Virus record (IMG/VR): IMGVR_UViG_3300009149_000062
Span: 1-45,988 of that record
Length of the DNA: 45,988 nucleotides
Source: a virus
Reading direction: 5' to 3' (one strand)
Below the pieces are notes generated by a model. The model made no database searches, was not told the origin of the DNA, and saw nothing but the letters and a program-made list of their open reading frames with translations. The position numbers were made by a program, and so were the translations under genes. Below are positions 1 through 45,988 of this stretch, piece after piece. Each line of letters opens with the position of its first letter. The first letter of the stretch is position 1.

Positions 1-2
1 CA

Positions 3-230
3 GTAACAAGAAAAAAATTAGAACAAATAAGTGAGTTTGATTTCCGAGTTTTCACACAAGTTACTCATTTGAAGCCGACAGATACACTTTTGGATGTTTG
101 TAATATTTTAAGAGATAGATTGGGGAGAAACAGGGATTATATTGATGTAGAATTGCATTTTGATTTGACAGAAGAAAGAAAAGAAGAAGAGAAGGTAGAA
201 AGAAAAAAGGAGATACATGCACCTCTTTAG
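3..230 (+). CDS. Hypothetical protein, 3' end only
   Basis: The frame is open from the left edge to a TAG at 228-230, giving at least 75 residues, so the start lies outside the window. The readable part is mixed alpha/beta-like and ends in a Lys/Glu-rich stretch followed by HAPL. No family was recognised. The ribosome binding site and start codon of the following decayed gene lie inside its last codons. Confidence is in the reading frame, not in any function. Confidence 0.55.
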   Translation, partial: VTRKKLEQISEFDFRVFTQVTHLKPTDTLLDVCNILRDRLGRNRDYIDVELHFDLTEERKEEEKVERKKEIHAPL

Positions 231-395
231 TTGACCAGGAGATAGTATAGATATTTTTGGTAAAACTTACATCGCACAATCTGATGGTTCTTGTGAAAGT
301 TGTGCTTTTGCATCGCGCAAAGGATATTGCTTTCGTGTACCTTGTAATAATGGTCAAATTCACTATTAGAAGATGTTATAATTAAAAAGTTATAA
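217..395 (+). pseudogene. Decayed copy of the Cys-rich gene at 405-629
   Basis: An AAGGAG site and ATG at 217 begin a reading frame that parallels the next gene. Shared features include PGD.IDI.G.TY.AQ, then C..CAF and a Y-C-[FY]-R-V-P-C segment, then IH. The copy has an in-frame TGA at 232-234 where the intact gene has Ser. It also lacks 7 nt near 363, which shifts the frame and gives a TAG at 367-369. The end (EDVIIKKL then stop) is preserved in another frame. Two independent lesions argue for decay rather than stop-codon readthrough. Confidence 0.75.
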
Positions 396-404
396 AAAAG
401 AACT

Positions 405-629
405 ATGAAAAAACTAAAGGTATTACAACCTACTAGCATGCGAACCTCCTTTGTCTCCCCAGGAGATGTTATTGATATTTACGGTAATACTTATGTTGCA
501 CAACTTGGTAGTCATTGTTCAAAGTGTGCCTTTGGATGGCAGGCAAGTGACCAATATTGCTATCGAGTACCCTGTAATGGCCGAATTCATTGGGAATTAT
601 TAGAAGATGTTATAATTAAAAAGTTGTAA
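405..629 (+). CDS. Small Cys-rich protein
   Basis: Protein of 74 residues with four cysteines in a C-x2-C...C-x4-C pattern (CSKC near residue 38 and YCYRVPC near residue 51). This suggests a small zinc knuckle or disulfide-stabilised fold. No signal peptide is visible. It is the intact member of a tandem pair with the pseudogene at 217-395. The homologous start in that copy aligns with Met12 (position 438), but only the ATG at 405 is near an A/G-rich stretch, and that is weak. Its stop codon TAA is the TAA inside the promoter motif TTGTAACAATTT. Function unknown. Confidence 0.6.
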   Translation: MKKLKVLQPTSMRTSFVSPGDVIDIYGNTYVAQLGSHCSKCAFGWQASDQYCYRVPCNGRIHWELLEDVIIKKL

Positions 630-660
630 CAATTTTGTCTCTTTTTCTGTATATTATAAT
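624..660 (+). promoter_or_regulatory. Conserved early promoter element, copy 1
   Basis: TTGTAACAATTT at 624-635 and TATAAT at 655-660, 31 nt start to start, joined by a TCTCTTTTTCTG spacer. The upstream block contains the dyad TTGT-A-ACAA. It lies directly upstream of the gene at 682. The TAA of the previous gene is embedded in the motif. The same architecture recurs at least eight more times in the window. Confidence 0.8.
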
Positions 661-681
661 AGAAGAGAAAAAGGAGGTAGA

Positions 682-1233
682 ATGAAAGTAGAGAATCTGT
701 TCGAAGATGGAGCAAAGAAGAAAAGTGCCGCAAAGAAAGAACATCCTGTTATCACAGGATGTGAAGCTGTTGCGGATAAGCTTCATAAAGCAATACGAAA
801 TAAGAAAGACTTGGAAGCTGAGATTGCGTTGCTTGAAGCGAAGGTCCTTGAAGTAAGTAATGAAGAGTACGAGCGCGATGCAAAAGGTCTCAATTATCAA
901 TCAAGCTTTAACATCCCCGGAAAAACAACTCCCGGTTTAATGGCCGTCTATACAAACAAGTTTAGTAAAATCGGAGTCGACCAAGAAGCCGTTCTTAAAG
1001 AAGACCCAAAGTTTGAAGACCACTTTGTTGAGAATCGTGAAGTTTCTTTAAAAGACCCAAGCGATGAAATGATACAGAAGATTGTAAAGGCTGTTGGCGG
1101 GCCGAAGAAATTCCAGGAAATGTTTGAAGCAAAGAGAAGTTACAAGCCGGCAAATGCAACTGTCCAGTTTATTGTAGCGGACAATATAAGAAGACTTTGC
1201 AAACAAGCAAAGCCTTCGATTAAGTTAAAGTAA
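682..1233 (+). CDS. Hypothetical early protein
   Basis: Protein of 183 residues behind a strong AGGAGGTAG site. The first 60 residues are charged and helical, with a likely coiled coil around residues 36-62 (Lys/Glu/Leu-rich). The middle contains GLNYQSSFNIPGKTTPGLM, and the C-terminal 50 residues are helical and basic. No catalytic motif was seen and the family is not recognised. It is the first gene after promoter copy 1 and is followed 11 nt later by the gene at 1245, so the two are probably co-transcribed. Confidence 0.7.
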   Translation: MKVENLFEDGAKKKSAAKKEHPVITGCEAVADKLHKAIRNKKDLEAEIALLEAKVLEVSNEEYERDAKGLNYQSSFNIPGKTTPGLMAVYTNKFSKIGVDQEAVLKEDPKFEDHFVENREVSLKDPSDEMIQKIVKAVGGPKKFQEMFEAKRSYKPANATVQFIVADNIRRLCKQAKPSIKLK

Positions 1234-1244
1234 AGGAGGAGAGG

Positions 1245-1676
1245 TTGAAAATCACTATAAATGGTTTCCTTCTTGACTTACGAGAAGGCGATGAAGTTCA
1301 GGTAAATCACAACTGGTGTGATAAGTGTGAGTGTTCTCACGAAGAGCTAACTCTTAAAAGAGGTAATAACACTATAGTGCGGGTCGGTGATGTTGTCATT
1401 CTTAATAGAGAGGATGAGCTTTATGGTGGAGTGGTATTAGATAAAGGGGGAAACCCCAAAGTTGAACACAAGTGGGTTGCGCATATAATTCCCAATGGTA
1501 AGAGGGGAATGACAGAGGACAAACGACACTATATTGGCTACTGCGGAACAGTATTGACTCAAGAACATCCCACAAAACTTGATAGAATAATCTTTACATC
1601 TGGAATACCATTTTTAGAAACAGAACGACTTTGCCCGGAATGTAAAAGGGTTTGGGAAGCAGAAAAAAAGTTGTAA
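1245..1676 (+). CDS. Putative zinc-binding hypothetical protein
   Basis: Protein of 143 residues starting at TTG 1245 behind AAAGGAGGAGAGG. Cysteine pairs CDKC (near residue 25, followed by C and H) and CPEC near the C-terminus (about residue 131) could bind zinc. The central part is beta-rich (VGDVVILNRED...GGVVLD). No known family was recognised. The stop TAA lies inside promoter copy 2. Function unknown; a nucleic-acid or protein-binding role is only a guess. Confidence 0.65.
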   Translation: MKITINGFLLDLREGDEVQVNHNWCDKCECSHEELTLKRGNNTIVRVGDVVILNREDELYGGVVLDKGGNPKVEHKWVAHIIPNGKRGMTEDKRHYIGYCGTVLTQEHPTKLDRIIFTSGIPFLETERLCPECKRVWEAEKKL

Positions 1677-1707
1677 CAATTTCAAGGATTTTCTTGTATA
1701 TTATAAT
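1671..1707 (+). promoter_or_regulatory. Conserved early promoter element, copy 2
   Basis: TTGTAACAATTT at 1671-1682 and TATAAT at 1702-1707, spacing 31. The spacer is of the CAAGGATTTTCTTG type, shared with the copies near 8382 and 9226 and different from the TCTCTTTTT type. It drives the small membrane protein at 1730. Confidence 0.8.
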
Positions 1708-1729
1708 AGAAGAGAAAAAGGAGGAAGAG

Positions 1730-1942
1730 ATGAAAAAATTACTACTGGGAGCATTAAAAATACAGGTACTTACAGTAGCGTTTATTATACTAAAATTATC
1801 AGGTCGAGTTACCTGGTCGTGGTTGTGGGTGTTGTCCCCACTATGGCAGCCACTTCTATTTATACTACTTATTATTATTGTCGTTGTAATAACAGCATCA
1901 ATTAATCTCAATCGTAATCTCAAAAGAGGAATATTGAAGTAA
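1730..1942 (+). CDS. Small two-helix membrane protein
   Basis: Protein of 70 residues. I choose ATG 1730 because it sits 5 nt after an AAAAGGAGG site and just after promoter copy 2; an in-frame upstream start at 1652 lies inside the previous gene and the promoter. Two hydrophobic segments (about residues 4-24 and 38-57) flank a short Trp-rich turn (WSWLWVL), and the C-terminus is basic (NRNLKRGILK). It is probably an inner-membrane protein. The function is unknown; interference with the host or superinfection is possible but not shown. Confidence 0.6.
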   Translation: MKKLLLGALKIQVLTVAFIILKLSGRVTWSWLWVLSPLWQPLLFILLIIIVVVITASINLNRNLKRGILK

Positions 1943-1943
1943 G

Positions 1944-2498
1944 ATGAAATTTCTATATCCTAGTAAGCCGACTCGAATATACAAAGTAACTATGATAGAC
2001 CGAGATTGGATTGTTCAAGTGAAGAAAGATGGTCATCGTGCGCTCTTATGTACGCACGATGAAAACCTCGACATATTCAATCGTTACGGGACATCTCTTA
2101 ATTCATCTCGTAAGTTTGATTGGAGTTGGCTATTAGATGTTCTACCACCGGATAGTCTAATTGATGGTGAACTTGTAGGAACCCGTCAAGCTAACCCACC
2201 GAACAAAATTGCAGTATGGGATATGCCAATATATAAAGCACGAGATTTAACAAATGTTCCGTACGGGGAAAGATATGCTTTATTGAGAAAAGTTTTATTA
2301 AATAAGAATAATATAGAACACGATGGAATGAAGTTACTTGTATTAAGAACATTACCTGTGAAAGACTATCTAAAGTTTTGGAACACCTTAGGACCGGAAG
2401 ATGAAGGAGTAGTTTTCAAGAACCCCAAAGCAACTTTAGATTGGGATTTATATAAGACAAGAAAGATTGTACAACAGTTAAAACTAAAAATTAGATAA
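1944..2498 (+). CDS. Minimal ATP-dependent ligase-like nucleotidyltransferase
   Basis: Protein of 184 residues with the signatures of the covalent nucleotidyltransferase superfamily (ATP-dependent DNA/RNA ligases and capping enzymes). Motif I is KKDG at residues 27-30 (K27 the likely adenylated lysine). Then come FNRYG near 46, DGELVG near 74 and EGVVFKNP near 154. A basic TRKIVQQLKLK at the C-terminus could supply motif V. It stops there, so the OB-fold domain of normal DNA ligases is absent. Typical phage ligases exceed 300 residues. It may be a minimal ligase or an RNA- or end-modifying enzyme. A full-length ligase is encoded at 4864-5997. Confidence 0.75.
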   Translation: MKFLYPSKPTRIYKVTMIDRDWIVQVKKDGHRALLCTHDENLDIFNRYGTSLNSSRKFDWSWLLDVLPPDSLIDGELVGTRQANPPNKIAVWDMPIYKARDLTNVPYGERYALLRKVLLNKNNIEHDGMKLLVLRTLPVKDYLKFWNTLGPEDEGVVFKNPKATLDWDLYKTRKIVQQLKLKIR

Positions 2499-2534
2499 GG
2501 AGTTGAAAAATAGAAGAAAATGAAAGGAGAATAA

Positions 2535-2774
2535 ATGAGATTTGATATAACAAGAGTTTTAGAGATAAGCAAAAAGATAGGAGAAAAATACGCTCGGGAA
2601 CTTAGCAAAGTAATGCAAAAGGAGAATGATGCACAAGAAGTTATCCAGATTTCTGCTAAATATAATTTTTATAAAGACATAAAGTTAAATCACGATTTAC
2701 TTTTTTACTTTCTTTTAATCGGATGTAAAGAGCGAGATTTTCGGAGTGGTGTTTTAATGAGTTATGGAGAATAG
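2535..2774 (+). CDS. Hypothetical protein
   Basis: Protein of 79 residues behind an AAAGGAG site 5 nt before ATG. It is predicted mostly helical: a charged first 45 residues, then a hydrophobic segment around LLFYFLLIGC, then a short tail. No family recognised. The hydrophobic segment is short for a membrane span. Confidence 0.5.
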   Translation: MRFDITRVLEISKKIGEKYARELSKVMQKENDAQEVIQISAKYNFYKDIKLNHDLLFYFLLIGCKERDFRSGVLMSYGE

Positions 2775-2792
2775 AATGGCTTGCAAACAGTA

Positions 2793-2903
2793 ATGGAACA
2801 ACTATTAGTTCTTGGGATAGCAATTGAGAAAGCGATATATTTAATGCCCCGGGAAATGTGGAAGACACTTCCGGGAGGTATGCCATACTTTTGTGTCTTA
2901 TGA
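2793..2903 (+). CDS. Possible 36-residue ORF coupled to the next gene
   Basis: ATG 2793 opens a 36-codon frame whose TGA (2901-2903) overlaps the ATG of the next gene as ATGA. That arrangement is used repeatedly for translational coupling in this genome. The peptide is hydrophobic at the start (MEQLLVLGIAIEKAIYL) and ends PYFCVL. No good ribosome binding site precedes it. The overlap is the main support. Confidence 0.35.
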   Translation: MEQLLVLGIAIEKAIYLMPREMWKTLPGGMPYFCVL

Positions 2904-3151
2904 AAAAGAAAAAGAAGAAAAGAAGAATACGAATTTCTAAAGATATTTGTATCATTTGGGATACGAAATATGATAAGAAGGATGTTCGGTTTGGAAGATT
3001 ACAAAAAAGAGATACAAACTTTTCAAGTAATCTCCGGGAGTATCCGATTACAGTCTCAAAGTATGAACTTATTTTAGGAGACCTTAAAGATAAAGAAACT
3101 GTTACACTACCTTATAAACTTGGACACTTTAGACAGTTAGAGATGCGTTAG
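2900..3151 (+). CDS. Basic hypothetical protein, truncated relative of the next two genes
   Basis: Protein of 83 residues from ATG 2900, beginning with a run of Lys/Arg. An in-frame GTG at 2858 is possible, but the ATGA overlap favours 2900. The C-terminal part (GDLKDKETVTLPYK) resembles GELTDETTITIPLDF in the gene ending at 3662. That suggests a third tandem member of the family that lacks the final helix and the V-D-x-L tail. Function unknown. Confidence 0.5.
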   Translation: MKKKKKKRRIRISKDICIIWDTKYDKKDVRFGRLQKRDTNFSSNLREYPITVSKYELILGDLKDKETVTLPYKLGHFRQLEMR

Positions 3152-3192
3152 TAGTTTACAAATTATTGGGGAATTTATGAAAAAGAAAATAC

Positions 3193-3267
3193 CGGGGTGT
3201 AGCTCAGTCAGGGCAGAGTACTCGGCCTGGAACCGAGGAGTCGTTGGTTCGAATCCAACCACCCCGA
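3193..3267 (+). tRNA. tRNA-Pro (anticodon TGG)
   Basis: A complete cloverleaf can be drawn. The acceptor CGGGGTG (3193-3199) pairs with CACCCCG (3260-3266). The D stem is GCTC/GAGT, the anticodon stem CTCGG/CCGAG has loop CCTGGAA, and the T arm is GTTGG-TTCGAAT-CCAAC (3243-3259). The discriminator is A (3267). C1-G72 with A73 is typical of bacterial tRNA-Pro. CCA is not encoded. Position 33 is C instead of the nearly universal U. It sits between small early genes, just before the start of one of them. Confidence 0.92.
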
Positions 3268-3287
3268 TTAAAGGATGTCTCGGGGAG

Positions 3288-3662
3288 ATTATAACGGACA
3301 ATATAAGAAGACATAGTTTTGTTGAGGAGAATAAAGAGAGTATACTCACTTGGATTATAACGGAAGACATAAAAGAAAAAGTCTTCCGTATAGGAACTAT
3401 TACATCTTTTAGCAATCTGTTTAAAAATATTATAATTGTTGTCTATGGGAATAGGTTTGGAATAATGATATTAAGAAATAGATTTGGTGGGGGGATTGTT
3501 AGTTCGAAGTGTGTGACTTCAAAATTATGCGAAATAACCTATGGTGAACTGACTGATGAAACTACTATTACAATACCGTTAGACTTTACTTACGAAAAAG
3601 ATAAACTAATAGAAGCCATTAATGAAGCTGTGATAATTCAAAATATAGTAGACGCATTATGA
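3288..3662 (+). CDS. Hypothetical early protein, tandem paralogue A, start uncertain
   Basis: About 124 residues. The frame is open back to ATG 3177, but that would translate through the tRNA. Aligning the shared YGNRFG motif with the next gene puts the expected start near 3282-3294. That is just after CTCGGGGAG (3279-3287), where only ATT, ATA and ACG are available. ATG 3465 is the first canonical in-frame start but would remove half the protein. The C-terminus is beta-rich then helical and ends IVDAL. Function unknown. The gene may use a non-canonical start or may have lost its start when the tRNA arrived. Confidence 0.45.
   Translation: MITDNIRRHSFVEENKESILTWIITEDIKEKVFRIGTITSFSNLFKNIIIVVYGNRFGIMILRNRFGGGIVSSKCVTSKLCEITYGELTDETTITIPLDFTYEKDKLIEAINEAVIIQNIVDAL
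3579..3629. repeat. 51-nt direct repeat, copy 1
   Basis: Identical to 3950-4000. It encodes the same LDFTYEKDKLIEAINEA segment near the C-termini of the two adjacent paralogues. Identity at all 51 bases, including third codon positions, points to recent duplication or gene conversion. Confidence 0.9.
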
Positions 3663-4033
3663 AAAAACATGTACTATGGTCGATACCAAAAGGAGTTGAA
3701 ATTTTGGAAACTTTAGCGGGGGACCTTTATTGGGTAGAGAGAGACACTTTTATGGGGGAGAGATTTTGGGTAGGAAAGATTGGCGCAACTCCTCATCCCT
3801 ATATGATTGTTCTTTTTGGAAACAGATTTGGAATGATGAAAATTAATGACAATATAAGATATTCTGCATTCTCATGGATAGTTAAATCTCCGACTATGTG
3901 TTCGATTCGACGCTACAGCGCTAATGTTAAGTGGATTATGGATTTACCATTAGACTTTACTTACGAAAAAGATAAACTAATAGAAGCCATTAATGAAGCT
4001 ATGGTAGTAGATACTGTTGTAGATTCACTGTAA
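3659..4033 (+). CDS. Hypothetical early protein, tandem paralogue B
   Basis: Protein of 124 residues whose ATG overlaps the stop of paralogue A (ATGA). It shares with that gene the FGNRFG motif in the middle and an identical 17-residue block before the C-terminus, ending VVDSL. The N-terminal half (IPKGVEILETLAGDLYWVERD) is Trp/Tyr-rich and beta-like. No catalytic motif was seen. Its stop TAA lies in promoter copy 3. Function unknown. Confidence 0.6.
   Translation: MKKHVLWSIPKGVEILETLAGDLYWVERDTFMGERFWVGKIGATPHPYMIVLFGNRFGMMKINDNIRYSAFSWIVKSPTMCSIRRYSANVKWIMDLPLDFTYEKDKLIEAINEAMVVDTVVDSL
3950..4000. repeat. 51-nt direct repeat, copy 2
   Basis: Identical to 3579-3629, offset by 371 nt, inside the paralogue at 3659-4033. 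Confidence 0.9.
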
Positions 4034-4064
4034 CAATTTCAGTCTCTTTTTTGTATATTGTAAT
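4028..4064 (+). promoter_or_regulatory. Conserved early promoter element, copy 3
   Basis: CTGTAACAATTT at 4028-4039 and TGTAAT at 4059-4064, spacing 31, with the CAGTCTCTTTTTTG spacer type. One change in each conserved block. It precedes the membrane protein at 4108. Confidence 0.7.
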
Positions 4065-4107
4065 AGAAGAACAACAAAGGACCTCACGAAATAGAACGGA
4101 GAAAGAA

Positions 4108-4326
4108 ATGTTTGTATTTGTGTTTTTGTTTGCTATGATTGTATTTTTCATAATCGATGTAGTTGGAGGATTTATCATTGACTTATTCTTTAAGAAGAAA
4201 GACGCCAAAGATAAAAGCCTAATGCAGTGTTTTTTTAGCCAGCGAGAAGGACGGGAGAAAGAGTGGCAGGAGGACTTGGAACAAGCTTTTCTCAGAGAAC
4301 AGAAACAAAAAGAAAAGAAGATGTAA
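4108..4326 (+). CDS. Small single-span membrane protein
   Basis: Protein of 72 residues. ATG 4108 is chosen because CGGAGAAAG lies just upstream; the longer frame from 4051 would start inside the promoter. The N-terminal 28 residues are strongly hydrophobic (MFVFVFLFAMIVFFIIDVVGG), with no positive charge before them. The rest is charged and probably cytoplasmic (Lys/Glu/Arg-rich helix). The stop TAA lies in promoter copy 4. No family recognised. Confidence 0.55.
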   Translation: MFVFVFLFAMIVFFIIDVVGGFIIDLFFKKKDAKDKSLMQCFFSQREGREKEWQEDLEQAFLREQKQKEKKM

Positions 4327-4357
4327 CAATATCAGTCTCTTTTTTGTATATTATAAC
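4321..4357 (+). promoter_or_regulatory. Conserved early promoter element, copy 4
   Basis: ATGTAACAATAT at 4321-4332 and TATAAC at 4352-4357, spacing 31, TCTCTTTTTTG spacer. Slightly degenerate in both blocks. It precedes the winged-helix gene at 4391. Confidence 0.65.
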
Positions 4358-4390
4358 AGTATAAAAACTAATAGAAAGGAGGGGAGAAAG

Positions 4391-4591
4391 ATGATTAAGA
4401 AAGAAGATGTTTATGCCGCAGTAAAAGAAGCAGATGGAACAATAACGGCTAAGGAGATAGCAGAAAAGTTTGGTGTTAAAAAAGCCGGTGTTTTTATGAA
4501 GATGAGAAAGCTCATGGATGAAGGACTTGTTGAGAAGGTAAAACCGGGCGTTTTTCAGATGGTTAAAACAGCCCCGAAAGAGAACGAATAA
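4391..4591 (+). CDS. Small winged-helix DNA-binding protein
   Basis: Protein of 66 residues behind GGAGGGGAG. The sequence follows a winged helix-turn-helix plan: helix 1 (KEDVYAAVKEADG), then TITAKEIAEKFGVKKAGVFMKMRKLMDEGLV with the recognition helix, then a wing (EKVKPGVFQMVK). It is the only clear small HTH protein in the early region and is flanked by promoter copies 4 and 5. That makes it a candidate regulator of the repeated TTGT-A-ACAA sites, though this is inference. Eukaryote-type or archaeal-type wHTH regulators have similar layouts. Confidence 0.7.
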   Translation: MIKKEDVYAAVKEADGTITAKEIAEKFGVKKAGVFMKMRKLMDEGLVEKVKPGVFQMVKTAPKENE

Positions 4592-4624
4592 ACTACCTAG
4601 TTTTGTTTGCACTTTTTTCACCAT

Positions 4625-4666
4625 AAAAAAGAGGTAAAAGTTTGTAACAATTTTGCCTCTTTTTTT
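4625..4666 (+). terminator. Hairpin terminator overlapping promoter copy 5
   Basis: AAAAAAGAGGTAAAA (4625-4639) can pair with TTTTGCCTCTTTTTT (4651-4665) with one G-U pair, leaving an 11-nt loop and a run of T. The loop and 3' arm are part of the promoter element, so termination of upstream transcripts and new initiation would share the same bases. Confidence 0.6.
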
Positions 4667-4678
4667 GTATATTATAAT
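4642..4678 (+). promoter_or_regulatory. Conserved early promoter element, copy 5
   Basis: TTGTAACAATTT at 4642-4653 and TATAAT at 4673-4678, spacing 31. A perfect match in both blocks. It drives the genes from 4694 onward, including DNA ligase. Confidence 0.8.
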
Positions 4679-4693
4679 AGAAGAAAGGAGCAT

Positions 4694-4867
4694 ATGAAAT
4701 ACAAGTATAATAATAAGAAAGAAAGAAAAGCAAACGGCCATAACGCCCAAATGTTTCAGTCTCAAATCGAAGACGCTCTCAAATATGGTAACGAAACAAG
4801 AGCCCAAGTGTTATACAAAAGAGGAATGAAAAGAGGGTATAATTTAACTCTAAAGGAGAATGAATGA
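4694..4867 (+). CDS. Small basic hypothetical protein
   Basis: Protein of 57 residues from ATG 4694, which follows AAAGGAG closely; the longer frame from 4607 runs through the promoter. It is rich in Lys, Arg, Asn and Tyr, with a helical centre (MFQSQIEDALKYGNETRAQVLYKRGMKRG, in two parts). The TGA overlaps the ligase ATG as ATGA, so translation is probably coupled. Function unknown. Confidence 0.5.
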   Translation: MKYKYNNKKERKANGHNAQMFQSQIEDALKYGNETRAQVLYKRGMKRGYNLTLKENE

Positions 4868-5997
4868 AATATCCTAAATTGTATAAACAGACATCTACGG
4901 GTAAAGTGCAGGAGTGGGAGATTTGGACCGAAGGAAATGAAATTCATGAGTTGTATGGTCAAAGAGATGGAAAGAAACAACATCGTATTGATGTAGTAAA
5001 GAGCGGCAAGAATATAGGTCGGGCAAATGAAACTACGCCCGAACAACAGGCCGACTTTGAAGCTAACGCAAAATGGACTAAGAAACAGTCAAAAGACTAT
5101 CGTGAAGATATTGCAGAAATTGCAAAGGCCAGAACGACCTCCAGCTTTGGCGGATTCTTTCCTATGTTAGCACACAAATATGTTCAGCATAAAGAAAAGA
5201 TAACCTTTCCGTGTTATGTTCAGCCAAAGCTCGACGGAATAAGATGCATTAGTGTCTGTAAAGATGATAAAGTAACGCTTTGGTTCAGGTCCGGAAAGCC
5301 TGTAAAGACTATGTCTCATATTCAAGAAGCATTAGAAAAGATAATGCAAGACGGCGAAATATGGGACGGCGAGTTGTACATTCACAACAACGACTTTAAT
5401 AAGATAGGCGGCAATATAAGACGGGACAAACATACTGACTTTGAAGCCTCCAAAAAAGTTGAGTATCATATTTACGATTACCCGAGAATTAAAAATGATG
5501 TAGAATTATTAACAGAAAAAGACAACTATAAAGAAAGAAGAGTAGCGTTTGAAAATAGAAAAATCGAGTACCCGTTAGTAAATGTCTTAACAGAAGAAAT
5601 AGAGAATGAAAAAGAGATGTTAGAAGAGCACGTTGTTTATGTAACAGCTGGATATGAAGGGATAATGTTAAGAAATAAAAATTCAGCATATGTTCAAAAA
5701 CGCAGTTATGATTTGTTAAAGTATAAAGAATTTGAAGAGGATGAATTCAAAATTGTGGGATACGAAGAAGGTCGCGGAATCCTACAAAATGCAGTGGGCG
5801 CGTTTGTATGCGCGCTCTCAGATGGTAATACTTTCAATGTAAAGTTAAAAGGGAAAGATGTTACTGAACTCCTTAAAGAGTATTTCAAACACCCGGAAGT
5901 CTTTATGGGAAAAGAACTGACAGTACAATATCAAGGAATGTCGAAAGATAATGTCCCAAGATTTCCAGTAGGTAAAATAGTGAGATTTGATAAATAG
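4864..5997 (+). CDS. ATP-dependent DNA ligase
   Basis: Protein of 377 residues. Residues 1-90 form an extra N-terminal region resembling a small nucleic-acid-binding module (WGR-like, tentative). The adenylation domain follows, with motif I QPKLDGIR (K122 the expected adenylated lysine), FRSGK, DGELY, EGIMLRN near 263 and LLKYKEF near 281. A C-terminal OB-fold-like segment (FKIVGYEEGRGI to FPVGKIVRF) completes a T7-type ligase. It seals nicks during phage DNA replication and repair. Expressed from promoter copy 5 with the small gene before it. Confidence 0.93.
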   Translation: MKYPKLYKQTSTGKVQEWEIWTEGNEIHELYGQRDGKKQHRIDVVKSGKNIGRANETTPEQQADFEANAKWTKKQSKDYREDIAEIAKARTTSSFGGFFPMLAHKYVQHKEKITFPCYVQPKLDGIRCISVCKDDKVTLWFRSGKPVKTMSHIQEALEKIMQDGEIWDGELYIHNNDFNKIGGNIRRDKHTDFEASKKVEYHIYDYPRIKNDVELLTEKDNYKERRVAFENRKIEYPLVNVLTEEIENEKEMLEEHVVYVTAGYEGIMLRNKNSAYVQKRSYDLLKYKEFEEDEFKIVGYEEGRGILQNAVGAFVCALSDGNTFNVKLKGKDVTELLKEYFKHPEVFMGKELTVQYQGMSKDNVPRFPVGKIVRFDK

Positions 5998-6008
5998 GGA
6001 GGAAAAGG

Positions 6009-6359
6009 ATGAAGGTAAAGAAAGGTATGATAAAGAAAGTTGTAACAATTACAGGTAAAGCATATATACAAAATTCTACTGAAAAGCCAGTTATGTTAAC
6101 TCGTTTTTATGGTAGAGCAAAAGTTCGTGTTGCGGATGCTTTATTCGGAGAATTGCGTAGAATTCTGCCATTAGCTGTTCCGGGGGTTAGTGATGAAAGT
6201 TTATCCGGAGGGTACAAGGGCTATAACCCAGTAGCAGTTGACGGGTCAAGCCGCGGAACTGGGATAACAGCATCAATAGAGGAGGCATCCTCTTATGATG
6301 TAAAAATAACAGTAGAAATCGGTGTTCCTGTAGCCGATGAAATATTAAGAAAACTATGA
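6009..6359 (+). CDS. Hypothetical early protein
   Basis: Protein of 116 residues with an AGGGAGG site before ATG 6009. The N-terminus is basic, the middle contains VRVADALFGELRRILPLAVPG, and the rest is glycine/serine-rich and beta-like. It ends ADEILRKL. No family recognised. A TTGTAACAATTA sequence at 6040-6051 lies inside the coding region without a matching -10. Confidence 0.5.
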   Translation: MKVKKGMIKKVVTITGKAYIQNSTEKPVMLTRFYGRAKVRVADALFGELRRILPLAVPGVSDESLSGGYKGYNPVAVDGSSRGTGITASIEEASSYDVKITVEIGVPVADEILRKL

Positions 6360-6396
6360 AAAAAGAGACAGATTTTTGTCAATTTTGTCTCTTTTT
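6360..6396 (+). terminator. Hairpin terminator overlapping promoter copy 6
   Basis: AAAAAGAGACA (6360-6370) pairs perfectly with TGTCTCTTTTT (6386-6396), followed by a short pyrimidine run. It sits immediately after the stop at 6359 and overlaps the promoter element, as at 4625. Confidence 0.6.
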
Positions 6397-6410
6397 CTGT
6401 ATATTATAAT
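6374..6410 (+). promoter_or_regulatory. Conserved early promoter element, copy 6 (degenerate upstream block)
   Basis: TTTTGTCAATTT at 6374-6385 in place of TTGTAACAATTT, and TATAAT at 6405-6410, spacing 31. The spacer and the -10 region match copy 1. It drives the MoxR-type ATPase. Confidence 0.7.
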
Positions 6411-6430
6411 AGAAAGAAAAAGGAGGTTAA

Positions 6431-7615
6431 ATGAACAAAGGCGGCGTAGTTGAAGTAAATCACAAACAAACCGAAGAACATCTCAGGGTCTGTTATAAGA
6501 CAAAACTGCCGTTATTTATATGGGGAACAACAGGTATCGGGAAGTCTGATACTGTCAAAAAAGTTGCGGAAGACCTCAATGTAGAGGTTGTAGATGTTAG
6601 AATATCGCAACTTGACCCAAGCGATTTGAGAGGACTTCCAAAATACACTGACGCCGGAGATACAACAAAATGGCTTCCGCCAGATTGGCTTCCAAAAGAA
6701 AACCCTGAATTACCGAGAATTGAAGCGGAGCAGAAGGCTAAGATTGAGGAAGCAGAAAAAACTCTAAAAGGTGAAGAACTTGCCAGCGTGAAATCTGAGG
6801 CAAGAGTAACTATAAATGGAGCACGCTCAAGAGGAATACTCTTTTTAGATGAACTAAACCTTGCGCCACCTTCAATACAGGCGAGCGCATACCAGCTAAT
6901 ACTTGACCGCAAAATTGGTAGCTACAATCTCCCAGAAGGTTGGATGGTTGTAGGAGCGGGTAATCGAGCAGAAGACCGAGCAAATGTCTTTGCAATGGCC
7001 GCACCTTTAAGAAATAGATTACTTCAGATTCAGCTTAAAGTTCCAACTGTTGAAGAGTGGACGAACTGGGCCCTTGAACATGAGGTCGATGTTGACATAG
7101 TTGCCTATCTCAGTTGGAAGTCTGATCATCTTCACACTTTAGAAAAAGACGAAGATGCATCAGTTTTTGCGACCCCAAGAAGTTGGTATTTTGCAAGTCG
7201 TGTAATCAAGGCCGGTGGAGCAGAAAGGAAACAGCTAGTTGGGAGTTGTGTAGGCTACGGAATAGCGTTAGAACTTGAAGCCTTTAAAAAGCTTCACAAG
7301 AAGATTAAACTAAGTGAAATCATTGAGAATCCGAAGTTGGTAAGAGAAATTAAAGCTGTAGATGTCAAGTATGTTCTCGTGTCCGCTTTGAGTAGCAAGT
7401 ATATGGCAAGCCGGGAAATGTTGGTTCCAATTTTGAATGTTGCAAATCATATGGATGCAGAATTTGGAATTCTTCTTTCGCGGATGCTAAAAAGAGGTAA
7501 CAAAAATTTTAAAGCCGACTTCAAAAAGTTGGCTAGAAAAGAAGACAAAATTGTAAAAGCCTTCATCGAGAAGTATTACAAATTTATCTCTGACGACGAC
7601 ATAAAAGAAGCGTAG
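6431..7615 (+). CDS. MoxR-family AAA+ ATPase
   Basis: Protein of 394 residues. The Walker A is GTTGIGKS at 32-39. Walker B ILFLDELN lies near 135, and a sensor-1-like VVGAGNR is near 173 followed by RNRLLQI. This matches the AAA_5/MoxR branch, whose members act as chaperone ATPases with a VWA-domain partner. A charged insert (about residues 88-125) separates Walker A and B. The C-terminal 150 residues are helical. A VWA protein with MIDAS-type motifs follows at 9281, so the pair probably works together. The target is not known. Confidence 0.9.
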   Translation: MNKGGVVEVNHKQTEEHLRVCYKTKLPLFIWGTTGIGKSDTVKKVAEDLNVEVVDVRISQLDPSDLRGLPKYTDAGDTTKWLPPDWLPKENPELPRIEAEQKAKIEEAEKTLKGEELASVKSEARVTINGARSRGILFLDELNLAPPSIQASAYQLILDRKIGSYNLPEGWMVVGAGNRAEDRANVFAMAAPLRNRLLQIQLKVPTVEEWTNWALEHEVDVDIVAYLSWKSDHLHTLEKDEDASVFATPRSWYFASRVIKAGGAERKQLVGSCVGYGIALELEAFKKLHKKIKLSEIIENPKLVREIKAVDVKYVLVSALSSKYMASREMLVPILNVANHMDAEFGILLSRMLKRGNKNFKADFKKLARKEDKIVKAFIEKYYKFISDDDIKEA

Positions 7616-7623
7616 GAGGCGTA

Positions 7624-8376
7624 ATGAAAAGTTTTACTGAAATACATAACGAGTTTCACGAGAAGATTAAAAAGATTGGTAATGAGGTTGAAGACCTTAA
7701 GCAACAGGAGGAAATACTTGCTGGTGAATATGCTAAAGCGATTGATAATGAGTGGAGAACAAACCCAAAATTAGAAGCGTTAAAGGCCTTGATGAATTTA
7801 ACCGTTCCCGCGAAATATAAAGTACAATACGCTTGGAATACTGCAACTAAAGGAATGGGAAAAATGCATCCTGAAGTAATTTCAACAAACCAACCCCATA
7901 ATGAACTTTGTATTTCAGCAAGAGGCATTGGATATAGGCGTTGCACAACAACGGGACAATATAAGAACGTTCCAATAGCCATAATTAGCTCTGTAGTGTC
8001 TTATCGAAGTAACATTGAGCCCTATATCCGAAAATCCTACAAGAAGAAGTTTAATGGGTTGATGGATGAGTTGACAAAAATAGATTTTGAAAAGGTTAAA
8101 AATCAAATAAAGCCACAAGTAAAAATTAATTTTGAATTTATAGACGGCAATACCAAACGTACTGTCGTGAGCATGAATAAAACAGGGTATAAGAGTGGGT
8201 GGCACGATTTTTATTTTTCAGACCATAATAATTTTTTTCATATACTAAATCACATAGATGAAATTTCAGAAAAAGCAAAAGAATTGATAAACATATATAA
8301 CGGTGGGAGCCTTTCCAAACTTCTTAAGGTGTTAGAGGCGTTTTCGGTCTCCCAAAAAATTGTTGATAATCTCTAA
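7624..8376 (+). CDS. Hypothetical protein, MoxR-VWA module paralogue 1
   Basis: Protein of 250 residues behind a GGAGGCGTA site, starting 9 nt after the MoxR stop. It begins with a coiled-coil-like segment (about residues 5-40). Conserved blocks shared with the gene at 8441 are NEWRTNPKL, then WN.ATKGMGKMHPE, then CISARGIGYR, then YIRKSYK.KFN. It ends in SQKIVDNL. The CISARGIGYR and GMGKMHPE blocks look like a binding or catalytic surface, but no known family was recognised. Position between the ATPase and the VWA gene suggests a substrate or adaptor. Confidence 0.7.
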   Translation: MKSFTEIHNEFHEKIKKIGNEVEDLKQQEEILAGEYAKAIDNEWRTNPKLEALKALMNLTVPAKYKVQYAWNTATKGMGKMHPEVISTNQPHNELCISARGIGYRRCTTTGQYKNVPIAIISSVVSYRSNIEPYIRKSYKKKFNGLMDELTKIDFEKVKNQIKPQVKINFEFIDGNTKRTVVSMNKTGYKSGWHDFYFSDHNNFFHILNHIDEISEKAKELINIYNGGSLSKLLKVLEAFSVSQKIVDNL

Positions 8377-8381
8377 AAAAG

Positions 8382-8420
8382 TTGTAACAATTTTAAGGAT
8401 TTTCTTGTATATATTATAAT
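8382..8420 (+). promoter_or_regulatory. Conserved early promoter element, copy 7
   Basis: TTGTAACAATTT at 8382-8393 and TATAAT at 8415-8420. The spacing is 33 because of an extra AT. AAGGATTTTC spacer type. The preceding 30 nt, including the end of the gene, are nearly identical to those before copy 8. Confidence 0.75.
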
Positions 8421-8440
8421 AGAAAAGAAAGGAGATTAAA

Positions 8441-9220
8441 TTGACCTTAAAAGAACAATATGAACAGTATATAGAGGCGAAAAAGACTATCAGCGAAAAG
8501 ATAACAACCTTAGAAGATGAAAGAACCATAAAAGAAAAAGATTATGATAAAGCGATTGTTAATGAGTGGAGAACAAACCCAAAATTAATTGCTTTAGATA
8601 AATTTCGACACTCGGATAAAAGTCTGGGAGCACTACTCTCGGAAGTTGAGAGCCTTTGGAATGCTGCAACTAAAGGAATGGGAAAAATGCATCCTGAAGA
8701 AATTACGATGTGCGAGGATGCATGGCTTTGTATCTCAGCAAGAGGAATCGGATACCGAATGCATAGAGATAAAGTAGGAAAATACAGAGAGGTTGGTATA
8801 GACACTATTAAATTTGTGTTAAATCACCCAGGTACAATTAGAAGGTATATTAGAAAGTCATACAGAGAGAAATTTAACTGCTTGATAGAGGAGATGCGTA
8901 AAATTGATTTCTCAAATTTACCTAAAAATTTTGATTCGATTCACCAGGAGGTTAAGGTAACTATCATTCAAAAAGAGTATTGGAACGGCAAGATATCAAG
9001 TGAAGAAATCGTAAATCCGAGTCTTACCAGAACGGATTTGGGTTCTTTATATTTTTCAAATAATGAAGACTTACCTTATATTCTTGATAATATTGATGCT
9101 GTTTTGGAAGGAGTTAAGGAATATGAAGAAAAAGAGCGTGTCTCAAGAGTCTCTTGGCTCAAACTTATCTCTATATTAAGGCCATTTGCGGCTTCCCAAA
9201 AAATTGTTGATAATCTCTAA
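8441..9220 (+). CDS. Hypothetical protein, MoxR-VWA module paralogue 2
   Basis: Protein of 259 residues from TTG 8441 behind AAAGGAG. It is a diverged tandem duplicate of the gene at 7624, with the same order of blocks (NEWRTNPKL, WNAATKGMGKMHPE, CISARGIGYR, YIRKSY) and the same SQKIVDNL ending. The N-terminal 40 residues are a charged coiled coil. Each copy has its own promoter, so dosage or timing may differ. Function unknown. Confidence 0.7.
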   Translation: MTLKEQYEQYIEAKKTISEKITTLEDERTIKEKDYDKAIVNEWRTNPKLIALDKFRHSDKSLGALLSEVESLWNAATKGMGKMHPEEITMCEDAWLCISARGIGYRMHRDKVGKYREVGIDTIKFVLNHPGTIRRYIRKSYREKFNCLIEEMRKIDFSNLPKNFDSIHQEVKVTIIQKEYWNGKISSEEIVNPSLTRTDLGSLYFSNNEDLPYILDNIDAVLEGVKEYEEKERVSRVSWLKLISILRPFAASQKIVDNL

Positions 9221-9225
9221 AAAAG

Positions 9226-9262
9226 TTGTAACAATTTCAAGGATTTTCTTGTATATTATAAT
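9226..9262 (+). promoter_or_regulatory. Conserved early promoter element, copy 8
   Basis: TTGTAACAATTT at 9226-9237 and TATAAT at 9257-9262, spacing 31, AAGGATTTTC spacer type. It drives the VWA gene at 9281. Confidence 0.8.
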
Positions 9263-9280
9263 AGAAGAAAGGAGGAGTAT

Positions 9281-10498
9281 ATGTTTAAGATAGATACTAA
9301 GATGAATACACAAGAGCGGATTATCAAGTCAAAAGTTTTACTACAGCAATCGCATCCGTTTTTTGCATATATACTCTCCCAGATGGCAATAAAAGAAGAA
9401 GAATCAATAGGAACTATGGGTGTTGATAAGAGAGGAAATCTATTCTACGGAAAGAAGTTTGTTGATTCCTTAAGTGTACCTGAGATGAAGGGGGTTCTGT
9501 GCCACGAGTCAATGCATGTTGCGCTTCAGCATTTTGTAAGACTCGGTAAAAAGTCAAAGGACCGCTGGAATATAGCGGCGGATATTGTTATCAATAATAT
9601 GATAATTCAAAACGGATTATCTCTTCCTAAGGGCGGGTTTATTCCAAAGAATGACCAAATAACTGTTGGGGGAGTTAAAATTGAGAAAATAAGTGATAAG
9701 ACAGCAAACGAAGTTTACAAGTTATTGCCTGAGGTAAAGAATAAAGGGTTTGATATTCATATATATGTTGACGGTGGGGCTGCAGGTAAGGGAGCGAGTA
9801 AAGGAGAAGGCAAAGAAGGTACAGGTGGAATTAGTATAGTAGTACCAACGGGAGATGCGAAAGATATAAAAGATGATAAGAATTGGGAAGATATCATAAT
9901 TGAGGCGTGGACACACGCTCAATTAAAAGGAAATACTCCTGCTGGTATGCAAAGACTAGTGGATGCAATATTAAAACCTCAAATCCCATGGTACGCGATA
10001 CTTCGTGAATTCATTACACGAGAACTTCCTGTCGATTGGAATTGGGGGTATCCATCTAAGAGAGCAATAGCTACGGGCATATATCTGCCGGGAGTAAAGC
10101 GGGAGAACCTTGAAATAGTTACTACTATTGATACAAGCGGTAGTATATCTAAGAAGATACTAACTCGCTTTGTATCGGAGTTAATTGCTATAGTTAACTC
10201 TTCAGCAAACTGTAGAGCAACAGTTCTAATCGGAGATGCGAAAATACACGAGATAATACCTGTCGAAAATGGAAATCTGAAGAAACTTCGTGAAGCGGCT
10301 TGGAAAGGCGGCGGTGGGACAGATCATAGACCCTTTTATGAGTGGATTAAAAAGAACAAGCCAAACTGTAAAGTGGTTATAAATCTAACAGACGGCTATA
10401 CAACTTATCCGGGTAGTGAAATAGCAAAGACTCTTTGGATTTTAGTTGATAGCACTGCTGAACCACCATTCGGTAAAGTAATAAGGATAAAAGAATGA
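9281..10498 (+). CDS. VWA-like metallopeptidase-type protein (DUF2201-like), MoxR partner
   Basis: Protein of 405 residues. The N-terminal domain carries a zinc-protease-like HESMH (residues 75-79). A Gly/Lys-rich linker lies around 165-185. The C-terminal VWA-like domain has DTSGS near 284, GGGTD near 345 and LTDGY near 371, a MIDAS-type set. This layout matches the family of putative metal-dependent peptidases with VWA-like domains that are usually paired with MoxR ATPases. Its partner is at 6431. Whether HESMH is catalytic or only structural cannot be told from sequence. Confidence 0.85.
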   Translation: MFKIDTKMNTQERIIKSKVLLQQSHPFFAYILSQMAIKEEESIGTMGVDKRGNLFYGKKFVDSLSVPEMKGVLCHESMHVALQHFVRLGKKSKDRWNIAADIVINNMIIQNGLSLPKGGFIPKNDQITVGGVKIEKISDKTANEVYKLLPEVKNKGFDIHIYVDGGAAGKGASKGEGKEGTGGISIVVPTGDAKDIKDDKNWEDIIIEAWTHAQLKGNTPAGMQRLVDAILKPQIPWYAILREFITRELPVDWNWGYPSKRAIATGIYLPGVKRENLEIVTTIDTSGSISKKILTRFVSELIAIVNSSANCRATVLIGDAKIHEIIPVENGNLKKLREAAWKGGGGTDHRPFYEWIKKNKPNCKVVINLTDGYTTYPGSEIAKTLWILVDSTAEPPFGKVIRIKE

Positions 10499-10905
10499 AA
10501 GAAATAAAACAATCTGCTGGGGAAGTTCAAAAATACTTTATAGAATATTACGAAAGAATTATAAAAGAATTGCTATCAAAGATACCAGAGAAGACTAGTG
10601 CAAAGAAGAATATAGAGAGTGTAAAGAACAAGAAGGATATTACAATTAAGATAAATGACCATAAAATGTCAAAGAAAGGAATTGCTAAAGGAGAAAATTA
10701 TGTAGTTAAGTTCGGACCTTCCTTTGTGGATGGTCATCTTTGGATAGAAGATTTATCAAAAATTAATCTTTTCGATAAAAAGGAGGTGCTTAAAACCTTA
10801 AAAGAACTAAAAGAAAAGTACGAGAAAAGATATAAGAAGCTGGATAAGTACATCGAGGAGTTAAAAGATCTCATCATTGTTCACAGAACACTTGATTCTC
10901 TGTAG
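10495..10905 (+). CDS. Hypothetical helical protein, MoxR-VWA module
   Basis: Protein of 136 residues whose ATG overlaps the VWA stop (ATGA), which implies coupled translation. The N-terminal 50 residues are helical and basic. A beta segment follows (ITIKINDHKMSKKGIAKG, then HLWIEDL), and then a long Lys/Glu coiled coil. The end (RTLDSL) resembles the IVDNL tails of the two paralogues upstream, and the preceding beta-then-helix plan is similar. It may be a reduced relative of them. No known family. Confidence 0.6.
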   Translation: MKEIKQSAGEVQKYFIEYYERIIKELLSKIPEKTSAKKNIESVKNKKDITIKINDHKMSKKGIAKGENYVVKFGPSFVDGHLWIEDLSKINLFDKKEVLKTLKELKEKYEKRYKKLDKYIEELKDLIIVHRTLDSL

Positions 10906-10922
10906 CGTATTTCTTATATAAT
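10900..10922 (+). promoter_or_regulatory. Weak promoter-like element before 10948
   Basis: CTGTAGCGTATTT (10900-10912), at the end of the previous gene, is a degenerate version of the upstream block. It is followed by TATAAT at 10917-10922. The spacing does not match the 31-nt rule, so this may be a separate or decayed promoter. Confidence 0.35.
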
Positions 10923-10947
10923 ATTAATAATAATAAAGGAGAAAAAG

Positions 10948-11190
10948 ATGAAAAAGGAAATAACAGTAGAAGTAATTAAAGAGATTAAGAAAATACAGGA
11001 TGACAAAAGCCCGTTCTTCATAGGTGTTCTAAAATGGAACAATGGCAAGCCTAAAGTGAACATCCGTCATATGTATCTTGATAAGAACACCGGAGAATTT
11101 CGATTCGGTAAAGGTATAGCCCTAACGGATGAAGAGGTTATATCAACCTATGACGCCTTAGGAAAGTATATTGAGGAGAAAGACTTGTAA
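10948..11190 (+). CDS. PC4-like single-strand DNA-binding protein (tentative)
   Basis: Protein of 80 residues behind AAAGGAG. After a short helical N-terminus, the segment KVNIRHMYLDKNTGEFRFGKGIALTDEE (quoted as KVNIRHMYLD and GKGIALTDEE) follows the transcriptional coactivator p15/PC4 pattern: R-x-x-Y, acidic turn, G-K-G-I-x-L, then a C-terminal helix. PC4-fold proteins bind single-stranded DNA and act in transcription or replication, often as dimers. The match is by eye only. First gene of the run leading to deformylase and HslU. Confidence 0.6.
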   Translation: MKKEITVEVIKEIKKIQDDKSPFFIGVLKWNNGKPKVNIRHMYLDKNTGEFRFGKGIALTDEEVISTYDALGKYIEEKDL

Positions 11191-11191
11191 G

Positions 11192-11485
11192 ATGATAACT
11201 ATTAGTGCTCACCTTTTAATTACAAAGAAGTGTAGTAACGGAGATAGGTGTGTTCATCCCGACGGTCCCATCTTGCCGCTGTCCGAGTTTCACAATAACA
11301 AGAGAAGTAAGAATGGTAAGGCTAACATCTGTAAGAGGTGTAACAGTGCTCATATGAAAGAGTATTATAGCACTCAGTGGGGAAAGACAATTGTTAAGAA
11401 GGCGGTTTCAAAATATTCAAAAACAGAAAAAGGAAAAAATGCAATGAAGAGGTATTATGAAAAAAAGAAAAATGAAAGACATTAA
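11192..11485 (+). CDS. Zinc-finger protein related to endonuclease VII-type N-termini
   Basis: Protein of 97 residues from ATG 11192; an upstream start at 11171 would lie inside the preceding gene. C15 and C21 with CKRC near residue 48 frame the pattern C...C...[21 protein letters not shown]. That resembles the treble-clef zinc element at the start of phage HNH / recombination endonuclease VII-like proteins. The nuclease core itself is missing: after residue 60 only a basic helical tail remains. It is probably a nucleic-acid-binding remnant or a stand-alone zinc protein. Confidence 0.55.
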
Positions 11486-12029
11486 TTATAATATTGCTTC
11501 TTTAAAAGAACCGAGTACTGAGGCTACAAAAGAAGAAGCTACAAAGATATGGAAAGATCTTAAACAAGTTTTAGCAAATCATAAAGATGGTGTTGGGTTG
11601 TCTGCTGTTCAGTTGAATCCCTCAGTTTACAAGAGGGTTGCTATGATTAAAACCATTTTTAACGAGTATCATTTGTTAAATCCAAGAATTGTTAAGATGG
11701 ACGATCAATTTCTTTTCCTGGGAGAAGGGTGCCTTTCCCTTCCGGGAGTTCGAAAAAACACAGTAAGATACAAACATATAGTTGTTGAGGATGATAATCT
11801 AGGTAAAGTATGCTTTGATTCCCACATAGACCCGTTAGTTGTTGTGGTCGCCATCCAGCACGAGATAGATCACTTGAATGGTATTCTCTTTACTGAAAGA
11901 GTTCAAAAGGCTCCAATAATAGAATCAAAGACAAAGAAGGTAGGAAGAAACGACCCCTGCCCTTGTGGCAGTGGTAAGAAATATAAAAAGTGTTGTATGA
12001 GAAAGAAAAGAAATGACAGGACCATATAG
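11457..12029 (+). CDS. def: Peptide deformylase with C-terminal SEC-C zinc motif
   Basis: Protein of 190 residues. The three deformylase motifs are present: GVGLSAVQ (45-52), EGCLSLPG (90-97) and QHEIDHLNG (134-142). Metal ligands would be C92, H135 and H139, with E136 catalytic. Residues 163-180 add a SecA-type SEC-C motif with C168, C170, C179 and C180. Deformylase removes the formyl group from nascent proteins. The SEC-C tail is not part of standard bacterial or phage deformylases and could tether the enzyme. The start overlaps the previous gene by 29 nt; ATG 11472 is an alternative. Confidence 0.92.
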
Positions 12030-12342
12030 GAGATTTAAAAAAGAAATGTATAAAGCTAATTTGTATAAGCATTTGTTTATAAAGAATCCAGGGCCTACCA
12101 GCAGAGCAGGAAGAATCTTACACAATCTCAGCCACTTTACTAATCCCGTCGGTACAAAAGAAGCGTGTGGCGGATGGTATGATATGAAGAATGGAAACGA
12201 CCACAACGCCTTAATAGGCTTGAAGAACGGCGGTTTTATAAATGGGAAAAAAGTAAGAAACAGATGGCGATGGAGTATAACAGAGAAAGGAAGAGCGTGG
12301 GAAGAAGAGTACCCCATTTCACTAATTGTAGAAAAATTGTAG
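12013..12342 (+). CDS. Hypothetical protein between deformylase and HslU
   Basis: Protein of 109 residues overlapping the deformylase end by 17 nt. The C-terminal half ([30 protein letters not shown], in parts) looks like the last helix and wing of a winged-helix domain. The N-terminal part is basic. It ends SLIVEKL. It is not HslV: the protein lacks the N-terminal Thr and Gly-Asp-Gly pattern of that protease. Function unknown. Confidence 0.55.
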
Positions 12343-12352
12343 GAGGCAAATA

Positions 12353-13654
12353 ATGGTAAATAGTCTTACACCAAAACAAGTAGTTAAGGAGCTTGATAAA
12401 TTTATTATTGGGCAAGACCTTGCAAAGAGGAAGGTTGCTATTGCTTTGAGAAATAGATTTCGTCGACAACAAGTTGACACTAAAATGAAAGATGAGATAA
12501 TGCCTAACAATATAATTATGATTGGACCCACAGGCGTAGGCAAGACAGAAATCGCTAGGCGACTTGCGGGCTTGACAGCCTCTCCTTTTATCAAAGCCGA
12601 GGCTTCAAAATTTACAGAAGTTGGATATGTTGGAAGGGATGTTGAGTCTATAATTAGGGATTTGATGGAAATAGCCGTGACCATGGTTAAAAAGGAAAAG
12701 AGAGAACTCGTAAAAGAAAAGGCTCTAAAAGGAGCTGAAGAAAGACTTTTAAATATTCTTCTCCCTCAGCCCAAGAAAATTAAAAAGGAAGACCCCCGTT
12801 TGAGAAAAGATTTACAAAAGAGATTTCTCGAAGGGAAGTTAGATACCGCCGTTATAGAAATAGAGAAAAAAGAGACATTCCCAGGGATTACTGCTATTCC
12901 TCTTGGAATTGGTTTTGAAAGTCTTCTCCAAGACCTTGGAAGTAGAGAACACTTTCAAACTAAGAAGGTTACTGTTTATGAAGCTTTTCAAATTTTTGTA
13001 AAAGAAGAAACGGACAAGTTAGTAGATAAAGAAAAAGTAGTCGAAGAAGCAAAACAGCTAACTGAAAACTTTGGAATCGTTTTTATAGATGAAATTGATA
13101 AAGTCGCCGGGCGAGAAAGTAAAGGTGGCCCAGACGTTTCAAGAAGTGGCGTTCAACGTGATTTACTTCCTATCATAGAAGGTTCTTCTGTAATGACGAA
13201 ATATGGATTTGTAAAAACTGATCACATCCTCTTTATAGCAGCGGGCGCATTTCATATGTCAAAACCTTCAGATCTTTTACCGGAGATGCAAGGGCGCTTT
13301 CCTATTAGAGTTCAGTTAGATAATTTAACTGAAAAGGATTTTCAGAGAATATTAGTTGAGCCTGAAAATGCTCTTACAAAACAATATGAGAGTCTCTTTG
13401 CAACAGAAAAAGAGAAAATAACTTTTACAAAAAAGGCTATATGTAAACTTGCCTACTACGCCGCTCGTGCAAATGAGAAGACCGAAAACATCGGGGCGCG
13501 CAGACTACAAACAGTGATGTCTACGTTATTAGAAGATTATCTTTTTGAAATGCCAGATGTAATCTACGGGGAAATTAAAATAACAGAAAAGAACGTTGTT
13601 AGTAAGTTAAAGGATCTCATAGAAGATGAAAATCTTTCTAAATATATTTTGTAA
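12353..13654 (+). CDS. hslU: HslU, ATPase subunit of the HslVU protease
   Basis: Protein of 433 residues, close to full bacterial length (about 440). Walker A is GPTGVGKT (58-65) and the pore loop GYVG is at 91-94. An intermediate domain covers roughly 110-230. Walker B is VFIDEID near 244, and the sensor-2 region has GARRLQTVM. The C-terminal LSKYIL resembles the HslU tail that inserts into HslV. All key elements are intact. HslU unfolds proteins for the HslV peptidase; no hslV is present in the window, so this copy may use the host HslV or act alone. Good AGGAGG site before ATG. Confidence 0.95.
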
Positions 13655-13685
13655 CAATTTCTTTAAAATTTTTGTTATTTATAGT
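13649..13685 (+). promoter_or_regulatory. Conserved early promoter element, copy 9
   Basis: TTGTAACAATTT at 13649-13660 and TATAGT at 13680-13685, spacing 31. The hslU stop TAA is embedded in the motif. It would transcribe the 13.7-17.4 kb run. Confidence 0.65.
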
Positions 13686-13686
13686 A

Positions 13687-13725
13687 ATGAGAGTTCTAAT
13701 TTGTGGAAGTAGAGATTTTGAGTAA
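13687..13725 (+). pseudogene. Remnant of a DUF2493/SLOG-type gene N-terminus
   Basis: ATG 13687 is followed by MRVLICGSRDFE and then TAA. MRVLxxGSRDF is the characteristic first strand and glycine loop of the YspA/DUF2493 SLOG family common in phages. Only the first 12 residues remain and nothing similar follows. It is either a truncated relic or a chance match; 11 contiguous residues of such a specific pattern make chance less likely. Confidence 0.45.
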
Positions 13726-13758
13726 AAGTAAAATAGAATATGAAGACGGAGGAGAACT

Positions 13759-13947
13759 TTGAAGTGGTTCTTTAGACTTTATATAGTAGTTTTGTTTCTT
13801 TTACTTTTATGGGAATGTTTACTTTATTTATTTGGTATTTTTATTTTGAGATCAAATTTGTTAAGTGATATTTTATCTCTTGGTTTATTTTTGTGCTTGT
13901 TTATTTTTATGATATATCTTGTTAAAGTTTTTAGAGGAGTAATATGA
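13759..13947 (+). CDS. Small two-helix membrane protein
   Basis: Protein of 62 residues starting at TTG 13759 behind CGGAGGAG. Two long hydrophobic segments (about 4-30 and 36-58) are separated by RSNLLSD. The composition is Leu/Phe/Ile-rich. No lysis gene motif recognised. It precedes the metallophosphoesterase in the same run. Confidence 0.55.
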   Translation: MKWFFRLYIVVLFLLLLWECLLYLFGIFILRSNLLSDILSLGLFLCLFIFMIYLVKVFRGVI

Positions 13948-13960
13948 GAGGAGGAAAAGT

Positions 13961-14488
13961 CTGATATACCTTACAGCTGATACTCATTTTAACCATAAGT
14001 TGATGTCTGATATGAGAGGATTTAAATCTACTAATGAAATGGACGCATCGATTATCGAGATATGGAATAACATAATTCATACCGGCGATGAGGTTTACCA
14101 TCTCGGCGACTTTGGATTTGGAAAAGAGAAAGAAATTTCAAAATACAGATCGCAACTTAATGGGAAAGTTAATTTGATTTTGGGAAACCATGATTACAAG
14201 AATAGTATTGATAAATTGGGGAAGCTATTTACTTCAGTTTCAGACCTTAAAACAATAAAGTACAATCATGAGAGGATAATATTATGTCATTATGCTATGA
14301 GAGTTTGGTCTGCTTCTCATCACAACAGTTATCACCTATTTGGGCACTCTCATGGCTTGTTGAATACATATGGAAAGTCATTTGATATAGGCTGGGATGT
14401 GTGGGGGAAGCCCCTTAACATATCTGAAGTGATTGATGAATTTAATAAACTTCCAGATAACTTTAACTTTATAAAGGAGGAAGAATGA
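13961..14488 (+). CDS. Metallophosphoesterase with CTG start
   Basis: Protein of 175 residues. The conserved N-terminus IYLTADTHFNHK lies upstream of the first TTG (14000). The frame opens after a TAA at 13940 and contains no ATG/GTG/TTG before the core motif. CTG 13961 falls exactly where the initiator Met is expected, 6 nt after GAGGAGG. The calcineurin-like metal motifs are all present: DTH (7-9), GDF, GNHD, an H in LCHYA and GHSH. The family hydrolyses phosphomonoesters, diesters or cyclic nucleotides; substrate unknown. The stop overlaps the next start. Confidence 0.85.
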   Translation: MIYLTADTHFNHKLMSDMRGFKSTNEMDASIIEIWNNIIHTGDEVYHLGDFGFGKEKEISKYRSQLNGKVNLILGNHDYKNSIDKLGKLFTSVSDLKTIKYNHERIILCHYAMRVWSASHHNSYHLFGHSHGLLNTYGKSFDIGWDVWGKPLNISEVIDEFNKLPDNFNFIKEEE

Positions 14489-14907
14489 GCGGAGTATATT
14501 TAGCTCCAGAAGTAGATGCGATTGTGAGCGATCTCGCTCCCAATCTCGATGTAAATATTGTTTCCGTATTTGAAGAGAAGAAAAAGAGTACGTGGTCTGC
14601 AAAAGTATCTAAAGCTGACCCCGTTTTTAATCTCTTAACAAAATTTGAAGTAATTTTGTACGTTTGGGATACAGCATGGAATAGTTTTAATGACAATCAA
14701 AGAATGGCTCTCATATACCACGAGTTGTGCCATATAGATGTTTCTACAAATAAGAAAGGAGAGAAAGTTATAAAACTTTTACCACACCCCGTTGAGGAAT
14801 TTCCCGAGGTTGTAAGGAATTATGGATTATGGAATGCTCCTCTGAGACGCATGGGAGACGCCGTAGAACAAGCAATAGCCGATACTGCTAAAAAGGACGC
14901 AAAATGA
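14485..14907 (+). CDS. Putative phage metallopeptidase (HELCH)
   Basis: Protein of 140 residues behind AAAGGAGGAAG; its ATG overlaps the previous stop (ATGA). A zinc-protease motif HELCH is at 79-83. Around it are YVWDTAWNSFNDNQRMALIYHE and a later HPVEEFPEVVRNYGLW, as in the phage-associated putative metallopeptidase family. Downstream acidic and helical residues may supply the third ligand. The target is unknown. It sits between the phosphoesterase and the heptose genes with 4-nt overlaps on both sides. Confidence 0.8.
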   Translation: MSGVYLAPEVDAIVSDLAPNLDVNIVSVFEEKKKSTWSAKVSKADPVFNLLTKFEVILYVWDTAWNSFNDNQRMALIYHELCHIDVSTNKKGEKVIKLLPHPVEEFPEVVRNYGLWNAPLRRMGDAVEQAIADTAKKDAK

Positions 14908-15467
14908 ATCGCGCAATCTTTCTAGACCGCGACGGCACTATTATAAAAGATAAAAACTATTTAGGTGACCCAGCCGGGGTAGACCTGCTTTCAAACGCTG
15001 GAGAGGCTTTGTATCTTCTTCAAAATGCCGGCTTTAAACTTATAGTGATTACAAATCAATCAGGTATTGCTCGCGGTATCTTTACAAAAGAAGACCTTTA
15101 TCGTGTCCATAAGAAGTTGCGTTATCTCCTTCTTAGTCGTTACGAAGTCAAGATAGATGGGATTTACTACAGCCCTGATCTTCCGGGAGAATCAGAAACC
15201 CGGAAACCTTCTCCCAATTTAGCACTGCGGGCGTGTAAAAAATTTGAAATTACTCCTTGGAGTTCTTTTGTTATTGGAAATTCCCAAGAGGACATTCAAA
15301 TGGGAAAAAATCTCGGCGCCGTTACTGTATTACTAGATAAGAACGGTTTAGATATTTCAAAGTCCAAACCCAACTATGTTTGTAAAGACCTTTATAGCGC
15401 CGCTCAAACTCTTCTGCGCCGCTTTCAAGTAGAGCAAGAATTTGCTCCAAAGTTTGTCGAAAAATGA
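14904..15467 (+). CDS. gmhB: Heptose-bisphosphate phosphatase-like HAD protein (GmhB)
   Basis: Protein of 187 residues with the histidinol-phosphatase/GmhB HAD pattern: FLDRDGTI (D8 nucleophile, D10 acid/base), VITNQSG near 50, then RKPSP near 95 and GNSQEDIQMG near 115. It would remove the C7 phosphate from D-glycero-D-manno-heptose-1,7-bisphosphate. The zinc-binding Cys loop of E. coli GmhB is missing (YYSPDLPGESETRKPSP has no Cys), as in zinc-free members. hldA and gmhA follow, which supports the heptose role. Confidence 0.87.
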   Translation: MNRAIFLDRDGTIIKDKNYLGDPAGVDLLSNAGEALYLLQNAGFKLIVITNQSGIARGIFTKEDLYRVHKKLRYLLLSRYEVKIDGIYYSPDLPGESETRKPSPNLALRACKKFEITPWSSFVIGNSQEDIQMGKNLGAVTVLLDKNGLDISKSKPNYVCKDLYSAAQTLLRRFQVEQEFAPKFVEK

Positions 15468-16399
15468 ATCTTAAAAGAACTATTGATATTTTACAAAATT
15501 CAAAGAAGAAGTTTTTAGTCGTCGGCGACTTGATGTTGGACGAATATGTCTTTAGTGATGTAGATAGAATATCCCCAGAGGCTCCCGTTCCGGTCGCCAA
15601 AGTCCGAGAGCGTAAATTCATGCTCGGAGGATGTGGAAACGTACAAAAGAATCTTCGAACTCTTGGAGGAGAAGTTTTTACTATAGCGGTTGTTGGTCAA
15701 GATATTGCGGGTAAACGTTTGAGTAGGATGATGACGTCGGATCTTGTTTTTGACTTTGGAAGAAAAACGTCTATTAAAAGAAGAATAATTGCACACTCCC
15801 AGCAGCTGTTGAGGATAGATGAAGAAACTTCGAGTAAGTTATCCGTTCAAAAAGAGCAAGAGATTATTAGAAAAATAAAAAAGTACATTGATAAAGTAGA
15901 TGTTGTTGTTCTTTCTGATTATGCTAAAGGCGTGCTTACCGATGATGTTTTACGCTTTGTAATATCTCAATGTAACGAGAGAGGTGTTCCTATCGTATTA
16001 GATCCTAAAAGAGAAGATTACTCCGCCTATCGTGGGTCTATCCTCGTTACACCCAACGAAAAAGAGGCGTTCTTAGTAAGTAATACTGTTGATACAGAAT
16101 TAGCTTGTCGTTTTATATCAGAAAATTTTAATATAAATCAAGTACTCATTACTCGAGGCGAAGATGGTATGACTTTTTTAGACGGACAAAAGATTTATGA
16201 CATCTCAACCAAAGCTGAATACGTTTACAATGTTACAGGTGCGGGTGACACGGTAGTTGCCCTTATGTCACTCGGAATTGCAAATAACGCCGACATGATT
16301 GATTGTGTACACTTGGCTAATATTGCCGCTAGTATAGTTATCGAAAAAGTAGGTACGGTTGCCCCTTCGTGGGATGAAATTTTAAGAAGGGTAGAATGA
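15464..16399 (+). CDS. hldA: Heptose-7-phosphate kinase (HldA-type, HldE kinase domain)
   Basis: Protein of 311 residues, matching the N-terminal kinase domain of HldE without the C-terminal nucleotidyltransferase domain. PfkB/ribokinase features are VVGDLMLDEYV near the start, then SPEAPVPVAKV, then LGGCGNVQKNL near 51 and VTPNEKE near 194. The anion hole and catalytic base are in TGAGDTVV near 260. It phosphorylates heptose-7-phosphate at C1. The ATG overlaps the gmhB stop, and its own stop overlaps the next ATG. Confidence 0.92.
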   Translation: MNLKRTIDILQNSKKKFLVVGDLMLDEYVFSDVDRISPEAPVPVAKVRERKFMLGGCGNVQKNLRTLGGEVFTIAVVGQDIAGKRLSRMMTSDLVFDFGRKTSIKRRIIAHSQQLLRIDEETSSKLSVQKEQEIIRKIKKYIDKVDVVVLSDYAKGVLTDDVLRFVISQCNERGVPIVLDPKREDYSAYRGSILVTPNEKEAFLVSNTVDTELACRFISENFNINQVLITRGEDGMTFLDGQKIYDISTKAEYVYNVTGAGDTVVALMSLGIANNADMIDCVHLANIAASIVIEKVGTVAPSWDEILRRVE

Positions 16400-16581
16400 A
16401 AATAAAAAGTGCTTTATTTACAATTGGAGGGGACCCGCATATTGCTTCTGCACTAGATTGTTTCATAGCACGCGTAGGTTGGGAAAATATTAAGGAGATA
16501 GTTCCAACCATTAGTTGGATAATATTTTTCTATGAAGTAAAGGAGAACAATGATCAAGACACAAATCAAAAAAATAGTTAA
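16396..16581 (+). CDS. Small hypothetical protein between hldA and gmhA
   Basis: Protein of 61 residues with AAGGGTAG before its ATG, which overlaps the hldA stop (ATGA). Its 3' end overlaps gmhA by 32 nt. Sequence: LFTIGGDPHIASALDCFIAR near the start, a hydrophobic SWIIFFYEV and a polar tail. No family recognised. It is not the missing nucleotidyltransferase (HldC), being too short and without an HxGH motif. Confidence 0.5.
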   Translation: MKIKSALFTIGGDPHIASALDCFIARVGWENIKEIVPTISWIIFFYEVKENNDQDTNQKNS

Positions 16582-17092
16582 AGCGAACAACACCTTTTTG
16601 GAAAAAATTTCTGTCGAAGACATTTCCCAAGCTTTAGCAATATTGAAAAAGTGTTTTACGAGCGGTGGAAAACTTCTTGTTTGCGGTAACGGAGGCTCTG
16701 CATCCATGTCTCAGCACTTTGTAGCTGAGCTCGTTGGACAGTTTGCGGGGGAACTAAACTCTCTTCCCGCAATATCTTTATCTTCCGACATTGCCGTTAT
16801 TACGGCGTTAGCCAATGACATTGGGTATGAGAATATTTTCAGTACACAGATATCAGCGTTCGCACACTTCAATGATGTTCTGTTTTGTTTAACTACGAGC
16901 GGCCTTTCAAAGAATGTTCTTAAAGCTGTTGAGATAGCCCAAACATTTAAGATGCCTGTTATTTTTTTAACCGGTTCTTCTGCTCCTGAGTGTGATGTTG
17001 TCATAAAGTGTGGCAGTAATACTCAAAGGATACAAGAGATTCAACTTGTAGTTTGCCACCTTTTAGTTGAACTTCTTCAAAAAGAGATATAA
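16550..17092 (+). CDS. gmhA: Sedoheptulose-7-phosphate isomerase (GmhA)
   Basis: Protein of 180 residues with a SIS domain: LLVCGNGGSASMSQHFVAEL near 43, then a LPAISLSSD...ALANDIGYENIFSTQ block and CLTTSGLSKNVL near 122. These match GmhA. It converts sedoheptulose-7-phosphate to D-glycero-D-manno-heptose-7-phosphate, the first step in making nucleotide-activated heptose. Start ATG 16550 has AAAGGAG at good distance. Together with hldA and gmhB the set would give heptose-1-phosphate. Confidence 0.92.
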   Translation: MIKTQIKKIVKANNTFLEKISVEDISQALAILKKCFTSGGKLLVCGNGGSASMSQHFVAELVGQFAGELNSLPAISLSSDIAVITALANDIGYENIFSTQISAFAHFNDVLFCLTTSGLSKNVLKAVEIAQTFKMPVIFLTGSSAPECDVVIKCGSNTQRIQEIQLVVCHLLVELLQKEI

Positions 17093-17094
17093 TT

Positions 17095-17409
17095 ATGATA
17101 TTTTTTTCACTAATCCAAGGAATTAAGAATTTAATAAAATGGTTTCCTATCATATGGAGAGACCGAGATTGGGATTTCGAGTACCTGTTAGTTCTTATGA
17201 GAAAGAAACTATCTTCTATGGAGAAGTCTTTTGCTCTTGATAAAGAATATTTTGAAGACGCCGAGGATGTGATAAAAGAAATTAAAGTTTGTAGAATTTT
17301 ATTAGATAGAATTTTAGAAGACGATTGTACGAACCCAGCATCGACGGAACAAGACTATGATTATTTATTCCGTTTTTTAAAGAAACACATGAGAACTTGG
17401 TGGGACTAA
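17095..17409 (+). CDS. Hypothetical phage protein
   Basis: Protein of 104 residues starting 2 nt after gmhA. It is rich in aromatic and acidic residues, with an N-terminal KNLIKWFPIIWRDRDWD and then two helices containing LLVLMRKKLSSMEK and EIKVCRILLDRI. This looks like a recurrent hypothetical protein of large phages, but I know no function. It ends in MRTWWD just before the non-coding region. Confidence 0.65.
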   Translation: MIFFSLIQGIKNLIKWFPIIWRDRDWDFEYLLVLMRKKLSSMEKSFALDKEYFEDAEDVIKEIKVCRILLDRILEDDCTNPASTEQDYDYLFRFLKKHMRTWWD

Positions 17410-17416
17410 TTGTAAA

Positions 17417-17502
17417 AGCAAGGCGAGTAACCGTTAACCCTCCGGTAATAGGCTAGAACACAAGATGGAAAGCTGTAATCTGTAAGTCCTACTCGCCTTG
17501 CT
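17417..17502 (+). ncRNA. Candidate structured RNA at the early/late junction
   Basis: The outer stem AGCAAGGCGAGTA (17417-17429) pairs perfectly with TACTCGCCTTGCT (17490-17502), 13 bp. Inside are two smaller hairpins: ACCG/CGGT (17430-17433 with 17443-17446) and ACA-A-GAT/ATCTGT (17460-17466 with 17478-17483). This gives a compact three-way junction. It does not fold as a tRNA: there is no T-loop or anticodon stem. The following bases are pyrimidine-rich but not a clean T run, so a simple terminator is less likely. Strand is assumed from the flanking genes. Confidence 0.5.
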
Positions 17503-17507
17503 CTATA

Positions 17508-17581
17508 TTTCCTTCCTTTTGTATTTCCTTCCTTTTGTATTTCCTTCCTTTTGTATTTCCTTCCTTTTGTATTTCCTTCCT
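17508..17581. repeat. 16-nt pyrimidine-rich tandem repeat, 4.6 copies
   Basis: Unit TTTCCTTCCTTTTGTA repeats at 17508, 17524, 17540 and 17556, with a partial copy from 17572. On the minus strand it reads as repeated AAGGAAGG. It could be a protein-binding array, a replication or packaging signal, or simple slippage product. From 17582 to 17646 I see only an AT-rich leader without a clear promoter. Confidence 0.9.
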
Positions 17582-17646
17582 TATTTTTCCTGACTTTTTT
17601 ATCCATTAGAACATTTCTTAATTTTCTCCGATAATTAGATAGAAAT

Positions 17647-18549
17647 ATGTTACTTAAGAGAGCGTCAGTTACAGTTATCGGACTTGTACAAAGTGCGGAT
17701 GTTGGACGTTTTTACAAGATGTCCAATATTCAGCGCATTGAGAACGTTGACCCAGACTATTACTACATTAGAACTCGCGCAATAGGTAATTTAGAGATAG
17801 ATGGGGACAATGGAAACAATGATGGCTTTCCATATTCCCAGTTTATAGATGACCGCCCGCATTACGGGTACAAGAGTTTTGAAGGTAAGGATGCCTTTGT
17901 AGAGCATCAGAGTAATGATATACGTAATAGTATTGGTACTCTTCCCGCATCCTATCTCAACGCCTTTAATCTTCCTAAAAAATATTCTTCTTGGTTTGAC
18001 ATTCCTGATAGAGAGCGTGTTGATGTGCTTGGTGTTCCCGGTCAGAAAGACGGCTCTATTGAGGTTTTAATGAAAATAGATAAGGAAAGAGCTCCAACAA
18101 TTGGGCGCAAGATAGACAAAGGTGAACCTTTACACGTTTCAATGGGTACTAACGTAGATTATTCAACGTGTTCCGTTTGTGGCAACACCGCCCATTTTGA
18201 ACATCAGTTTTGTGATGATATCAAGTGGAACAAGGGGGGTACAAAACTTGTTCCTGCGGAACAAATAAGAGGACTCATTAAAAACGGAACTTTTGAGTCT
18301 CCTTGGTTGAAGTGGGTTCTTCCAAGAGAAAACGATAGACAAGAAGTTTTGAATAAAAAATCTAATCACATGGTTTTAGCCAGAGTGTTTGAAATAAATT
18401 ATGGGTTGCAATTTTTTGAATTGAGTGTAGTTTCTAATCCAGCCTTTGATAGGGGTCATGTCTTAGAGAAAATCGCTAAAAAGTGTTCTTGGGGGAATTT
18501 TACAAATGAGCAACTTTTATTGGTTGTTCGTGTACTCAACGGAGATTAG
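17647..18549 (+). CDS. Prohead maturation protease (probable)
   Basis: Protein of 300 residues. Features typical of large-myovirus prohead proteases are DAFVEHQSNDIRNSIG (His near 88 followed by D and G), then HVSMGTNVDYSTCSVCGNTA near 158 and FFELSVVSNPAFDRG near 258. The Ser in SMGTNV and the His would be the catalytic pair. The Cys pair CSVCG plus a later C and H may hold a zinc knuckle. It would cleave scaffold and capsid proteins during head maturation. No strong ribosome binding site precedes the ATG. It lies before a scaffold-like gene and the capsid genes. Confidence 0.7.
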   Translation: MLLKRASVTVIGLVQSADVGRFYKMSNIQRIENVDPDYYYIRTRAIGNLEIDGDNGNNDGFPYSQFIDDRPHYGYKSFEGKDAFVEHQSNDIRNSIGTLPASYLNAFNLPKKYSSWFDIPDRERVDVLGVPGQKDGSIEVLMKIDKERAPTIGRKIDKGEPLHVSMGTNVDYSTCSVCGNTAHFEHQFCDDIKWNKGGTKLVPAEQIRGLIKNGTFESPWLKWVLPRENDRQEVLNKKSNHMVLARVFEINYGLQFFELSVVSNPAFDRGHVLEKIAKKCSWGNFTNEQLLLVVRVLNGD

Positions 18550-18589
18550 GGTAATTTTTCAGTCTTAAATATTTAAGGAGGAGAATTAG

Positions 18590-21322
18590 ATGGGCTATTT
18601 GTTAGATTCTTTTAAACAGGAACTTCAAGAGAGGGGGCTACCAAATTTGAAAAAGGCGGCATTACCAATAACATCCGTTGAGCAATTAAATGAGTATCTT
18701 GAGGATGTTAGAAGCTCTATAGACTCATTAAAAGAAACGTGGGATGAGAGTAAAGAAGGAGCTTCCCCAAAGTGGTTGATGATTGCAACAGAAAGAGATA
18801 AGTTAACAAATATAGTCAACAACGCAGATTCAGAACTTCTCGGGCAATCAAAACTTAAAGAGATTTTTCCAGAATATTATGAAAACTTAATGAAATATAG
18901 AAAGGGAGGTGATAAAATGAAAGAGCAACCAAAAGAGCAACCAAAAGAGCAATCAAAAGAAGCATCCTTTGAACCTGTGACTAAGGCAGAAGACAAAGGA
19001 GACTATCTTACGAAAGACATGAACAAAGACACCGGTTTAGGTGGTTATGAGGTTAAACAATGGAATGAATTTGCTAATGAAGGTAAAGGACAAAGAACAA
19101 AGGAACATACCCAGCAAGTTGAAAGTCCTTTGGGTATGAATTTTAAGGAAGAAAGCGGAGTGAGAAACGCTTCAAAAATAGAAGGAAGGAGGGTAGATAT
19201 GGAAAAGAAAGCAGACGAAGTTCTTGAGAATATTAAAAAGCTTCAAGACGAAAAGCCTGAAGGCGAGCCTAAAGACGAGAAACCTAAAGGCGAAAAAGAT
19301 GAAAAAGATGAAAAGGCTGAACCGGGAACAATAGACTATGTTAAAGAAACTCTTGATGAGGCTCAAAACACTCTTGACGACGCCAAGAAGGCATCGAGAA
19401 AAAAGATGTCCGAGGAAGATACAAAGAAAATTGATGATGCTGTAGATTTAACAGAGGATGCAGCAGGCGCGCTTGGTGACATTATAGATGATGCCAAAGA
19501 TGAAGCTGACAAGAAGGACAAAAAGGTTCTTGAGAAAGCTGACGAAAGTCTTGACACCGTAGAAGAAGATCTTTCAGGAAAGTCAAAAGAAGCAAAGAGG
19601 CTAACTAGAAAGGCAAGAAAGGGTGAGAAGTTTGCTGATGAAGCAAAACAAACCATTAAAGACGTTCAAAAGGCTATTGACAAAACAGAAGACATAGTGG
19701 ACGATGTTGAAAAGGTCATTCCGGAAGAAGTTAAGAATAAGAAGTCGTCCGAACTTGATATTGAACCTGAGGAGGTAGACATTGGTGACGTACCAAGTCT
19801 CTCCCCAACCGATGAGATTTCATTTGCAGTTAAGGCCGCTTCTAGAGTTAAGAAAGCTTTTAACTTTTTCAAAACAACCTTTGGAAATGAGAAAGAAGCA
19901 TCCTTTGAACCTGTGACTAAGGCAGAAGACAAAGGAGACTATCTTACGAAAGACATGAACAAAGACACCGGTTTAGGTAGTTACGAGGTTAAACAATGGA
20001 ATGCATTTGACACCGAAGGTAAAGGACAAAGAACAAAAGAACACTCGACTCCAAGACCTCATGGACCAATGGAAAGAGAACCAAAAGAGCAGATGCAATT
20101 GAATCTAATTCACGGCAGCATCCCAGCAAGAACTGGTTGGAGAGTTAGAAAAGGGAACGGACCTGTAGTGTTTGCATCGTTTGAAGATGTTTGTGACGCT
20201 GACCCAAGAGCCATGACCTTAGAAAACTATAAGGCGTTTACTTCCGATTCTTACGGTCGTAAAATTGCTAGTTTAGTATCTTCAAAAGGAATCTTTGCAG
20301 TTCAAAAAGAGTCTAGTGGTAGATGGGTAATCGCTTCTCTTACAGGAGAAGGTCTTATAAATCTTCCTTTGAGAAAGACAGCTAAAGATTTTCCTAAATC
20401 TATGGAGAAAAAGATAGATGAACTTTCTGACGCGCAAAAAAAGAAGTTTAAAAAAACTTGGGTTTCTGCGTATGACTATGCCAAAGATAAGGAAAACAAA
20501 GTTAAAGGTTCACCGGATGAGTATGCATCTAAAACAGCTTGGGACAAGGTTCCAAAAAGTCAAAAGAATAGTGGACTTCTTAGAAAACAAGCCGCAGAAG
20601 GTGATGTAAGTCCTGGGTATCTTAAAGGATACTACACCAAAGCTTACGGCGACGCTTCATATGCCGGACAACTAACATCTCAGGCCCAGAGGGAAGCACA
20701 CGCAAAACAAGCTTTTAAACTTGCACGAATTAAGGCTAGTAGAGGACTTGTTCCGTTTACGAAAGAAGCATTGGTCGAAGAAACAAAAGCAATAATGGAT
20801 CTTTCTCCTGAAGATTATCAAAAAACATTATCGGCAACGAGTAAACTTCCTGTTACAGATTCTAAAATTTTAACCGCAATAAAGATTCCATCAGAGCACG
20901 ACACCGAGAGTGGAATTTCTTATGACTCAACCAAAAGCGTTCCAGTTGTATCCGGACCTAGTGTAGAGAAACCAATTGCTAAGGGCTTGAAAGAAGGAGA
21001 CACTGCTAATCTTCCAGACGGCGTTACAAGTGCAGAAAAGCTTGCTTCTGAATACCACAGCAAAGGTTTTCAAGGATATGGCGGAGTTGATCCAACATCA
21101 TCAAAGGAGTTAGGCGACGCGGTAGTAAGAGCAAAAGACAAAGTTAGAAGAGCTGCGGGCGTAGGAGTTGTTCCACAATTGACAAAGACTTCTTCGGAGA
21201 ATCAACAAACTACGGAAGAGCAGGAATTTAATTTTAATACTTTAAGAAAGACAGCAGAGTCTAAGGGAACGTCTTATGACGATCTCTATGCAAGATCAAG
21301 AGGAATACCTACAAGAAAGTAA
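18590..21322 (+). CDS. Large scaffold/internal head protein (probable), nested starts
   Basis: Protein of 910 residues behind AAGGAGGAG. The region from about 204 to 410 is an extremely charged Lys/Glu/Asp coiled coil, as in scaffolding proteins. A block starting ASFEPVTKAEDKGDYLTKDM occurs twice, near residues 124-172 and 436-484. The C-terminal 400 residues are more folded-looking, with a FASFEDVCDADPRAMT block and later ALVEETKAIMDLSPEDYQ. Two in-frame internal ATGs (M110, M204) have strong Shine-Dalgarno sites. Position between protease and capsid genes supports a head assembly role. Exact function not proven. Confidence 0.6.
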   Translation: MGYLLDSFKQELQERGLPNLKKAALPITSVEQLNEYLEDVRSSIDSLKETWDESKEGASPKWLMIATERDKLTNIVNNADSELLGQSKLKEIFPEYYENLMKYRKGGDKMKEQPKEQPKEQSKEASFEPVTKAEDKGDYLTKDMNKDTGLGGYEVKQWNEFANEGKGQRTKEHTQQVESPLGMNFKEESGVRNASKIEGRRVDMEKKADEVLENIKKLQDEKPEGEPKDEKPKGEKDEKDEKAEPGTIDYVKETLDEAQNTLDDAKKASRKKMSEEDTKKIDDAVDLTEDAAGALGDIIDDAKDEADKKDKKVLEKADESLDTVEEDLSGKSKEAKRLTRKARKGEKFADEAKQTIKDVQKAIDKTEDIVDDVEKVIPEEVKNKKSSELDIEPEEVDIGDVPSLSPTDEISFAVKAASRVKKAFNFFKTTFGNEKEASFEPVTKAEDKGDYLTKDMNKDTGLGSYEVKQWNAFDTEGKGQRTKEHSTPRPHGPMEREPKEQMQLNLIHGSIPARTGWRVRKGNGPVVFASFEDVCDADPRAMTLENYKAFTSDSYGRKIASLVSSKGIFAVQKESSGRWVIASLTGEGLINLPLRKTAKDFPKSMEKKIDELSDAQKKKFKKTWVSAYDYAKDKENKVKGSPDEYASKTAWDKVPKSQKNSGLLRKQAAEGDVSPGYLKGYYTKAYGDASYAGQLTSQAQREAHAKQAFKLARIKASRGLVPFTKEALVEETKAIMDLSPEDYQKTLSATSKLPVTDSKILTAIKIPSEHDTESGISYDSTKSVPVVSGPSVEKPIAKGLKEGDTANLPDGVTSAEKLASEYHSKGFQGYGGVDPTSSKELGDAVVRAKDKVRRAAGVGVVPQLTKTSSENQQTTEEQEFNFNTLRKTAESKGTSYDDLYARSRGIPTRK
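18904..18919 (+). promoter_or_regulatory. Internal ribosome binding site and ATG (M110)
   Basis: GGGAGGTG at 18904-18911 followed by ATG 18917-18919, in frame with the 910-residue gene. A site this strong inside a gene suggests a second product starting MKEQPKEQ. Confidence 0.6.
18956..19042. repeat. Direct repeat in scaffold-like gene, copy 1
   Basis: 87 nt identical to 19892-19978 and similar for a further 65 nt or so on the right. Offset 936 nt (312 codons), so the reading frame is kept. Confidence 0.9.
19186..19201 (+). promoter_or_regulatory. Internal ribosome binding site and ATG (M204)
   Basis: AAGGAGGG at 19186-19193, spacer TAGAT, ATG 19199-19201, in frame. The product would begin MEKKADEVLENIKKL, exactly at the start of the charged coiled coil, which looks like a separate scaffold protein. 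Confidence 0.65.
19892..19978. repeat. Direct repeat in scaffold-like gene, copy 2
   Basis: Second copy of the 87-nt repeat at 18956-19042. The two copies bracket the coiled-coil segment. Confidence 0.9.
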
Positions 21323-21374
21323 ATTTCTTTAGTGAAATTTAATCAAAAATTTCATGTAAAGGAGGTGAAAAGTA

Positions 21375-21830
21375 ATGAGTAAAGTTCTTAGAAAAGGATT
21401 CTTCGGTTTTGAAGACAGTCTTGATGTATCTGCTGCAACAATAACTACAGCATGGCTTCCCGGACAGTTTGCTATGTGGGACAGCTCTAATGAGGGTGAA
21501 GTTATTTTGAACGATGGAACTAACAACGTCACCGGTATAATTATCGACGACGACACCGAATTAGCAACTATTCCATCTGGAAGTAAGGTTACAGTTTGTT
21601 ACGGCGGGGGCAAGATGTATATTGACCACGCTGACAGTTCCACATACAAAGCTTATGAGACAGATTGTGAATCGGGTTCACCTGGAAATGTACTGTTTCT
21701 TAGCTCAAATGGCAAACTTACAGCAACTTCCGGTTCTGGTTCGTTGACCGCAGCTGAGTACGTCGGTTGGATGTTCCAAGTACCAACAGCAGCTAATAAT
21801 TATCAGTTGGGCTTCGTACTGAAGATTTAA
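21375..21830 (+). CDS. Head decoration-type protein (probable)
   Basis: Protein of 151 residues behind AAAGGAGGTG. It is Gly/Ser/Thr-rich and all beta-like, with no charged coiled coil: WLPGQFAMWD, then VTGIIIDDDTELATIPSG, then AAEYVGWMFQVP and YQLGFVLKI at the end. Size, composition and place just before the capsid gene fit small capsid-stabilising or decoration proteins. No specific family motif seen. Confidence 0.5.
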   Translation: MSKVLRKGFFGFEDSLDVSAATITTAWLPGQFAMWDSSNEGEVILNDGTNNVTGIIIDDDTELATIPSGSKVTVCYGGGKMYIDHADSSTYKAYETDCESGSPGNVLFLSSNGKLTATSGSGSLTAAEYVGWMFQVPTAANNYQLGFVLKI

Positions 21831-21838
21831 TATAGAAA

Positions 21839-21855
21839 AAATCTCTATGAGATTT
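21839..21855 (+). terminator. Short AU-rich hairpin after the decoration gene
   Basis: AAATCTC (21839-21845) pairs with GAGATTT (21849-21855) around a 3-nt loop, followed by ATTTTG. It is weak; it could attenuate transcription or stabilise the mRNA 3' end. Confidence 0.3.
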
Positions 21856-21901
21856 ATTTTGTATTGGTTTCGAGAGGGACTAAATTTGGAAGGAAATTAA
21901 A

Positions 21902-22084
21902 TTGGATGGAACGAAACACCATGTACATGTTAGAGTTATTGATTGGGGGTACCAAAAATTACTACCGACCCACGCAGGAAAGGCCGGCAGGATGTTACGA
22001 AGAGGTAAGGCCATAGTGTATCGGAAACATCCATTTACTATAAGAATAAAAAAAGTAGTTCCTAAAGAACTGATAGGGAGGTGA
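21902..22084 (+). CDS. Stand-alone PLMP/RRXRR-type mini-protein
   Basis: Protein of 60 residues from TTG 21902 behind GGAAGGAAAT. The segment LLPTHAGKAGRMLRRGKA followed by IVYRKHPFTIRI matches the pattern of the RRXRR/PLMP domain (LMPTxxxKARxLLxxGKA, then V.....PFTIQL). That domain forms the N-terminus of IscB-type and related HNH proteins. No RuvC or HNH part follows; the ORF ends and a capsid-region gene begins 7 nt later. It is highly basic, so nucleic-acid binding is likely. A role in virion assembly is only suggested by position. Confidence 0.7.
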   Translation: MDGTKHHVHVRVIDWGYQKLLPTHAGKAGRMLRRGKAIVYRKHPFTIRIKKVVPKELIGR

Positions 22085-22090
22085 GTTAGT

Positions 22091-22828
22091 ATGGGAAGTA
22101 CATTTCTTACAAAAGTACAAAAAGTAGGAGACATCGAGAAAGGTTTGAGAAAACAATCTTCTTTGAAAAAGAAAGCACAGGACGAAGACGAGGATTCTTT
22201 GAAGTCAGAAATTCTTGAATATATTCAGGAAGTTGGTAGAGTTGACGACAACGATTTAGAAAGTGTATTTGGGGATAACTATGACTTAGAAGAAATTTCA
22301 AACGCTGTTGATGCATTGGTAAATGAAGGGCAAGTAGGGTATGAAGCGATAGAAGAGTCAGAAGGTTCAGGTATGGGAGTTTATTTTGCTTCCAAAAAAA
22401 CAAAACAAGCCACAATTCCTCAAGAGCGATTCTTTTTTAGACACAAACCGGAAAGAAATTTCGGCCAACCAAAGTCTGACGTTGAAAGGGTGATGAATCA
22501 TTATCAAGTTTCAGAAGAAGACGCCGAAAAGATGATTGAAGCTACTCCGATAGAAGAACTGCTTCCAGAAAGAGGTACTGGATTAAAAGAATCTTCTCGA
22601 ATAAAAAGGGCGCAAGATGAAGAAGATGAAGTAGAAGAAGAAAAATGGTATGTAGCAAACTTTAGTGTGAGTTCAGGAATGCCAGATTTCATTAATGCTG
22701 AATGGTTTGATACATTTGAACAAGTAATAAGTCACTTGCAATCAGTTGCAAAAGATTTAGAATCTGGGGAAGAATATACAATCGGAAAGGGTACTCCTGG
22801 GATATCTGATTGGGCTCCTCCTGCGTAG
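22091..22828 (+). CDS. Acidic hypothetical protein, capsid region
   Basis: Protein of 245 residues with GGGAGGTGAG before ATG. A winged-helix-like segment lies at about 38-85 (SEILEYIQEVGRVDDNDLES, then ISNAVDALVNEGQVGYEAI). A second segment is FRHKPERNFGQPKSDVERVM with a short helical domain. Two acidic linkers (AQDEDEDS near 28 and AQDEEDEVEEE near 178) divide the protein into three parts and could be protease-sensitive. Probably a head or packaged protein; family not recognised. Confidence 0.5.
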   Translation: MGSTFLTKVQKVGDIEKGLRKQSSLKKKAQDEDEDSLKSEILEYIQEVGRVDDNDLESVFGDNYDLEEISNAVDALVNEGQVGYEAIEESEGSGMGVYFASKKTKQATIPQERFFFRHKPERNFGQPKSDVERVMNHYQVSEEDAEKMIEATPIEELLPERGTGLKESSRIKRAQDEEDEVEEEKWYVANFSVSSGMPDFINAEWFDTFEQVISHLQSVAKDLESGEEYTIGKGTPGISDWAPPA

Positions 22829-22944
22829 AAGAGGCGTAAGATTGAGAGAATCTAAGTTGAAAGAGTAAGAAGTTAAAATATAAAGTTCAGTCCAGGTAAG
22901 CAAAGTTTCAAAAAATTTATAAAGAAAAGGAGGTGTAAAAAAGA

Positions 22945-23910
22945 ATGAAAAAAGAAGGAAGTGCATATTTACCTGGACGTAAGCCAGGACAACCTGGAAC
23001 AGGATTCGCACAAAAGACTGGTGGATATACATTGAATGATCCTTACACTACATACAACCAAGCCGTTGATAACTCGCAGATTTGGCAGTCTCTGATGAAA
23101 GAGAGTGCAAGACAGGCTTTAGGCGCACAGATGGCTATTCCTATAAGGGAGAAGCTTGACTATCAAGGAATGTGTCGAAGATACTTTGAGATTGATGTTC
23201 TAGCTCAAGGTCAGATAGCACGATATGATAGAGACATCGACGCTTTTGCTACAACTATAAGTAAGCGCGGTGAAGTTATTGAGTTTATTACAGAAGGAAC
23301 ATATGTTTCACCTGAAACATGGGAGATATTTGCGCCTAATGGAATTAGACTTTCTGAGATTCAGCAAAGACGATTTAATGTACTGGACAGGCTTCAAGAG
23401 AAGATAAGAATTGAGATTCAGTTGGAAGAAGATTCGCAGTTCTTAGCTCTTTGTGATACCACTGTTACAGCTAACACGACAAACAACCCCGTACAAACGT
23501 CAACTGCTGGTGTTTCTAAGGCTTTTCTAAGAAAGATTTTTGCGCAGATTATTCAGCATGATCTTCCTGTTTATAGTTTTCTTATGCATCCACTTTCTTA
23601 TACCCATTTACTGAGTTGGGATCGTGACGAAATCGACCCAGTAACTATGAGAGAGATTATAGAGTCCGGATTAAGGGCGCGTCTGTGGGGTGTTGACATC
23701 GTTGTAAGCAGACAGGTTCCTAAGAATACAGTTTTCTGTATGACAGAGCCTAGATTCTTCGGTGTAATGCCTATTAGGACTGACGTTATTTTGATGCCTG
23801 ATGACGAACCTAAACGTGCTCTTATAGCCTATGTTGGTTATGAGAATATTGGAATGACTATTGTTAATTCCAATGGTGTGGCTAAAGGAACTTATACAGG
23901 TTCACCGTAA
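22945..23910 (+). CDS. Major capsid protein (HK97 fold, probable)
   Basis: Protein of 321 residues with AAAGGAGGTG about 11 nt before ATG. The layout follows large-myovirus capsid proteins. A disordered N-terminus of about 60 residues is followed by a long helical segment with LDYQGMCRRYFEIDVLAQGQ and then the FITEGTYVSPETWEIFA block. Next are an HPLSYTHLLSWDRDEIDP helix and a C-terminal beta region (VVSRQVPKNTVFCMTEPRFFGVMPIRTDV). A strong terminator follows, as expected for a highly expressed gene. The assignment rests on pattern and position. Confidence 0.8.
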   Translation: MKKEGSAYLPGRKPGQPGTGFAQKTGGYTLNDPYTTYNQAVDNSQIWQSLMKESARQALGAQMAIPIREKLDYQGMCRRYFEIDVLAQGQIARYDRDIDAFATTISKRGEVIEFITEGTYVSPETWEIFAPNGIRLSEIQQRRFNVLDRLQEKIRIEIQLEEDSQFLALCDTTVTANTTNNPVQTSTAGVSKAFLRKIFAQIIQHDLPVYSFLMHPLSYTHLLSWDRDEIDPVTMREIIESGLRARLWGVDIVVSRQVPKNTVFCMTEPRFFGVMPIRTDVILMPDDEPKRALIAYVGYENIGMTIVNSNGVAKGTYTGSP

Positions 23911-23918
23911 GAGTAAAT

Positions 23919-23943
23919 AGGGAGGGATTTTATATCCCTCCCT
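23919..23943 (+). terminator. Rho-independent terminator after the capsid gene
   Basis: AGGGAGGGAT (23919-23928) pairs perfectly with ATCCCTCCCT (23934-23943) around a 5-nt loop, followed by TTAATT. It begins 9 nt after the capsid stop. Confidence 0.85.
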
Positions 23944-23972
23944 TTAATTCCTTTAATCAGAAAGGAGTAAAA

Positions 23973-24251
23973 TTGTCAAAAAAAGAGTCCCGCGAAGTAA
24001 ATAGAAGTCAAGTAAAGGAAACGCTCTTGTTAACTTCAGTTCAAGAAGCCGTTAACGATACTTTTAATCGCATGAGAGGAAGAATTTACAATGTGATTGA
24101 GGCAAGTTTTTCAGACTCCAAGCGCGCAGAATCCATGAAGGCTTTAGTTCGAGATATTACAGGGGATGCCTGGAATGATCTCCCTGTTATTATTTTTAAA
24201 GTTATGCAAAGAACTTCCGAATCAAAGGAGGAAAAAAGTGAAAATAAATAG
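23973..24251 (+). CDS. Hypothetical protein
   Basis: Protein of 92 residues from TTG 23973 behind AAAGGAG. Predicted all helical: VQEAVNDTFNRMRGRIYNVIEAS and a second helix with MKALVRDITGDAWNDL. Polar, with a Glu/Lys/Ser tail. It overlaps the next gene by 14 nt. No family recognised; it may be a small head or assembly factor. Confidence 0.5.
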   Translation: MSKKESREVNRSQVKETLLLTSVQEAVNDTFNRMRGRIYNVIEASFSDSKRAESMKALVRDITGDAWNDLPVIIFKVMQRTSESKEEKSENK

Positions 24252-24834
24252 AACCGGAAATTTGATTATTGCAGAAAAAGGTTATGAGGTAACTATTGAT
24301 GATTTGGGCAGTCACTCTATTATAGTTACTTCTTATGAGCCTTTTGATTTGTCTAGGTTTAGGGAAGAGGATGTTGAGAATTCAAAATCATTAAGTGCAT
24401 CTTTTAAAGAGGGGTGGCTTTTAGATTACAAAGAGGGTATGGATTTACCAGAACCCCCAAAAGAAATAAAGCGTGGAATAAAAAAGATTCCAAAAGCTGA
24501 AGATGTTGGAGCCTTTACACGTGCAAATATTAAAATTACAAAAGAAAAGAAAACAGCCCACTCTACTCCAGCCTATAAATACGAATCGAAGATAGACAAA
24601 TCTGTTTTCGAAAAAATAGAGCAAGGAAAAGTTGCATCGCGCCAAGCAAAGATTGAAGATCAAGAAAGAATTTTAAAAGCTGTAAAAGAAGATGAAGAGA
24701 TAAATGCTTCCATATCCAGAGGATCGAAAGAAATTCCAACCCCAAAAGATTTTCGAGTTAATGGAAAGAGAGTTGAAAAAGATTATCAACTTCCCAAAAC
24801 TGAAGTAAGAACTAAACCTATGGCGGAGAAATAA
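24238..24834 (+). CDS. Hypothetical protein
   Basis: Protein of 198 residues. GTG 24238 is chosen because GGAGGAAAAAA lies just upstream; the longer frame from 24166 would run inside the previous gene. The first 45 residues are beta-like (NLIIAEKGYEVTIDDLGSHS). After residue 75 the chain becomes Lys/Glu/Pro-rich and probably disordered or helical. No family recognised. It ends 1 nt before the next ATG. Confidence 0.5.
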   Translation: MKINRTGNLIIAEKGYEVTIDDLGSHSIIVTSYEPFDLSRFREEDVENSKSLSASFKEGWLLDYKEGMDLPEPPKEIKRGIKKIPKAEDVGAFTRANIKITKEKKTAHSTPAYKYESKIDKSVFEKIEQGKVASRQAKIEDQERILKAVKEDEEINASISRGSKEIPTPKDFRVNGKRVEKDYQLPKTEVRTKPMAEK

Positions 24835-25548
24835 ATGTTTTCTCGAATAAAGACGATTTTTTTTAGTTTTATTCTCTTTGTCATATCTCTTTTTGTTATT
24901 TTCTTTATTTACAAAACTTGGTCCCAATCTAGAGAAATACAACGACTAAGAACTGATCTTTATCGTATTCGAGTTTTAGACGCCAACACCGTTTTAGTTG
25001 CTTCCCAAAAATTTAAATTTGATGACGCCAAAATACGACTTCAGGCAGATTTAATTGGTCATTACAAAAAAGTAATCTTTAACTTTGAAAATGCAACACA
25101 AGAAACGATTTTTGCAGACAGTGTTATTCGTTATCGAGTTTCTTTTGATAAAAAAGAAGGAGCAACCCGTGTATCCGGGTACACACTTACCAGCCCACCC
25201 TTTGCTTATGTAGAAGTCGAGAAAGACCCCCTTAAACTTAGTTTAGAAATAAGAAAAGAAGGTAAAGATTTTTACACTTCTGTTTTATTTTCTTCCGATT
25301 CAACTTTAAAAATTGACGATTTAAAAGTAAAATATTCTGGCTTTGAAGAGGGAAGAAGTTTCTTTAGTTGGTGTTACAAGGTAGGATACTCAAGTTTGAT
25401 AAGTGATTTTGATAATGTTGATTTGTCAAAATTTGACATCGGTATAGGTACCAGATTTGGTTCCTTTATTTTCTTGCCGGCAATTGGAATTCCGGAGAAT
25501 TTTAATTTTAAGAAGACTAGAATTAATGTTTCTATCATAAAAATTTAA
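24835..25548 (+). CDS. Membrane-anchored hypothetical protein
   Basis: Protein of 237 residues. A single N-terminal membrane segment (about 7-27: TIFFSFILFVISLFVIFFIY) is followed by a short coiled coil (REIQRLRTDLYRI). The remainder is a beta-rich domain that would face the periplasm. It is placed directly before the lysis cassette, so a role in envelope disruption or export is possible. It lacks a lipobox or spanin-like proline-rich region. No family recognised. Confidence 0.5.
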   Translation: MFSRIKTIFFSFILFVISLFVIFFIYKTWSQSREIQRLRTDLYRIRVLDANTVLVASQKFKFDDAKIRLQADLIGHYKKVIFNFENATQETIFADSVIRYRVSFDKKEGATRVSGYTLTSPPFAYVEVEKDPLKLSLEIRKEGKDFYTSVLFSSDSTLKIDDLKVKYSGFEEGRSFFSWCYKVGYSSLISDFDNVDLSKFDIGIGTRFGSFIFLPAIGIPENFNFKKTRINVSIIKI

Positions 25549-25561
25549 AAAGAGATGGGGA

Positions 25562-25981
25562 GTGATGAGCAACGGAAATGGAAATAATGATAAGGTTAAA
25601 CAAGAGACTGTGCGGGTCAAGGTCGAAAGATTAGAGGAAGTAACGGGGCAATTATCAAAAGATGTATCAAACCTAAAAGTAGAACAAGCAACACTATGTG
25701 CGGATATAAAACACATGGGGATCGATATACACGAGAGCACTAAATCAGTTGAGAATCTATGTAAAACGATAGGAGACTTTAAAGATGATAATGCTAAAAC
25801 AATAGTGCAAAATGCTTTTAGTCTTGGGAGATTAACAGGACAGATGAAATTTGTATGGGCAATTATTGTACTTCTTTTGACTGGAATTACACTGTTAGGA
25901 TTCAATTCCTTTCAGACAAAAAACATATTACAAAATAATCACGTTAGATTAGAAGCAAAGGAGGATATGAGTGGAAAGTAA
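25562..25981 (+). CDS. XhlA-like coiled-coil membrane protein, lysis cassette
   Basis: Protein of 139 residues, starting at GTG 25562 or more likely the adjacent ATG 25565, behind ATGGGGAG. A coiled coil covers about 15-80 (VERLEEVTGQLSKDVSNL), followed by one transmembrane helix (about 97-117: FVWAIIVLLLTGITLLGF). This is the plan of XhlA/hemolysin-type accessory lysis proteins. It overlaps the holin-like gene, with the amidase next. Confidence 0.6.
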   Translation: MMSNGNGNNDKVKQETVRVKVERLEEVTGQLSKDVSNLKVEQATLCADIKHMGIDIHESTKSVENLCKTIGDFKDDNAKTIVQNAFSLGRLTGQMKFVWAIIVLLLTGITLLGFNSFQTKNILQNNHVRLEAKEDMSGK

Positions 25982-26231
25982 AAATTTTAAAGAATCGGTA
26001 AAACAATTTCCTGTATCTGTAGTTGACTTTGTAAGTAATTTATTTAGTATGGGAAAGTCGCGCAAATTTATAGGAGCCACTATTGTAACTTTTATGGTTT
26101 GGTTTAAAGGATTACCTTTATGTACGACTGTAAATGAGTTTGCAATATGTATGTCGATAGTTGCTGGCGTTTGGATGGGTGTAGGTTTTACAGCAGCGTG
26201 GGAAAGAAAGACAAACGGGGGTAAGAAATAG
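25971..26231 (+). CDS. Holin-like protein
   Basis: Protein of 86 residues from GTG 25971 behind AAAGGAGGA. It has two membrane segments (about 33-49 and 57-77) with a short Cys-containing loop, and a charged C-terminus (WERKTNGGKK). Size, topology and place directly before an amidase support a holin. Which of this and the previous protein forms the lethal hole cannot be told. Its TAG overlaps an ATA that may start the amidase. Confidence 0.65.
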   Translation: MESKNFKESVKQFPVSVVDFVSNLFSMGKSRKFIGATIVTFMVWFKGLPLCTTVNEFAICMSIVAGVWMGVGFTAAWERKTNGGKK

Positions 26232-26296
26232 GAAATTTTCATTACGGATTATTAAAAAACCAGTTTAAAAAGGCGCGTTCATCTAAAATACAAATA

Positions 26297-26851
26297 GTGA
26301 ACGCTATTGATGATTTAGAGTGGCATCCTACAAGGAAATGGGATATACGAAAGATTGATAAGGTTGATACTGTTGTTTTGCATACTTCGGATACTTACGC
26401 AACTTTAGAACAAATTAATCACTACGATATTGGGCCGAATCATATTTCAAAAAAGGGATGTCCTCATTTTACGTACCACTTTCATATTACATATCCAAAC
26501 GGAATGATATATCAAGCAAATAGGTTAACTGATATAGTGTGGCATGCGAAGGGAGCAAATACAAGGGGGATAGGTATTGCCCTTCAGGGCAAATTTTTTT
26601 GCTTTAAAAGAACCGGAAATTTTGAGCAATATTCTCACTCTTCCTTAGGAGAAAAACAGACGAGAGTAGACCCATCGGATGCCCAAATAGTTTCAACTAT
26701 ACAGTTGTTAGATTATTTAAAATTTGAAGTTTCAACGATAACGAGATTTTTAGGACATTGTAATGTGAGTCCAATAACGAGAAAATGTGATCCAGGAGAT
26801 ACAGCATATTATTTGTTACAAGTTTATAAAACGGTTGAAGGAATAAAATAA
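26297..26851 (+). CDS. N-acetylmuramoyl-L-alanine amidase (endolysin)
   Basis: Protein of 184 residues in the Amidase_2/PGRP family. Zinc ligands are expected at H29 (VVLHTSD), H154 (LGHCNVSP) and C164 (RKCDPG), with Y60 in HFTYHFHI as in T7 lysozyme. It cleaves the bond between muramic acid and L-alanine in peptidoglycan. No signal peptide, so holin-dependent release is expected. GTG 26297 lacks a ribosome binding site. The frame is open for 23 more codons to an ATA at 26228 that sits 7 nt after GGGGG and overlaps the holin stop. Confidence 0.9.
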   Translation: MNAIDDLEWHPTRKWDIRKIDKVDTVVLHTSDTYATLEQINHYDIGPNHISKKGCPHFTYHFHITYPNGMIYQANRLTDIVWHAKGANTRGIGIALQGKFFCFKRTGNFEQYSHSSLGEKQTRVDPSDAQIVSTIQLLDYLKFEVSTITRFLGHCNVSPITRKCDPGDTAYYLLQVYKTVEGIK

Positions 26852-26989
26852 ATGGCATTAACGATATCTATAGAAGGTAAAGGTGTTATTGCTAATGCTG
26901 ACGCCACCCCAGATACAGCAATGGCTGGCAGTCTCTGGGATGAATTAGGTGGCGGGACGATTAAACCCGGAAGACCAAAGGGGGGGTAA
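26852..26989 (+). CDS. Small hypothetical virion-type protein
   Basis: Protein of 45 residues from ATG 26852, immediately after the amidase stop. Sequence MALTISIEGKGVIANADATP then DTAMAGSLWDELGGGTIKPG. The ISIEGKGVIANAD...WDELGGG pattern looks like the first 40 residues of a structural protein, here cut short with a Gly/Lys/Pro-rich end. It may be a real mini-protein or a truncated relic. GAAGGAATAA lies upstream as a weak ribosome binding site. Confidence 0.5.
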   Translation: MALTISIEGKGVIANADATPDTAMAGSLWDELGGGTIKPGRPKGG

Positions 26990-26990
26990 T

Positions 26991-27272
26991 ATGGATTTTA
27001 ATCCTTATAAAAAATATGGGGTAATGTCGGATATTGGGGAGCCTATAGAACTAGGTTTTGATTATGAGGTTGTTGCTTCTGACTGGAAAGATATCGAAGG
27101 GTTAATAGAGGGGATGAAAAAAGCTTGTGCGAAATATGGTGTGTACATTTACGACCACCCGGGTTTTGAAGGAACGGATATGTTTGGGTTGGTTGTGATT
27201 AATAAACAATTGAATGAAAAAGATTTAAAAAGACTTGATGAAAAAGAATATCGAGAGAGAACGGAGGAGTAA
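26991..27272 (+). CDS. Hypothetical protein with NPY-type N-terminus
   Basis: Protein of 93 residues from ATG 26991, behind a GGGGGGG run. Begins MDFNPYKKYG, similar to the MSWNPYGR beginning of two small proteins at 30898 and 31182. The rest is mixed alpha/beta with a KACAKYGVYIYDHPGFEGTD segment and a charged C-terminus. No family recognised. Confidence 0.55.
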   Translation: MDFNPYKKYGVMSDIGEPIELGFDYEVVASDWKDIEGLIEGMKKACAKYGVYIYDHPGFEGTDMFGLVVINKQLNEKDLKRLDEKEYRERTEE

Positions 27273-27275
27273 TTT

Positions 27276-28082
27276 ATGCAATACATTTATAGGGGACAAC
27301 CAGAAAGAATTTACACGACTTATAAAAATGCTGCTGGCGTAGCAACTACTCCTGTCGACCCAGGAGTAACTGTACGCTTTCAAGATGATACCATTGTAAC
27401 AGATTCAGACGGTGTAAGTTTAAATAATGTAACTCCCACTGTTGTATCGGGCTCAACCGGTGTTTACTATTTGGATATTAAATTAAGAACAGATGCGTCT
27501 TTTGGTTACTACGGCGCTTTTTGGAGTGGAACAATTGAAGAAGAATATACATACCAAGAAGTTCCTCAAGTTTTTAGAGTTGTAAGTACAAAAATTTCAA
27601 TCAAAGAAGCTGTTTTAGTAAGAGGAATGAGAGACAAATTACTCATGCAACCGGGAATAAATCAATACCAAGATAAATTTCCAGATGAAGACGCCGAATT
27701 ACGAACATATGTTCAAAATTCGATAGACCAATTTAATTTCTTCCCGCCCATGGTGACTTCGTATAGTGCAAGTACTTTACCAGAACAATATTTTGGATTG
27801 ATTGAGCTTGGTGGTGTCATTTGGGGGTTGATTGGATTGTCAATTTTGGAAGCCGGGAAACATTTTACTTATTCCGATAATGGAATTTCTATAGGAAGAG
27901 ACAGAAGTGGAAAGTATTCAGGAATTTGGGGGCCTTTACTAACTGCATATCTATCGATGTTAGAGAAAACGAAAAAGGTTATGGCTTTATCGAGTCTACG
28001 AATGGAGGGTCAGTTCTCAAGTACGGTGGGATATCCCAGATCTCTTGACCGAGCTCTTCGTGGAGTTCGTAAGTGGTTCTAA
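27276..28082 (+). CDS. Neck/head-tail connector-type structural protein
   Basis: Protein of 268 residues. Residues 1-105 form a beta-sandwich-like domain (YIYRGQPERIYTTYKN...TGVYYLDIKL). Residues 105-268 are helical, with the pattern FPDEDAELRTYVQNSIDQFN, a GLIELGGVIWGLIGLSILEAG helix and a C-terminal basic RALRGVRKWF. The position before further neck proteins and the sheath supports a connector or neck role. A homing endonuclease gene separates it from the next structural gene. Confidence 0.5.
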   Translation: MQYIYRGQPERIYTTYKNAAGVATTPVDPGVTVRFQDDTIVTDSDGVSLNNVTPTVVSGSTGVYYLDIKLRTDASFGYYGAFWSGTIEEEYTYQEVPQVFRVVSTKISIKEAVLVRGMRDKLLMQPGINQYQDKFPDEDAELRTYVQNSIDQFNFFPPMVTSYSASTLPEQYFGLIELGGVIWGLIGLSILEAGKHFTYSDNGISIGRDRSGKYSGIWGPLLTAYLSMLEKTKKVMALSSLRMEGQFSSTVGYPRSLDRALRGVRKWF

Positions 28083-28156
28083 TATAACGAGTTAACTAAT
28101 GAAACTTAGAAATCGCTTTAAATATTTAACTAAGATAACTTAAAGGAAAATCTAAG

Positions 28157-28969
28157 ATGAGTGAGGTAAAGAGAAAACATAGTCTTAAAGGGAAAACATA
28201 CGAAGAGATTTATGGCTCCGAAGAGGCTAAACAACAAAAAGAGAGACGAAGTCGAAGTCACATGGGTAAGAAACTTTCTGAAGAGACGAAGAGGAAGCTT
28301 TCTTTAAACGCTCCTTGGAGAGGTAAACCTTCCCCTAATCGTAAACCACCCGTTACTGTAACTTGTCTTAATTGTGGTAAGAAATTTGATTTGGTGCCCT
28401 GGAAAGCAAAAGGGAGAAAGTATTGTTCCAAAAAATGTCAGCATGAGCATCTAGTTCCTCATAACAAAGGAAAAGGTGTTTATATAAAATGTGCTTACTG
28501 TGGAAAGGAATTTTGGAGACCACGAAAATTAAAAACCCAAATCCATTGTAGTATTGAATGTAAAAAAGAAGATCATCGTGAAGTCCGAATTTGTAAAGGT
28601 TGTGGGAAAGAATTTGAAATAGAAAAGTTTAGGAAAAGAGCTTTCTGTAGTTTTGAATGTTTTAGCAAGTGGAACAAAGCAGAGAATCATTATAATTGGA
28701 ATGGTGGTACAGGTAATGAACCTTACCCATTTGAATTTAATAAAGAATTGAAAGAACAAATTAAGAACAGAGACGACTACACCTGTCAAAAATGTGGAAG
28801 TAGAGAGAAATTAGCTGTGCATCATATGGACTATAATAAAAAGAATTGTGACCCAAGTAATTTAATAACTTTATGCAATAAATGTAATGCTTCAGTAAAT
28901 GTGAAAAGAATATTTTGGTTAGGATACTTTACAAGAATGTTGGAAGAAAGATTGAAGGAGTTAGAATAA
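28157..28969 (+). CDS. HNH homing endonuclease with zinc ribbons
   Basis: Protein of 270 residues. A NUMOD3-like DNA-binding region at about 10-60 (GKTYEEIYGSEEAKQQ, HMGKKLSEETKRKLS) is followed by three Cys4-type zinc ribbons (CLNCGKKF near 73, CAYCGKEF near 112, CKGCGKEFE near 147). An HNH nuclease core follows (DDYTCQKCGSREKLAVHHMD, DPSNLITLCNKC). It is a mobile gene that cuts DNA and spreads by recombination. It sits cleanly between structural genes with no coding overlap before it and a 1-nt gap after. Confidence 0.93.
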   Translation: MSEVKRKHSLKGKTYEEIYGSEEAKQQKERRSRSHMGKKLSEETKRKLSLNAPWRGKPSPNRKPPVTVTCLNCGKKFDLVPWKAKGRKYCSKKCQHEHLVPHNKGKGVYIKCAYCGKEFWRPRKLKTQIHCSIECKKEDHREVRICKGCGKEFEIEKFRKRAFCSFECFSKWNKAENHYNWNGGTGNEPYPFEFNKELKEQIKNRDDYTCQKCGSREKLAVHHMDYNKKNCDPSNLITLCNKCNASVNVKRIFWLGYFTRMLEERLKELE

Positions 28970-28970
28970 T

Positions 28971-29795
28971 TTGAGCCAAATAACGGACGATTATTACCAA
29001 ATGGTGGACCCGGAGATTCTCGCTTACATAGCGGAATCTCACAAAACCCAGTTACTCCAAGGAGGAGAACCGGTTTACCTCTTTCAAAGGAAGTCTTCTG
29101 GGTCTAGCATTCCCTTAGCCACTATTTCTTCTTGGGATGAAACAGGAAATCAATATGCAAAAACTATTTGGACAAGCGGCCTTAATCACCCAGATTTAAG
29201 ATTTTGGAGCAACGATACTCAAGTTGGAGTGCGTGTTTTTATTGATGATGTAGAACAAACAAGACTCGATGGAGAGATAGACGAAGTACAAACAAATGAA
29301 TTTATTGTAACGGTCGAAACAGACAAGGCTGTTAAAATTGTTCTTCCCGAAGGGTACGACCCGTCTGGGAGTGTAGTAAAGTACTCTTATACAACTAGAT
29401 GTGCTTGTGTTGAAGAAGATAGAAATGAACCCAATATGCAATGTGATATTTGTTACGGTACGGGATGGGAAGGTGGATTTAATTTATATACTTGTGATGC
29501 TACTGATTATGTTCTATTAAATCAGATTTTAGTACGATTTCCTAAGGTTGAAGAGGATTTACAAATAAATACTGAGGGTTTAGTTATGGTTCGAGCAACG
29601 AGACACTGGACACTACCAACCCCGCGAGTTAACGATCGTGATTTGATAGTAGGAACTACGGGAAACAACGAAAATATTATCTTTAGAGTAAAGAATTGGA
29701 ACGATTCTAGACTTCGCGGAAACCTACTTCATCAAGAGTTTGATACGGATAGATTGAACCTTACAGATATTGTGTATAAGTTGTTAGATTTATAA
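28971..29795 (+). CDS. Neck/head-completion structural protein with zinc knuckle
   Basis: Protein of 274 residues from TTG 28971, with AAGGAG in the 3' end of the endonuclease gene. It is beta-rich. Around residue 142-162 it carries RCACVEED and then MQCDICYGTGWEGG, a four-Cys zinc-binding pattern with a DnaJ-like CxxCxGTG half. Proteins of this kind occur in neck regions of large myoviruses, but the assignment is by position and composition. Because its ribosome binding site lies in the endonuclease gene, insertion must have kept translation intact. Confidence 0.5.
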   Translation: MSQITDDYYQMVDPEILAYIAESHKTQLLQGGEPVYLFQRKSSGSSIPLATISSWDETGNQYAKTIWTSGLNHPDLRFWSNDTQVGVRVFIDDVEQTRLDGEIDEVQTNEFIVTVETDKAVKIVLPEGYDPSGSVVKYSYTTRCACVEEDRNEPNMQCDICYGTGWEGGFNLYTCDATDYVLLNQILVRFPKVEEDLQINTEGLVMVRATRHWTLPTPRVNDRDLIVGTTGNNENIIFRVKNWNDSRLRGNLLHQEFDTDRLNLTDIVYKLLDL

Positions 29796-29841
29796 TTTAT
29801 GTTAGAATTATTTAGTAAAAAACACGATAATTAAATAGAAT

Positions 29842-30885
29842 ATGTTTTATAGATTCGCGACACAAATTCAGCACGAAGTGGTGGAATATCTGAAAAGAGT
29901 CTTAAAACGCCAGACTTCGTGGACAAATGTTGATTTTGGACAAGTTGACATAAGCTTTGGTGAAACTCATCGTGCTCATGTTTATGAGAATTACTACAGA
30001 GAACGAGAGGAGTATCCAGTAGTTGTTATCTCCGTTGGTCCTGCAACATCTAACGTCTTGAGTTTGTCGGATTGTCTCCCAAACGTTGTGGATGAACAAA
30101 GTTTAGGAGTTGATTTTGATGACTACGGAGTAATTGGCGGAAGTGGCAATAAAATGTGGGCGACGAATTTTACATCAGATTCTGCCCGAAATTTAAAGTC
30201 CGCCACTTTTACTTTAGCATCCGATGGAGGAATACAAGGAGATATTTTAGTAAGTCTCGTTTCCGGATCTGGTAATTTACCGGATTCCACAATATTAACT
30301 TCCGGTTCTATAAAAGGATTTTCAGAAACAGCACCGGGTTTGAGACGAGTTGATTTTGATTCGATTAAGGGATTAGAAAAAGACTTTTCTGGATGGTTAA
30401 CGTTACAAAGTGATGCTCTTAGTCCTTATAAACTTTATCTTGCAAGTGGAAGTGGAAGTAATATTGCATACAATACAGGTAGTTGGATTTTAGATAATGC
30501 AAAGACTCCAATTGGCGCGATACAAGGAGCAACTTACCAAAGATTGGGAGGAGGCGTTGAATCAAACTTGACTATAGATACTGCCGCGAAAGATGAGGCA
30601 ACCGCAAAAGATTTAGCTGACACGGTTGCTATGTATCTGTTACTTTCCCGACAGACCAAACTTTTGAGAAGTGGAACCGACCAAACAGATATCAAGCATA
30701 CTGGGTGGTTAGCGGAAAAAGGTATTTACCTTTCAGACATTTCTTTTGGTGGCGTAACTGTTAGGAAAAGGGGGGATCAAAATATTTTTGTAGTTAATAT
30801 AGGCGCGCGTTGTTGGGGTCATTGGTATCAGGATTACTCCACTGAAACATTAAAAGAAATTGAAGTTGATGTAACAGGATATTAA
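29842..30885 (+). CDS. Neck/tail-completion structural protein
   Basis: Protein of 347 residues. The N-terminus (residues 1-75: helical start then EREEYPVVVISVGPA) and the C-terminus (from about 255: EATAKDLADTVAMYLLLSRQ, then a beta strand pair) together resemble a tail-terminator-type fold. Between them lies a Ser/Gly-rich beta domain (about 90-235) that looks like an inserted carbohydrate-binding or jelly-roll domain. It comes before the sheath gene. No strong ribosome binding site precedes ATG 29842. Confidence 0.5.
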   Translation: MFYRFATQIQHEVVEYLKRVLKRQTSWTNVDFGQVDISFGETHRAHVYENYYREREEYPVVVISVGPATSNVLSLSDCLPNVVDEQSLGVDFDDYGVIGGSGNKMWATNFTSDSARNLKSATFTLASDGGIQGDILVSLVSGSGNLPDSTILTSGSIKGFSETAPGLRRVDFDSIKGLEKDFSGWLTLQSDALSPYKLYLASGSGSNIAYNTGSWILDNAKTPIGAIQGATYQRLGGGVESNLTIDTAAKDEATAKDLADTVAMYLLLSRQTKLLRSGTDQTDIKHTGWLAEKGIYLSDISFGGVTVRKRGDQNIFVVNIGARCWGHWYQDYSTETLKEIEVDVTGY

Positions 30886-30918
30886 AAGGAGAAGAATATG
30901 TCTTGGAATCCTTACGGA
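30883..30918. repeat. 36-nt repeat with ribosome binding site and MSWNPYG start, copy 1
   Basis: 36 nt identical to 31167-31202. It covers the AAAAGGAGAAGAAT site, the ATG and the first codons of the gene at 30898. Confidence 0.9.
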
Positions 30919-31128
30919 AGAATAGAAAAGAAAGCAGATTATGAAGATTATCCGTTTTGTCTCTGGTGGGAAGATATCCCGGAAGAAACTCGAAAAACGT
31001 TGATAGACAGATATATTGAAAAAGAGAAAGCAAATGGGGAATATTCTGAAGAAGAATTAGCGGATGAATACACTATAAGGCGTGATGCAGAAGAATCTAT
31101 TGAAGCGCATTTTCCGGTCTATTTTTAA
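30898..31128 (+). CDS. Small acidic hypothetical protein (MSWNPYGR type)
   Basis: Protein of 76 residues behind AAAAGGAG. Begins MSWNPYGR like the next gene, then becomes acidic and helical (WWEDIPEETRKTLIDRYIEK, EEELADEYTIRRDAEESIEA) and ends FPVYF. The shared beginning and different body suggest that the N-terminal peptide is a separate functional tag. Unknown function; the position before the sheath suggests a tail or packaged protein. Confidence 0.55.
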   Translation: MSWNPYGRIEKKADYEDYPFCLWWEDIPEETRKTLIDRYIEKEKANGEYSEEELADEYTIRRDAEESIEAHFPVYF

Positions 31129-31140
31129 AGGAAAAATAAC

Positions 31141-31158
31141 TTGAAGAAGTATAAAAAT
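31141..31158 (+). promoter_or_regulatory. Candidate late element, copy 1
   Basis: TTGAAGAAGTATAAAAAT, which differs at one base from 33017-33034. It precedes a ribosome binding site by about 12 nt. The TATAAAAAT core resembles the TATAAATA type of late promoter used by T4-like phages, but that is by analogy only. Confidence 0.4.
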
Positions 31159-31166
31159 AAATTTTG

Positions 31167-31202
31167 TAAAAGGAGAAGAATATGTCTTGGAATCCTTACG
31201 GA
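31167..31202. repeat. 36-nt repeat with ribosome binding site and MSWNPYG start, copy 2
   Basis: Identical to 30883-30918, at the start of the gene at 31182. Confidence 0.9.
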
Positions 31203-31481
31203 CGAATGGGAAAATTTGCACAAAGTGAATCTGTTTTTAGTACTGTCCTTATAGATGATCAGAAAGAGTATGAAGCTGTAATTTTTATAAAAGCCAGAAA
31301 TATTTTGGAGGCTCAACAGAAAGTTAAACAAGATGCAGAAGTTCAGGAGTATTTACAAGATGATTGGAAGTTACAACCGGTTAAAAAGTTACTTGATTCT
31401 GTAGATGATCTTGATCCAGCAGAGAAAGAAGCAATGGAAGGAAAAGATGTTTATATATTTGAATCTGAGTTTTATGAATAA
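31182..31481 (+). CDS. Small hypothetical protein (MSWNPYGR type)
   Basis: Protein of 99 residues sharing MSWNPYGR and the upstream 36 nt with the previous gene. The rest has a different sequence: beta strand pairs (STVLIDDQKEYEAVIFIKA) around a helix (RNILEAQQKVKQDAEVQEYL), then an acidic tail ending ESEFYE. Looks like a small ferredoxin-like or DUF-type fold. Function unknown. Confidence 0.55.
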   Translation: MSWNPYGRMGKFAQSESVFSTVLIDDQKEYEAVIFIKARNILEAQQKVKQDAEVQEYLQDDWKLQPVKKLLDSVDDLDPAEKEAMEGKDVYIFESEFYE

Positions 31482-31520
31482 AGATTTGAAGATAATATTT
31501 TTGTAAAAGGAGGTTAGAAT

Positions 31521-32975
31521 ATGAGTACTTATAGAAAGCCTGGTGTTAAAGTAGAAAGTGTTGCTAATGCGAGAATAGTTAATTTGGCTAGCGATGTTAA
31601 AATTCCGGCCTATTTAGGTATAGCGCCTACAACGGTTGATAAGGACGATTGTGCCGTTCAAAGAGCCTCAGGTAGTGGAAGTACCTCAAAGGATTATTTA
31701 TGCAATGAAAATATCACTTCTAATACGATTGAGGTGTATACGCTACCAAATAGTCAAGGGACTCTCATTCCAAGTAGCAGCGGGGCAACAACTTTTTGGA
31801 CTTACGTTGCGGCTTCTGCAGACGAGAGTTATGATCACTTGTATTGGACACAAGTTACCGCTTCAGGAAGTTACACACCTCCAAGTCAAGACGAAGTTTA
31901 CTACGTAAGTTATACTTACAATGTAGATTCGACCCATTATGCTCCTCAAACATTTGTGGACACATCTGAAGTTACTGACTTTTATGGGGAAGAGTCTTTA
32001 ACCAACCCATTAGCAATTGCTTGTAACTTAGGCCTTGAAAATGGGTCACCGGCCGTAATTGCCGTTCAAATTAGTGGTAGTGGTACACCTGCGCAGTTTA
32101 AGACATCTTTAGATTTATTAAAGAAAGTTTTAAATATAGAATTTGTTATTCCTATTTATTTAGGATCTGCATCGAGTGGAAGTTATGCCACTGTTGATGC
32201 TTATGTTAAGAATCACTGTATTGAAATGAGTATACCTACTAAAGGGAAAGAGAGAGAATGTATTTTAGGAAGAAATGCCCTTTCTTCAACATCTACGGAT
32301 GCAGACCAAACAAATGACCACGCCAATTACTCTACTGCAATTTCTCATAAATATGTTACTTTAGCCGGGCCAGCAAATGGTGTCGCCCGAGCAAGTTCAA
32401 ATCTTACTCTCAACGGACGATTTTGTGCGGCTGCGATAGCTGGTTCCAGATGCGGACAAGAGAAAGTTATTTATCCAATACACGGAAAGACAATTTTGGG
32501 ATTAACGATTACAGACGACCAATATGACGATTACTACATGGATAGATTTGGTGCGAATAATGTGAGTTTGATTGTTTCTCATATGGGAGTAGTTACTGCA
32601 AGAGATGACATTACTACAGACGGAACTTCAGCGGACACCCAAGAGCCGGCAATCGTTTCCACAGATGGGTGGATTAGAAAAGGTACGAGAGATTCTCTCT
32701 ATGATAGATTTATCAAAAGTAAAGGAAATAAAGCTGTTGTTGTGACTTCGGATACCCCATCTGATGTAGAATCGGCAGTTGCGTCAATATGGAGCTCTTA
32801 CGTAAAAGACGGTTATATTTATGCATACGGAAAAACAAACGACCCATCTACCGGAGAGAAAAAGATAAGTGCCACACAAGATTCTACTGAGCCCCGTAAG
32901 ATTAAAGTTACCGGTTCTATCAAGTATCTGTACGGGCTTAAATGGATTGATGTAACTTTCTACACTTACGTCTAA
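31521..32975 (+). CDS. Contractile tail sheath protein
   Basis: Protein of 484 residues behind AAAAGGAGG. The start MSTYRKPGVKVE is the usual sheath opening. The middle has LDLLKKVLNIEFVIPIYLG (the sheath domain with an FVVP-like element). The C-terminal third (ITDDQYDDYYMDRFGANNVS, IRKGTRDSLYDRFIKSKGN, IKVTGSIKYLYGLKWIDVTF) matches the conserved sheath C-terminus. It forms the outer contractile tube. This is the main evidence for a myovirus. The extra domain near 60-160 is typical of larger sheaths. Confidence 0.92.
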   Translation: MSTYRKPGVKVESVANARIVNLASDVKIPAYLGIAPTTVDKDDCAVQRASGSGSTSKDYLCNENITSNTIEVYTLPNSQGTLIPSSSGATTFWTYVAASADESYDHLYWTQVTASGSYTPPSQDEVYYVSYTYNVDSTHYAPQTFVDTSEVTDFYGEESLTNPLAIACNLGLENGSPAVIAVQISGSGTPAQFKTSLDLLKKVLNIEFVIPIYLGSASSGSYATVDAYVKNHCIEMSIPTKGKERECILGRNALSSTSTDADQTNDHANYSTAISHKYVTLAGPANGVARASSNLTLNGRFCAAAIAGSRCGQEKVIYPIHGKTILGLTITDDQYDDYYMDRFGANNVSLIVSHMGVVTARDDITTDGTSADTQEPAIVSTDGWIRKGTRDSLYDRFIKSKGNKAVVVTSDTPSDVESAVASIWSSYVKDGYIYAYGKTNDPSTGEKKISATQDSTEPRKIKVTGSIKYLYGLKWIDVTFYTYV

Positions 32976-33016
32976 AAAAGGAGAGATCTGAAAAAGTTGT
33001 ACAAAATCTTTAATTG

Positions 33017-33034
33017 TTGAAGAAATATAAAAAT
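33017..33034 (+). promoter_or_regulatory. Candidate late element, copy 2
   Basis: TTGAAGAAATATAAAAAT, 17 of 18 bases shared with 31141-31158, again just upstream of a ribosome binding site (of the tail tube gene). A looser version, TTGAAGATAATATTTTTG, is at 31486-31503 before the sheath gene. Confidence 0.4.
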
Positions 33035-33051
33035 TTTTAAGGAGGTGAAAA

Positions 33052-33480
33052 ATGCCTTTACAACCAAATACAAAAACAGAAGTTTATTATAGCTATGAGA
33101 TTAAAGCGAATGGTGTAAAAATAGGAACTTTGCAACGATTTAATCCCTCACAAACAAGAACGGCGGACAGATTAAGAGAAATAGCTAACAATGGCGGCGC
33201 GATTATTGAAATCGTTCCAGGGATTACTGATTTTGAAATTACCATTGCAAAATCAAAAATTTACACAGAGGCCGCAACTGATGCCTTTGGTTATGACGTA
33301 AAAACTCTGCAAGATATCGTCGATCCTATAGACATCGTTGAAAAATCTTATCACCCAGATGGAACCGTTAAGACGTATACGTGGAAAGATTGTTGGATTA
33401 CACGATACGGCAAGACGGTAGCTGTTGGTACCACTATCAACGCAGAGGATATCACTCTCTGGCCCACAGAAGTGATTTAA
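33052..33480 (+). CDS. Tail tube protein (probable)
   Basis: Protein of 142 residues behind AAGGAGGTG. All-beta with a central helix, typical of myovirus tube proteins: YYSYEIKANGVKIGTLQRFN, then EIVPGITDFEITIAKSKIY, then the KTYTWKDCWITRYGKTVAVG segment and a final WPTEVI. Directly after the sheath and before the chaperone genes, the expected place. Forms the inner tube through which DNA passes. Confidence 0.85.
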   Translation: MPLQPNTKTEVYYSYEIKANGVKIGTLQRFNPSQTRTADRLREIANNGGAIIEIVPGITDFEITIAKSKIYTEAATDAFGYDVKTLQDIVDPIDIVEKSYHPDGTVKTYTWKDCWITRYGKTVAVGTTINAEDITLWPTEVI

Positions 33481-33523
33481 GTTTTCAAATTTCTAAAACA
33501 TTTTAAAAAGGAGGGGTTTAATC

Positions 33524-34021
33524 ATGAACCCGTTAGATCAATTAATTTTCGAAGGAAAATCTCCTCCGAAAAAATTCAAACCTTTCAAGGATTGGAAGAA
33601 CTCACGATTACAAAATGTAGAGGTAACCATGAGACTTCTCACTGCCGGGGAGAATGATGATATTACTTCATCTATAGGCTCCCTACCCATAACTTCTCAG
33701 ATTTCAAAAATTATTATGGAGCAACTTGCGCGCTCTCTGGTTACAATTAATGGTGAAGCAGTGGCGTCTGAAGAAAATGTAAGAAAATACAACGAGAGTC
33801 ACAACTTAGAAGGAAATCAGAAAATAACGGCAACTGAGTTAGTTGTGATGAAGTTAAAAGATATGGATCAAAGTATTATTGATGTGCTGAACAATGAATA
33901 TTCTAATTTACAAAAAGAGCACGAAGAAAGTTTGAGAGAAGTAAAAAAAAAGTCGCCGAAGAATCAAGAAACCGAGCCCTCTGGAAAGTCGCAAAAGCCT
34001 CCGGACTTGACCGAGTCTTAA
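33524..34021 (+). CDS. Tail assembly chaperone, upstream frame
   Basis: Protein of 165 residues behind AAGGAGGGG. Mixed helical protein with PLDQLIFEGKSPPKKFKPF at the start, followed by an ITSQISKIIMEQLARSL helix and a Lys/Glu-rich C-terminus. Location between tube and tape measure, and a slippery A AAA AAG at 33946-33952 in its last quarter, identify it as the short form of the tail assembly chaperone pair. It coats or folds the tape measure before tube polymerisation. Confidence 0.8.
   Translation: MNPLDQLIFEGKSPPKKFKPFKDWKNSRLQNVEVTMRLLTAGENDDITSSIGSLPITSQISKIIMEQLARSLVTINGEAVASEENVRKYNESHNLEGNQKITATELVVMKLKDMDQSIIDVLNNEYSNLQKEHEESLREVKKKSPKNQETEPSGKSQKPPDLTES
33946..33952 (+). other. 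Programmed -1 frameshift site A AAA AAG
   Basis: The heptamer A AAA AAG is in the correct phase with the 33524 frame (codons AAA at 33947 and AAG at 33950), inside a run of nine A. After a -1 slip the next codon is GTC at 33952, and the frame stays open through the stop at 34276-34278. The slipped product would be 251 residues. Confidence 0.85.
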
Positions 34022-34035
34022 AAATAGAAGGGCGA

Positions 34036-34278
34036 TTGAACATGGCCCAAGTCCTTTGGGTTGACGCAAATCTCAAAATGGACCAAGACGAGAAAGAAGA
34101 ACTCATTTCCACCGTTTTAGAAGACCTTCACTTCTGGATGAATCCCGAAATTTACAAAGCAGCAAAAGAGCGCGAAGAGTTAGGTAGAGATAATGTGTTG
34201 TATGAAAGACAAATTATGCAAATGGAGTCTGGCAACTTTGAAGACAACGATCCAAAAAATTATTGGGAGATAGACTAA
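34036..34278 (+). CDS. Tail assembly chaperone, frameshift extension
   Basis: The frame is open upstream to the slip site at 33952, giving a 108-residue extension of the gene at 33524. It is probably never translated on its own: the TTG at 34036 has no ribosome binding site. Content is acidic and helical (WVDANLKMDQDEKEELISTV, then WMNPEIYKAAKEREELGRDN), ending NYWEID. This matches the G/GT arrangement known from lambda and many myoviruses. Confidence 0.8.
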   Translation: MNMAQVLWVDANLKMDQDEKEELISTVLEDLHFWMNPEIYKAAKEREELGRDNVLYERQIMQMESGNFEDNDPKNYWEID

Positions 34279-36564
34279 ATGGCTGGAGAAGCAGCAGGAC
34301 CAGCAGGATTTACATTAGGTAACATTTTCGGGGGCGAAGCAGGGGGAGCAGGTGCTGGAGGAGCAGGTGGATTAACTAGTCTCATGAGCCAACTCGGCCC
34401 AGCAATAGGGATGGGGTTTGCAGCCCCCCATTTAGCAAAAATAGGGAACGAATTTAGAGAATTGGTAAGAGTTCTCCCAAGGCTTAGAAAAGAGATAGAA
34501 GGTGAAATAACCGCTAAAAATAGTGAAAGTGCGGCTACAAAAAGATACAACGAACATTTGAGCAACTTAGAAAAAACAATGACTAGGGTACAAGCAATCG
34601 AAATGATGAAGGAAGCAGCTGCTATACCTGAAAAAGATAGAGACCCTTGGGCGAGGAGAGAAGCAGGATTTTTAGAAAAGAAAAAAGAAGCGGAGGAGAA
34701 AGCCACTAAGGCTACTGAAGAACTTACTAAAAGTAGAGCCACTTTGATTGCCTCTACTAAAAGTATGGGAAACGCTTTTGTGTCTATTACATCAGCTTTT
34801 GCAACAATGGCTATCGGTAGGGTAATTCCTCTTAGTAAAGAATTAGCGGCTCTCAGATTAAATACTTCTCAATACAATATGACGTTGAGAGAGCAGATAA
34901 CATTTAGGGGTCAGATGGGTGCGGAATATGGAATGGCCGGAAGGCAAGCGGCAACAGCTATGACAGCTGCTTTTGCAGAAGAAACTAGACAAAATCTTGC
35001 AACAAAAGTGGGTGGTGGAGAGATGGTTGCGATGGGGGCTCTCCCGGGAGGGAGAGGACAAGCCTTTCAACGAGAATGGACAACACTTTATAGAGCTTTG
35101 AATGTAGGTAGGAAAGACGTAACAGACTTAACTAAAGTTTTTGTTCAATCAGCTATTCAGGCAGAAGAAGCCGGCGTGTCTACTACCAAATGGTTTTCTA
35201 CGGTAACGAGAACTGCAGAGCGGATGAGAGATATGGGGGTTGGTGCAGAATCAACTATTACCCAATTTGATGCATATACCGATATAATGAAACAGATGGG
35301 AATTAAAACAGAAGAAGTGGCAAATATCATTGCAAAAAGTGTTGCAAAATTAGGTGGTCTTGACGTTCAAAGTCGTATGAAGACCATGGCTCTTCTTCAA
35401 TCAAGTTTTGGAAATTTGCCGGCAAATGCTCAAAAAGCCTTAGATACATTGGCTAGTCAAATGTTTCAAGGAGCAAAATTTAAACAACTGACCGGCGAAC
35501 AAATGAATAGGTTTGGGCAAGAGATGGCAGGGACAAAATTGGGGGGTATGGTTAACGCTTTGCTTCTTAAAACTCTTCCAAATATGACTTATACAACTGC
35601 TGGAGGAGCAACTCGTCCAACAATGACGGGTGCAAAATTTGCTCAAATGTTAGGAATAACTAGCATGGTGGAGTTTGAGGCATTAACAAGACAACTTGAT
35701 ATGTTGAGTGGGGCAACGGGTAAAAGAGTAACAGCGGAAGAATTGTTAACGACAGATGATAAGAAAAGAAAAGATGTTCAAGAGGAGGTAAATAAAAAAC
35801 AAGAAGACCTAACGCAAGTACTAAAAGATTCTACTACTGTTATGGGGCGATTTAAGGCAGGGCTGGAACACGCTACTGATAGGGTAGCAACATTCCCATT
35901 TGGAACACCCAGAATTGGTGGTGGAGTAGCTGTTGGAGCGGGGGGATTTCTCATAAATAATATTATAACTCAGGCACTTTTAAGTGCTGGAGGAAGAGGA
36001 CCTGCTACTAGGCTTACTGGTGGTCTAGGCGGCGCGGTAGCCAAAGCTGGAACAGTTCCCGTGGCAATAAATAGTATTTCCTCTCTAGCGAGTACAACGC
36101 TCGGAGTGGCAATGGCTGCGGTTGTGGGAGTTAAAATAGGAAACATTATAGAAAAACATGTAGTTGAAAAAGGGGAAACGGCTGCGGAAGGGAGCTTTTG
36201 GAAAACTACTCTTATTAGAGCAGTAAATCCAGTAGGAATGATTAGGACGGCTCTTCAGGAAGGTGCTATTTTGACAACTCCGGGTTTGTCTCTTAAAGAC
36301 AAAATGAGTATGGCTGAACAGTTTGCGAAATACGGAACTCCAGAGAAAAAAAGTTATGGAATATCGAAAGAGGAAAGAGATGTCTTAGCTAAACGAGTGC
36401 CTGATGAGATGGCAAGAGAACAATTGGCAGAGCAAAAAAAGCAGAATCAAAACCTTGAAAAGATATCCGATAAATTACAATCTCCTCTGGAATCGGTTTC
36501 TAGTTTTCACGATGACATAGACATTAAGAAGTTGGGGTTTAATTTAAACAAATATAATTGGTAG
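34279..36564 (+). CDS. Tape measure protein
   Basis: Protein of 761 residues starting right after the chaperone stop. Begins with a Gly/Ala-rich stretch (residues 1-40), then long helices (about 60-200), an alanine-rich middle with MAIGRVIPLSKELAALRLNT and a hydrophobic segment near 550-620 (GAGGFLINNIITQALLSAGG, VAMAAVVGVKIGNII). That composition and place are typical of tape measures, which set tail length and may insert into the host membrane. By the usual rule of about 1.5 angstrom per residue the tail would be roughly 110 nm. Confidence 0.85.
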   Translation: MAGEAAGPAGFTLGNIFGGEAGGAGAGGAGGLTSLMSQLGPAIGMGFAAPHLAKIGNEFRELVRVLPRLRKEIEGEITAKNSESAATKRYNEHLSNLEKTMTRVQAIEMMKEAAAIPEKDRDPWARREAGFLEKKKEAEEKATKATEELTKSRATLIASTKSMGNAFVSITSAFATMAIGRVIPLSKELAALRLNTSQYNMTLREQITFRGQMGAEYGMAGRQAATAMTAAFAEETRQNLATKVGGGEMVAMGALPGGRGQAFQREWTTLYRALNVGRKDVTDLTKVFVQSAIQAEEAGVSTTKWFSTVTRTAERMRDMGVGAESTITQFDAYTDIMKQMGIKTEEVANIIAKSVAKLGGLDVQSRMKTMALLQSSFGNLPANAQKALDTLASQMFQGAKFKQLTGEQMNRFGQEMAGTKLGGMVNALLLKTLPNMTYTTAGGATRPTMTGAKFAQMLGITSMVEFEALTRQLDMLSGATGKRVTAEELLTTDDKKRKDVQEEVNKKQEDLTQVLKDSTTVMGRFKAGLEHATDRVATFPFGTPRIGGGVAVGAGGFLINNIITQALLSAGGRGPATRLTGGLGGAVAKAGTVPVAINSISSLASTTLGVAMAAVVGVKIGNIIEKHVVEKGETAAEGSFWKTTLIRAVNPVGMIRTALQEGAILTTPGLSLKDKMSMAEQFAKYGTPEKKSYGISKEERDVLAKRVPDEMAREQLAEQKKQNQNLEKISDKLQSPLESVSSFHDDIDIKKLGFNLNKYNW

Positions 36565-36572
36565 AATAGTTA

Positions 36573-37505
36573 ATGAAAAATCCAACAAATATACGAGAAA
36601 GAATAGTAATCTATAAAATAGAACCAGAATTAGATTCTGTAACTGATACATTAAGAGGAGAAGCCCAAACAAAAAACGAAGTAGCTTTTTTGCCTGGTGC
36701 GAGAGGCGGTGCTTCTGGATCGAGTGATATTGTAATACTAAAGAAAGGAGAATCTTATCCAACCGATTGTCACAAGACGGGATGGCTTGGTTGGGAATGG
36801 CTCCATCATTCTGATGAAGAATGTTACTATAACGATGGAAAAGACGACGATTTTGTAGGAGTTCTTCCTTACGACAGAGTTATTTATAAAGTATATGAAG
36901 ACAATAATGGCAGATACGTAAAAAAGACAAGTGGAAAAGTTTCTAAATTATATATTAGGGGTACTCTTAAAGAAAGTACTTACGAAGCCTATTCAACAGC
37001 GTCTGTGACTTTCTATATTAACCCAAATCACATTACTATTGACGAAAAAAAGATGAAGAGAAAAATAAGAACTTATGGAGGATGGGAGTTTCAATTTTGG
37101 GGACCGGATATAGGAACCATTTCTCTTAAAGGATCTACCAGAGGAATGATACCTAATAAATCTGTAAGGGAGTCTTCGGACTCTTGGGGAGTTTATGATT
37201 CTATTTCATACCAAGCGTTTAAAGAACTTGAAGATTTCTACAAAGAAGATCACAGAGTTGACAGTGAATCCATGATAGATTCCGGAATTTTACTTGGTCT
37301 TTCCTATAGAGATAGAGTTTACGTCGGCCATTTTGATTCTTTTACTTTTGAAGAAGACGCCCAAAAACCGTGGGTTTTTGAATATAATTTGAAATTTTCT
37401 ATAGAGTTTGAAGCTACTGATTTGGCCGCAGCTATAGAAACACTGGGCAATAGAAAAATATATGATGCAAACTTTACTAAAATTTTGCGTGGAGAAATAG
37501 AATAA
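36573..37505 (+). CDS. Baseplate/tail structural protein
   Basis: Protein of 310 residues. After a polar N-terminus with a WLGWEWLHHSDEECYYNDGK segment, the C-terminal two thirds are beta-rich with ITIDEKKMKRKIRTYGGWEF, then FQFWGPDIGTISLKGSTRGM and HFDSFTFEEDAQKPWVFEYN. The YGGW...FWG.D...LKG.T.G pattern resembles baseplate proteins that join the tube end to the hub. Position after the tape measure agrees. Confidence 0.6.
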   Translation: MKNPTNIRERIVIYKIEPELDSVTDTLRGEAQTKNEVAFLPGARGGASGSSDIVILKKGESYPTDCHKTGWLGWEWLHHSDEECYYNDGKDDDFVGVLPYDRVIYKVYEDNNGRYVKKTSGKVSKLYIRGTLKESTYEAYSTASVTFYINPNHITIDEKKMKRKIRTYGGWEFQFWGPDIGTISLKGSTRGMIPNKSVRESSDSWGVYDSISYQAFKELEDFYKEDHRVDSESMIDSGILLGLSYRDRVYVGHFDSFTFEEDAQKPWVFEYNLKFSIEFEATDLAAAIETLGNRKIYDANFTKILRGEIE

Positions 37506-39911
37506 ATGAAGCAAGATCATTATCTTCCACAGGTTGCTGTATTTTTTCTTTCGAAAAAGTGGATATTTAATGGCCCGGCCCCTGTTGAAGTTGACGAAAA
37601 TACAAAAGATATCATTAAAGTTGAAACACCCGATATAATTTCTTTTAATACCAACATAGGCCTTAGCAAGTCCCCAGGAACGTTTTCTTTGACTATAAAC
37701 AATAAAGATTTGAGATATATGATAGCCGATAATCCGCAAGAGGACATTGAACTACTAGTTGCCAATGATTCCAATTATGAAGAATCTAGTTTGTGGAAAT
37801 CATATAGTGAGTATGAAAAGCATGTATATAGTTCAAAAATTTGGAAAGATAAAGATGGAAAAATATACCTTGTAGGCGGAGATGGTAAGATTATAAAAGA
37901 AGAGGGAAGTGTTTCTGAACCCGTGAAAGATGCGGAAACTAAATCTTACCCAGGCAATTTAGAATATGGTAAAAATTCGGCGTTTGAAAAATTTTATGGC
38001 GGAAAAGAAGGAATGAAACGTGGGACGTGTATTTTTAAACCAATGCAAAGGGTAAGTATTTGGGCGTCAAAAAGATTTCCCACTAATGAAGAACGGTCGT
38101 CTGAAGAAGTGATGGTTCCAATTTTTACAGGTCTTGTTGATAAAGTTACTGTGAATTATTCTGAAAATTATGATACGATACAAATTTCCGGTAAAGACGT
38201 TACTAAGTGGCTGCAGATAAGCCAAATTAATATCAACCCCGTTTTAGTAGGTGATAATATGCAGGCAACTGCGGATAGTGGTGTTAAACTTTGGGATAAT
38301 CTCTTTTCAGGTATGGGACCAGCTGATATAATATCTAAACTAGTAGTGGGGGGTATGGTTAACAAAGAGAGTGGGGGAGTAACAACCGGCGACGTTTTAG
38401 TTCCGGGAATGGGCCAATTTATTAAGAAAGTTGAAACTTTTTTAGACAAGGATAACGATAATTCTGTTCCAAGACCTCCAATAGAAAAGAAAGGGTACCT
38501 TACCAATATGATAGGAGAAAGGCGAGAAGATATTATTCAAAATAAACTGAGATTAGTTATACCACCAGAATCTAAAGATTGGCAGCCATTTAAAATGGCT
38601 AACATGAGTATGAATAATAATCTTCTTCCTGAACTTCAATTCCCTCTTGATATTTGTTACGAGGTCGCTAAGAAGCTTTACTTTGAATTCTATGCCGACG
38701 CAACGGGAGATATCTGGTTCTGTCCACCAAGATTTAGTAATCGTTGGATTTTAAGTGCCTTGAATCCTAGGGTGTATATGATTAATCCAGAAGATATTAT
38801 AAGTTATAACTTAACAGAGACTGACCAAGTAAAGACGGCTGTCTTCATTACGGCCTCAAGGCACTACCTTGATTACATGAACATGCCGGGCATAGGGGGA
38901 CCAGATTACAAACGTATCGTTGACAACCGACTGATGAAAAAATATGGTTTTAGACTTATGTCTGCAGAAACAACATGTGTACAAGATTTGCAAGGTGTTT
39001 CTTTGCAAGATCAACTGGCAAGAGCGGCAAATGGTATACTGCAAAGGGTCAATGCTGAAATTTATACAGCTCACATTACTATGCCGGCGCGAGCTGAAAT
39101 ACAAGTAGGTCATCCTATTTATTTTTCTCTTCACAATATGGTTTACTACATTACTGGTGTTTCTCACGCCTACGAAGCCGGCGGAAGTTTTTTAACTACT
39201 TTAGAATTAAATTACGGAAGAAAGCCCTGGGAAGTTTTGGATGAGTTAATTCCTTTTACCGATTCTCGGAAAAAAGTTCAGTTGGGAGAGACTATGATTT
39301 ATACTCCCAAAAGCACATTTGGAACTGATAAATGTACACAATTGATCAATACCGTTAAACTATATGGGGCACAAATTAAAGCCGCTGTTAATGCTAAAAC
39401 TCCTGGTAGTAAATACATCACCTACGATTGGGTACTTGCCTTTATGCTGGGGGAAAGTGGTGGAGATAAAAAAGCGTGTTCTGAAAGTCCTGCATGTGGT
39501 CTTATGCAGATTGATGCTCATTGGCACGAAGGGTATTGGACAAGACTTGGATACTCATTTACTACTTGGGATTTTAAAAAGAAAAACGGTGAGATTGTCA
39601 AAAAACCTCTCGCGGTTGTTAAAAAATATAATGAAGAAACAGTTAATCGTAGTGTTTACAATAGCACTGCCGCAAACATCCTAGAGGGTGTAGAATCAAT
39701 GAAAAATTGGCTTGTTCAAGTTTGGACCCGCTTTCAGAGCAGAGAAGCAACGCAACTAATGGCACATGTTTACTCCGGATACAACGCCGGTTATCGAGAT
39801 AATTTTAGTTGGAATAAAAAAGGTGAAGGTGTTGATTATTATCAAAGCACCGTTTTACCTTGGTACAATCTTATAATCAGCGGAGAATGTAAGGGAGGTC
39901 GAATAACTTGA
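37506..39911 (+). CDS. Baseplate hub with C-terminal lytic transglycosylase domain
   Basis: Protein of 801 residues. Residues 1-600 resemble gpD/gp27-type hub proteins (beta domains, with a late RVNAEIYTAHITMPARAEIQ and VYYITGVSHAYEAGGSFLTT). Residues 640-770 form a SLT-like lysozyme/transglycosylase domain: FMLGESGGDKKAC with the catalytic Glu near 648, then CGLMQIDAHW near 661 and VYSGYNAGYRDN near 755. The enzyme would open peptidoglycan during injection. The TGA overlaps the spike start (TTGA). Confidence 0.85.
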   Translation: MKQDHYLPQVAVFFLSKKWIFNGPAPVEVDENTKDIIKVETPDIISFNTNIGLSKSPGTFSLTINNKDLRYMIADNPQEDIELLVANDSNYEESSLWKSYSEYEKHVYSSKIWKDKDGKIYLVGGDGKIIKEEGSVSEPVKDAETKSYPGNLEYGKNSAFEKFYGGKEGMKRGTCIFKPMQRVSIWASKRFPTNEERSSEEVMVPIFTGLVDKVTVNYSENYDTIQISGKDVTKWLQISQININPVLVGDNMQATADSGVKLWDNLFSGMGPADIISKLVVGGMVNKESGGVTTGDVLVPGMGQFIKKVETFLDKDNDNSVPRPPIEKKGYLTNMIGERREDIIQNKLRLVIPPESKDWQPFKMANMSMNNNLLPELQFPLDICYEVAKKLYFEFYADATGDIWFCPPRFSNRWILSALNPRVYMINPEDIISYNLTETDQVKTAVFITASRHYLDYMNMPGIGGPDYKRIVDNRLMKKYGFRLMSAETTCVQDLQGVSLQDQLARAANGILQRVNAEIYTAHITMPARAEIQVGHPIYFSLHNMVYYITGVSHAYEAGGSFLTTLELNYGRKPWEVLDELIPFTDSRKKVQLGETMIYTPKSTFGTDKCTQLINTVKLYGAQIKAAVNAKTPGSKYITYDWVLAFMLGESGGDKKACSESPACGLMQIDAHWHEGYWTRLGYSFTTWDFKKKNGEIVKKPLAVVKKYNEETVNRSVYNSTAANILEGVESMKNWLVQVWTRFQSREATQLMAHVYSGYNAGYRDNFSWNKKGEGVDYYQSTVLPWYNLIISGECKGGRIT

Positions 39912-40948
39912 TTTTCCCAGGAAGAGCACATACTGAATCTGAAAGAGTATTTGACGGGTTAGAAAAAAAACTTACTAATCTTCGTGTAGGTGTTGTAATG
40001 AATGTAAACGAAGAAAAAGGTACAGTTGATATTCAGTGGCTAGACTATCCGGGAACGCATCCGGATGTCAGTATTCCACAATCGTGTATCGGTTCTTATG
40101 AAATGCCAATGAAGGGAACCGTAGTTTTAGTTGGGTATCGCCCAGGCCCAATCGCCGAAATATTAAGTTATCTTCCTTTAGGATTTGCAAGCAAGAAAGA
40201 AAGTTCTGAAATTCCAAATTTAAAAGAGGGCGAAAAACTTTGGCAAACTTTTAGTGGTTACGATGAAAATAATCCAATCCCAACTGGTACTGAAATTTAT
40301 ATGAACAAAAACGGCGATGTCTGCATAACAACCGCTTTTGGAGAATTTTGGCAAATCAATAGGGATGACAATTTAATTATTCAATCTTCGATGAATTGGG
40401 AGGTTGAGAATGAGGGTGGAAGGTTAATTTGGGGGTTAGCAAAAAGAGAAGCCACTGATGAAACCGGAACCTATGATAAAGTTATAACTGTAAATAATAT
40501 TCCGTTAAGGTTTGGCGGGCAAGCCCTAACCGAATGTAAAATAGATGTTTTTGAACGCGCTGACGCAACTCCAGGAATAGACAAAGACGCAAACGCAATA
40601 GTCTCAATAAAATTAGGAAATAAATTAGATGACGATGGAAATCAAATAACAAGTGAAGATGATAACGAGGTTTGTATTGACATAAGAACAAAAAGTGATA
40701 TTGGATTTTCTTTTGTAGTTGACAAAGAAGGAAATTTGATTTTGAGAACTTCAAAAGTCCAAATCCTAGCGGATACCATCGAAATAGGGAAAGATGGAGC
40801 AACTATGCGAGCAAGCGCAAGAAAAGGCGATATGACTAGCCATACGTGCGCTATAACCGGCACTACAGTCCCGGGATGTATAGGTAGTAGTTTTTTAACT
40901 GACTATACTGGTAAAAATTGTTCAGAAAATGTAAAGGTATCAGATTAA
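39908..40948 (+). CDS. Baseplate spike protein (gpV/gp5-like)
   Basis: Protein of 346 residues from TTG 39908, overlapping the hub stop. An N-terminal OB-fold-like region (about 22-90: RVGVVMNVNEEKGTVDIQWL, then GTVVLVGYRPGPIAEILSYL) is followed by beta repeats, with ILADTIEIGKDGATMRASAR near the C-terminus as in spike shafts. A Cys/His element (MTSHTCAITGTTVPG) near 310 may bind metal at the tip, as in phage spikes. Puncturing device at the baseplate centre. Confidence 0.75.
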   Translation: MIFPGRAHTESERVFDGLEKKLTNLRVGVVMNVNEEKGTVDIQWLDYPGTHPDVSIPQSCIGSYEMPMKGTVVLVGYRPGPIAEILSYLPLGFASKKESSEIPNLKEGEKLWQTFSGYDENNPIPTGTEIYMNKNGDVCITTAFGEFWQINRDDNLIIQSSMNWEVENEGGRLIWGLAKREATDETGTYDKVITVNNIPLRFGGQALTECKIDVFERADATPGIDKDANAIVSIKLGNKLDDDGNQITSEDDNEVCIDIRTKSDIGFSFVVDKEGNLILRTSKVQILADTIEIGKDGATMRASARKGDMTSHTCAITGTTVPGCIGSSFLTDYTGKNCSENVKVSD

Positions 40949-41359
40949 ATGAATGCTGATTTTAAAGGTGCTATGAGATCTATTTTTGGAGACAAAGTTG
41001 ATGGCGCGCGAGACTTGAACAAAATAGCGAACGTTGTAGATCAAGTGATAGACCAAGTAATTAGTGAAGATGTTATAGTCGACACTTTAATTTTCTTTCA
41101 AGAAAAGTGGTTACTGGAAGGGTTCGATCTTGACCGGGCAGCCCTACTCTTACAGGGTTTTGGTACAACATTAGATATATCTCAAGTAATTTGGTTTGAC
41201 GGTGGTCCCGGGCAAGCCGGGTACCACGTAACTTACCCAACAGCCCAACAGAATCAGGCAACCTTCTTAGGAGTAGTTGGTGCTTGGGACGGGGAAGATA
41301 AAGAAAAATTCGCGCAAGCCTTTGGTAAATGTTTAGCTGAGGCATACCCAACAATTTAA
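40949..41359 (+). CDS. Hypothetical baseplate-region protein
   Basis: Protein of 136 residues starting 0 nt after the spike stop. The helical N-terminus (DLNKIANVVDQVIDQVISED) is followed by a hydrophobic helix and a Gly-rich FDGGPGQAGYHVTYPTAQQN segment. No family recognised. Position suggests a baseplate component or assembly factor. Confidence 0.5.
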   Translation: MNADFKGAMRSIFGDKVDGARDLNKIANVVDQVIDQVISEDVIVDTLIFFQEKWLLEGFDLDRAALLLQGFGTTLDISQVIWFDGGPGQAGYHVTYPTAQQNQATFLGVVGAWDGEDKEKFAQAFGKCLAEAYPTI

Positions 41360-41361
41360 AG

Positions 41362-41877
41362 ATGAATATTCTCGATACGTTAGTTAAAAAATTTCCAACA
41401 GTTTCTAGATGCATCATTGAAGCCTTTTTAGTTTTGGGTGTCCAAGGATGTGCCACTTTAAAAAATACTTTTCGGATTTGGCGGTTGCAACAATATCATA
41501 AATTAGATGATTGGGCAATGAAGAACGACCGGTTGGGCGCTATGGGAGATTTTATGAAAAATAAGTACAAGTTGGATGCTCTTAGTCAAAGATTAAAGGA
41601 TTTTGACCAAGACTGGAATAAGCTCCCAATAAAAGGAATGATCGAAGGGTGCCCACCATTGAATGATTTTTTTAATTCTATCAAGAGCGGCGCTTCTGCT
41701 CTTGATACAAATTCTATTCAGTCGATACGTGACAAAATAGATAGAGCAGAGCATTTGACCCATTTAGCGTTGAGTCTTCAAACTAAAGCAAAAATGGCCG
41801 AAAGATCAGTGGAAGATTTTATTGATAAACTTTCGACTTACATTGATTTATTAGATGCTATTTGTGGGGGGCTATAA
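41362..41877 (+). CDS. Hypothetical helical baseplate-region protein
   Basis: Protein of 171 residues, largely helical and coiled-coil-like (DALSQRLKDFDQDWNKL, then IRDKIDRAEHLTHLALSLQT). Its early stretch is weakly hydrophobic (CIIEAFLVLGVQGCA). Contains four Cys. The TAA overlaps the next ATG (TAATG). No family recognised. Confidence 0.5.
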   Translation: MNILDTLVKKFPTVSRCIIEAFLVLGVQGCATLKNTFRIWRLQQYHKLDDWAMKNDRLGAMGDFMKNKYKLDALSQRLKDFDQDWNKLPIKGMIEGCPPLNDFFNSIKSGASALDTNSIQSIRDKIDRAEHLTHLALSLQTKAKMAERSVEDFIDKLSTYIDLLDAICGGL

Positions 41878-42941
41878 TGGAAGACGCTAGATTCAGACAC
41901 GAATGTAATCACATTGTAATGTCAAAAACTAGAAATTGTTTGAAATTTAATGGTAACGCGGATAGTTACGTGGAATGCCCCAGCGGGTATATATTTAATG
42001 AAACTACTCTTGAATTTTTGATTAATACCTCGGCGGATACTGGAACTATTTTCTATGCATACGGAGCAGTCCACTATCTGGTAGTTGGTGTGAGTAATTC
42101 ATGTATAAAGGTTTCTGTTTCAGTAGGAGGAGGGCCGATATTATTGGTTGGTGATATTGGGATAGATGACGGAAAGTGGCACCAAATAGTTGTAGTATCT
42201 TCCCCTAGTACACCGTTTGCGGGGCTATACGTTGATAGAGTTTTGGATAACTCTTTAGGGATGACTGCAGCTCTTACTTGTAACGTGGGAGTAAATTTTG
42301 GTAAGTATGGTGCTTTTTTCTACAACGGTCTTATCGATAGTACAAGGTACTACAATCGAAAATGGACGCCACAAGAATTGAGTACAGGTATAGCGTCCCG
42401 TACAGATATTACTGCTGAATGGTTGATGAACGAACAAACTGGAAATATTGCAGCGGACAGTGTAAGTTCCAATGATGGTATAATACACGGAGCGGATTGG
42501 TATGTTCATAGCCAAGATGTAAAATACAAAAGTCACGAGTGCCCCAGATGTTTAGGAACAGGTTATTACTATGACCTTAAAGTTACGCCGACTTTGAACG
42601 ATGTTGAAACAGTGACCGGCGCTACAAAATTAGGGCAAGAACTAGTTAAAAGAACGTTAGAGTTAAAAGAAATTCAAAATATCATAGGGCGAGTTACCGA
42701 AGCTGAATTTCTCGCAAGATTTAAAGCCGCCCTAACCGGAGTTGTAAACGATACGGCAAGCTCCCAAAAAGAATCTTTTCTCTTGGGAGGGGACTATCCG
42801 GATACTGAATTGATTGATAGGGTTGAAAGAATTGAAGTTTCTCAAATAGAGCCAAGGTATTACGAATTTAGAATAAGTTTGGTTACGAGAAGTGGAAGAG
42901 GAATTACGATTAAAGATACAATAGGAAAGGTGACGTCTTGA
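41877..42941 (+). CDS. Baseplate protein with inserted LamG/concanavalin-like domain
   Basis: Protein of 354 residues from ATG 41877, which overlaps the previous stop; the longer frame from 41862 adds nothing recognisable. Residues 20-200 are a LamG-type jelly roll (NCLKFNGNADSYVECPSG, then DDGKWHQIVVV, GLYVDRVLDN, GLIDSTRYYNRKWTPQEL, EWLMNEQTG). It is flanked by Cys/His motifs ECNH near 9 and HECPRCLGTGYYYDL near 222. The C-terminal 110 residues may be gpW/gp25-like (GQELVKRTLELKEI...). The LamG part likely binds surface glycans. Confidence 0.7.
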   Translation: MEDARFRHECNHIVMSKTRNCLKFNGNADSYVECPSGYIFNETTLEFLINTSADTGTIFYAYGAVHYLVVGVSNSCIKVSVSVGGGPILLVGDIGIDDGKWHQIVVVSSPSTPFAGLYVDRVLDNSLGMTAALTCNVGVNFGKYGAFFYNGLIDSTRYYNRKWTPQELSTGIASRTDITAEWLMNEQTGNIAADSVSSNDGIIHGADWYVHSQDVKYKSHECPRCLGTGYYYDLKVTPTLNDVETVTGATKLGQELVKRTLELKEIQNIIGRVTEAEFLARFKAALTGVVNDTASSQKESFLLGGDYPDTELIDRVERIEVSQIEPRYYEFRISLVTRSGRGITIKDTIGKVTS

Positions 42942-43204
42942 GTTTAGATGCAAAATTAAAGCGATCTTGTAATCACGTTATAGAAATTGCTAACACATCT
43001 TCAAATAAAAGGTTTACTTGGACTACGAAAAATGATTTTGAAAGTAATTCATATTCGTATTATGTTGATGCCGAGACTTTGCCGGGTGATTTAATTTTAT
43101 CGTTTGTTGATATAAAAACTTTGACTTTCGATAAATTTGATATGTTAGAACCGTGGATTAAGTTAGTAGACGTAATAGGTCCAGTGGAGCCCGTAATTGA
43201 ATAA
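42938..43204 (+). CDS. Hypothetical small baseplate-region protein
   Basis: Protein of 88 residues from TTG 42938 overlapping the previous stop (TTGA). Begins LDAKLKRSCNHVIEIANTSS, which resembles the ARFRHECNHIVMSKTR start of the previous protein, so the two share an N-terminal Cys-Asn-His element. The rest is beta-like and acidic. Function unknown. Confidence 0.5.
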   Translation: MSLDAKLKRSCNHVIEIANTSSNKRFTWTTKNDFESNSYSYYVDAETLPGDLILSFVDIKTLTFDKFDMLEPWIKLVDVIGPVEPVIE

Positions 43205-43215
43205 GGGGGATTGCT

Positions 43216-43707
43216 TTGTTAATTAGAAGTGAGTCAAGAATTTTAAGAGACTACAGTGGAAGCGCCGTGACAAATAGAAACGACATCTTTTATGTCCCGC
43301 AAGACAAAAGTGTCCCGAAAATGCAAGCGCTTGAAGAAAGTGGTACGCCTGGGAAATATACTATTGCAGTAAGTGGGTCTGGCGCAAATATTTCAAAGTT
43401 TTATTGGATAGAAATTGCCGGGAAAGTTTACGCTCAATACGTTTACTTGGGGCCATGGGAATGGTATACGTCCGGGTCTAACTTGACTTACCCAAGTGGA
43501 AGCCTAACCTATGTGTCGATGATAGATCAAAACAGTGGTTCTTTGCCGACAACTATACCAAATGCAAGCGTTGGAGTTAATAGAAAAGAAACAACAAGAA
43601 CTATAAAAGTTACCGATGTAACAGATACTTCTTTTAATTATGAAATAGGAATTGCCGGCGATTTGGGACCTTACATAGTTGAGTTTAGAATAACGTCAGA
43701 AGAATAA
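43216..43707 (+). CDS. Hypothetical tail/baseplate structural protein
   Basis: Protein of 163 residues from TTG 43216, behind AAGGGGGATTG. All-beta, Ser/Thr/Gly-rich with VYLGPWEWYTSGSNLTYPSG and a C-terminal Ig-like pattern ending IVEFRITSEE. Likely a peripheral tail or fibre-attachment protein. No family recognised. Confidence 0.5.
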   Translation: MLIRSESRILRDYSGSAVTNRNDIFYVPQDKSVPKMQALEESGTPGKYTIAVSGSGANISKFYWIEIAGKVYAQYVYLGPWEWYTSGSNLTYPSGSLTYVSMIDQNSGSLPTTIPNASVGVNRKETTRTIKVTDVTDTSFNYEIGIAGDLGPYIVEFRITSEE

Positions 43708-43717
43708 GGAGAGAGAT

Positions 43718-45988
43718 ATGAAAAAATATTTATTTTTAATTTTTATGTTGTTGCCGATAGTTTTGTTTGGAAAGAATTATTGGATAGAAGGAAACGCCGT
43801 CCCCTACGGAGGTAGTTGGGATTTAGGACGCGTCGATTCTGCTTGGGACACAACCTATACTAATTTTGTAAACGTAAGTTATGACTATGTATTTACAGTA
43901 ACACCGACACCAAGATTTAAAAATGATTTTACAACGATAAAAGAGGCGGTGGATTCGGCAAATATTTACGCAACTGATTCCACCCAATGCTTGGTTAAAA
44001 TATATCCAGGGATATATCATTGTGATACAATGGTACACTGTTCTAGCTATGTGTTCATAGAAGGGATAGGTAAACCTCAAATAATAGTAGATTCTTTGTT
44101 GGGTGGTAGTCCTGGTTTTCTTATGTTTGGTGGTGGAGTAGGAACTGTTGATTATAATGGAATTAAAAATTTAAGTATTCATGTATCTTCAAAATTTCCA
44201 ACATTGGGAATTATCGTAGGGAATCAATTCTGGCATAAAAAATTCACGATGGAAAATGTTGATATTTACATAGACTCAGTTACGAACTGGTTGGCTATAT
44301 ATCATTGTGATACAATGGAATGTAAAGATGTTAATATTTTTGGTAGTGGTTTCATGAGCTACAATGTGCCAGCGTCCCAAGTAGATTATTTTATAATAGA
44401 CAATTTCCATTGGTTTGGTGGGGATAAAATATCTGCGGATGTTATTTATAATAATGATAATAATGGATATACATATATAAACAATGCTTGGATTTATGGC
44501 ACAGATCCAACAGATTCAACATATAACAATCGAATATTTTTAATGGGAAATGTTTACCTAAATAATGTTTATTCTAAAAATACAAGTACGAATCTTTTCC
44601 TTTCGGGTGCAGGTGGTACTTTGAATAATTGTAATTTCGTTGGAGGCAAAGCTATTGACGGGAGTGAAGTTGGTACTTTATATTTGAATAATTGTCAAAT
44701 GGATGGGAAATTAACTGTAACTGGGTCGTCGGCGGCTATTAATGTTCTACATGGAGATGGTACTCATTTATTTTTGAATGAGTGTGATTTAACAAATAGG
44801 GGAGAGGGAGGGGTGCTCATTCAAGGTACCATAAATGATACTGTAATTGCCAATGGTTGTCATTTGTATGATTTTGGAACCAGAAATGGTATGATTGACG
44901 GTAGATTTGTATCGTCATTTTATAATTCTACCTTAATTCAAAATTCACAGGCTGATAACAATAATGATATGTTACGAATAGATTTTATTGGCCACCAAGA
45001 ATATATAAATTGTTATATCAGAAATTACCGTGGGGCTATTGCTGTCTTATCACGCCCAACAACTGGCGACCAATATATAAACTTTGAAAATTGCGAGATG
45101 ATTTCAGACAGTAATAGGATTGCGTGGCTAGAAAATTGGGAGGCCCCCGATCATAATAGAATTGATTTTATCGCTAAAGATTGTCAAATGCGCGCGCAAA
45201 CGATGGGGAATACTGGAGGTAGTGAACCATCTAATATTCTTGTTAGAGGTCGAGTTGATACGACAACAATAAATATTGACCTTGATAATTGTTTCTTATC
45301 AAGCATAGGCCCCATTATATGGCGCGAAACAACCGATACGCCGTGTTCACTTTGGGTAAGTAATTCAACGTTTGAGACGGCCGAATCAACCTACAGTGTT
45401 TATTCATCTGTAGGAGATACCAAGTTTAAGATATTTCCTGGAAATGGAAATAGTTTTAACAAACCGATGAGTACCGTTTATGTAGCCCCAACGGACACAA
45501 CCGAAAAATATGGCGTTCATAGATTCAATAGTGATGTTGCTATGGCTAACAATGACATCACGGGAATCAATATAGCAAGTGGTAATACTGCTAATTTTGC
45601 AACATTAGAAATAAGTGGTAACGGAGCAGTGACTGGACAGTTAACAAGTTGTATAGAGGAGGTAATAAAAGCAAGCACAGGTAATATTACAGCAGCAGAG
45701 TGTCAAAGCACTCTTATAAATAATTATGGACAGGGTGCGGCAAATACACAAACGCTTCCTACTGCAACGGAAGGGCTTAACTGTCAAGTCGTAACGATAA
45801 CGGTTGGATTTGCTTTTCATTTAGACTGTCAAGGCACAGACAAGTTTTATCTTGACGGAGTTGCCTTAGATGACGGTGATAAAATCTCTAACACTACCCC
45901 CGCAGTCGGTGATGCAATTTCAGTTATAGCAGTGCAGACAGGAGCAAGTGAATGGAATTGGATTGCTCGAACATTACAAGGCACTTGG
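43718..45988 (+). CDS. Beta-helix tail fibre/tailspike, 3' end outside window
   Basis: Open for 757 codons to the right edge, behind AAGGAGAG. It begins MKKYLFLIFMLLPIVLFGKN, which has the form of a Sec signal peptide. From about residue 70 the chain has the right-handed beta-helix plan (FTTIKEAVDSAN, then VKIYPGIYHCDT and many short strand-turn repeats such as LYLNNCQMDGKL). Near residue 600, MANNDITGINIAS and GAVTGQL resemble fibre or intramolecular-chaperone regions. Probably receptor-binding or polysaccharide-degrading; no catalytic residues could be assigned. Confidence 0.75.
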   Translation, partial: MKKYLFLIFMLLPIVLFGKNYWIEGNAVPYGGSWDLGRVDSAWDTTYTNFVNVSYDYVFTVTPTPRFKNDFTTIKEAVDSANIYATDSTQCLVKIYPGIYHCDTMVHCSSYVFIEGIGKPQIIVDSLLGGSPGFLMFGGGVGTVDYNGIKNLSIHVSSKFPTLGIIVGNQFWHKKFTMENVDIYIDSVTNWLAIYHCDTMECKDVNIFGSGFMSYNVPASQVDYFIIDNFHWFGGDKISADVIYNNDNNGYTYINNAWIYGTDPTDSTYNNRIFLMGNVYLNNVYSKNTSTNLFLSGAGGTLNNCNFVGGKAIDGSEVGTLYLNNCQMDGKLTVTGSSAAINVLHGDGTHLFLNECDLTNRGEGGVLIQGTINDTVIANGCHLYDFGTRNGMIDGRFVSSFYNSTLIQNSQADNNNDMLRIDFIGHQEYINCYIRNYRGAIAVLSRPTTGDQYINFENCEMISDSNRIAWLENWEAPDHNRIDFIAKDCQMRAQTMGNTGGSEPSNILVRGRVDTTTINIDLDNCFLSSIGPIIWRETTDTPCSLWVSNSTFETAESTYSVYSSVGDTKFKIFPGNGNSFNKPMSTVYVAPTDTTEKYGVHRFNSDVAMANNDITGINIASGNTANFATLEISGNGAVTGQLTSCIEEVIKASTGNITAAECQSTLINNYGQGAANTQTLPTATEGLNCQVVTITVGFAFHLDCQGTDKFYLDGVALDDGDKISNTTPAVGDAISVIAVQTGASEWNWIARTLQGTW

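Follow-up and report, generated by a model that had tools for sequence, protein, structure and literature searches.

Two orphan paralogues lie between the genes of an N4 gp24/gp25-type MoxR-VWA pair in a virus contig and are possibly its client or adaptor

What might two unplaced genes be doing between the halves of a viral MoxR-VWA pair? The question is raised by a linear 46-kb virus contig (IMG/VR record IMGVR_UViG_3300009149_000062), analysed here as one stretch of 45,988 nucleotides, which we call the window. A MoxR gene and a VWA gene lie on one strand, MoxR first, with a 1.67-kb slot between them that is filled by two genes, P1 and P2. The original prediction, made from the letters alone, had described this module as a candidate undescribed system. 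Its gene order was recovered in full, i.e., five plus-strand open reading frames (ORFs) of 136–405 aa at the positions given there, with repeats before MoxR, P2 and the VWA gene (Table 1). For the small 136-aa protein that closes the module, no family above cut-off was found in Pfam, PHROGs or NCBIfam.

Table 1. Features of the MoxR-VWA module and their positions in the window
Feature	Position	Strand	Basis or remark
Promoter-like repeat, 5' of MoxR	6395..6412	+	0 mismatches to TTNTGTATATTATAATAG
MoxR-type AAA+ ATPase, N4 gp24 type, 394 aa	6431..7615	+	phrog_1297 2e-87, PF07728 above cut-off
P1, orphan paralogue, 250 aa	7624..8376	+	Ribosome-binding site overlapping MoxR stop
Promoter-like repeat, 5' of P2	8405..8422	+	1 mismatch to TTNTGTATATTATAATAG
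P2, orphan paralogue, 259 aa	8441..9220	+	TTG start
Promoter-like repeat, 5' of VWA gene	9247..9264	+	0-1 mismatch to TTNTGTATATTATAATAG
DUF2201_N zincin + DUF2201 VWA protein, N4 gp25 type, 405 aa	9281..10498	+	Pfam, phrog_1314
Small charged, probably helical protein, 136 aa	10495..10905	+	Start overlaps VWA stop

The identity of the two flanking genes is clear. The MoxR protein matches phrog_1297 (2e-87), has both Walker motifs intact (A, GTTGIGKS at 32; B, LFLDE at 137) and carries GNR at 177. The VWA protein is a member of phrog_1314 (PHROGs, 5.5e-84), is assigned by Pfam to DUF2201_N (PF13203, 3e-38) and DUF2201 (PF09967, 7e-24), and carries HESMHVALQH (75), the MIDAS motif DTSGS (284), GGGT (344) and TDG (370). 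Its HExxHxxxxH and MIDAS residues are intact, and HExxH and D-S-G-S are invariant across five aligned phage VWA proteins. The predicted MoxR/VWA pair is therefore confirmed by MoxR Walker motifs, a partner with zincin and MIDAS VWA domains, and a shared strand and order. The two families, phrog_1297 and phrog_1314, are those of N4 gp24 and gp25, and tblastn found relatives of the MoxR protein in 829 phage records and of the VWA protein in 688. In jumbo phages, too, MoxR has been described as paired with a vWA protein that carries a metallopeptidase domain at its N-terminus; a role in virion assembly was proposed there, with an archaeal virus tail cited as precedent (Iyer et al. 2021, PMC7824862). 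Given the N4 gp24/gp25 relatives and that publication, the pair itself is not an undescribed system; P1 and P2, by contrast, are unmatched in the databases searched. We found no paper giving an experimental function for N4-type gp24/gp25 pairs.

The annotation of the VWA partner deserves comment. Both phrog_1314 and N4 gp25 (NC_008720, 11164-12306) are labelled HNH endonuclease, as are the proteins of many phage records, whereas the window member has DUF2201 metallopeptidase and VWA domains and no HNH domain was found in it with Pfam. For the window protein the label is not borne out, and so common a label misleads annotation of this partner.

P1 and P2 are tandem paralogues in the predicted range of 250–260 residues (250 and 259 aa), with 38% identity over 264 columns (BLASTP, E 5e-48). 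They have in common the blocks NEWRTNPKL, ATKGMGKMHPE, CISARGIGYR, YIRKSY and a C-terminal SQKIVDNL, and the two blocks singled out earlier, GMGKMHPE and CISARGIGYR, are indeed identical in both. Against 38% identity for the proteins, the 3' ends of the two genes with their downstream promoter regions agree at 86 of 94 nt (91%), as would be expected had a P gene and its downstream promoter been duplicated as a unit. The simplest history that this suggests is duplication of such a unit in an ancestral MoxR-P-promoter-VWA operon. Codon choice is also shared, with identical codons at 31/31 shared residues in three tracts and at 34/66 elsewhere, a contrast that is no test of significance since the tracts were chosen post hoc after inspection of the data; of all 97 shared residues in the alignment, 65 have identical codons, compared with 41.8 expected from codon use. 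Such clustering fits gene conversion after duplication, with two retained copies, and might also arise from constraint on the nucleotide sequence.

Neither paralogue can be placed in a family, as had been anticipated. Profile searches of Pfam, PHROGs, NCBIfam and PADLOC yielded no match above threshold (for PADLOC, no family at E 0.1), and the PDB sequence profile search gave nothing at E 1. Homologues were not found in phage records (tblastn), in 14 records of MoxR-VWA viruses, in 398 genomes from the phylum of a Clostridiaceae genome, in IMG/VR (scans with P2, with the P1/P2 alignment and with a DNA pattern) or in GTDB (pattern scan), the pattern scans relying on short exact peptide matches that distant homologues may escape. 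Among plasmids no homologue was judged real, a Mesorhizobium plasmid match to P2 (E 0.01, 37% coverage) being put down to chance. The best hits of the 398-genome search, L179 and L181 (E 1.5e-4 and 0.008 per genome), are likewise judged to be chance, about 400 genomes having been searched; the matched region looks by eye like a ThiF/TcdA-like protein and falls outside all conserved blocks of P1 and P2. An ORF 5' of MoxR in locus L012 (7560-8417), compared with P1 and P2, was also rejected as a homologue (E 0.28). The search for close relatives of the virus, which used the major capsid, the sheath and the promoter repeat, yielded a single contig of 17.8 kb (L172), with 55% capsid identity and neither MoxR nor P genes. 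The two AlphaFold models, built from an input alignment of two sequences, have a mean pLDDT of 47 and 43, and hint at a long helix at the N-terminus, helices at the C-terminus and, around CISARGIGYR, a beta hairpin; a BFVD structure search with them gave a best E of 0.28, which is meaningless at this model confidence.

To see what other MoxR-VWA pairs have in the slot, we surveyed the best-scoring loci that surround relatives of the VWA protein, 80 from IMG/VR and 80 from cellular genomes, which are not a random sample. Among these best-scoring IMG/VR loci, 38 of the 67 same-strand viral pairs had an ORF of 100 aa or more in the slot, and 22 of the 67 had no ORF in it at all; among the best-scoring cellular loci, 59 of 70 pairs were no more than 300 bp apart. 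With VWA proteins clustered at 60% identity, a slot gene was present in 17/35 viral vs 4/37 cellular clusters (Fisher p 6e-4). Third genes between viral MoxR and VWA genes thus recur (38/67 pairs), which supports the module layout. The 38 occupied slots held 19 DUF3150-like proteins, a family assigned through one member above the Pfam cut-off, 12 Nmad5 proteins, of which 8 match, and 7 others. Among annotated phages the slot is empty (S-TIM54, Vibrio phage D472), holds small ORFs (N4, phiCB2047-B, nACB1) or is filled by a 210-aa and a 199-aa protein (EK8).

In length and location P1 and P2 resemble the DUF3150 and Nmad5 occupants, and they could be very divergent members of either family with the same role; the sole local hhalign match to Nmad5 covers the C-terminal block of both. 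That match has an E of 0.31, however, and is indistinguishable from chance. Neither Nmad5 (PF18757) nor DUF3150 (PF11348; hhalign E 0.28) is matched in Pfam at E 1, and the hhalign probability against these slot families is 0.2%, so that we regard such membership as very improbable. P1 and P2 look like a duplicated slot occupant with no sequence homology to the other occupants.

Occupants differ in how they are kept. The 12 MoxR proteins accompanied by Nmad5 form one clade of 12 in the MoxR tree, and therefore this occupant has been kept by descent. Nmad5 is a predicted nucleotide-modification domain, here found between MoxR and VWA in a single viral clade (IMG/VR loci L018-L081); in a Dhillonvirus, mutation of nmad5 allows escape from Tmn defence (PMC11846954). 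Homing-endonuclease-type genes also sit in the slot, in L009 (phrog_3339), L019 (a NUMOD3 protein and a methylase) and L043 (HNH_3), so the slot takes cargo besides stable partners. P1 and P2 may then be unrelated, moron-like cargo in a hotspot between MoxR and VWA, transcribed from promoters of their own and functionally independent of the pair. Besides the homing-endonuclease-type genes, clear cargo is seen in L082, whose slot holds a DUF7487/TnsA-like protein. Slot contents also differ among the nearest relatives: FastTree trees place the window in a clade with L012 and L013 (support 0.96-0.99), and of these three viruses L012 has a different, 119-aa ORF in the slot and L013 has nothing there. 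The stability of Nmad5 by descent counts against cargo, and the transcription signals of the module cut both ways.

Allowing up to three mismatches, TTNTGTATATTATAATAG has 11 matches in the window against 0.48 expected. Eight have 0-1 mismatch, all on the plus strand (645, 1692, 4049, 4342, 4663, 6395, 8405 and 9247), and these close copies are confined to 0.6–9.3 kb; the structural genes lack the repeat. A palindrome, TTGTAACAA, lies 5' of most of the eight copies (645-9264), and repeat and palindrome together are possibly an early-promoter class with its operator. Since the repeat is missing from the structural genes, we infer that the module may be expressed early in infection, as had been proposed. 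P2 and the VWA gene each have their own promoter, in keeping with cargo. P1, on the other hand, has none after MoxR: the gap holds TAGGAGGCGTAATG only, with no promoter of the repeat class, and the ribosome-binding site of P1 overlaps the MoxR stop. No consensus terminator was found on the plus strand between the module genes, so read-through across them is likely. On balance we give cargo a real but minority chance.

The same signals bear on a further explanation, in which P1 and P2 are host-takeover or counter-defence proteins that were duplicated and diversified against host variants, with the pair as expression context only. Tandem duplication, strong divergence outside short conserved blocks and a promoter class limited to the non-structural 0.6–9.3 kb all agree with it, and orphans are common among such genes. 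P1 and P2 nevertheless match no PADLOC model and no known anti-defence family, and we consider this explanation improbable. Of the roles named in the original prediction, that of substrate, adaptor or effector is putative, and action on host machinery found no support.

MoxR hexamers act together with VWA proteins in the remodelling of specific complexes, and the genes for the clients often lie next to them. NorQ/NorD and CoxD/CoxE are MoxR-VWA systems with the client encoded beside the pair. Rubisco activases are another such system (PMC4660213). Because clients often neighbour known pairs, P1 is coupled to MoxR, the slot recurs in viruses and its Nmad5 occupant is kept by descent, we tentatively prefer an N4 gp24/gp25-type remodelling pair whose slot holds, in the duplicated orphans P1 and P2, a dedicated client or adaptor. 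The MoxR hexamer would spend ATP to remodel the client, guided by the MIDAS of the VWA protein, and the zincin domain of the latter may cut it. P1 and P2 would be that client, or an adaptor choosing it, and might bind each other by the helices predicted at their N-termini. Against a client or adaptor, no homologue of P1 or P2 was found that would show retention beside the pair, their sequences do not connect them with DUF3150 or Nmad5, 22/67 viral slots are empty, the slots of L012 and L013 differ, and the models reach only pLDDT 47 and 43. A client or adaptor is accordingly ranked first with hotspot cargo close behind, and nothing separates the two decisively.

Several neighbouring features were recorded in the window. 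The record is probably a myovirus fragment, with a sheath that matches Mycobacterium phages and a major head protein. About 1.4 kb 3' of the module lies a complete HslU (12353-13654; TIGR00390, 548.7 bits vs a cut-off of 362.45) that keeps the C-terminal YIL; no HslV-like N-terminus was found among the window ORFs, and this HslU might work with host HslV. It also matches phrog_5534, an AAA protein of which adjoins MoxR in Schitovirus EK8. The window also encodes a peptide deformylase (11457-12029) whose C-terminus carries a SEC-C metal-binding motif, and a second putative metallopeptidase (14485-14907, PF18894). A HAD phosphatase, a PfkB kinase and a SIS isomerase in a row (14904-17092), an odd set for a phage, resemble gmhB-hldE(kinase)-gmhA of heptose synthesis. 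The start of the ORF called at 3177-3662 is doubtful because a tRNA-Pro (TGG, 3193-3267) overlaps it.

The MoxR-VWA pair is known; what is new is its context, a viral slot that often holds a third gene and here holds the orphan P1/P2 pair. N4-type gp24/gp25 pairs are present in hundreds of phage records, and a slot gene that proved to be client or adaptor would give this orphan machine a partner open to experiment. More broadly, and in our view less probably than the client or adaptor reading here, viral MoxR-zincin/VWA sets may be three-part machines with a swappable third part, a client or specificity subunit, doubled in the window. Phages would then re-aim one chaperone/protease engine by swapping the middle gene (DUF3150, Nmad5 or the P1/P2 family).

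Among known systems, N4 gp24/gp25 shares both families, their order and their strand with the window, but its slot holds only a 70-aa ORF where the window has two paralogues of 250-259 aa. The jumbo phage pair has the same MoxR and metallopeptidase-vWA make-up, although third genes between the halves are not mentioned in the available excerpt of PMC7824862. Viral MoxR-Nmad5-VWA and MoxR-DUF3150-VWA arrays (IMG/VR L015-L091) do have the slot filled by a third gene (about 220-290 aa); unlike P1/P2 it is single-copy, and it bears no sequence relation to them. RavA-ViaA and cellular MoxR-VWA systems (PMC3893208) resemble the module in their MoxR AAA+ ATPase and VWA cofactor with chaperone-like action, RavA-ViaA being likened here without sequence comparison, whereas cellular DUF2201 pairs are mostly adjacent and lack a third gene.
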